DNA of 38,246 nt from positions 1 to 38,246 of the forward strand of contig JAMPXH010000032.1 of NCBI GenBank assembly GCA_023701285.1, given 5' to 3'. The position numbers and the translations under genes were made by a program. Positions within the stretch are counted from its first letter, which is position 1; the number at the start of each line of letters is the position of its first letter. Shown piece after piece: positions 1 to 38,246 of this stretch. Source of the DNA: Candidatus Didemnitutus sp. (GTDB lineage: Bacteria; Verrucomicrobiota; Verrucomicrobiia; Opitutales; Opitutaceae). The notes beneath the pieces are model-generated. The model was not told the origin of the DNA. It was given only the letters and a program-made list of their open reading frames with translations, and made no database searches.

Positions 1-3000
1 TCCGGAACGGGCGTGATCTGCTTGTCGGTGTCGACGTTGTAGGTGGTATTGTCGCCGGTCCAGCCGGTGAATACAACCTGGTTGAGCGGGGGCTCGTGGC
101 GGACGCCAGGAGTGTCGCGCGAGAGGAAATAATCGACGGTGTCCGTCCAGTTCACGACGTTGAGTGTGTGGTCGAGGCTGTCGAAGAAGAGGTTCTCGAT
201 CTCGAAGGTGGAGGAGCCGCTGAAGTCCAGGGTCGAGTCGCCGGTGACGGTGAGGGTGCCGAAGACGTGGTCGCCGTCGCCCATGTTGATGGTGCCGCCG
301 GCGAGGATGATGTTCACGTTCGGCGCGTAGATGTTGCTCGCGAGCGTGAGGGTGACGCCGACGCCGACGACGATGGTGCCGCTGCCGGTGAACTGGCCGG
401 ACCAGGTGGAGGTGGCGGCGAGGGAGAGTTCGCCGCCGCTGTTGAAGTCGATCATGCCCGCGCCGGCGATGGTGCCGACGCTCTGGGCGTAGGAGACGAG
501 GTCGACCGTGGCTCCGGAGGCGACGTTGAGGTCGATGGCGGAGTTGTTGAGCGAGTTGTTGGCGCCGAAGGCGAGCGTGCCGGCGTTGACGTTGACGTTG
601 CCGGAGAAGGTATTGGTGGAGTTGGACAGCGTGAGGGTGCCGGCGCCGTCCTTGGCGAGGGTGCTGGTGGAGGCGCCGGTGAGCTGGCCGGTGATGGTGG
701 TGTTGGCGGCGCCGCCGACGGTGAGCGTGTTCGCGCCGAGGGCGACGGTGTTGCCGAGGGTGAGCGTGCCGGAGTCGGAATTGATGCGGGCGGAGGAGGA
801 GGCGACCGTAATGGCACCGTTCCAGGTGTTGTTGCCGCTGATGTTGCGGAGGGCGCCGGTATTTAAGCCGTCGCCGGTGCCGCTGAGGGAGAGGGTCTCG
901 TTGCCGACGGTGATGTTGTTTTGGAGCTGAAGCTCCGCGCCGGTGTTGACGGTCGTGCCGGCGAGCGTGGAGCCGAGGGCGTTGTTATGGCGGATGTTCA
1001 GCACGCCATCCTCCACCGTGCTCGTGCCGGTGTAATTATTGTTGCCGGCGAGGATGACGGTGCCGGTGCCATCCTTGGTGAAGGTGCCGGCGGAGGTGCC
1101 GATGACGCCATTGATGGTGGTGTCGCCGGCGCCACCGACCGTGAGATTCTTGCTGGAGGCGACGATGCCGCCGTTGATGGTGAAGAGGCCGGCGTCGGTG
1201 TTGATGCGGGCGGCGTCGTTCAGCCAGATGGTGCCGGCCCAGGAGTTGTTGCCGCTGATGCTGCGGAGGGCGCCGGTCTGGCCGCCGTTGTAGCCGGTGC
1301 CGCTGAGCTTGAGGTATTCGAGGCCGATATCGAGGGAGTTGATGGCCGCGTCGCCGCTGCCGGTGTCGGGGGCGAGCTCGAGAGCGGCGCCGGAGGCGAC
1401 AACGGTGCCGCTGGTGGGATCGCCGGCACCGACCTGGCCGAGGGCGCGCTCGTGCTTGATGGTGACGATGCCGTCGTCGATCTGGGTGAGGCCGCCGTAG
1501 CCGACGGTGTTGTTGCTGGTAATGGTGAGCCGGCCGTCGCCCTGCTTGACGATGCCGCCGAAGTTGAGCTGGGCGGAGATGGTGAGGTCGCTGGTGGCGG
1601 CGCCGTCGGCGACGTTGATCACGCGGGAGGCGTCGGCAAGGGTGACGACGCCGCTGATGGTGGCTTCCTGGCTGGAGGCGAGCGTGGTGATGTTGCCGTT
1701 GAGTTCGAGGACGCCGGTGCCGGTCTTGATGCGGCCGCCTTCGAGGGTGATGGCACCGACGGTGTCGTCGCGGGAATTGAGATCGAGGAGGCCGTCGGAC
1801 TTGATCGTGATGGCGGAGGTGTTGGCGATCTTGTTGTCGGCGAGGCCGGTGCCGTAGACGACCTTGGCGCTCTCGGCGGCACCGGTGCCGTCGCCGATGA
1901 GGAGGTCGCCGAGGATGGTCTTGTCGATCATCGGGAAGTTGAGCGTATCGAGCACAAGCGTGCCGTCGCGGACGTCGGTGGTGCCGGTGTAGCGATTCTC
2001 GTCGCCGTAGAAGGTGACGGTGCCGGAGCCGGTCTTGATGAAACCGCCGGTATTGCCGGCGGCGCCGACGATGGAGTTGATGAGGATGTTGCCATCGCCG
2101 CCGACGGTGAGCGTGTTGCTGCCCATCGTGACGATGCCCGAGAAGTCGCCGGGGCCGATGGTGAGGAGCTGGCCGGCGGTGCTGGAGAGGATGGAGGCGT
2201 TGCCGGTGAGGGTGACGTTGCCGCTCCACATGTTGTTGCCGCTGACGCTCTCGAGGGTGCCGCCGAGGCTGAGCAGGCGGTTCGAGACCGTGATGTTGTT
2301 CTGGAGCTGGAGGGTCGCGCCGCTGCCGACGGTGACGGTGCCGGTGCCGGCACCGAGAGCGGTGTTGTTGCGAAGATTGACCGTGCCGGCGTTGACGGTG
2401 GTGTTGCCGGTGAAGGTGCTGGCGCTGTTGAGGGTGAGCGTGCCGGCGCCGTCCTTGGTGAGCGTGCCGCTGCCGGTGGCGAGGGAGCCGGTGACCGAAA
2501 CGTCGCCCGCGCCGGCGAAGGTGGTGTTGCGGTTGGTGCCGGTGAGGCCGTTGCTGAGGGTGAGCGTGCCGGCGTCGGACGCGAGGGTGGCGTTGTCCGA
2601 GAGCGTAACGGTCTGGTTGATGGTGTTGCTGCCGCTGAGATTGCGGATGGCGCCGGTGCCGGCCTCGCCGGTGCCGGCGATGCTGATGTTTTCGTAGAGG
2701 ATGGAGACGCCGCCCTGCAGGCCGAGCGTGGCGCCGGAGGCGACGGTGGTGCCGGCGGCCTGGGTGCCGAGGGCGTTGCCGTGCGCAGCGACGAGGGTGC
2801 CGTTGTCGATGTTGGTGGCGCCGGTATAACTGTTGTTGCCGGCGAAGGTGAGAGTGCCGTCGCCCTGCTTGGTGACGGTGGAGCCGTCGCCGTGAACTTG
2901 GGCGTTGAAAGTAACGTTGCCCGCGCCGCCGACAGTGAGGGCGTAGCCGTTCAGGTTCGTGTAGGAACCGAGCGTGAGCGTGCCGGCGGAGGAGTTGATC

Positions 3001-4478
3001 GTGGTGGCACCGGAGGCGGCGAGCTGGCCGTTGAGGGTGTTGTCGCCGGAGAGATTGTGCAGGGCGCCCGCACCGGAGTGACCGGCGCCGGCGACGGTGA
3101 AACCGCCTTCAGTGACGGTGATGCCGTTGGAGAGTTCGAGGGTGGCGCCGTCGGCGACAACGTTGTCCCAGGTGCCGGAGGCGCCGAGCGAGTTGTTGTT
3201 GGTGATGGCAAGGGTGCCGTTGTTGACCTGGACGAAGCCGGTGAAGGTGTTGGCGCCGGAGAGCACGAGGCGGCCGTCGCCGGACTTCGCGAGGCTGGAA
3301 TACCACGGCTGGCTGATGACGCCGGAGATGGTCGTGGTGCCGGTGTTGTCGACCGTGATGGTGCGGGTGCCGCCGCCGAGGTTGAAAGTGCCGCTGAGGG
3401 TGAGGTCGTTGGCGCCACCGATGGTGAAATCGCCGCTGGCGGTGACGGCGTTGCTGAGGCTGCGCGTGCCGCCGCTGGCGGAGAGTGTGCCGCCATTGAT
3501 CGTGAGCCCGCCGCTGCTCAGGGCGGAATTGTTGCCGATGGCGAGGGTGCCGTCGTTGAGAGTCGTGGTGCCGGTGTAATTGTTGGCGGCGTTGAGCGTG
3601 AGGGTGCCGCTGCCGGACTTGGTGAGGCCGCCGGTGTTGGTGTTGGCGAGGGCGCTGGCGTAGGTGACGTTGTTGCCGTTGGTGTCGATCGAGATGGCGC
3701 CGGTGCTGTTGCCGATGCGGGAGGAGTAATCGGTCGTGATGCCGGAACCGTATTGCAGGGTGCCACCCGTGAAGCGGACCGTGCCGGTGGTGCCGAGGGC
3801 GTTGGCGGAGCCGACGCGAAGATTGCCGCCGGCGATGGTGGTGCCGCCGGTGTAGGAATTATTGCCCGAAAGCAGCCAGGTGCCGGTGCCGCTCTTGGTC
3901 ACGGTGCCGCCGGTGCCGGCAATTTGGGAGCTGATGGTGCCGAGGCCGGCGCCATCGCCGTTCAGCGTGAGGGTGTTGGTCGCCGTGGTGGCGATCGTGC
4001 CGCCGGTGGTGGAAATCGTCAGATCGCCCGCACCGTTGACGCTGAAGGTGGAGGCGGAGCCGAGCGTGATACGCAGGCTCGATCCCGTGATGGTCTGGTC
4101 GCTGTCGTCGTTATTGACGATGCCGTAGGAATACATCGTCAGGGTGCGGGTCGTGCCACTGGTGCGCGAGATCGTGTAGGTGCCGGCGCTCGAATCGAAG
4201 CGGATGCCACCGACGTTGTAATTCGTGTTCGGGATCGAAATCGTGCCGCCCGCGGCGTTATTGAATATCGCCACCTCCGAGGAGGTGCTCGGCACGTTGC
4301 TGGAGGTCCAATTTGAAGTCGTGGACCAGGTGCCGCCGCCTGCGGTGAGCCAGAAAAGATTGGTCTGGGCGGTGGCACTCGCCATGCCGCCCACCCAAGC
4401 GCATGCCAGCACACCCAGTCGGAGAGCGACTGGGAGACGGCGCGGTAGCGCCAGCCAAGTGTATGGGGCCAAATGCAT
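1..4478 (-). CDS. autotransporter-associated beta-strand repeat exoprotein, 3' end cut by window
   Basis: This is a giant secreted protein read on the minus strand; about 1,492 residues are visible and the frame runs open off the window edge. The chosen start is ATG at 4478, giving a signal peptide of about 34 residues with an Arg-rich n-region, a hydrophobic core (LGVLACAWVGG) and an Ala-x-Ala site before QTNLFW. The frame stays open further upstream to an ATG near 4590, so the start is not certain. The body is a long series of beta-strand repeats of the type GxGTLTLxGxNxYTGxTTxxxGTL, as in TIGR02601/PF12951 passenger repeats. The last visible residues are ITPVPE, matching the start of the PEP-CTERM tails of the two later giant genes, so the sorting tail should lie just outside the window. 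The domain before it (NWTDTVDYF, LNQVVFTGW) matches the pre-tail domain in those genes. The likely role is a surface or matrix protein; the ligand is unknown. Confidence 0.85.
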   Translation of the reverse strand, partial: MHLAPYTWLALPRRLPVALRLGVLACAWVGGMASATAQTNLFWLTAGGGTWSTTSNWTSSNVPSTSSEVAIFNNAAGGTISIPNTNYNVGGIRFDSSAGTYTISRTSGTTRTLTMYSYGIVNNDDSDQTITGSSLRITLGSASTFSVNGAGDLTISTTGGTIATTATNTLTLNGDGAGLGTISSQIAGTGGTVTKSGTGTWLLSGNNSYTGGTTIAGGNLRVGSANALGTTGTVRFTGGTLQYGSGITTDYSSRIGNSTGAISIDTNGNNVTYASALANTNTGGLTKSGSGTLTLNAANNYTGTTTLNDGTLAIGNNSALSSGGLTINGGTLSASGGTRSLSNAVTASGDFTIGGANDLTLSGTFNLGGGTRTITVDNTGTTTISGVISQPWYSSLAKSGDGRLVLSGANTFTGFVQVNNGTLAITNNNSLGASGTWDNVVADGATLELSNGITVTEGGFTVAGAGHSGAGALHNLSGDNTLNGQLAASGATTINSSAGTLTLGSYTNLNGYALTVGGAGNVTFNAQVHGDGSTVTKQGDGTLTFAGNNSYTGATNIDNGTLVAAHGNALGTQAAGTTVASGATLGLQGGVSILYENISIAGTGEAGTGAIRNLSGSNTINQTVTLSDNATLASDAGTLTLSNGLTGTNRNTTFAGAGDVSVTGSLATGSGTLTKDGAGTLTLNSASTFTGNTTVNAGTVNLRNNTALGAGTGTVTVGSGATLQLQNNITVSNRLLSLGGTLESVSGNNMWSGNVTLTGNASILSSTAGQLLTIGPGDFSGIVTMGSNTLTVGGDGNILINSIVGAAGNTGGFIKTGSGTVTFYGDENRYTGTTDVRDGTLVLDTLNFPMIDKTILGDLLIGDGTGAAESAKVVYGTGLADNKIANTSAITIKSDGLLDLNSRDDTVGAITLEGGRIKTGTGVLELNGNITTLASSQEATISGVVTLADASRVINVADGAATSDLTISAQLNFGGIVKQGDGRLTITSNNTVGYGGLTQIDDGIVTIKHERALGQVGAGDPTSGTVVASGAALELAPDTGSGDAAINSLDIGLEYLKLSGTGYNGGQTGALRSISGNNSWAGTIWLNDAARINTDAGLFTINGGIVASSKNLTVGGAGDTTINGVIGTSAGTFTKDGTGTVILAGNNNYTGTSTVEDGVLNIRHNNALGSTLAGTTVNTGAELQLQNNITVGNETLSLSGTGDGLNTGALRNISGNNTWNGAITVASSSARINSDSGTLTLGNTVALGANTLTVGGAANTTITGQLTGASTSTLAKDGAGTLTLSNSTNTFSGNVNVNAGTLAFGANNSLNNSAIDLNVASGATVDLVSYAQSVGTIAGAGMIDFNSGGELSLAATSTWSGQFTGSGTIVVGVGVTLTLASNIYAPNVNIILAGGTINMGDGDHVFGTLTVTGDSTLDFSGSSTFEIENLFFDSLDHTLNVVNWTDTVDYFLSRDTPGVRHEPPLNQVVFTGWTGDNTTYNVDTDKQITPVP

Positions 4479-4525
4479 CACGGAGGGCGACCCCCAAGAC
4501 AGCGAATTCCCGCTTGAAAGTCCAA

Positions 4526-4587
4526 CCCAAATATAGGGTGAAACTCCTAGTTGTAAAAATCCCCGTGTTAACGGATAGGGTAAAATG
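4526..4587. promoter_or_regulatory. Paired ATAGGG elements in the divergent promoter region
   Basis: The 192-bp gap between the divergent giant repeat gene (start 4478) and the Ig-like gene (start 4671) holds two near-identical decamers, ATAGGGTGAA at 4533-4542 and ATAGGGTAAA at 4575-4584. They lie in the same orientation 42 bp apart, about four helical turns. The first is preceded by CCCAAAT. The same element occurs before the other exoprotein genes at 6715-6724, 15251-15260 and 19632-19641. It is read here as an operator or promoter element; the binding factor is unknown. Confidence 0.5.
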
Positions 4588-4670
4588 CCCATAAAGAGCT
4601 TGCGCGTTTACCGTGAATCGCCTCTACTTCCCTTCACCACGTCAGCCGTCACCCCTCGGACTCACCTGCC

Positions 4671-6497
4671 ATGAACTCACGTTTGCTCCGCCCGATTTCC
4701 CTCCTTGGCCTTTTGTTTGGCCTCACCACCACCTTGCTCGCGCGCGATGAGGGCCCCGCGGTCGCCTATTATCCGCAGACCGAAAACGTCGAGGGTGATC
4801 AACCGCTCTACCACACGTATGAGCTCGAAATCACCTCCCCGAGCAACCTGCCCGCGGGCTCGAACGTGGTGATCGATCCAGTCCTCTTCGTCATCCGCAA
4901 ACCGGACGGCGTCAGCGACGAGCAGGCGCTCAGCCACGTCACGATCGAATCCCTCGTCTTCACCGGGCCGACGCAGAAGCAATACGCGACCGTCGTGTGC
5001 GACTTCCCGGTCGGCACGGTGGCCGGCGAATACGCCTTCGGCATCCGCACGCCGGGCTGGGGCGTGACGGCCAACGACACCTTCGGCTTCATCAACGCTA
5101 AAGTCTTCCCGCCGCGCCCGCGCGGTCTCCCGACCGTGACGTTGAACACGCCGCTGGATGGCTCCGTCTTCACGTGGTATGCCGGCGGCGCTCCGGTGGC
5201 GGTCCCGGTCCAATTTTCCGCCACGGCACCGGAAGCCTCCCCGCTCACGAGCGTCGATGCCGACATCAGCGGCACGGCCGTCACCTTGACCGACGTCTCG
5301 GGCCTCGGCACGACAGCGGCTGAAGCGGGCGGCGTTTTCTATCTGGCCCAACCCGGCCTGTTCACGGTCACGGCCCGCGCCACCAACGACGTGGGCACGG
5401 CGATCGACACCGCGGAGTTCACGGTCCAAGTCGTGGCCCCGCCGCCGACCGTCACGATCGAGCAGCCTGCCGCCGGTTCGAGCTTCACCATCACCGAAGG
5501 TGGCACCCTCAGCGTGCCGTTCGCCTTCTCCGGCGCGAGCGTCTACGGCAACCTTTCCCAACTCACCGCCACGATCAATGACGTGCCGGTGGCCTTCACG
5601 CCTTCCGGCCTCGGCACCCTGAACGCCAGCGGCCTCGCCAACCTTCAGATCGACGCGGGCGGCACCTACGTGTTGTCCGTCTCGGCGACCAACCCCTACG
5701 GCACCGCCGCCGCGACCGGCTCCTTCACGGTCACCGTCGTCGAACCCACGCCGCCGCCGCCGACGGTCACGATCACCTCGCCGGCCAACGGCACCGTCAT
5801 CAACCGGGTCGCCGGTTCGCCCGCCACGGCCGTCCCCTACACCTTCACCGCGATCACCACCGCGCCCTGGACCATCAGCTCCGTCGGCGCCTCGCTCAGT
5901 GGCTCCACTTTGAGCGTTGTTCCGTCCGGTCTCGGCACGGCCACCGCCGGCGGCTCCGGCACCCTCTACGTTTCCACCCCCGGCACCTACTCGCTGGTGG
6001 CCACTGGCACCAGCGGCGGCTCGCATGCGGCCGATACGGTCTCGTTCACCGTCGTTGAAACCACGCCGCCGCCTCCCACGCCCGCTTGCGGCGTGAACTG
6101 GCTGCCCTCCGTCCAACTCGGCAAAGTCGTCAAGGGCGGCTCCACGGTCGACATCAAGTTCGAGCTCGATTGCAACGAGGAGTGGAGCGAAGACCGCAAC
6201 TGCGACGGCGATCCTGACTTTTATCCCGGCCAGCGCACCAAGTCCAAGGACCGCATCGACTACTCGGTCGTCATCGCGATCTACGAGATTTTCTCGAATG
6301 GCTCCTCCTCCACCCCGCAGCTCTTTCCTTACAATCCCGGCCCCAACGCCCCCGGCTACACCATCCAAGGTAACGACATGTATCACTTGAACTTCGTCAC
6401 CGCCAAGGGCGCCCGCCGGTATCAAGTCGAAATCTACCATAATCCGACGGGCAACGCACCGGTGCTGCTGGATTCCCGCCAGATTCGCACGAAGTAA
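4671..6497 (+). CDS. secreted protein with Ig-like repeats and C-terminal PxKF-like domain
   Basis: This 608-residue exported protein starts with a signal peptide (about residues 1-25, ending LLARDEG). A novel-looking domain follows at about 26-150, with conserved stretches such as YYPQTENVEGDQPLY and GEYAFGIRTPGWGV. Three Ig-like beta repeats of about 100 residues begin near 155, 258 and 363. Each opens with PTVTxxxPxxG, carries a GLGT motif and is joined by Pro-rich linkers. The C-terminal domain (about 470-608: GKVVKGGSTVDIKFEL, then YEIF and MYHLNF) resembles the PxKF domain of bacterial surface proteins. A short acidic loop (DRNCDGDPD) sits where the paralogue at 6755-8944 has a large insert. 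There is no PEP-CTERM tail. It is probably a soluble extracellular or periplasmic adhesin-like or structural protein; its function is unknown. It starts divergently from the giant gene at 4478 and ends in a strong terminator. Confidence 0.9.
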   Translation: MNSRLLRPISLLGLLFGLTTTLLARDEGPAVAYYPQTENVEGDQPLYHTYELEITSPSNLPAGSNVVIDPVLFVIRKPDGVSDEQALSHVTIESLVFTGPTQKQYATVVCDFPVGTVAGEYAFGIRTPGWGVTANDTFGFINAKVFPPRPRGLPTVTLNTPLDGSVFTWYAGGAPVAVPVQFSATAPEASPLTSVDADISGTAVTLTDVSGLGTTAAEAGGVFYLAQPGLFTVTARATNDVGTAIDTAEFTVQVVAPPPTVTIEQPAAGSSFTITEGGTLSVPFAFSGASVYGNLSQLTATINDVPVAFTPSGLGTLNASGLANLQIDAGGTYVLSVSATNPYGTAAATGSFTVTVVEPTPPPPTVTITSPANGTVINRVAGSPATAVPYTFTAITTAPWTISSVGASLSGSTLSVVPSGLGTATAGGSGTLYVSTPGTYSLVATGTSGGSHAADTVSFTVVETTPPPPTPACGVNWLPSVQLGKVVKGGSTVDIKFELDCNEEWSEDRNCDGDPDFYPGQRTKSKDRIDYSVVIAIYEIFSNGSSSTPQLFPYNPGPNAPGYTIQGNDMYHLNFVTAKGARRYQVEIYHNPTGNAPVLLDSRQIRTK

Positions 6498-6521
6498 CGC
6501 GAGCATCACCGCTTTCAACTC

Positions 6522-6552
6522 AGGCATGGCCGCAAGCCATGCCTTTTTGTTT
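6522..6552 (+). terminator. Rho-independent terminator after the first Ig-like gene
   Basis: A perfect 9-bp stem (AGGCATGGC at 6522-6530, GCCATGCCT at 6536-6544) with a 5-nt loop is followed by TTTTGTTT. It lies 25 bp after the stop codon at 6497 and separates the two paralogous plus-strand genes, so each is probably transcribed from its own promoter. Confidence 0.9.
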
Positions 6553-6651
6553 GCCCGGATGGAGTCCGGACAGGTCGCTGGGGCACGCGATTCATTGGCA
6601 ACGCGGAGCAGACCGCAGCGTCGCGATCCAACCTGCGTCTCCGGTTAAAGC

Positions 6652-6724
6652 CCCTACAAAAATAGGGCCATAATACCTATCTTAGGCTTGAGCTCATAGG
6701 CCCTAGCCGTAGGATTTACCCTAC
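6652..6724. promoter_or_regulatory. Dense CCTA/TAGG array before the second Ig-like gene
   Basis: Eight copies of CCTA or its complement TAGG fall within 72 bp, at 6653, 6663, 6676, 6683, 6697, 6702, 6710 and 6720. Several form inverted pairs, for example CCCTA-N6-TAGGG at 6652-6667. The last element, TTTACCCTAC (6715-6724), ends 30 nt before the ATG at 6755 and matches the elements in front of the giant repeat genes. The rest of the gap 6498-6754 holds only the upstream terminator. Confidence 0.5.
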
Positions 6725-6754
6725 AGCCTCACCGAAGCCAGCCCTCCTTCCTCC

Positions 6755-8944
6755 ATGCACTCCGCGCTCCTCCGCACGCTCACGTCCGTCCTCCTTGGTC
6801 TCGTCCTCCCGCTTTCGCTGCTCGCTCGCGATGAGGGCCCGGCGGTCGCCTATTACCCGCAAACCGAAAACGTCGAAGGCGACCAACCGCTCTACTACAC
6901 CTACGAGCTGGAGATCACCTCGCCGAGCAACCTCCCCGCGGGCACTGAGGTCGCGATCACGCCCGTGCTCTTCGTCATCCGCGCCCCAGCGGGTGTGAGC
7001 GATGCAGCCGCCCTGAGCCACGTCTCGATGAGCCCTTCGACCCTCGTCTTCACCGGCCCGGGCCAGAAAGTCTACACGACCGTCATTTCCGATTTCCCGG
7101 TCGGCTCCGTGGCCGGCGAATATGCCTTCGGCATCCGCACGCCGGGTTGGGGCGTCACCGCGGCCGACACCTTCGGCTTCATCAACGCCAAGGTCTTCCC
7201 TCCCCGCCAACGCGACGTGCCCTCCATCACGCTCAACACCCCGGCTGACGGCACCATCTACACCTGGACCGCCGGCGGACCGCCGGTGACCGTGCCCGTG
7301 CAATTTTCCGCCACCGCGCCCGTCAGCTCGCCCATCACCAGCGTCGATGCCGACATCAGCGGCACGGGCGTCAATCTGACCAGCGTCACCGGGCTCGGCA
7401 CCGGCGCCGTCGAGGCCGGCGGCCCCTTCTACATCTCCACTCCGGGTGTCTACACCGTGACCGCCCGCGCCACCAACGACGTCGGCACCAGCACCGATTC
7501 GGCCGAGATCACCGTCAACGTCGTCGCGCCTCCGCCCACCGTCGCCATCGCGCAACCGGCCAACGGCGCCAGCTTCACCGTCACCACCGGCGAGACGCTC
7601 ACGGTCCCCTTCGTTTTCTCCGGCACCAGCGTTTACGGCGGCATCACCCAGCTGACCGCCACCCTCAACGACCAAGCCGTCTCCTTCGCGCCCGCCGGCC
7701 TCGGCACGCTCGAAGCCACGGGCACGGCGGAGCTGTCCATCACGACGGGCGGCGTCTACGTTCTCTCCGTCTCCGCGAGCAACGACTACGGCACCTCCGC
7801 CACGATCGCCCAATTCACCGTCACCACCGTCGACCCGACCCCGCCGCCGCCGACCGTGACGATCACCTCGCCGGCGGACGGCACCGTCATCACCCGCGTC
7901 GCCGGCACTCCCGCCACCGCCGTGCCCTTCACCTTCACCGCCGAGATCGAGACCGGCTGGTCCATCAGCTCCATCGGCGCGACCCTGAACGGCCAACCCG
8001 TCGACGTCACCGCCAGCGGCCTCGGCACCGTCCTCGCCAACGGCAGCGGCACGCTCTCCGTCAGCGCGCCCGGCACCTACACGCTCGTCGCCACCGGCGA
8101 CAGCGCCGGCTCCTCCGCCGCCGCGTCCGTCATCTTCACGGTCACGGAGACCGCGCCTGCTTCCTCCTGCTGCATCAACTGGCTCCCGCCGATCTGCCTC
8201 GGCAAGGTCCAGCAAGGCGGCTCCGTGCTCCCCATCAAGTTCACCCTCCAGTGCTGCCAGCCGAAGGACTCCGATCACGAGTGCGTGAAGGACAAGGACC
8301 GTTGCGGCTCGGGCTGGGGTTGGGGCTGGGATCGCGACCGCGACGAGCGTTGCGACCGCCACGGTCATCGCAGCCAATGCGACGACCATGACCGCCGCGG
8401 CAAGGCCGCCGACCACCGCGAATGCTCCAAGGGCAAGTATCGCCGCGACGACTCCTGCGAGCGCCACGGTCACCGCAGCCGTTGCGACTCCGGCTACGAC
8501 GACCGCGAATGCTCCAGCAAGCGCAGCTACGATTACAGCCGCTACACCCGCTGCGACCGCCACGGCAGCCGCAGCCATTGCGACGAACACGACTACGGCC
8601 ACGGCCACGCGCATGGGCAGGGCCACAGCGACTGCACCGAGTGCAACCCCGACCACTGCGGCAAGCCCGGCCACAAACACAACTGGTGCGACACCCGCGA
8701 CACCACGGTCGTGATTTCCATCTACGAGATCTTCGCCAACGGCACCACCTCCGCACCGAAGCTCTACACCTACAGCCCGAACTCTCCCAACCCGCCCACC
8801 TACACCATCAACGGCGGTAACATGTATCACCTCAACTTCCCGACTGCCCGCGGCAAACACCGTTACCACATCGACGTCTACCGGCAGCCCGCCGGCAGCG
8901 CGACGCCGCAACTGGTCGGCACCAAGGAATTCACCACGAAGTGA
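6755..8944 (+). CDS. secreted Ig-like/PxKF-domain protein with Cys/His-rich insert
   Basis: This 729-residue exported protein is a paralogue of the one at 4671-6497, with the same order: signal peptide (to about residue 25), conserved N-terminal domain, three Ig-like repeats starting near 155, 260 and 365, and a C-terminal PxKF-like domain from about 470 (LPIKF motif). Inside that last domain an insert at about residues 500-648 holds 16 Cys and about 17 His among many Asp and Arg residues. It includes three copies of C-[DE]-R-H-G-x-R-S-x-C-D near residues 533, 568 and 600, a GWGWGW stretch, and a GHGHAHG run. After it the domain resumes (YEIFANG, MYHLNF) and ends FTTK. The insert looks suited to metal binding or disulfide crosslinking; this is an inference. 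The protein has no PEP-CTERM tail. It has its own upstream element array and a strong downstream terminator. Confidence 0.9.
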   Translation: MHSALLRTLTSVLLGLVLPLSLLARDEGPAVAYYPQTENVEGDQPLYYTYELEITSPSNLPAGTEVAITPVLFVIRAPAGVSDAAALSHVSMSPSTLVFTGPGQKVYTTVISDFPVGSVAGEYAFGIRTPGWGVTAADTFGFINAKVFPPRQRDVPSITLNTPADGTIYTWTAGGPPVTVPVQFSATAPVSSPITSVDADISGTGVNLTSVTGLGTGAVEAGGPFYISTPGVYTVTARATNDVGTSTDSAEITVNVVAPPPTVAIAQPANGASFTVTTGETLTVPFVFSGTSVYGGITQLTATLNDQAVSFAPAGLGTLEATGTAELSITTGGVYVLSVSASNDYGTSATIAQFTVTTVDPTPPPPTVTITSPADGTVITRVAGTPATAVPFTFTAEIETGWSISSIGATLNGQPVDVTASGLGTVLANGSGTLSVSAPGTYTLVATGDSAGSSAAASVIFTVTETAPASSCCINWLPPICLGKVQQGGSVLPIKFTLQCCQPKDSDHECVKDKDRCGSGWGWGWDRDRDERCDRHGHRSQCDDHDRRGKAADHRECSKGKYRRDDSCERHGHRSRCDSGYDDRECSSKRSYDYSRYTRCDRHGSRSHCDEHDYGHGHAHGQGHSDCTECNPDHCGKPGHKHNWCDTRDTTVVISIYEIFANGTTSAPKLYTYSPNSPNPPTYTINGGNMYHLNFPTARGKHRYHIDVYRQPAGSATPQLVGTKEFTTK

Positions 8945-8980
8945 TTCCCTTCCGTCCGGCCCTGCCGGTCGGCTCTCTTC

Positions 8981-9012
8981 ACCGCACGGCGCCAGCCGTG
9001 CGGTTTCTTTTT
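8981..9012 (+). terminator. Rho-independent terminator after the second Ig-like gene
   Basis: A perfect 10-bp stem (ACCGCACGGC at 8981-8990, GCCGTGCGGT at 8995-9004) with loop GCCA is followed by TTCTTTTT. It lies between the convergent ends of the plus-strand gene (stop at 8944) and the minus-strand giant gene (stop at 9048). The T-tract favours termination of the plus-strand transcript. Confidence 0.92.
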
Positions 9013-9047
9013 GCCCCGCGCCCGTGTCGCGGCCCCGCGCTCCACGC

Positions 9048-12000
9048 TCAAGCGCCGCTCTGCCGCGCGTGCGCGGCCCGACGCCGGCGACGCTTCCAGC
9101 CGAAATACAGCAGCCCGGCGCCGATCAGCATGGCGCCGTAAGTCGATGGCTCCGGCACGGGCGTGATCTGCTGGTCATACGCCAACCATTGGGTATCGCC
9201 GGAGAAACCCGTGAACGAGACCTGACTCAAGGGCGGCACACCGGGCTCGCCCGGATCGGTCGACGTCGTGAAATAATCCACCGCGTCCATCCAGTTCGCC
9301 ACGACGAGCGTGCGCGATGTGTTGTCGAACGTCAGCACCCCGACGTGCAGGCTCGCGTCGCCCATGAAATCCACCACGGAATCCGCCGTCACGTTCAGCC
9401 CGCCGAACGTGTGGTCGTGTCCGTCGAGATTCAGCGTGCCGCCCGCCAGCGTGATCGTGAGGTTGGCCGCGTTGAAATCCGCCCCGAGGGTCAGCGTCAC
9501 GCCCGCGCCGACGATCAACTCGCCGCTGCCGGCGAAGGCACCGGCGAAGGTCGCCGATCCCGCGAGGGTCAGCTGCCCGCCTTCGCCGAAGTCGATCAAC
9601 CCCGCACCGGCCAGCGTGCCGATGCTCTGCGCAAAACCGGCCAGCGAGACCGTCGCACCGGCGTCGACCGTCAGGCCCGACGTGGAGCCGAGGGCTCCGC
9701 CCGCCCCGAGTTCGATCGCCCCGGCAAGGACCTGCGTCGCGCCACTGTAGGTGTTGGCGCCGCTGAGCGTCAGCGTGCCTGCGCCTTCCTTCGTCAACGA
9801 GCCGCTGCCGGATAACACGCCGCTGTAGGTCGCATTCGTGCCCTGGTCGAAGGTCACCGTCGCCTGGTTGACGATGTTGCCCTGCAACCCGGCCGCCGAG
9901 CCGCGCAGCGTGCCGGCGTTCACCGTGGTGCCGCCGCTGTAGGTGTTCGTCCCGCTCAACGTGAGCGTGCCGGCACCTTCCTTCGTCAGCGAACCCGTGC
10001 CTGACATCGCGCCGGTATAGGTGCCGGCGGTCGCTTGGTCGAAGACGACCGCGGCTTGGTTGACGATGTCGCCCTGCAAACTGGTCGCGCTGCCGCGGAG
10101 CGTGCCGGCCGCGACCGTGGTGCCGCCGCTGTAAGTGTTGGCACCGCTGAGCGTGAGTGTGCCGTCGCCGGTCTTGGTGAAGGTGCCCGCGCCGGAAATC
10201 GCCCCGGAAAGCGTGGAGTCGTAGCCGTTCGCATCGAACGTGCCGCCACCGGATGCGATCGTGATATTGCGCGCCGAGGTGAGGGCCGCCGTCGTGCGCA
10301 GCGTGCCGCCGTCAAACGTCACGCCGCCGGAGGCGCCGCCGAGATTGGCATCGGCGGCGACGCTCACGACGCCGGCCGTGAGCGTGGTGCCGCCGGTGTA
10401 GGTGTTGGTGCCGGAAAGCGTCAGCGTGCCCGTGCCGTCCATGCGGATGCCGCCAGCGCCGGCGATCGCCGAAGCGAGACTCACATCCTCGGAACCGGCG
10501 ACGGAGAGCGTGTAGCCGTTGTTCAGCAAGGCCGCGCCCGTGTGCGCCAGCGCACCGACGTCGGCCGTCCACGTCTGGTTCGCGCTGAGCGCGATGTCGA
10601 CGTTCAGCGTCTGCGTGGCGGTCGATTGATTGTTGATGCCACCACCGCCGACCGTGAGCGCATCGCCCGTGCTGCTGTTGAGCGTGAAGGCGCCGGCATC
10701 GGCGCGGAACAGCAGGCTGCTCACCTGGAACGCGCCGTTCATGTCCGTCGTCGTCTTCGCCACGCCGGCCATGACGATGGCCTTCTTCGATCCGATGGCC
10801 GGCGCGATGTCGCCGGCCCAGTTGTTTGCCTTCGTCCAATCGTCCTGCCCCGAAAGCGGGCCGCTGTTCTGGCCGCCGTCCCACACGAAGGTCGGGATGG
10901 GCGACAGTGTGTAGTAGCTCCCGTAGGACCCGACCACGACGGGCGTGTCGGACAACACCGCGCCGATGCCGACGTTGAGGTTGGCGAAGAAGACGTTGTC
11001 GAGAAAGGCTTGGCTGACGGTGTTCACGGCGACGCCGAAGACGTCGATGCCGTCCGTCCAGTTCGCGACCGTGAGCGTGCCGCTGTGCGTGCCGACGCTG
11101 CTGAAGACGAAGTGATTGGCGGTGCCGACGGCGCCGAAATCGATCGTGGCTCCGGTGAAGCCGAGCACGTTCACACGTTCGGAGAAGGTGCCGCCGAGCG
11201 CGAGCGCCGCGCCGGAGCCGAGCGTGAGGTTGCTGGCGTCGGCGATGACGTTGCTGTTCCCGAGCTGCAGGGTGCCGGCGCCGACGGTGGTCGTGCCGGT
11301 GTAGGTGTTGGCGCCGCTGAGGGTGAACGTGCCGGCGCCCTGCTTGGTCAGCCCGCCGGTGCCGGAGATGACGCCGGCGAAACTCGTGGAACCGCCGTTG
11401 CCGCCGGTCGTGAGCGTGCCGGAGCCGAGTTGCACGGCCGCCGCGGTGTTGGCGGAGGCGAGCGAGCCGATCGTGTCGGACTGGTTGTTGAGGTTGAGCA
11501 CCGGCGTGCCGCCGGAGGCGAGCGTGACGGCGGAGGTGTCGCCGATCTGGTTGGCGTTCACGAGACGCACGGTCGCAGCGCCGGCGCCATTGCCGATGAC
11601 AAGATTACCGGACACGGCCACGACACCGCTGCTCTTGGCGAGGTCGAGCGTGCCGGACTCCAGCGTGGTCACGCCGGTGTAGGTGTTCGCGCCAGTGCCG
11701 CTGAGGGTGAAGTTGCCGGCCGCGACCGTCACCTGACCGGTGCCGCTGATGGCACCGGCGTAGGCATTCGTGCCGGAGTCGCTGCGCAGGGTGCCGTGCA
11801 GGGTGAGCGCCTCGGCGCCGACGCTGATGCTGTTCTCGAGCTGGAGCGTGGCGCCGCTCGCGACGGTGGTCCCGCCGCCGACGGTGCCGAGCGCGGTCGA
11901 ATTCCGCGCGATGAGCGTGCCGGCATTGATCGTCGTCGCACCCGTGTAGGTGTTGGCGCCGGAGAGCGTCAACGTGCCGGTGCCTTCCTTGGTGAAGGAG

Positions 12001-15000
12001 CTGGAGCCGCTGCCGCCGATGACGCCGGCGAAGGTGGTCGAGGTGCCGTCGCCGCCGGTGCGCAGGCTGCCGCCGTTGCCGAGCAACACGGAGGCGGCGG
12101 TGTTGGTGGACGAGAGGGAGCCGATGGTCTCCGTGCGGCCGTTGACATTGAGCGTGGGCGTGCCGCCGGCGGAGAGCACGACGCTGCTCGTGTCGGCGAT
12201 CTGCTCGTTGTTCACGATGCGCACGGTCGCGGCCCCGCTGCCGTCGCCGATCTGGAGGTTGCCCGCGAGGGCGGTGATGCCGGCGGACTTGGCGAGGTCG
12301 AGCGTGCCGCTGTTCACGGTCGTGGTGCCGCTGAAGGTGTTGGCCGCGGTGCCTTCGAGGGAGAGCGTGCCGCCGGCCACGACCACGGTGCCACTGCCGG
12401 AGATGGCGCCGCCGTAGGCGTTGGTGCCGGAGGCGTTGCGCAGCGTGCCGTCGAGCGCGAGCGCCTCGGCGCCGACGCTGATGCCGTTCTCCAGTTGCAG
12501 CGTGGCGCCGGCGCTGGCGGCGGTCCCGGCGGCCGTGCTGCCGAGCGCCGAGGAATGGCGCAGCACGACGGTGCCTTCGTTGATCGTGGTCGCGCCGCCG
12601 TAGGAATTGTTGCCCGCGAGGACGAGCGTGTGCGCGCCGACCTTGGTCAGGCCACCGGTGCCGGAGAGCGCGCCGGAGAGCGTGAGTGCGCCACTGCCGG
12701 TGGTCTCGACGATCGTGGTGGTGTTGAAGGCGATCGGGGCGGTGATGGTCTGCGCATTGCTGGACAGCTGGATGATGCTCGGGACCGAGCCGCCGAAGGT
12801 CAGCTGGCTGCCGCCGCCCGAGGCGGAGAGCGTGAAGGCGGCGGCATCGGCGTCGAAGCGCAGCGTGTTGACGCTGTAGCTGCCGTTCATCACGGGCGCG
12901 GTGCGCGTGGCGCCGCCGAAGGCGAGCTTGAGGCTGAAACTCCCGACCGGAGCGGTGTCGCCCGACCAGTTGGCGCCGGTGCTCCAGTTGTTGTTCCCGC
13001 CGCCGCCATCCCAGGTTTTGAAGGGCGTGTTGTCCGCCACGATGAAATCCCAGGTGCCGCCGTAGCCGGCGAGAGTCTGGCCCGTGGCGCCGATCACGCC
13101 GCCGCCGATGCCGTAGAAATAGACGCCGCTGAGAAAACCGCCCTCGACACCGGCGGCACCCGATTGGAAAGCGAACACGTCGCCTTCGCCGGCGTTGAAA
13201 TTGTTGATCGTGAGCGTGCCGGTGCTCGCACCGCCGCCGGTGAAGAGGAAGTAGTTCGCCGCCGCGGCCATGCCGTAGTCGATGATCGCGGTGTGATACG
13301 CGAGCGAGCCGACCTGCACGGAATGTCCGTCCAGGGCGAGCGTGGTCGCGGTCTGGAGCGTGAGGTCGCTGGCGGCGGAGAGCGCATCGTCGGCGCCGAG
13401 CGCCAGGGTGCCGGCGGCGACGGTCGTCGCGCCGGTGTGGGTGTTGTCGCCGCTGAGTGTGAGCGTGCCCGCGCCCTGCTTCGTCACGTCACCGGTGCCG
13501 GAAATGACACCGGCATAAGTGCCGTTGCCCGCTTGGTCGAAGACGAGCGTGGCGTCGTTGCCGATGTCGCCGACCAGGCTCGTGCTCGTGCCGCGCAGCG
13601 TGCCGGCGCTGACCGTGGTGCCACCGCTGTAGGTGTTGGCCCCGCTGAGCGTGAGCGTGCCACTGCCGGTCTTCACGAGGCCGCCCGTGCCGGAGATGAC
13701 ACCGGAGAAGGCGGTCGAAGCACCGGTGCCGCCGCTGGTGAGCGTGAACGCCCCGAGGGCGATCGCGCCGCTGCCGGCGATGGAGCCGACGGTCTCGTCG
13801 GCTGCGGCGAGTTGCAGGGTCGCACCGCCCGCGAGCGTGACGGCGGTCGCATCGGCGAGGGCACCGGCCGTGCCGAGGGCGAGGGTGCCGGCATCGATCT
13901 GCGTCGCACCGGTGTAGGTGTTGGCGCCGCTGAGCGTGAGTGTGCCGGCACCGGTCTTCACGAGGGTGCCGGCGCCCGACACGACACCGGCGTAGGTGCC
14001 GTTGGCGGCTTGATCGAAGGCGAGCGTCGCTTGGTTGAGAAAATCGCCCTGCAGACTCGTCGTCGTGCCACGCAGCGTGCCGGCGCTGACCGTGGTGCCG
14101 CCGCTGTAGGTGTTGGCGCCGCTGAGCGTGAGCGTGCCGGCGCCGGCCTTCACGAGGGCGCCGGTGCCGGAGAGCACGCCGGAAAACTCCGTCGTGGCCC
14201 CCGTGCCGCCGGTCGTGAGCGTGTGCGCGCCGAGCGCGACCGCACCCGCGCCAGCGAGGGAGCCGATCGTCTCGTGGCCGGCGGCGAGCTGAAGCGTGGC
14301 CGGCGCGGCGACGGTCACGGCCGTGGTGTCGCTGAGGGCTCCGGCGATCCCGAGCGCGAGCGTGCCGGCGTTGAGCTGCGTCGCGCCGGTGTAGGTGTTG
14401 GCGTTGGTGAGAGTGAGCGTGCCGGCGCCGTTCTTCGTCAGCGTGCCGGTGCCGGACAGGATGCTCGCGTAGGTGCCGTTGGCGGTTTGGTCGAAGATGA
14501 CGGCGGATTGGTTGGCGATGTTGCCCTGCAGGCTCGTGGTCGTGCCGCGCAGCGTGCCGGCGCTCACCGTGGTGCCGCCGCTGTAGGTGTTGGCGCCGCT
14601 GAGCGTGAGCGTGCCGGTGCCGGTCTTCACCAGTGCGCCGGTGCCGGTGATGGCGCCGTTCGCGGTGGTGTTGGCGTTGCCCGTGAGCGTGAGGGTGAAG
14701 GACGCGAGATCGATCGCGCCGCCGAAGACGAGGTCGGCGGTGTTCGCGCGCCAGGATTGCGCGGCCGCCAGCACGAGGGCGTTGTCGATGGTCTGGGTCT
14801 GCGCGGAGTCGTTCGCGATGGCGTAGGTCGTGGAGGTGCCGTCAAGGGTGAGCGCGCTGCCGTAAATCGAGAAGGCGCCGGCAGCAGCATCGAAGAGCAG
14901 CGAGTTCAGGCTCCACGCCGTGTCGGCCTGCGCCGTGAGTTTGATGCTGCCGGTGAAGACGAGGTCTGCCGTGCCGTTGTTGGCGACGTTGCCGTTCGGG

Positions 15001-15221
15001 TTCCAATTCTGCTGGAGCGACCAGCGGTCCTGCGCGGGATGCCCGCCGTCCCAGACAAACACCACGGCACGCACCGATGGCGCCAGCCCAAGCAAAACGC
15101 TTGCGACAAGCCATCGGGAAGAGCACGCGCGAAGGCCCAGCCAACCGAAAAAACGTGGGACGCTGTGGCGCGATGAAGTGGTGGAAGACGCCTTCATCCC
15201 AATATGGAGCGTGCCCCTCAC
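9048..15221 (-). CDS. giant autotransporter-repeat PEP-CTERM exoprotein, three-module
   Basis: This 2,057-residue secreted protein has a signal peptide (hydrophobic WLVASVLLGLAPSVRA, cleavage before VVFVWDGG). The start could be ATG at 15221 or 15197; the latter trims eight residues. The body is beta-strand repeats of the GAGTLTLSGANTYSGGTT type. WDGG...NW openings occur near residues 58, 735 and 1444. Before each new opening, and again before the tail, comes a domain with a hydrophobic strand, a DVF/DYF-like motif and a short Phe/Tyr-rich segment. The protein therefore looks like three complete exoproteins fused in line. Within the first module, a unit of about 160 residues recurs near residues 210, 369 and 529. 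The C-terminus is a PEP-CTERM tail: VPEPSTYGAMLIGAG, a membrane helix ending LYFGW, then an Arg cluster. In known systems an exosortase processes such tails at the cell envelope. No exosortase gene is in this window. Confidence 0.93.
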   Translation of the reverse strand: MRGTLHIGMKASSTTSSRHSVPRFFGWLGLRACSSRWLVASVLLGLAPSVRAVVFVWDGGHPAQDRWSLQQNWNPNGNVANNGTADLVFTGSIKLTAQADTAWSLNSLLFDAAAGAFSIYGSALTLDGTSTTYAIANDSAQTQTIDNALVLAAAQSWRANTADLVFGGAIDLASFTLTLTGNANTTANGAITGTGALVKTGTGTLTLSGANTYSGGTTVSAGTLRGTTTSLQGNIANQSAVIFDQTANGTYASILSGTGTLTKNGAGTLTLTNANTYTGATQLNAGTLALGIAGALSDTTAVTVAAPATLQLAAGHETIGSLAGAGAVALGAHTLTTGGTGATTEFSGVLSGTGALVKAGAGTLTLSGANTYSGGTTVSAGTLRGTTTSLQGDFLNQATLAFDQAANGTYAGVVSGAGTLVKTGAGTLTLSGANTYTGATQIDAGTLALGTAGALADATAVTLAGGATLQLAAADETVGSIAGSGAIALGAFTLTSGGTGASTAFSGVISGTGGLVKTGSGTLTLSGANTYSGGTTVSAGTLRGTSTSLVGDIGNDATLVFDQAGNGTYAGVISGTGDVTKQGAGTLTLSGDNTHTGATTVAAGTLALGADDALSAASDLTLQTATTLALDGHSVQVGSLAYHTAIIDYGMAAAANYFLFTGGGASTGTLTINNFNAGEGDVFAFQSGAAGVEGGFLSGVYFYGIGGGVIGATGQTLAGYGGTWDFIVADNTPFKTWDGGGGNNNWSTGANWSGDTAPVGSFSLKLAFGGATRTAPVMNGSYSVNTLRFDADAAAFTLSASGGGSQLTFGGSVPSIIQLSSNAQTITAPIAFNTTTIVETTGSGALTLSGALSGTGGLTKVGAHTLVLAGNNSYGGATTINEGTVVLRHSSALGSTAAGTAASAGATLQLENGISVGAEALALDGTLRNASGTNAYGGAISGSGTVVVAGGTLSLEGTAANTFSGTTTVNSGTLDLAKSAGITALAGNLQIGDGSGAATVRIVNNEQIADTSSVVLSAGGTPTLNVNGRTETIGSLSSTNTAASVLLGNGGSLRTGGDGTSTTFAGVIGGSGSSSFTKEGTGTLTLSGANTYTGATTINAGTLIARNSTALGTVGGGTTVASGATLQLENSISVGAEALTLHGTLRSDSGTNAYAGAISGTGQVTVAAGNFTLSGTGANTYTGVTTLESGTLDLAKSSGVVAVSGNLVIGNGAGAATVRLVNANQIGDTSAVTLASGGTPVLNLNNQSDTIGSLASANTAAAVQLGSGTLTTGGNGGSTSFAGVISGTGGLTKQGAGTFTLSGANTYTGTTTVGAGTLQLGNSNVIADASNLTLGSGAALALGGTFSERVNVLGFTGATIDFGAVGTANHFVFSSVGTHSGTLTVANWTDGIDVFGVAVNTVSQAFLDNVFFANLNVGIGAVLSDTPVVVGSYGSYYTLSPIPTFVWDGGQNSGPLSGQDDWTKANNWAGDIAPAIGSKKAIVMAGVAKTTTDMNGAFQVSSLLFRADAGAFTLNSSTGDALTVGGGGINNQSTATQTLNVDIALSANQTWTADVGALAHTGAALLNNGYTLSVAGSEDVSLASAIAGAGGIRMDGTGTLTLSGTNTYTGGTTLTAGVVSVAADANLGGASGGVTFDGGTLRTTAALTSARNITIASGGGTFDANGYDSTLSGAISGAGTFTKTGDGTLTLSGANTYSGGTTVAAGTLRGSATSLQGDIVNQAAVVFDQATAGTYTGAMSGTGSLTKEGAGTLTLSGTNTYSGGTTVNAGTLRGSAAGLQGNIVNQATVTFDQGTNATYSGVLSGSGSLTKEGAGTLTLSGANTYSGATQVLAGAIELGAGGALGSTSGLTVDAGATVSLAGFAQSIGTLAGAGLIDFGEGGQLTLAGSATFAGAFAGSGELIVGAGVTLTLGADFNAANLTITLAGGTLNLDGHDHTFGGLNVTADSVVDFMGDASLHVGVLTFDNTSRTLVVANWMDAVDYFTTSTDPGEPGVPPLSQVSFTGFSGDTQWLAYDQQITPVPEPSTYGAMLIGAGLLYFGWKRRRRRAAHARQSGA

Positions 15222-15250
15222 GGCACGAGTGGCAATCCGGAGCGGCCGAT

Positions 15251-15290
15251 ATAGGGCAAAGCACTACACGGCCCGGTCTATTCAGCCCTA
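15251..15290. promoter_or_regulatory. ATAGGG-type elements upstream of the three-module exoprotein gene
   Basis: The 136-bp gap between the start at 15221 and the next gene's stop at 15358 holds ATAGGGCAAA at 15251-15260. Read on the minus strand this is TTTGCCCTAT, ending 29 nt before the ATG. An inverted copy, TTCAGCCCTA, lies at 15281-15290 and is followed by CCGAATTTTGGG. These match the elements at 4533, 4575, 6715 and 19632. No terminator hairpin was recognised for the upstream lectin-headed gene. Confidence 0.5.
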
Positions 15291-15357
15291 CCGAATTTTG
15301 GGAAATCGGCGTAATTCTCCCGCCAGCAGCGAAGCCCCGCGCGAGAGCGTCGCGCCG

Positions 15358-18300
15358 TCAGACCGCGGTGCGCTTGCGGCGCTTCCAACCGAAGTAGAGC
15401 AGGCCGGCGCCGATCAGCATGGCGCCGTAGGTCGACGGCTCGGGCACCGGCGTGATGCGCACGTAGGTGTCGTCGTATTCCTGCCAGTAGGAGCCGGGAC
15501 CGTAGCCCTCGAACTGGATCTGACCGAGGATGCCGGGGAGGTTCGGCAGGTCGGTGATCTTCACGAGGAGAAAATCGGTGAACTCGATCCAGTTGCGGAT
15601 GTAGAGCGTGCTGTCGGCGGCGATGCTGAGCGAATCGAGGAAGAGGAAGTTCGGCGAGCAGGGGTTGCCGCCGGCGAAATCGATCACGGCATTGCCGGAA
15701 ACGGAGAGGTTGGCGAAGGTCTCGGTGATGCCGCTGGAGGAGCCGTCGAGCCGGAGGATGGCCTCGCCGCTGTGATTGCCGCCGTCGAGGGTGACGTTGG
15801 CGGTGTCGGCAATCTGCTCGTTGGCGGCGATGACGAGCGCGTCGGTGCCACGTCCGTCGCCGACCGCGACGTTGCCGGCGATGGCGGTGGTGCCGGCGTC
15901 CTTGGCGAGGACGAGTGTGCCGTGGTTGACGGTGGTGACGCCGGTGTAGGTGTTGGCGGAGGCCCCGGAGAGGGTGAGCGTGCCGTCGCCGGTCTTGGTG
16001 AGGCCGCGCGCGCCGGAGTTGTCGGCGATGACGGAGCTGATGGTGAGACCGCCGGAGCCGTAGACGTGCGTCACGAGGTCATCCATGCCCGTGCCGGTGC
16101 GCAACGTGCCGCCGCTGATGATGGAGCCGGTGGCGCCGTTGGAGAGGAGACCGCCGCTGTTGATCGTGAGGGTGTTCGAGCCGAGGGCGACGTCGATGCC
16201 GGAGCCGAGCTGGAGCGAGCCGACGGTGCGGTTGGCGGTGAGCGTCTGGTCGGAGGTGGGCGCGGCGTTGATGGAGGTGGTCCAGGAGCTCTGCGTCGTG
16301 TTGGTGCCGGCGACGGCGTAGATGCCGTCGGGGCTGCTGTTGTTCACGGAGGCGTAGCCCGCGAAAGCGGCGCCGTTGTTGACGGTGGCGTAGCCGAGGA
16401 CGTTCGACGTGAGCGTGGGCGCGCTGGTGAAGACGATGCGGGGATTGTCGCCGGTGTTGCCGAGCGTGCCGCTGGCGTTGTAGGTGAAGTCGACCGTCGC
16501 GCCGGCGTTGCGGGTGAGCGAGGCGAAGGTGAGCTGCGCGGAGCCGCTGGAGTCGCCGCGCTGGGAGTTCACGGTGTTGGCGCCACCGGCGAGGGTGAGC
16601 GCGCCGACGGTCTCGCTGGTGTTGTTGTTCCCGGTGCGGCCGAGGAGGCTGATGGTGCCGCCGTCGAGCGTGACGGTGGCGGAATTGTTGACGCGGTTGG
16701 TGTTGTTGGTCGCGCCGTTGTCCATCGTGAACGTGCCGCCCTGGTCCACGGTGATGCCGGTGACGCTGGCGAGGGTGCCGCTGGTGCGAAGGCGGAACTC
16801 GGCGCCCGAGACCGTGACCGTGCCGGCGAGGGTGTTGGCCACGATGCTGTCGAGGCGGCCGTCGCCGGCGACGGTGAGGCTGCCGTTGCTGACGGCGCGG
16901 TTGAGGCGGGCGTCCTCGACATCGGCGCCGTCGAGGACGCGGATGGTGCGGTTGCCGCCGGCGAGATCGAGGCCGCTGTCCCAGATGAGGGTGTTGCTCG
17001 CGGAGTTGGAGCCGAGCACGAGAGCGGAGCCGTCGGCGACGAAATTGGCGGAGTTCCACGCCACGGCGGCGTTGCTGTTGTTGATGAGGACGGTGCGGTC
17101 GCCGCCGGAGGCGGAGAAGCCGCCGTCGCCGGTCCAGCGGACCTGGCCGGCACCGGTGCCGAGCGAGCCGGTGAAGTCGCCGGTGAGCTCGCGGACGCCG
17201 CCGGCGAGGACGAGGTTGGAGCTGCTGGAAATGTTGCCGCGGAGCGCGCCGGCGCGGATCTCGGTGTCGCCGGCGTAGGTGTTGGTGCCGCTGAGGTTCA
17301 GCGTGCCGGCACCGGTCTTGACGAGGCCGCCGTTGGTGAGGTTGCCGGAGAGCGTGCCGTCGACGGCGGCGCTGCCGTCGAACACGCGGACCTCGCGCTG
17401 GGCGCCGCCGAAGTTGATGGCGTTGGTGAGGGTGAGGTTGGCGTCGGCGTAATCGGAGGAGAGGACGAGGGCGTTGCCGGTGGGGACGAAGCTGCCGGAG
17501 TTCCACGTGAGCTGGCCGTTGGCGGTGCCGGTGGAATTGGTTAGCGTGACGGTGCGGTCGGCGCCGGAGGCGGAGAAGCCGCCGTCGCCGGTCCACTGGA
17601 CCTGGTCGGAGCCGGTGCCGAGGCGGCGGGTGAAGGTCGTGCCGACGCCGATCTCGAGCACGCCGCCGGCGAGCTGGAGGTTGCCGCCGCTGTAGCCGCT
17701 GGTGGAGAAACCGCCGGCGAGGGCGTTCTCGCCGCCTGTGATGCGGAGGACGCCGCCGGCGATGACGGTGGCACCGTTCCAATCGTTGGTGGTGTTGGAG
17801 AGGGTGACGACGCCTTCGCCGCGCTTGGTGAGGCTGAAGGTGCCGGCGCCGTCGCTGACCTTGCCGCTGAGCGTGAGGTTGCCCTCGCGGGAGCCGACGG
17901 AGGCGTTGGCGCCAAGGGTGACGTTGCCGGCGAAGGTGTTGTTGCCGCCGTCGTTGTAGAGTGCGCCGGCGAGGCCTTCCTGGCCGCGGAGGATGCCGTC
18001 GCCCTTGATGGTGACGGACTCAGTGGTGGCGTAATTGAAGCCGCCGCGGAGCGCGAGGGTGGCGCCGTCGTTGACGGTGGTGGTGCCGGCGGTGGTGCCG
18101 AGGGCGCCGTCGGTCGTGACGACGGTGAGGCCCTTGTTGAGGGTGACGTTGCCGGTCCAGGGCGTGGCGCCGTCGGCGTTATTGTTGTTGAGGGTGACGA
18201 TGCCGTCGCCGTTTTTGACGAGGTTGCCGGAGCCGATGATGTCGGAGTTGAAGTTGACGGCGCCCCAGCCGTTGACGGTGAGGTCCTTGCCGGCGGTGGT

Positions 18301-19587
18301 GATGGTGCCGTTGATGCACAGCACGCTGAAGGAGTAGTTGTTGATGCGGAGCTGCTCGGTGAGCGTGATGGGGACGTTGATCTTATGCTGGGCCTGCGCG
18401 CCGTTGTAGTCGTTGACGTTGATGGAGGGCAGGCCGGCGAGCACGGGGTCGCCGAAGGTGACGGCGCCGGTGCCGCCGAGCGTGTAGTTGTAGCTCGAGT
18501 CGAAGGTGAGCGAGTTGAGCTGCTGGGTGGAGTTGAGGGCGACGGTCTGCGGGCCGGAGGCGGGCTTGTTGCCGAAGAGGATGTCGGCGTTCACGCCGGG
18601 AAGCGCATCGCCATGCCAGTTGGTGGCCGTAGCCCAGGCGGTGGTGCCGGCGCCGTTGTCCCACTCGTTGGCGGTGGGCTGCCAGGGCGTCATCGAGACC
18701 TGCAGGTTGCGGATCTCGTGGATCTCCGTGGCGCTGCCGGTCGCACCGGTGAAGCCGAGCTTGAAGGTCTCGGGCCGGTCGTAGGTGGAGAGGTCGGCGG
18801 TGAACGCGGTCGTGTAGGTGCCGGAAGCGCCGAACTTCATCTCGACGGTAAGCAGGTTGTTCGCGTCGAGTGTCAGACGGAAGGAGCGATAATCCACGCC
18901 GGTCTGGTCAGGGCGCGTGGTGGAGCTGGGGAAATCCATCTGCTGCGGCAGCGCGGCGCTGGCGGCGATGAAAGCGTAGTTGCTGCTCTCGGGGCCGCGC
19001 ACCGCGATGCGGTTCGGATAGAGCGTGGAGTCGACCGCCGGGCCGGGACCGGCGATGCCGCCGACGCGGCCTTCGTTGTTGTTCGAGTAGTTGCCCCAGT
19101 TGTCGAAGGCGAAGCCGAGGTAGCCTCCGGTGATGCCATCGATGTTGGTCTTCTGCGCGTAGCCCATCGATCCGCCGTAGGCTCCGGCCGCGAAGCTCTG
19201 GGCGCTGACGTTGCCGTCGATCAGGAAAAAGGTGATGCCGTCCGCGCCCGAGCCGTTGTAGAACGCATACTCCATCTCGATCTGGATCTGCGCATTGACG
19301 GAGAAGATCGCGTCGTCGAGCAGCGCGTAGGTCGACTGGTTGGTCAGATTTTCCGTGAGCCGCAGCCAACCCTGGCCATCGGGATCGATGTTCTGCGCGG
19401 CGGTCAGATAAGGGATGGTCGAGCCGTTGCTGCCGCCGAAGACCCACCCGCCCGCCGTCGAACCTTTGAAGTCGGTGGAGAACGTGATTTGCGCCTGCGC
19501 CCGCACTCCCGCCAACAAGGCCAACGCCAGCACCACCGCCATCAGGGCGGAGCGGCAGCAGCAGCGGGGGATAATTGTTTGGGCCAT
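15358..19587 (-). CDS. L-type lectin-headed autotransporter-repeat PEP-CTERM exoprotein
   Basis: This protein has 1,409 residues. The start is ATG at 19587, giving a signal peptide (core LMAVVLALALLAGVRAQAQ, cleavage near residue 33). Residues about 33-289 resemble a bacterial L-type (legume-like) lectin domain. DGITFFL near residue 116 and GYLGFAFDNWGNYSN near 145-159 are typical of this fold's core strands and carbohydrate/metal-binding loop. From about residue 297 (NEWDNGAG...NW) the protein becomes beta-strand repeats of the GxGTLTLSG...NTYxGxTT type, with two similar blocks containing WTGDGGFSASG. A pre-tail domain (IRNWIEFTDFLL, GQIQFEGYG) leads to VPEPSTYGAMLIGAG, a hydrophobic helix and a Lys/Arg end. 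That tail is identical to the one at 9048-15221 through FGWKRR. The likely role is an exported, envelope-anchored sugar-binding surface protein. The carbohydrate ligand cannot be read from sequence. Confidence 0.92.
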   Translation of the reverse strand: MAQTIIPRCCCRSALMAVVLALALLAGVRAQAQITFSTDFKGSTAGGWVFGGSNGSTIPYLTAAQNIDPDGQGWLRLTENLTNQSTYALLDDAIFSVNAQIQIEMEYAFYNGSGADGITFFLIDGNVSAQSFAAGAYGGSMGYAQKTNIDGITGGYLGFAFDNWGNYSNNNEGRVGGIAGPGPAVDSTLYPNRIAVRGPESSNYAFIAASAALPQQMDFPSSTTRPDQTGVDYRSFRLTLDANNLLTVEMKFGASGTYTTAFTADLSTYDRPETFKLGFTGATGSATEIHEIRNLQVSMTPWQPTANEWDNGAGTTAWATATNWHGDALPGVNADILFGNKPASGPQTVALNSTQQLNSLTFDSSYNYTLGGTGAVTFGDPVLAGLPSINVNDYNGAQAQHKINVPITLTEQLRINNYSFSVLCINGTITTAGKDLTVNGWGAVNFNSDIIGSGNLVKNGDGIVTLNNNNADGATPWTGNVTLNKGLTVVTTDGALGTTAGTTTVNDGATLALRGGFNYATTESVTIKGDGILRGQEGLAGALYNDGGNNTFAGNVTLGANASVGSREGNLTLSGKVSDGAGTFSLTKRGEGVVTLSNTTNDWNGATVIAGGVLRITGGENALAGGFSTSGYSGGNLQLAGGVLEIGVGTTFTRRLGTGSDQVQWTGDGGFSASGADRTVTLTNSTGTANGQLTWNSGSFVPTGNALVLSSDYADANLTLTNAINFGGAQREVRVFDGSAAVDGTLSGNLTNGGLVKTGAGTLNLSGTNTYAGDTEIRAGALRGNISSSSNLVLAGGVRELTGDFTGSLGTGAGQVRWTGDGGFSASGGDRTVLINNSNAAVAWNSANFVADGSALVLGSNSASNTLIWDSGLDLAGGNRTIRVLDGADVEDARLNRAVSNGSLTVAGDGRLDSIVANTLAGTVTVSGAEFRLRTSGTLASVTGITVDQGGTFTMDNGATNNTNRVNNSATVTLDGGTISLLGRTGNNNTSETVGALTLAGGANTVNSQRGDSSGSAQLTFASLTRNAGATVDFTYNASGTLGNTGDNPRIVFTSAPTLTSNVLGYATVNNGAAFAGYASVNNSSPDGIYAVAGTNTTQSSWTTSINAAPTSDQTLTANRTVGSLQLGSGIDVALGSNTLTINSGGLLSNGATGSIISGGTLRTGTGMDDLVTHVYGSGGLTISSVIADNSGARGLTKTGDGTLTLSGASANTYTGVTTVNHGTLVLAKDAGTTAIAGNVAVGDGRGTDALVIAANEQIADTANVTLDGGNHSGEAILRLDGSSSGITETFANLSVSGNAVIDFAGGNPCSPNFLFLDSLSIAADSTLYIRNWIEFTDFLLVKITDLPNLPGILGQIQFEGYGPGSYWQEYDDTYVRITPVPEPSTYGAMLIGAGLLYFGWKRRKRTAV

Positions 19588-19625
19588 CTGGCAGTAGCTA
19601 ACCCCCTTTCGGCCCTGCGTCGCAA

Positions 19626-19648
19626 CCCAAAATTAGGGTATTCACCCC
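19626..19648. promoter_or_regulatory. TAGGGT element upstream of the lectin-headed exoprotein gene
   Basis: CCCAAAATTAGGGTATT at 19626-19642 closely matches CCCAAATATAGGGTGAA at 4526-4542, the site before the first giant gene, and is followed by CACCCC. On the minus strand it reads AATACCCTAATTTTGGG, and the core AATACCCTAA ends 44 nt before the ATG at 19587. The gap between the genes (19588-19671) contains little else. Confidence 0.5.
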
Positions 19649-19671
19649 AGCCGATTGGCGCTTGCTAGCTC

Positions 19672-21153
19672 CTACTGCAAGTATCGGCCACACAAGGCAT
19701 AACTTAAGTCCAAAGCGAAGGGCTGCAGCTGTGGCAGCAGGAATTCCGGCCGCTGCTGGGCCGGGAGGAGGGTAAAAAAGGCCTCCAGCCGCTGGACGCC
19801 GGCTGGGCTGAGCAGATCCAGCGACAGCAAGCGCTCGCGGGCGAACGCGAGTTGCGCCCGATCCTGCGCGGAGCCGGCCGCGCAGAGATAATTGATCCAC
19901 GCCTCCAGCCGCACGGCGGGCTCCGCCTGACTCAGCCGCGGCATCGCCTCCCGCAGCATCACAAGGGCATCGCGGTCCGGGTAACGAATCAGGTGCTGCG
20001 CGACCAGGGATATTTCCGCCAACGAGACCTCACGCTCGGGCGCAAGCAACGCCTCGATGTCGCGCCGCAACGCGTCGCGCTGACCGGCCGCGGCGCGCGC
20101 CGCCAAGCCGAGCCGCACCACGTCGCGCCCGCTGAGGAGGAAGCGCGAGCTGGCGGCCAGCGCCAGCGCCTCGTTCGGCGCGCCGAATTCGATGAACAAC
20201 TCCACGCGTTGCACCCGCAGGTAAGGCAGATCATCGACGGCTCCCGCCGTGCGCAGGTAGTCGCGCGCCCGCTCCGCCGGCAGGCGCCGCACCGCCAGCT
20301 CCAGCTCCAACGCCCGCCGCACCGCGGCATCGATGCCGGCATCCGTCGCGGCCGACTCGAGCGCCGTCCAATCCTGCATCGCCCGGCTGGCGAAGAGGAG
20401 CGCGTGCAACCACGCCGCGGTTTGCGTCGGATCGGACGCGAGCTGGCGGCGCGCCAGCTCCGCGAGGTCCTTGAACCGCGCCCGCGCTAGCAGGCTGCGG
20501 AACCAGACGCGCGCGGTGTCGTTGCGCCGCTCGGGATGCATCTGCATCAATTTGCGATACATCGCATCGGCGGCCTCGGGCACGCCGGCCTGGTAGAATT
20601 GCGCCAGCATCATCGCATAGGCGTAATTCTCCGGCGCGAGCGCATGCGCCATCGCCAGCGCGGCGATCGCCTCCCGCACCCGTCCGGCCTCGTAATGCGC
20701 CTTGGCTTGCTCCGCGAACAGCTGCACGCGCAGGTCCCGGAACTCGCTCCAGCGCGGCGGCCAGAAAATCTGCTTCAGGCTCACGTGATACCCGATGTGC
20801 CGCATCGCCCCGAAGACCGTGAAGCCGGTCAACAGCACCGCCAGCACCACCACCGCGCCGTGCAGGATCAGGAAGCGCCCCCAGAACGGCCGCACCTGCG
20901 CGACGGACGCGCCGCACATCCACACGCCGTCGGCGTTGCGCTGGAGGAGCGGGCACACACGGCGCTGGAAACGCGCCGGATCGTTCCACAGCGCCACCGC
21001 CTCGCAGCCCGTCTTGCCGGGCTCGCCCGAGTCGCTCGGGTTGTGGCACGGGCACTGCCCGCGCCGGCGCCGGAGCACGAACCAGGACTTGCGCGCGTTC
21101 CAATACCAGAGCGCACCCACCGTCCGCATCGCATCGCCCAGCCAAGCCTTCAT
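19672..21153 (-). CDS. membrane-anchored TPR-like protein with Cys-rich N-terminal segment
   Basis: I do not recognise a named family. With the ATG at 21153 the product has 493 residues. A TTG at 21195 in the same frame would add 14 residues, but the ATG is preceded by GAGG and preferred. Residues 1-90 are probably cytoplasmic, Arg-rich (FVLRRRRG) and hold five Cys at about 34, 36, 50, 67 and 80 (CPCHNP, then GC, VCPLL and MCG), suggesting a small metal or redox site. One membrane helix lies at about 94-116 (LHGAVVVLAVLLTGFTVFG). The remaining 370 residues are Ala/Leu/Arg-rich helical repeats of TPR character (AIAALAMAHALAPENYAYA), ending at LCGRYLQ. The topology predicts a periplasmic helical-repeat domain that may scaffold protein contacts. 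It starts 46 bp after the symporter gene's stop and is probably cotranscribed with it. No role in exoprotein export is shown. Confidence 0.78.
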   Translation of the reverse strand: MKAWLGDAMRTVGALWYWNARKSWFVLRRRRGQCPCHNPSDSGEPGKTGCEAVALWNDPARFQRRVCPLLQRNADGVWMCGASVAQVRPFWGRFLILHGAVVVLAVLLTGFTVFGAMRHIGYHVSLKQIFWPPRWSEFRDLRVQLFAEQAKAHYEAGRVREAIAALAMAHALAPENYAYAMMLAQFYQAGVPEAADAMYRKLMQMHPERRNDTARVWFRSLLARARFKDLAELARRQLASDPTQTAAWLHALLFASRAMQDWTALESAATDAGIDAAVRRALELELAVRRLPAERARDYLRTAGAVDDLPYLRVQRVELFIEFGAPNEALALAASSRFLLSGRDVVRLGLAARAAAGQRDALRRDIEALLAPEREVSLAEISLVAQHLIRYPDRDALVMLREAMPRLSQAEPAVRLEAWINYLCAAGSAQDRAQLAFARERLLSLDLLSPAGVQRLEAFFTLLPAQQRPEFLLPQLQPFALDLSYALCGRYLQ

Positions 21154-21199
21154 CAGCCTCAGCAAGGAGCGCGGCCCGGACGGAGCAAGCCGCAATCGT

Positions 21200-22972
21200 T
21201 CAGTGCCCTGCTCCGGCCTGGTGTTCCTGGATGTATTCCTGCTTCAGGCCGAGCGATTCGGGCGCGTGCAGCACGAGCATCTTCATGCGGATGTCGCCGG
21301 GCACCGTGCGCGCGGTGAGTTTCGACACCACGATCATCAACCCGATCGCCAGCGGCACGGTCCAGATCGCCGGCTGCTCGCAGAGGATGCGGAGCAGCGG
21401 GTTCGACTGCCAGAACGCCGCGAGGTCGACCAGCTTCAGGTCACTGAGATTGATGACCGTCGTGCAAGCCAGCGCCGCCAACCCGCCGCCGAGCATGCCC
21501 GTGGCCGCGCCGGCCATCGTCATGCCGCGCCACCACACGCTCATGAACAGGAGCGGGAAATAGCTCGCCGCCGCGATCGCGAAGGCCTGGCCGACCATGA
21601 AGTTGATTTGCAGCTGCTCCACCTGCGTGCCGAGCCCGATGGCGATCGCGCCGATCAGCACAGCCGCGATCTTGAACATCCGCATGCGCTGCGCCGGCGT
21701 GGCGTCGGGCCGCAGGATGCGCCCGTAGACATCGTGCGCCAACGCACCCGTCATCGAGACGAGCAGCCCGCTGAACGTGCTCATGAACGCCGCGAACGCC
21801 CCCGCGCACGTGATGCCGCTCAGGATGCTGCCCCAGATGCCGCCCTGCTCGTTGAGGATGCGCGGCAGCTCGAGCACGACCTTGTCCGTGCCCTTCGCGC
21901 CGACGCCCGCGTAAAGCTCGGGCAGCAGGTTGCGCCCGAGCACGCCGAACACCGGCGGGAACACGTAGAACACGCCGATCAGGATCATCACCCACATCGT
22001 CGTGCGCTTCGCCGCCACGCCGTCCGGATTCGTGTAGAACCGCACCAAGATGTGCGGCAGGCCCGCCGTGCCGCAGACGAGCGCGATGATGAGCGAATAG
22101 GTGTAGAGCAGCGAATACGGCCGCGCCTGCTCGTCGGTCAGGCCGGCGGCCTTGGCCGCCTTCGTCGTCAGCGGGCCGAAGGGCGAGACCCACGGATCGT
22201 CCGCCGGCGCCTTTGCCGTGAGCGGCTTGCGCTCCACGCCGACCTCCTGCACCTGCGCCGCCGGCGCACTCAGCGCGCCGCGGCCGTCGTTGGCGCCCAC
22301 ATGCGCGCCATACCAGCCGTAGACCGACAGCAGCACGAAGATGGGCAGGCTGATCGCGAACATCTTCATCCAATACTGGAACGCCTGCACCAGCGTGATG
22401 CCCTTCATGCCGCCCAGCGCCACGTTCAGCGTGATCACCGCGCCGACGAGCACGACGCCGGCCCAATACGGCATGCCCGGGAAGATGTAGGCGAGCGTCG
22501 TGCCCGCGCCCTTCATCTGCGGCATGGTGTAGAAAAATCCGATGAACAGCACGAAGCACACCGCGATCTTGCGGAAGAGCGGCGAGTCGAACCGGCCCTC
22601 CGCGAAATCCGGGATCGTGTAGGCACCGAAGCGCCGCAGCGGTCCCGCGATGAACAGCAGCAGGAACAGGTAGCCGCACGCGTAGCACACCGGATACCAC
22701 AGCGCGTCGTAGCCGCTCGACATCACCATGCCCGCCACGCCCATGAACGATGCCGCCGACAGATACTCGCCCGAGATCGCCGAGGCGTTCCAGCCCACCG
22801 ACACCGAGCGGCCCGCGACGAAGAAGTCGCTCGCCGTCTTCGAGGTCTTCGCCGAGCGGAAGCCCATCCACACCGTCACCACGACGGTGACGAACGAGAA
22901 CCCGAAGATCCACGGATCGACGCCGCCGAACAATCCGCCGCCGGCCGCGAGGAAGAGAGGGAGCGCGCTCAT
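21200..22972 (-). CDS. actP: sodium:solute symporter, acetate permease (ActP) type
   Basis: This 590-residue inner-membrane transporter belongs to the sodium:solute symporter family and probably takes up acetate or a related short monocarboxylate with Na+. It shares typical ActP segments: SGEYLSAASFMG with SGYDALWYP in the early helices, CGTAGLPHILVRFYT mid-protein and NFMVGQAFAIAAASYFPLL late. About a dozen hydrophobic helices are visible. The start is ATG at 22972 (MSALPLFLAAGG); the frame stays open upstream but that part reads as Arg/Ala-rich shadow sequence. It overlaps the stop of the DUF485 gene by ATGA, the classic yjcH-actP pairing. E. coli ActP has 549 residues; the excess here includes a hydrophilic loop (about VGVERKPLTAKAPADDPW) between helices. 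Substrate assignment within the family is inferred from the partner gene and motifs. Confidence 0.88.
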   Translation of the reverse strand: MSALPLFLAAGGGLFGGVDPWIFGFSFVTVVVTVWMGFRSAKTSKTASDFFVAGRSVSVGWNASAISGEYLSAASFMGVAGMVMSSGYDALWYPVCYACGYLFLLLFIAGPLRRFGAYTIPDFAEGRFDSPLFRKIAVCFVLFIGFFYTMPQMKGAGTTLAYIFPGMPYWAGVVLVGAVITLNVALGGMKGITLVQAFQYWMKMFAISLPIFVLLSVYGWYGAHVGANDGRGALSAPAAQVQEVGVERKPLTAKAPADDPWVSPFGPLTTKAAKAAGLTDEQARPYSLLYTYSLIIALVCGTAGLPHILVRFYTNPDGVAAKRTTMWVMILIGVFYVFPPVFGVLGRNLLPELYAGVGAKGTDKVVLELPRILNEQGGIWGSILSGITCAGAFAAFMSTFSGLLVSMTGALAHDVYGRILRPDATPAQRMRMFKIAAVLIGAIAIGLGTQVEQLQINFMVGQAFAIAAASYFPLLFMSVWWRGMTMAGAATGMLGGGLAALACTTVINLSDLKLVDLAAFWQSNPLLRILCEQPAIWTVPLAIGLMIVVSKLTARTVPGDIRMKMLVLHAPESLGLKQEYIQEHQAGAGH

Positions 22973-23283
22973 TGTTCCGCCCTCCCCTTCCGCACCTGCT
23001 CCGCCTCGTCGTTCTCCAGCCAGATCGAGCGCCGGATGAAATACCACGAGATCGCCCACACCGCCGGGAACGACAGCACGCCCACCAGCAGCCAGCTCAG
23101 CGTGAAGCCGCCCACGCGGGTCGCCATCAGCCCGGGCAGGAAATAGTTGGCGAGCGGCACCCCGAGCAGCATGCCGAGGAAGGCCGCGGCGCAGAGGATG
23201 GAGAGCTTCAATTGCCGGCGCATGAGCGTATGGAGAAACGCTTCGCTGTGCACCGCGTCGTCGTGGGGTATCGGGGCAGGCAT
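22969..23283 (-). CDS. DUF485 membrane protein, symporter partner
   Basis: This 104-residue inner-membrane protein belongs to the DUF485 (YjcH-like) family, which is nearly always encoded directly before an ActP-type symporter. It has an N-terminal amphipathic stretch (LMRRQLKLS), then two hydrophobic helices (ILCAAAFLGMLLGVPLANYFL and LSWLLVGVLSFPAVWAISWYF) and a charged tail (ENDEAEQVRKGRAEQ). The chosen start is ATG at 23283 (MPAPIPHDD); a TTG at 23319 would add 12 Arg-rich residues. Its stop overlaps the symporter start. It is probably an accessory or assembly factor of the transporter; its molecular role is not known. Confidence 0.88.
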   Translation of the reverse strand: MPAPIPHDDAVHSEAFLHTLMRRQLKLSILCAAAFLGMLLGVPLANYFLPGLMATRVGGFTLSWLLVGVLSFPAVWAISWYFIRRSIWLENDEAEQVRKGRAEQ

Positions 23284-23382
23284 TGCGCGCGAGACTGGAA
23301 GCCGTCGCGCGCGTGACAACCTTCATCTTGCCCCACCGCGTCATGCGCCCGGCTTGCTAAAAACTGCTGCGCGCCGGCACCG

Positions 23383-23937
23383 GTGCGCACGACACTTCCA
23401 TTTGCCTCGCGCGCGCTCCGCGCCACGTTGGCCGGCGTGGAATACGTTTACTGGAGCCTCACCATTCTCCTCCTGCTCGGCGGGCTCGTCGGCTCCGTGG
23501 TGCCGCTGCTCCCCGGCACGACGCTCATTTTCGCCGGCGTGCTGCTGCACCGCTGGCTGCTGCCGGAGACGCTGGGCTGGGCGCCGGTGATCTGGATCGG
23601 CGTCATCTGGCTTTTCTCCGTCGTGGCCGATCTCGTCTGCACGCTCGTCGGCACGCGCCTCTTCGGCGGCTCGAAATGGGGCATGACCGGCGCGGGCGGC
23701 GGCGCCCTCGTGGGCATGTTCTTCTCCGTGCCCGCCTTGCTGCTCGCCACCGTGCTCGGCGCGGTGGCGGCGGAGAAGATCGCCGGCCGCCGCAGCAACG
23801 AAGATGCGCTGCGCTCCGGCGTCGGCGCCGCGCTGGGCTTCCTCGCGAGCACCATCGTGCGGCTGGTCTGCGCCTTGGCGATGCTCGCGCTCTTCGCCTA
23901 CGCCGTGCTCACGGTCGCGCCGACCGTGGGGCCGTAG
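23383..23937 (+). CDS. DUF456 family membrane protein
   Basis: This small integral membrane protein of the DUF456 family has up to 184 residues. Its core opens with YVYWSLTILLLLGGLVGSVV, then the conserved PLLPGTTLIFAGVLLH turn between the first helices. A hydrophobic Trp-rich helix follows (GWAPVIWIGVIWLFSVVADL). Next comes GGSKWGMTGAGGGALVGMFF, a Gly-rich segment typical of the family, and two more helices. The function is unknown. The start is unsure: the longest frame begins at GTG 23383, but GTG at 23437 (VEYVYWS) begins at the family's usual first residues and may be the true start. It diverges from the DUF485 gene across about 100 bp. The end overlaps three tandem CCGTAG units. Confidence 0.8.
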   Translation: MRTTLPFASRALRATLAGVEYVYWSLTILLLLGGLVGSVVPLLPGTTLIFAGVLLHRWLLPETLGWAPVIWIGVIWLFSVVADLVCTLVGTRLFGGSKWGMTGAGGGALVGMFFSVPALLLATVLGAVAAEKIAGRRSNEDALRSGVGAALGFLASTIVRLVCALAMLALFAYAVLTVAPTVGP

Positions 23938-23973
23938 CCGTAGCCGTAGCCGCGGCCCGGCGCGCGGGCGGGC

Positions 23974-24747
23974 TCAGAAATCAATCGTCTTGAGCGGCCC
24001 GATCTTCACCTGGAAGCGGTCGTCGTAGGGCGTCACGCGCTTGAAATCGCTGCGGACGGCCTCGATCCGGCCGCCCACCGGCACGAGCAGCACCGAGGCC
24101 GTGGCGCCGGCGGAGATCGCCGCGATCGCCGGCCCGGCGTCCGGCAGCACGCGTTGGAATTCCAGCCGCGCATCGCCGCTCTTCACGCTCACGACACCGA
24201 CGACGCGCAGTTTCTCGCGCAGCTTCACGTCGATGAGCTTCAATCCCTGCGTGGCGCGGTCGACCGTGATAAAGGCCTGGAACTTGTCCGGCGGGAACCG
24301 CGAGCCGTCCTCCAGACGCAGCGGCACTTCGTAAACGAGGTCCGCGCTCGACTGGAACGCCACCACGGCCTGCGGCAGCTCGAGCAGCTCGCCGAGCGAC
24401 TTGCGGTCCTTCTCGCGCTTCGCGCGCTGCTTGCGGAAGCGCTTCTGCTGCGCCTCCGTCGGCTCCTTGTCGTCGGTCGCGAGCAGGGTCCATTGCACGT
24501 CGTAGTGCTGGGAGGGATCGTAGCGCGCCACCCACGAGCGCTCCACCTTGCCGGCGCGGTCGTATTCCACAAAGCGCTGTGTGTAGGCCCAGCGCCCGGC
24601 GTCGCGCGCGAACTGCCGCAACGCCTCCGCCAGCGGCGCCGGGGCGCCGGCCAGCGGATCGGAGGGATTCGAGGCCTCATCGCCGGACTGCGCGCGGCAC
24701 GCCGCGGCGAGCAGGACCCCGAGCAGCACGGAAAGGAGCAAGCGCAT
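23974..24747 (-). CDS. exported hypothetical protein
   Basis: This 257-residue protein has a clear signal peptide (MRLLLSVLLGVLLAAACRAQ). A Cys within the signal region (AAAC) could mark a lipoprotein, but the lipobox is poor and ordinary cleavage after CRA is as likely. The mature part has no motif I can name. It contains a predicted helix (RQFARDAGRWAYTQRFVEYD), a strongly charged segment (QQKRFRKQRAKREKDRKS) and a beta-rich C-terminal half. That half has alternating strands (LKLIDVKLREKLRVVGVVSV) and ends FQVKIGPLKTIDF. The alternation suggests a periplasmic beta-sheet protein. It is convergent with the DUF456 gene and sits downstream of the pckG terminator, so it is probably transcribed separately from pckG. 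Confidence 0.72.
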   Translation of the reverse strand: MRLLLSVLLGVLLAAACRAQSGDEASNPSDPLAGAPAPLAEALRQFARDAGRWAYTQRFVEYDRAGKVERSWVARYDPSQHYDVQWTLLATDDKEPTEAQQKRFRKQRAKREKDRKSLGELLELPQAVVAFQSSADLVYEVPLRLEDGSRFPPDKFQAFITVDRATQGLKLIDVKLREKLRVVGVVSVKSGDARLEFQRVLPDAGPAIAAISAGATASVLLVPVGGRIEAVRSDFKRVTPYDDRFQVKIGPLKTIDF

Positions 24748-24842
24748 GGGGGTGAGACCGTGTGCAGGACAGTCGTTCCCGCAACCGCGCCATGATGAAC
24801 GGTCGCGCGGCGGGCCGCGGCGGCGGTTCCGTCGCAGACAAC

Positions 24843-24870
24843 AAAAAGGCCGCGGAGCATTCCGCGGCCT
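24843..24870 (-). terminator. Rho-independent terminator of pckG
   Basis: On the minus strand a perfect 10-bp stem (AGGCCGCGGA, loop ATGC, TCCGCGGCCT) spanning 24870-24847 runs into TTTTT at 24847-24843. It lies 38 bp after the PEP carboxykinase stop. The remaining bases up to 24747 show no other structure. Confidence 0.92.
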
Positions 24871-24907
24871 CGAAGGGAGTGAGTGGCTGGCGCCGGCGCC
24901 GGTGCGC

Positions 24908-26731
24908 TCAACCCATGCGGCACATGAGCAGTTCGCGCTCGAAGATGAGTTCCTTCGGCAGCGTGGCGTGCAGGTCGAAGAAGAGTTCGCCCTGGCCGAG
25001 GATCTCGTTCTTCCACGCCTCGCGGTCGAACTTCTGCAGCTCGTCGAATTTCTCCTCGGAGAAGTCCAGGCCGTCCCATTCGATGTCGCGGTAGCGCGGC
25101 ACCCAGCCGATGGGCGTCTCCTTGGCTTTGCCGCCAGCGCGCACGCGGTCGACGATCCACTTCAGCACGCGCATGTTCTCGGAGAAGCCCGGCCACATGA
25201 ACTTGCCGTCCTTGTCCTTGCGGAACCAGTTCACATGGAAGATGCGGGGCGTTTCGCTGAGCTCCTTCTGCATGTTCATCCAGTGGCGGAAGTAGTCGCC
25301 CATGTTGTAGCCGCAGAAGGGCAGCATCGCCATCGGATCGCGGCGGACCTTGCCAATCGTGCCGGCGGCGGCGGCAGTCATCTCGGAGCCCATCGTCGCG
25401 CCGATGTAGACGCCGCTGGACCAGTTGAAGGCCTGGAACACGAGCGGCATCGTCGTGGCACGGCGGCCACCGAAGATGATGGCGTGGATCGGCACGCCCT
25501 CGGGATCTTCCCAGGCGGGATCGATCGTCGGGCACTGTTTGGCGGGCGCGGTGAAGCGGGCGTTGGCGTGCGCGGCGGTGATGCCCTTCTCCTTCGCCAG
25601 CGCGGGCGTCCACTCGTTGCCCTTCCAATCGATCGCATGCGCGGGCGGCTCCTTGGTCATGCCTTCCCACCACACGCCGCCGTCATCGGTGAGCGCGACG
25701 TTGGTGAAGATGGTGTTCTTCGCGAGCGCCTTCATGGCGTTCGGGTTGGTGTGGTTGCCCGTGCCGGGCGCGACACCGAAGAAGCCGGCCTCGGGATTGA
25801 TGGCGCGCAGGCGGCCGTTGGCGTCGGGCTTGATCCACGCGATGTCGTCGCCGACGGTCCACACCTTCCAGCCTTGCTGCTGGAAATGCGGCGGCGGGAT
25901 GAGCATGGCGAAGTTGGTCTTGCCGCAGGCGCTGGGGAACGCGGCGGCGACGTAGGTCTTCTGGCCCTCGGGATTCTCGACGCCGAGGATGAGCATGTGC
26001 TCGGCCATCCAGCCCTCGTCGCGCGCCATGGCGGAGGCGATGCGGAGCGCGAAGCATTTTTTGCCGAGGAGCGCGTTGCCGCCGTAGCCGGAGCCGTAGC
26101 TCCAGATCTCGCGGGTCTCGGGGAAGTGGACGATATACTTCTCCTTGTTGCAGGGCCACGCGACGTCCTTCTGGCCTTTCTTCAGTGGCGCGCCGACGGA
26201 GTGCACACAGGGGACGACCCGTTTGAAATCCTTGTCGATCAGCTCGAACACCTTTTTGCCGATGCGCGCCATGATGCGCATGTTGACGACGACGTAGGGT
26301 GAGTCGGTGAGTTCGACGCCGATCTGCGACATGGGCGAGCCGATCGGGCCCATGCTGTAGGGGAGCACATACATCGTGCGGCCCTTCATGCAGCCGCGGT
26401 AGAGCTCCTTCAGGGTCTTGCGCATCTCGTAAGGGTTGACCCAGTTGTTCGTCGGGCCGGCGGCCTCCTTCGAGAGCGAGCAGATGAAGGTGCGGTCCTC
26501 GACGCGGGCGACGTCGCTCGCGTCGGAACGCGCGAGGTAACAGCCCGGCCACTTCTTCTGGTTGAGCTTGGTGAATGTGCCGCTCGCGACCATCTGGGCG
26601 CACAGCGCGTCGTATTCTGCTTGGGAACCGTCGACCCAGTGGATGGCGTCGGGCTTGCACAGCGCGGCCATCTTGTTGACCCAACGGATCAGATTCGGAT
26701 TCCTGCTCAGGGGTTTTGCAGTCTTCTTCAT
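24908..26731 (-). CDS. pckG: GTP-type phosphoenolpyruvate carboxykinase
   Basis: This 607-residue cytosolic enzyme interconverts oxaloacetate plus GTP with phosphoenolpyruvate, CO2 and GDP, the entry step of gluconeogenesis from organic acids. Family signatures are complete. [12 protein letters not shown] is the P-loop, with the reactive Cys of the GTP class at residue 269. GDDIAW is the kinase-2 metal motif and [13 protein letters not shown] follows. [14 protein letters not shown] and the guanine-site region [13 protein letters not shown] are also present. The start is ATG at 26731 ([14 protein letters not shown]); upstream in-frame codons lie in GC-rich non-family sequence. The length is usual for bacterial and animal GTP-PEPCK (about 600-620). 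It is monocistronic, with a strong terminator at 24843-24870 and a divergent neighbour 215 bp away. Together with the acetate-type symporter it fits growth on short organic acids. Confidence 0.97.
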
Positions 26732-26946
26732 GGACGCCGACGCTGCGCATTGCGGCGGGGCGCGGCAACGGGAAAGCCGGCGGGCCCGCGGTAAATTATC
26801 CGCGCCCGCTCCGCATATAAGCCCGGGGCGGCGGTAAAATTCCACTCACCGGCACGCGTATTCCTACGCACCGCCGCGGCGTAGTCCTGGCGCGGCGGCG
26901 CGGGTTGAAGCTCGCGTGCGCGGACGCGCGCGGCATTTTGCCGCGC

Positions 26947-27399
26947 ATGAAGACACCCCGCTTCACCCGTGCGCTCGTCGCGCTGACCGTGCTCGCCGCC
27001 GCCGTTCACGTCGTCGCTCAGGAGAACAAGACTCTGCCGGCGCCCGCCGCTCCGGCGTTCGAGATGACGACCTATTATTTCGTGATGCTGATGAAAGGCC
27101 CGGCCAGCGGCACGGGCACGAAGGAGGAAGCCGCCGCCGCGCAGGCCGGCCACATGGCGCACATGAAGAAGATGGCGGACGCGGGCAAACTGCTCGTCGC
27201 GGGCCCCTTCGCCGCCGGCGCCGCGAGCGAGTGGCGCGGCATCTGGATCATGAAGTGCGCGTCGATCGAGGAAGCGACCGAGCTCGCCTCCGGCGACCCC
27301 GCCGTGCAAGCCGGGCGCCTGACGATCAAGGTGCTGCCGTGGATGACGGCGAAGGGCTACATCCGCGACCCGGAGTTCCCCTTCGCCCCGCTGCCATGA
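26947..27399 (+). CDS. exported YCII-like domain protein
   Basis: This 150-residue protein has an N-terminal signal peptide (MKTPRFTRALVALTVLAAAVHVVAQ) followed by a YCII-related ferredoxin-like domain. Recognisable features are the first strand TTYYFVMLMKG, a helix with a His pair (GHMAHMKKMADAGKLLVAGPF), a strand GIWIMKCAS, the helix SIEEATELASGDPAVQAG and the last strand LTIKVLPW. YCII domains are usually about 95-residue cytosolic proteins and mostly lack an assigned reaction, so the export signal is unusual. The start is ATG at 26947; an upstream in-frame codon at 26905 precedes non-signal sequence. Its TGA overlaps the ATG of the next small gene. Its neighbours do not reveal a pathway. 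Confidence 0.82.
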   Translation: MKTPRFTRALVALTVLAAAVHVVAQENKTLPAPAAPAFEMTTYYFVMLMKGPASGTGTKEEAAAAQAGHMAHMKKMADAGKLLVAGPFAAGAASEWRGIWIMKCASIEEATELASGDPAVQAGRLTIKVLPWMTAKGYIRDPEFPFAPLP

Positions 27400-27560
27400 A
27401 CCGGCTGTGCCTCTTCGCCGGCATGATGCTCGGCAGTTATCTGGGCTGGTTCGCCGGCAGCGCGCTCGGGATGGAGTTGTTCGGCTGCTTCCTGCTCAGC
27501 GGGCTCGGCAGCCTGGCCGGTGTCTACGCCGGTTGGAAATTCGCGCAACGCTACCGCTGA
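27396..27560 (+). CDS. 54-residue glycine-rich membrane miniprotein
   Basis: This short frame starts with an ATG overlapping the YCII gene's stop (ATGA) and encodes 54 residues. It is almost wholly two hydrophobic helices with small-residue spacing (GMMLGSYLGWFAGSALG and LLSGLGSLAGVYAGW), ending KFAQRYR. The Gly-x3-Gly pattern favours helix packing in the membrane. Translational coupling with the gene before it argues that it is real, and the positive C-terminus suits an inside orientation. I do not recognise a family. It ends 15 bp from the convergent CDF gene. Confidence 0.68.
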   Translation: MNRLCLFAGMMLGSYLGWFAGSALGMELFGCFLLSGLGSLAGVYAGWKFAQRYR

Positions 27561-27575
27561 GCGACCGCGCCCCGC

Positions 27576-28484
27576 TCACTTCATCGGCTCGATGTGCACG
27601 GACACGTCGGTGATCGCGTGACTCACCGAGGCGATGAGCGCATCCTTCACCGCATGCGCGATGTCGTGGCCCTCGCGCACGGTGAGGGTGCCGTCGACGC
27701 GCACCTGGATGTCGACGATGTGGCTGAGCCCGCTCTTGCGCACGCGGCACTTGTCGAGCGCCTGCACGCCGGGCACGCGCAACGCGATGGCCCGCACCTC
27801 GCGGTCGAAGTCGCGCGAGACGGCCTCGTCCATGATGTCGCGCTGCGCCTTTGCGAGCATCCGGAATCCGTTGAAGGCGATCACCACGCAGGCGAACAGC
27901 GCCGCCCAGTCGTCCGCCGTTTCCCAGCCCGGGCCGCCCCACAGCGCCACGGCGATGCCGGCGAAAGCCGCAGCCGAGGTCATGGCGTCCGACCAGTGGT
28001 GCATGGCCTCCGCGCCGAGCGCCGTGCTGCCCACGGTCTCGCCCGCCGCTTCCATGCGCCGGGAGAACCACAGCTTCACGAGCACGACGCCCGCCAGCAC
28101 GAGCAGCGTCCACCACGCCGGCGCGTGATGCGGCGTGCGGATCTCGCGGATCGCATGCCACGCCACCCAGCCGGCCATGAAAAACACGAAGAGCGCCACC
28201 AGCAGCGCCGCGAGCGCCTCCGCCTTGCCGTGCCCGTAGGGATGATTCTCGTCCGGCGGCCGCGCGGCCACGCGGAAGCCCGCCCACACCAACGCCGACG
28301 TAAGGATGTCGAGCAACGACTCCGCCGCGTCCGCGATGAGCGCGTAGGTGTTACCGAAGACGCCGCCGGCGAATTTCACCGCCGCCAGCACGGCGTTCAA
28401 CGCGATGCCGCGCAGCACGAGCCCCGCGCTGTCCTCCGCACGGCGGGCGACGCGGGCTTGCGGATCGGGCGGCGGGGACGACAT
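27576..28484 (-). CDS. cation diffusion facilitator (CDF) family metal transporter
   Basis: This 302-residue inner-membrane transporter has six hydrophobic helices and a cytosolic C-terminal domain. It probably exports a divalent metal ion in exchange for protons. Family signatures are NTYALIADAAESLLDI in helix 2, the loop PDENHPYGHGKAEALAAL, and MHHWSDAMTS in helix 5. Aligned with E. coli YiiP, the transport site reads Glu-x3-Asp in helix 2 and His-x3-Asp in helix 5, so Asp45 is replaced by Glu. The C-terminal domain (VPGVQALDKCRVRKSG, HIVDIQVRVDG, then H-rich VSHAITDVSVHIEP) is the usual metal-sensing fold. The specificity (Zn, Fe, Mn or Co) cannot be settled. No terminator is visible between it and the convergent miniprotein gene. 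Confidence 0.93.
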   Translation of the reverse strand: MSSPPPDPQARVARRAEDSAGLVLRGIALNAVLAAVKFAGGVFGNTYALIADAAESLLDILTSALVWAGFRVAARPPDENHPYGHGKAEALAALLVALFVFFMAGWVAWHAIREIRTPHHAPAWWTLLVLAGVVLVKLWFSRRMEAAGETVGSTALGAEAMHHWSDAMTSAAAFAGIAVALWGGPGWETADDWAALFACVVIAFNGFRMLAKAQRDIMDEAVSRDFDREVRAIALRVPGVQALDKCRVRKSGLSHIVDIQVRVDGTLTVREGHDIAHAVKDALIASVSHAITDVSVHIEPMK

Positions 28485-28590
28485 CGCCTCACGTTACCGG
28501 CGTGGCGCGCCCGCTCAAGTCCGCAAGCGCCGGCCGCGCGCACCTGTCCTGTTGACCCGCTTTTGCCCGCGGCCTAGCCTGCTCTCCGCC

Positions 28591-29046
28591 ATGGCAAAAA
28601 TGGAAACCACCCTCGCGCAGGACCCGGTGCGTCAGTTTTCCGTCTTCATCGAGAACCGCGCCGGCCGCCTGCTCGACCTCACGGCCCTGCTCGCCCGGCA
28701 CAACGTCCACATCATGGCGATGACGACGCTCGACACCACGGACTGCGCGATTGACCGCATGGTGCTCGACGATCCGGAGCGGGCGCGCGAGCTGCTCGCG
28801 GCCAACAATTTCTTCTTCACCGAGTGCGACGTGCTCGCCGTGGAGTTCGCCGACGAGTCGAAGCTGCAGGAGGTTTTCCGCGCGCTCTACGAGGTGGAGA
28901 TGAACATCCACTACGTCTACTCGTTCCTCTGCCGGCCGCACGGCCGGAGCGCCATCGCGCTGAAGGTCGAGGACCTCGACCTCGCCACGAATTCGCTGAA
29001 CAACCGCGGCTTCAAGATCCTCACGCAGCGCGACATCTCGCGCTGA
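28591..29046 (+). CDS. double ACT-domain protein
   Basis: This 151-residue cytosolic protein is made of two tandem ACT domains, ligand-binding folds that commonly sense amino acids. The first runs from about residue 14 (VRQFSVFIENRAGRLLDLTA), with the Gly-Arg-Leu turn at the ligand-binding helix start, through the second strand (VHIMAMTTLDT). The second begins near residue 83 (VLAVEFADESKLQEVFRALY), then YVYSFLCRPHGRSAIALKV, and ends ILTQRDISR. There is no catalytic domain, so it is probably a stand-alone regulator or sensor. The start is ATG at 28591 (MAKMETT); a longer open frame upstream crosses the CDF promoter and is not family-like. It diverges from the CDF gene across about 106 bp. Confidence 0.88.
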   Translation: MAKMETTLAQDPVRQFSVFIENRAGRLLDLTALLARHNVHIMAMTTLDTTDCAIDRMVLDDPERARELLAANNFFFTECDVLAVEFADESKLQEVFRALYEVEMNIHYVYSFLCRPHGRSAIALKVEDLDLATNSLNNRGFKILTQRDISR

Positions 29047-29128
29047 ACCGGGAGCGTCGGAGTTGTCACGCCGGGGCTCGTCGCGTCCGGCGCGCGGGCC
29101 GCGCAAGCCGCGCCGCGCAGCGGGCCGC

Positions 29129-29647
29129 TCAACCCTTCACGTCGAGCAGCTTCTCGCCGTCGAGCTGGTAGATGCCGGCGAGGTAACCTTCCTCGAAGAC
29201 TTCGCCGACCTTGAGCTTGCCGAGAAACGTGAGCGGCATGTCCATGAGCGGCGGCACGCCACCGTTGGTCATCTTGACGATGATCCACTCGTTGATGCGC
29301 GGCATCGCGCCGAAGCAGCAACCGCTCTGGTCCTTCATCAGCAGGAACTCGGTGACTTTGCCGTCCTTGAACTTGGTCGGCAGCATGAAGCCCGTGATCG
29401 AGATTTTTTTGCCATCCAGCTCGCGCACATAGTCCGGGATCTGCGCCTTGGGCTGGCCCTCGGCCGGCGTCGCCGAGCCCGCGGGCTCGTAGCCGGGCGG
29501 CGTGTAGTTGAAGGCCGCCAGCAGCTCGAAGCCCACCTTTTCGCCGTCCGCCGGCGCCGTGTCCGCGGCCCGGACGGAACTCACGACGACGACCACCGCC
29601 AACGACAGGATCGTCCGCAGACGATGACAGGATGAAAACAGGCTCAT
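29129..29647 (-). CDS. exported DUF3299 family protein
   Basis: This 172-residue periplasmic protein has a signal peptide (LSLAVVVVVSSVRA, cleavage before ADTAP) and a DUF3299 domain. Family features are the strand ELDGKKISITGFMLPTKF, then FLLMKDQSGCCFGAMPRINE with its Cys pair and Pro, and WIIVKM near the end of the core. The molecular function is unknown. In Pseudomonas and relatives DUF3299 proteins are encoded beside an ABC ATPase and an FtsX-like permease in a Zur-linked cluster. Here it follows a His-rich lipoprotein by 13 bp in the same direction, and the matching ABC genes lie about 4 kb upstream on the same strand. A role in envelope metal handling is therefore inferred, not shown. 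Confidence 0.82.
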   Translation of the reverse strand: MSLFSSCHRLRTILSLAVVVVVSSVRAADTAPADGEKVGFELLAAFNYTPPGYEPAGSATPAEGQPKAQIPDYVRELDGKKISITGFMLPTKFKDGKVTEFLLMKDQSGCCFGAMPRINEWIIVKMTNGGVPPLMDMPLTFLGKLKVGEVFEEGYLAGIYQLDGEKLLDVKG

Positions 29648-29660
29648 GCGGGAAGGAGGC

Positions 29661-30182
29661 TCAGGGGTGGAAGTGGAAAGGGACGTCGCGGAAGTCGGTG
29701 CCGCGCACCCTAACCGCCTTGATCACTCCGTCAAAATGTTTGACCTCGCGCAGCCACGGGGCCGCGCCCTCGAAGCAGGACGTGTCGCCCGCCGTCTCGC
29801 CGGTCAGGCTGTTGGCCGTGGCGCGGAGGGTGATGACGCGCCGCGCGCCCTCAGCCTCCTGCACGTCGAAGGCGTCCATCGCCACGCGCACGAAGTTCTC
29901 CGCGTGCGCATCGAGCACCCATGCCTGCAACACGCCGCGCGCCGCGTCGTATTTGAACTCGAGGTTGAACTGATGCGCGCCGAGCTCCACGAGTTCGCCG
30001 CCGTTCGGCGCCTTGTGCACGTGGCCGCCGGCGGGGGCGTGCCCGTGGCCGGCATGCTCGTCGCGCGAATTCTTCGAGCCGTAATGCAGCACCTCGCCGG
30101 TCTGCTTCTTGCCGCAACCGGCAACGCACAGCGCAAGGGTTAGAGCTGAAAAGAGAGCAGCGAGACGAAGACGCGTTTTCAT
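29661..30182 (-). CDS. His-rich lipoprotein, likely metal-binding
   Basis: This 173-residue probable lipoprotein has a basic start (MKTRLRLAALFSALT) and a lipobox CVAGC. A flexible His-rich segment follows (EHAGHGHAPAGGHVHKAPNG) with five His spaced as in zinc- or copper-buffering linkers. A beta-rich domain comes next (GGELVELGAHQFNLEFKYD, LQAWVLDAHAENFVRV) and the protein ends in DVPFHFHP. The domain resembles periplasmic metal-handling proteins that accompany efflux or ABC systems. The start is ATG at 30182; an upstream in-frame codon at 30209 precedes a repeat-derived segment. It is 13 bp before the DUF3299 gene and probably in its operon. The bound metal is inferred from composition only. 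Confidence 0.8.
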   Translation of the reverse strand: MKTRLRLAALFSALTLALCVAGCGKKQTGEVLHYGSKNSRDEHAGHGHAPAGGHVHKAPNGGELVELGAHQFNLEFKYDAARGVLQAWVLDAHAENFVRVAMDAFDVQEAEGARRVITLRATANSLTGETAGDTSCFEGAAPWLREVKHFDGVIKAVRVRGTDFRDVPFHFHP

Positions 30183-30192
30183 CAACGGAATT

Positions 30193-30226
30193 GAACCACA
30201 GATGGACACAGATTCACACGGATGAA
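30193..30226. repeat. 10-bp periodic CACAGAT repeat element
   Basis: After GAAC come three units of exactly 10 bp: CACAGATGGA, CACAGATTCA and CACGGATGAA at 30197-30226. Sequences of this kind, translating to HRWTQIHTDE, are scattered between genes in many environmental bacteria, from memory. It lies in the 152-bp gap between the lipoprotein start (30182) and the DUF4178 stop (30335). The rest of the gap shows no clear promoter or terminator. Confidence 0.7.
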
Positions 30227-30334
30227 AAGCACATCAGGTGGTCGCCGCTGTCCCGAGCGGCGACGGTGACGACGTGCATTCAGCGTTTGAAGGCGAGAGC
30301 CGCACCCGAGGAGGCGCCCGCACTGTTTAGGACG

Positions 30335-31525
30335 TCAGGAGCGTTGCGAGCCGAAGGCAACCATCACCGTCGGGGAGGGAATCGCTCGCCCAAGGTAGCA
30401 ACGCAATCCGCCCGCCGACCAGCGGCACACGAGCCACTCGTCGCCGGCGCGCGCCACGAATCCGCACAATTCCTTGCTCGGCCAATGCGTCGCCGCGGAA
30501 GCTCCGTCGATTTCCGACAGTCGGCCAAGCATGAGCTCCGTTACGGCAAATTCGCGACCGTCAATCTTCACCTTACTGCCGTTCCGCAATTTCGCCGCCG
30601 TCAAAGCATCGAACTTCTTGGGCATTTCAATTTCGCGCAGCAATACCCATACCGATGCATGGCCGGCCCAGCCGTTCCACAGGAGTGATTCCGCGCCAGC
30701 TTCGTCACGCAACAGGTATTCGTGCTGCTTAAAACGAGCGCGCGTCAGCAAGCACTCGCTCACCGAGCGTGCCGCGACTTCAACGGATTTGCCATCGAGA
30801 TTGGCCCGTGCGCGGGCGGGCAATCGAAACGTCGGTGCCGCCTTCATTTCCGGTGGCGGAAGCACGCGTGCCGGCGGTTCGTAGTTCTCAAAAATCATCA
30901 CCCCAAAATACGCGACCAAGATCGCGACCCAGAACCACGTCGACCAGCCCACTTGGCGCGCTGCATCAATCGAAAAAGCCCAGAAGCCGCTTCCTGCTGC
31001 TTCTCGACGCTGGCGCGGCAGTCCGAACGCCGCCTCGACGTGTTTTCGTCCGAGCGTTTTCCCCAAATAGAACTCGATGTCCTCGCCCGTCCAACTCGCG
31101 ACCCACATCTTTCCACCGCCGGGGTTCGCGTTGAAATAGCGGGCCACATCACCGACTTCGACATCCTCCGGCGCCTGGCCTTCGATGTAAACGACGCGCG
31201 ACTCGTCCACCAACTCGACCGGGATCTGGCGACCCTCGAACTCCACAGTGTCGCCGACGCGCTTCGCCGCGGCTTCGGCGACCGTCAGTGGCTTCCGCGG
31301 CTCGAACAACGTGAACCATTTCCACTCGGGACCGATTCCCGTTTCTTCGTAAACCAGCGTCGCCGTGGTGCCGCTCTCATCGGCCATGTTGAACTCGTTC
31401 CAATAATACGTCTCGCCATCGTCGGCCACCATGCTGAGCACGACGCGACCGACGACTTTGTATCGCCGACCGTTGATCATGCCGGTCATGCCGAGGCGAA
31501 GCGCCGTGGGATTCGAGCGGCTCAT
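30335..31525 (-). CDS. DUF4178-type membrane protein (YjfK-like context)
   Basis: This 396-residue protein appears to hold two DUF4178-like beta-rich domains around one membrane helix. The first (about residues 1-200) starts LRLGMTGMINGRRYKVVGRV and has YYWNEFNM and KWFTLFEP, typical of the family's 'W-E-F/Y' strands. The helix is at about 210-235 (TWFWVAILVAYFGVMIFENY). The second half includes QHEYLLRDEAGAESLLWNGW, SKVKIDGREFAVTELMLG and a final CYLGRAIPS. The start is ATG at 31525, overlapping the ATP-grasp gene's stop by ATGA, so translation is probably coupled. In E. coli the related context is yjfK within yjfIJKLMC. Function is unknown; proximity suggests work with the ATP-grasp enzyme at the membrane. 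Confidence 0.8.
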   Translation of the reverse strand: MSRSNPTALRLGMTGMINGRRYKVVGRVVLSMVADDGETYYWNEFNMADESGTTATLVYEETGIGPEWKWFTLFEPRKPLTVAEAAAKRVGDTVEFEGRQIPVELVDESRVVYIEGQAPEDVEVGDVARYFNANPGGGKMWVASWTGEDIEFYLGKTLGRKHVEAAFGLPRQRREAAGSGFWAFSIDAARQVGWSTWFWVAILVAYFGVMIFENYEPPARVLPPPEMKAAPTFRLPARARANLDGKSVEVAARSVSECLLTRARFKQHEYLLRDEAGAESLLWNGWAGHASVWVLLREIEMPKKFDALTAAKLRNGSKVKIDGREFAVTELMLGRLSEIDGASAATHWPSKELCGFVARAGDEWLVCRWSAGGLRCYLGRAIPSPTVMVAFGSQRS

Positions 31526-32649
31526 GATGCGGGGAAGAAATGTGGCACGAACCGACTCAGGTTGCCCGTGATGAGCCGCGTGTCCTCGCGGATGCCGAGT
31601 CCGGCCGGCTCGTGATCGACGACCCACACGCCGAAGACGGGATGATTCCCATCGAAATCCGGCGGCGGCGCAATGGCCTGAAACACGTGTCCTTCCGCGC
31701 CGTAATCACCGCCGTTTTCCTCGCGTGCGACGCCGCGCTCGATCCACGTCACGTTCGCGCCTTCGCGGCTGAGCTTGGGTTTGCGCACATAAGTTTCGCC
31801 GAGTGGCGCCGGCGTTTCGTAGGCGGGCAGAAGATTCGGGTGCTCCGGGTAAAGCTCCCACAAAATCGGCAGCAGGCCCTTGTTGCTCAGGAGCATTTTC
31901 CACGCAGGCTCGATGAACTGCACCGGTTCGCCCGCAAGATGCGGCGCAAATTCCTCCGCCCACAGCCATTCCCACGGATAGAGTTTGAAACACAGCTCGA
32001 GCGGCTGCGCGTCGAGATCGACGAACTTCTTCCGCGCTGCATCCCAGCCGATTTCTTCAATGGCGCAGGGACGTGTCGTCACGCCGGCCTGTTCACAGGT
32101 GTCGCGCAAGTAGAGCACCGTCTGCTCGTCTTCGGCATTGCTTTGCACCGAGCTGAAATGAATCGTCCGCCCGGCAAATCGCCGCCACGCCTCGATCAAG
32201 CGCTCGTGGATGGAATTGAACTGGTCCGCATCCGACTGCACGTCTTGCAGCCAGAACCACTGCGTCACTGCTGCTTCCACCAGCGCCGTCGGCGTGTCGG
32301 CGTTGTATTCGAGCAGCTTCGGCGCGCCGACGCCGTCGAACGCAAAATCGAAACGCCCATAGAGCGAAAAATCATCGCGCTCCCACGAACGCAAAATGCT
32401 CGGCACCGCCGCCGCCGGGATGCCGAGCCGCTCCCACCAACCGCGCGCGATCACCTGCTCCGCCGCATCGACGCAAAGATAGTGCAGCGTCTTCGCCGCG
32501 CGTTCGAGCGCGTCCACTTCCGCCGCCGTCAATTCGTAGCACGCCGATTCGTCCCAATACGGCCCGTTGTCGTGCGTGTGATAGGTCAGCCCGACGCGCT
32601 CGACCCTCTCGCGCCAATCCGGCCGGGGCGTGCACACGTGACGGCGCAT
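31522..32649 (-). CDS. glutathionylspermidine synthase-like ATP-grasp ligase (YgiC/YjfC family)
   Basis: This 375-residue cytosolic ligase belongs to the GSP_synth ATP-grasp family, near the length of E. coli YgiC/YjfC (about 386). It lacks the amidase half of the bifunctional E. coli Gss enzyme. Family motifs are SLYGRFDFAFDG with LLEYNADTPTALVEA (substrate and peptide site), LCFKLYPWEWLW, NKGLLPILWELYPEHPNLLP, the glycine-rich loop segment YVRKPKLSREGANV and a C-terminal DHEPAGLGIREDTRLITGN. The predicted chemistry is ATP-dependent amide bond formation between a carboxylate and an amine. The true substrates of the YgiC/YjfC branch are not established. The ATG overlaps the upstream lipoprotein stop (TGATG), and its own stop overlaps the DUF4178 start, so the three genes are tightly coupled. 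Confidence 0.93.
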   Translation of the reverse strand: MRRHVCTPRPDWRERVERVGLTYHTHDNGPYWDESACYELTAAEVDALERAAKTLHYLCVDAAEQVIARGWWERLGIPAAAVPSILRSWERDDFSLYGRFDFAFDGVGAPKLLEYNADTPTALVEAAVTQWFWLQDVQSDADQFNSIHERLIEAWRRFAGRTIHFSSVQSNAEDEQTVLYLRDTCEQAGVTTRPCAIEEIGWDAARKKFVDLDAQPLELCFKLYPWEWLWAEEFAPHLAGEPVQFIEPAWKMLLSNKGLLPILWELYPEHPNLLPAYETPAPLGETYVRKPKLSREGANVTWIERGVAREENGGDYGAEGHVFQAIAPPPDFDGNHPVFGVWVVDHEPAGLGIREDTRLITGNLSRFVPHFFPAS

Positions 32650-33029
32650 CAGGAATAGCCGCCTCCGCGGTAAGTCGACGTGTTGCCAAATCCGCCACGC
32701 GGGATGTCCGTGCGCATCGCCTGCGCGAGAGTGGCGGCGCTATCCGTCGGCGTGGACATGTTGATCACGCTCTCGTGCGGCGCGTCGTGCCAGGCACCGT
32801 CGTAATAATATTTCCGCGTGACCGGATCGTATTGGTTGTAGGGCCGCGGATAAAAACCGCGGAACGGCGCGTGATAATACCCTGCGCCCGCAATGAAGTG
32901 GTCGTTGCCGTAGGCGCTCTCGGGGCTGATGCGCGGTTCCGCCACCGTCTGCGTGGGCGCGCACGCCGTGATTGCTCCGACGGACAATCCGCCGAGCAGC
33001 ACCAACCGCACTTTCACCGACCGCTTCAA
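32649..33029 (-). CDS. small lipoprotein, DUF1190 (YgiB/YjfM)-like
   Basis: This 126-residue probable lipoprotein has the signal MKRSVKVRLVLLGGLSVGA with lipobox ITAC. The mature part is Tyr/Pro-rich (GYYHAPFRGFYPRPYNQYD, KYYYDGAWHD) and ends in a Gly/Arg/Ser segment containing RGGFG. In E. coli YgiB and YjfM the same RGGFG occurs near a Ser-rich C-terminus. They too are encoded directly before the glutathionylspermidine-synthase-like gene. The family match rests on this motif, lipidation and gene order, so it is moderate. Its stop overlaps the ATP-grasp start. Molecular function is unknown. Confidence 0.78.
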   Translation of the reverse strand: MKRSVKVRLVLLGGLSVGAITACAPTQTVAEPRISPESAYGNDHFIAGAGYYHAPFRGFYPRPYNQYDPVTRKYYYDGAWHDAPHESVINMSTPTDSAATLAQAMRTDIPRGGFGNTSTYRGGGYS

Positions 33030-33039
33030 CGTGCGCCGC

Positions 33040-33339
33040 TCAACCGAGCATCGCCGCCGCCACGATGATGCACACGCCGAGAATCACCGCCGCCGCGACG
33101 ATGGCCGCGGCCACATTCTTGTTCTCGACGATCTCGCGGTGCAGATCGCCCGGCGTGCACTTGTCGAATACCTTGTAACCGATCACCGCCAGCGCGATGC
33201 CGATCGCGGCGAAGAGGATCATGTAGGTGACCGCCTGCCACAGCGATTGCGCGTGCCAACCGGCGGGAACTGTCGATTCGGCGCCGAATGCCGCACTCGC
33301 CACCGCCAAACTACCACCTAACCAGAGAAGTTTTTTCAT
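33040..33339 (-). CDS. DUF350 family membrane protein (YjfL-like)
   Basis: This 99-residue protein has an N-terminal signal-like helix (MKKLLWLGGSLAVASAAFGA), then two membrane helices (AVTYMILFAAIGIALAVIGY and VAAAIVAAAVILGVCIIVAA). Between them is the charged DUF350 segment KVFDKCTPGDLHREIVENKN with the typical E-x-NxxxAI. E. coli YjfL is longer, with repeated units; this copy carries a single one. The start is ATG at 33339; an in-frame extension to 33366 adds nine residues and is less likely. It is the first gene of the four-gene block and ends 10 bp before the lipoprotein gene. Function is unknown. Confidence 0.87.
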   Translation of the reverse strand: MKKLLWLGGSLAVASAAFGAESTVPAGWHAQSLWQAVTYMILFAAIGIALAVIGYKVFDKCTPGDLHREIVENKNVAAAIVAAAVILGVCIIVAAAMLG

Positions 33340-33433
33340 GGGGCAATGCGCGGCACGCTGAGGCACGGCGCAAGGGGAGTCAACCCACGCGCCGTAGCCG
33401 GCAATTCGAAGTCACGGCGAAATTTTCTCGGGT

Positions 33434-33461
33434 CTTCGCACCCTTCGCGGTTTCAAAACTC
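33434..33461. repeat. CTTCGC-type low-complexity dispersed repeat
   Basis: CTTCGCACC and CTTCGCGGT are adjacent 9-bp units at 33434-33451, followed by TTCAAAACTC running into the stop codon of the permease gene at 33460. Similar 'FAPFAVSK'-translating sequence is common between genes in large environmental genomes, from memory. The rest of the gap 33340-33433 shows no clear terminator. Confidence 0.55.
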
Positions 33462-34659
33462 ACGACACCGGCGCGATCGTTTCGGCGACGGAGACTCGGT
33501 AGGCTTTCCACGCGGGTAACAGGCCGCCGAGCATCGCGAGGCCGACGAACGTCCCGGGGCCCCACCAGAAGATCGGGTTCCACTTGAATGGTTCCAAGAC
33601 CACGCCGGTCTGCGTCTGGATAATCGAGGCGACGCCGAACGCCAACAGCGCAAACGCCAGAAACCCTAGCGCCGTGCCGAGCAAGCCGATCGCCGCCGCC
33701 TCGCCGAGAATTGCGCCGAAGACGGTGCGGCGCCGCGCGCCGAGTGCGCGCAGGATGGCGATGTCACGCTGCCGCGCGCTCATGGAGTTGTAGATGCTCA
33801 CGAGCACCGAGCCCGCCGCGACGACGGCCACGAGCCACGCCACGAGCGTAAGCACCTGGTCGACCCAGCTGATCTTGTTGAAGAGCTCGGCCACGATCGT
33901 GCCGATCGGGTAGGCGAAGGTCATCTTGTTGCCCTGCTTGTTGATCATCATGTCCAGCATCACGCCCGCCGAGGCGGCGCGGAGCTGGATGAGGGCGGCG
34001 CTGATGTCGGTCGCCGTGCGCGGGTCGTGCCCGGCCATCGTCTGCACGCCGCTGAGCGGAATCCAGATGACGCGGTCCACGGGCGTGCCCGTGGGCTCGA
34101 GGATGCCGGTGACGGTGTAAACCTCCTCGTGCTGCGCCGAGGCGTCGAAGGCCAGGCCGTGGTAAGGCTGGAACGTCCCGCCGACGCCGAGCTTGAGCTT
34201 GCGCGCCGCGAGCGCGCCGAGCACGGCCTCGCGCTGCCCTTCGGCGAAGAGCCGGCCGCCGGGCGCGACCGCGTATTTTTTCCCCGGCAGATACTCGACG
34301 TCGAACAGGCGCGCGGTGGTGCCGACGATGCGCCAGCCGTAGTAATTGTCGCCGACGGCGATCGGGATCGCGGTCTTCACCGCCGGGTGGCGGCGCACGG
34401 CCTCGAAGTCCTGCGCGGAGAGGTTGCCCGGCGAGGCCTCGAGGTGGAAGATGGCGTTGAGGACGAGCTGGAGCTTCGAGCCGCGCGCGCCGAGCACGGC
34501 GTCGAAACCGGAATTCGTCGCGGCGAACACGGCCTGCGACTGCGTCTTCACGACCCAGACGGTGAGCAGCAACCCCGCCGCGAGCGCGATGCTGCCGGCG
34601 GTCACGAGCGTCGAGAGCGCGTGCTGGCGGAGCGAGCGGTAGATGAGGTTCCAGATCAC
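33460..34659 (-). CDS. FtsX/MacB-like ABC transporter permease
   Basis: This permease of about 399 residues has the MacB/LolC topology: one N-terminal helix ([22 protein letters not shown]), a long periplasmic MacB-PCD-like domain (about 50-260, including [15 protein letters not shown] and [14 protein letters not shown]), then three helices. The last part contains [20 protein letters not shown], the cytosolic coupling helix typical of FtsX domains, and the end [19 protein letters not shown]. The start is taken as GTG at 34659 ([15 protein letters not shown]), because the upstream frame is repeat-derived and low-complexity. No Shine-Dalgarno is visible. It follows the ATPase gene on the same strand after 154 bp. 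Such pairs drive transport or extraction of envelope molecules; with DUF3299 and a His-rich lipoprotein nearby, a zinc-linked role is possible. Confidence 0.85.
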
Positions 34660-34661
34660 GA

Positions 34662-34691
34662 GATTTTCGCTTGGGGATTTTCGATTTTCGC
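34662..34691. repeat. GATTTTCG low-complexity repeats
   Basis: Three GATTTTCG copies lie at 34662-34669, 34676-34683 and 34683-34690, immediately before the permease start codon. They fill the space where a ribosome-binding site would be expected. They resemble dispersed intergenic repeats and explain the misleading open frame upstream of the permease. Confidence 0.6.
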
Positions 34692-34813
34692 TCTCCCGAA
34701 CTTGGTCCCGAAAAACACGCAGGTCCGACCGCCGCTGCCGCTCGCAAGGCGCCGATAGGCGCTCGGAAAATATCCGCCCGCCGGCACAGTCCGTTTTGTG
34801 TTTCGCGTGGCCA

Positions 34814-35497
34814 TCAGGTTTGGGGCGCCGCCCGGTTGAGCGTGCGGAAGTCCTGCACGGTCTCGAACTGCGCGAGCACCGCCTCGTCGTGGCTGACGAG
34901 CAGGAGCGCGGCGCCGTTCTCGCGGCAGACCTCGCGGATGAGCGCGAGGGCCTCGCGGCTGTTGCGCGCGTCGAGGTTGCCGGTGGGCTCGTCGGCGAGG
35001 ACGAGTTTCGGGTGGTTGGCCAGCGCGCGGGCGACGGCCACGCGCTGCTGCTGGCCGGTCGAGAGCTGGCGTGGGAAATGGTGCAGCCGCTCGCCGAGCC
35101 CCACGCGGCGGAGGAGAGCCTCGGCGCGCGCGCGGTCGACGCCGCGCCCGAAGGCCATGCCGAGCTCGACGTTCTCGAGGACACTGTGGCCTTGGAGCAG
35201 GTTGAAGGTCTGGAAAATGTAGCCGAGCGTCTCCGCGCGCAGCCGGTCGCGCGCCGCTTCGCCGAGCGTGGCGACGTCGCGGCCATCGAGCTCGATGCGT
35301 CCGGAATCGGGCGCGAGGATGCCGGCGATGAGGTGAAGGAAGGTCGTCTTGCCCGAGCCGCTCTCGCCGCGCAGCGCGCGCTGCTCGCCGGCTGCAAGGG
35401 CGAAGGCCGGCACGTCCACCACCGGGATCGTGCCACCGGCCGCCGCCCCGGATGAAGGGTAACTCTTGCGCAGATCGTGGACGGCGAGGAGGGGCAT
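34814..35497 (-). CDS. ABC transporter ATP-binding protein (LolD/MacB type)
   Basis: This 227-residue cytosolic ATPase contains all ABC motifs: Walker [10 protein letters not shown], the Q-loop in [10 protein letters not shown], a signature [15 protein letters not shown] (Thr for the usual Gly), Walker [13 protein letters not shown] and the switch His in LLLVSHD. Length and the [10 protein letters not shown] wording place it in the LolD/FtsE/MacB subfamily, which pairs with FtsX-like permeases. The start is ATG at 35497 ([15 protein letters not shown]); an in-frame codon seven residues upstream is possible. It is the first gene of the minus-strand series and diverges from hppA across 161 bp. 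ATP hydrolysis here would power the permease at 33460-34659. Confidence 0.95.
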
Positions 35498-35658
35498 GGG
35501 CGGAGACTCGGCGCCCAACGAAAGTCAAACCACCGGGCAGGTCAACTGGTTCACGCTCGCGCGCGGACGGAGGCGGCCGGCCGCGCGGCGAGTTTGGACT
35601 GGCTTCACCCCCAAGCGTTTGCCAAGGTCGCAGACCTCAACCCCACCCTACCCTCGCT

Positions 35659-38178
<2,520 letters not shown>

Positions 38179-38184
38179 GCGCAC

Positions 38185-38213
38185 GCCACCCGCGCCCTCC
38201 GGCCGCGGGTGGC
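38185..38213 (+). terminator. Hairpin after hppA, probable terminator
   Basis: A perfect 10-bp GC-rich stem (GCCACCCGCG at 38185-38194, CGCGGGTGGC at 38204-38213) with a 9-nt loop begins 6 bp after the hppA stop. There is no T-tract, so intrinsic termination is unsure; it may only stabilise the mRNA end. Confidence 0.5.
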
Positions 38214-38222
38214 CCGATGTAG

Positions 38223-38244
38223 GGCGGGGTCGCCGAACCCCGCC
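38223..38244. repeat. REP-like GGCGGGGT hairpin at window edge
   Basis: GGCGGGGT (38223-38230) and ACCCCGCC (38237-38244) form an 8-bp stem around CGCCGA. The sequence runs into the window end, so its extent is unknown. Extragenic palindromes of this kind are common in related GC-rich genomes, from memory. Confidence 0.4.
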
Positions 38245-38246
38245 AA

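Follow-up and report, generated by a model that had tools for sequence, protein, structure and literature searches.

The window analysed here is a complete contig (C166; 38,246 nucleotides) of Candidatus Didemnitutus sp., a member of the Opitutaceae whose genome of 4.02 Mb is 95% complete and divided among 220 contigs. The genes and features under discussion are as follows:

Gene A, 1–4478, minus strand: PATR (passenger-repeat) exoprotein, truncated at the contig end, recognized by PATR matches and by a start with a signal peptide.
Gene B, 4671–6497, plus strand: Ig/PKD-like exoprotein, divergent from gene A.
Intrinsic terminator, 6522–6544, plus strand: between genes B and C.
Gene C, 6755–8944, plus strand: Ig/PKD-like, a paralogue of gene B (69% identity).
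Gene D, 9048–15221 (alternative start 15197), minus strand: PATR and PEP-CTERM exoprotein, 136 nt below gene E on the same strand.
Gene E, 15358–19587, minus strand: exoprotein with PATR repeats and PEP-CTERM.

Passenger-associated repeats are found in genes A, D and E and PEP-CTERM ends in genes D and E, the N-terminal region of gene E being conserved across 18 genera. As the terminator at 6522–6544 stands between genes B and C, gene C needs a promoter of its own. These two genes are tandem paralogues with Asp-rich or His-rich stretches in their C-terminal regions, and a third copy elsewhere in the genome (L137, contig C187) repeats the divergent exoprotein/Ig-like layout. Very long open reading frames (921–4316 and 10035–15176, both on the plus strand) run antisense to the passenger-repeat genes. 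Their translations are rich in G, A, V and R, a comparison of the 921–4316 frame with Pfam gave zero matches, and both are probably mirror frames of GC-rich repeats.

Five copies of a decamer, RTAGGGYRAA, had been described upstream of these exoprotein genes (at 4533, 4575, 6715–6724 in reverse, 15251 and 19632), and all five are present there. Their distances to the start codons were also correctly given, being about 54 nt for gene A (ATG at 4478), 30 nt for gene C, about 44 nt for gene E and, for gene D, 29 nt to the GTG at 15221 or 53 nt to the ATG at 15197. The bare decamer is a weak motif, and the genome-wide enrichment expected of it is absent, with 18 exact matches in 4.02 Mb, 13 of them GTAGGGCGAA, against 15 for a reversed control. 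Within the window, nine matches with at most one mismatch were found for 4.5 expected (a number reached by 2 of 100 shuffles), and the AT-rich forms of the decamer cluster, four out of five lying inside the window, but the pattern itself was built from these forms. It could be argued that such similar decamers arose by chance in AT-rich promoter DNA or were copied between paralogues, as the genome-wide count equals that of the mirror control and genes B and C are indeed paralogues. We consider this highly improbable given the spacing peak, the intergenic bias and the conservation before unrelated genes in many genera that are presented below.

The decamer is not the unit of recognition that it first seemed to be. 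At 4533, 4575 and 19632 it forms one half-site of a 16-bp palindrome, TAGGGK-NWWN-MCCCTA, and the copies at 6715 and 15251 lack a second half. For two target families, which together supply 42 sites, the consensus is TAGGGtttAtaCCCTAgtT, its two central positions being A or T. A palindrome of this form is what a dimeric protein would be expected to bind. The sites of the window are:

Operator 1, 4534–4549, no strand assigned: TAGGGTGAAACTCCTA; proximal for gene A and distal for gene B; 21.3 bits, the best in the window.
Operator 2, 4576–4591, no strand assigned: TAGGGTAAAATGCCCA; proximal for gene B; 10.6 bits, third best, per-position p of 2.4e-6.
Operator 3, 19634–19649, no strand assigned: TAGGGTATTCACCCCA (TGGGGTGAATACCCTA in the orientation of gene E); 17.8 bits, second best.
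Possible degenerate operator of gene C, 6663–6679, plus strand: TAGGG-N8-CCTA, one base over the consensus length.
Decamer before gene C, 6715–6724, minus strand: no second half-site; best overlapping dyad 4.2 bits.
Decamer before gene D, 15251–15260, plus strand: no second half-site; dyad score of −4.7 bits.

The scores come from a profile trained on 17 sites preceding other (non-exoprotein) kinds of genes in relatives, for which the three best sites of the window are those at 4534, 19634 and 4576; this test is only partly independent, because the training sites were gathered with the pattern first seen in the window. The best site in a random sequence as long as the window averages 6.5 bits, with a maximum of 11.4 bits in 30 trials. 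Taken alone, the site at 4576 falls in the range of the best chance match per 38 kb, and it is its conservation in relatives that supports it: the arrangement of two sites seen for operators 1 and 2, which are 42 bp (four helical turns) apart, recurs at L080, L081, L085 and L086. Upstream of gene B orthologues the element is conserved as well, with scores between 13.6 and 22 bits in relatives. The sequence at 6663–6679 fails the 16-bp profile and is possibly an operator variant for gene C, its 8-nt gap to a TTG (6688) being that found for genes A, B and E. The decamers at 6715 and 15251 probably owe their presence to chance. Upstream of gene D no operator site was found, and this gene may be transcribed by read-through from gene E.

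The spacing of the two half-sites is fixed. Among the matches listed when 13 genomes of the genus were scanned for TAGGG-N2..15-CCYAT, at least 35 sites (29 distinct) have the N7 spacing against 1 to 11 (mean 6.4) for each other spacing; these counts leave out the divergent genome G011, include orthologous sites and enter palindromes twice, and the sites are not independent events. With AT-rich spacers only, the matches listed comprise 23 N7 sites against about 2.5 at other spacings. The same scan shows no N7 peak for the dyad in G011, a genome of the genus that may have lost the regulator. Outside the window, TAGGG-N7-CCYA is found upstream of gene B homologues in several genera and of the third paralogue on C187. 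Of 30 unselected matches to TAGGGN7CCYAK, 26 are intergenic (mirror pattern: 14) and 14 lie at most 150 nt from a start (mirror pattern: 4). Because TAG is rare in genes, the mirror control favours the motif, and a comparison of spacings was preferred as the cleaner test.

Across 80 genomes of the Opitutaceae, the perfect palindrome TAGGGKNNNNMCCCTA is present in 31 of 49 genera. All 30 unselected perfect palindromes of the family are intergenic (background 25%, p of 9e-19), and none of 40 inspected sites lies within a called gene. In other families of the order the palindrome does not rise above its control. The element thus combines a fixed spacing of its half-sites, an intergenic position upstream of genes and conservation before orthologues in other genera. 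Chance is refuted for the three dyads of the window and stays the best reading for the decamers at 6715 and 15251. The operator is real and apparently undescribed, with borders, a (smaller) membership in the window and a regulon that differ from those of the original prediction.

The most conserved target lies on another contig, beyond what could be seen from the window. It is an operon coding for a FecR-domain protein, a BBP2/EpsL-like beta-barrel, a Wza-type export protein and a Wzz/Wzc-type tyrosine kinase (as assigned by Pfam and NCBIfam), with TAGGGTTTACACCCTA as its operator; the contig that bears it also carries an exosortase gene. Taking one FecR orthologue per Opitutaceae genome, a site scoring 8.4 bits or more is found 22–138 nt before the start in 26 of the 29 that are readable. 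In nearly all genera examined, this polysaccharide-export operon (L276–L287) adjoins leuS and is found near HtrA-like, LpxI-like and Dus-like genes. In the exoprotein family to which gene E belongs, 16 of 21 members carry a site of at least 10 bits, for 0.77 in shuffles. Asparagine-synthase-like amidotransferases are preceded by a site in six genomes; the two that were compared with TIGR03108 (XrtA/PEP-CTERM amidotransferase) scored 404–409 bits, below the cut-off of 817. A Wzm/Wzt polysaccharide exporter (L138 and L144, from two species) carries a pair of operators separated by about 108 bp. Further recurrent targets are PEP-CTERM proteins of the ice-binding-like and passenger-repeat kinds and sensor kinases with periplasmic-binding domains, orthologous sites being, here as above, not independent events.

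The proposal of a shared cis element is thus partly supported, with two of its five copies excluded: the element links Ig-like and beta-strand-repeat exoprotein genes. As the element is shared by both kinds of genes, a single regulator is the natural reading, and slime export and surface proteins are probably controlled together. With a dyad of fixed spacing, intergenic and conserved before its target families, we think it likely that the 16-bp operator is bound by one dimeric transcription factor, coordinating an exopolysaccharide-export operon with a specific set of matrix exoproteins in the Opitutaceae.

It had also been suggested that PEP-CTERM proteins are controlled as a class. Genes D and E do carry PEP-CTERM, as do the targets L148, L153 and L160 in other genomes. 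Yet, of 22 testable PEP-CTERM genes elsewhere in the genome, only two have a near match within 200 nt upstream, for 1.97 expected, and nine other passenger-repeat genes of the genome (on C137, C149, C61, C8, C35, C16 and C115) are without the operator. With no excess of sites before genes of either kind, class-wide control is rejected for this genome, and we give it almost no credence. The element is best read as the operator of a specific exopolysaccharide and matrix regulon, neither a general PEP-CTERM switch nor a sigma-factor site.

The position of the operator relative to promoter-like sequences differs between groups of targets. In the window, these sequences are:

Core promoter of gene A, 4530–4557, minus strand: TTTACA (4557–4552), 16 nt, TATATT (4535–4530); overlapped by operator 1.
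Promoter elements of gene B, 4600–4628, plus strand: −35-like TTGCGC (4600) and −10-like TCTACT (4623), 17 nt apart.
−35-like TTGCGA of gene E, 19620–19625, minus strand: at +24 from operator 3.

In polysaccharide promoters, CTTG is found 7–12 nt before the operator, with its peak at −11 to −7 (15 of 25 CTTG fall in one 10-nt bin, for none in the flanking bins), and the operator would therefore lie within the promoter spacer. In exoprotein promoters, the CTTG peak is at +15 to +24 from the operator. Within the family of gene E, a TTG lies exactly at +24 from the first base of the operator in 8 of 17 promoters, a result matched by none of 500 shuffles; in the window, the TTG is likewise at +24 for genes A, B and E, leaving a gap of 8 nt after the operator. 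For gene B, this TTG begins the −35-like TTGCGC, counted from operator 2; among its relatives, the phase of CTTGC is kept in L080 and L081 and is at most 3 nt off in L082, L083, L085, L086 and on C187. The promoter of gene A, with 10 of 12 consensus matches, is the sole promoter-like match between 4300 and 6800, for 0.3 expected. Several promoters have weak −10 boxes, and in a simple search for the best promoter only 7 of 26 polysaccharide promoters have the operator in their spacer; for −35 and −10 sequences, the positional counts of TTG and CTTG are clearer than this search.

The fixed distance to TTG in some families and the CTTGC sequence could be taken as parts of a core promoter read by an alternative sigma factor, as first proposed, either an extracytoplasmic one or sigma-54 acting with PrsR, and many sigma-54 activator-like proteins are indeed found in the genome. 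However, the element is a palindrome, found before the TTG in some target groups and after it in others, and no sigma-54 consensus (−24/−12, allowing up to three mismatches) is present in the promoters of genes A to E. A sigma-factor site accordingly seems unlikely to us. A sigma-54 site accompanied by PrsK/PrsR is known before the PEP-CTERM genes of Proteobacteria (Haft et al. 2006, PMC1569441), and pepA of Aquincola is RpoN-dependent (PMC9850573). The Opitutaceae element is similar in being a conserved element, found through comparative genomics, before exoprotein genes tied to exopolysaccharide/exosortase systems. It differs in its sequence, in its palindromic form, in having no −24/−12 promoter and in targeting the polysaccharide operon itself rather than PEP-CTERM genes in general.

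PrsR itself is distributed differently from the operator. The best match to it in the genome studied here reaches 393 bits, below the cut-off of 502.6, and it exceeds this cut-off in 9 of 61 Opitutaceae genomes. The operator precedes the FecR operon in none of the eight such genomes listed and in 26 of the other 53 (p of 0.016, uncorrected for kinship). The sigma-54/PrsR candidate is rejected, given the lack of a −24/−12 promoter, the lack of a PrsR above cut-off in the genome itself, the lack of the FecR-operon operator in the PrsR genomes listed and the presence of a site before only 2 of 22 PEP-CTERM genes. Among the 61 genomes, a PrsR above cut-off and the palindromic operator almost exclude each other, which suggests that they are two alternative solutions to one job.

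The sign of regulation can be judged from geometry only, and with less assurance than the binding of a dimer. In the polysaccharide operon, an operator that follows a conserved CTTG(C/A) −35, within the spacer, would let its protein block RNA polymerase as a repressor does. In the families of genes B and E, an operator just upstream of the TTG −35 (24 nt from its first base to the TTG, centre at about −52) would rather suit an activator. Either reading suits gene A, whose operator is overlapped by a good core promoter. A single dual regulator would be the simplest account, repressing the export operon between −35 and −10 and activating the giant exoproteins from a fixed site upstream of −35; it would switch the cell from slime export to surface-protein production and back, or tune both together.

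The main rival of a dual regulator is a plain repressor that would overlap core promoters at all targets, the TTG at +24 of exoprotein genes being secondary. The operator does lie inside the promoter at polysaccharide operons, at gene A (TTTACA-16-TATATT) and at L148 (TTGTGC-17-TATATA), but the strict +24 phase in the family of gene E and in genes A, B and E would be needless for repression. We regard a plain repressor as a serious possibility, somewhat short of an even chance. The fuller proposal, of a matrix switch common to the family, with an evolutionary origin separate from that of PrsK/PrsR, in which a dual regulator has the slime and the protein coat made in turn, is rather unlikely and is put forward as speculation.

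Under either sign, the protein that reads the operator is presumably a dimer. Sites of NarL/FixJ-type response regulators are 7-2-7 inverted repeats, examples being RcsB, BvgA and GerE with TRGG/CCTA half-sites, and those of the CRP family are 16 bp long. The operator resembles both in being a 16-bp inverted repeat with an outer TA and an A/T centre, but its half-site, TAGGG, exactly matches none of them. By function alone, it can be likened to the matrix master regulators VpsT/VpsR of Vibrio and CsgD of enteric bacteria, which join polysaccharide and matrix-protein genes: one regulator would serve both kinds of genes, working like these proteins and not as a member of their group. Within the phylum, the LexA motif of Verrucomicrobia is reportedly TGTTC-N4-GAACA. 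This other palindromic operator (Erill et al. 2016, as cited in PMC8565304) differs from ours in its motif and in its DNA-repair targets. A search of the literature for an element of this kind in Opitutus or Verrucomicrobia found nothing relevant described. As a kind, a transcription-factor regulon is well known; the element, its set of targets and its family-wide conservation appear to be new.

The 2006 paper describes its motif as common to Proteobacteria only, with further motifs still to be found, and the control of matrix genes linked to PEP-CTERM and exosortase outside Proteobacteria was left open there (PMC1569441). For the Opitutaceae, the present analysis supplies an operator, a list of targets, a geometry and a bait sequence for the regulator, and it leads to the prediction that, in this family, specific surface proteins are co-regulated with polysaccharide export. 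Around the FecR operon of 12 genomes, a search for the regulator met only leuS, HtrA-like proteases and LpxI-like and Dus-like genes, and no constant regulator. Beside operator sites there are, repeatedly, genes that encode sensor kinases or binding proteins carrying NMT1- or SBP-type domains (L139, L146, L145, L326 and L293), and these are possible signal inputs of the regulon.
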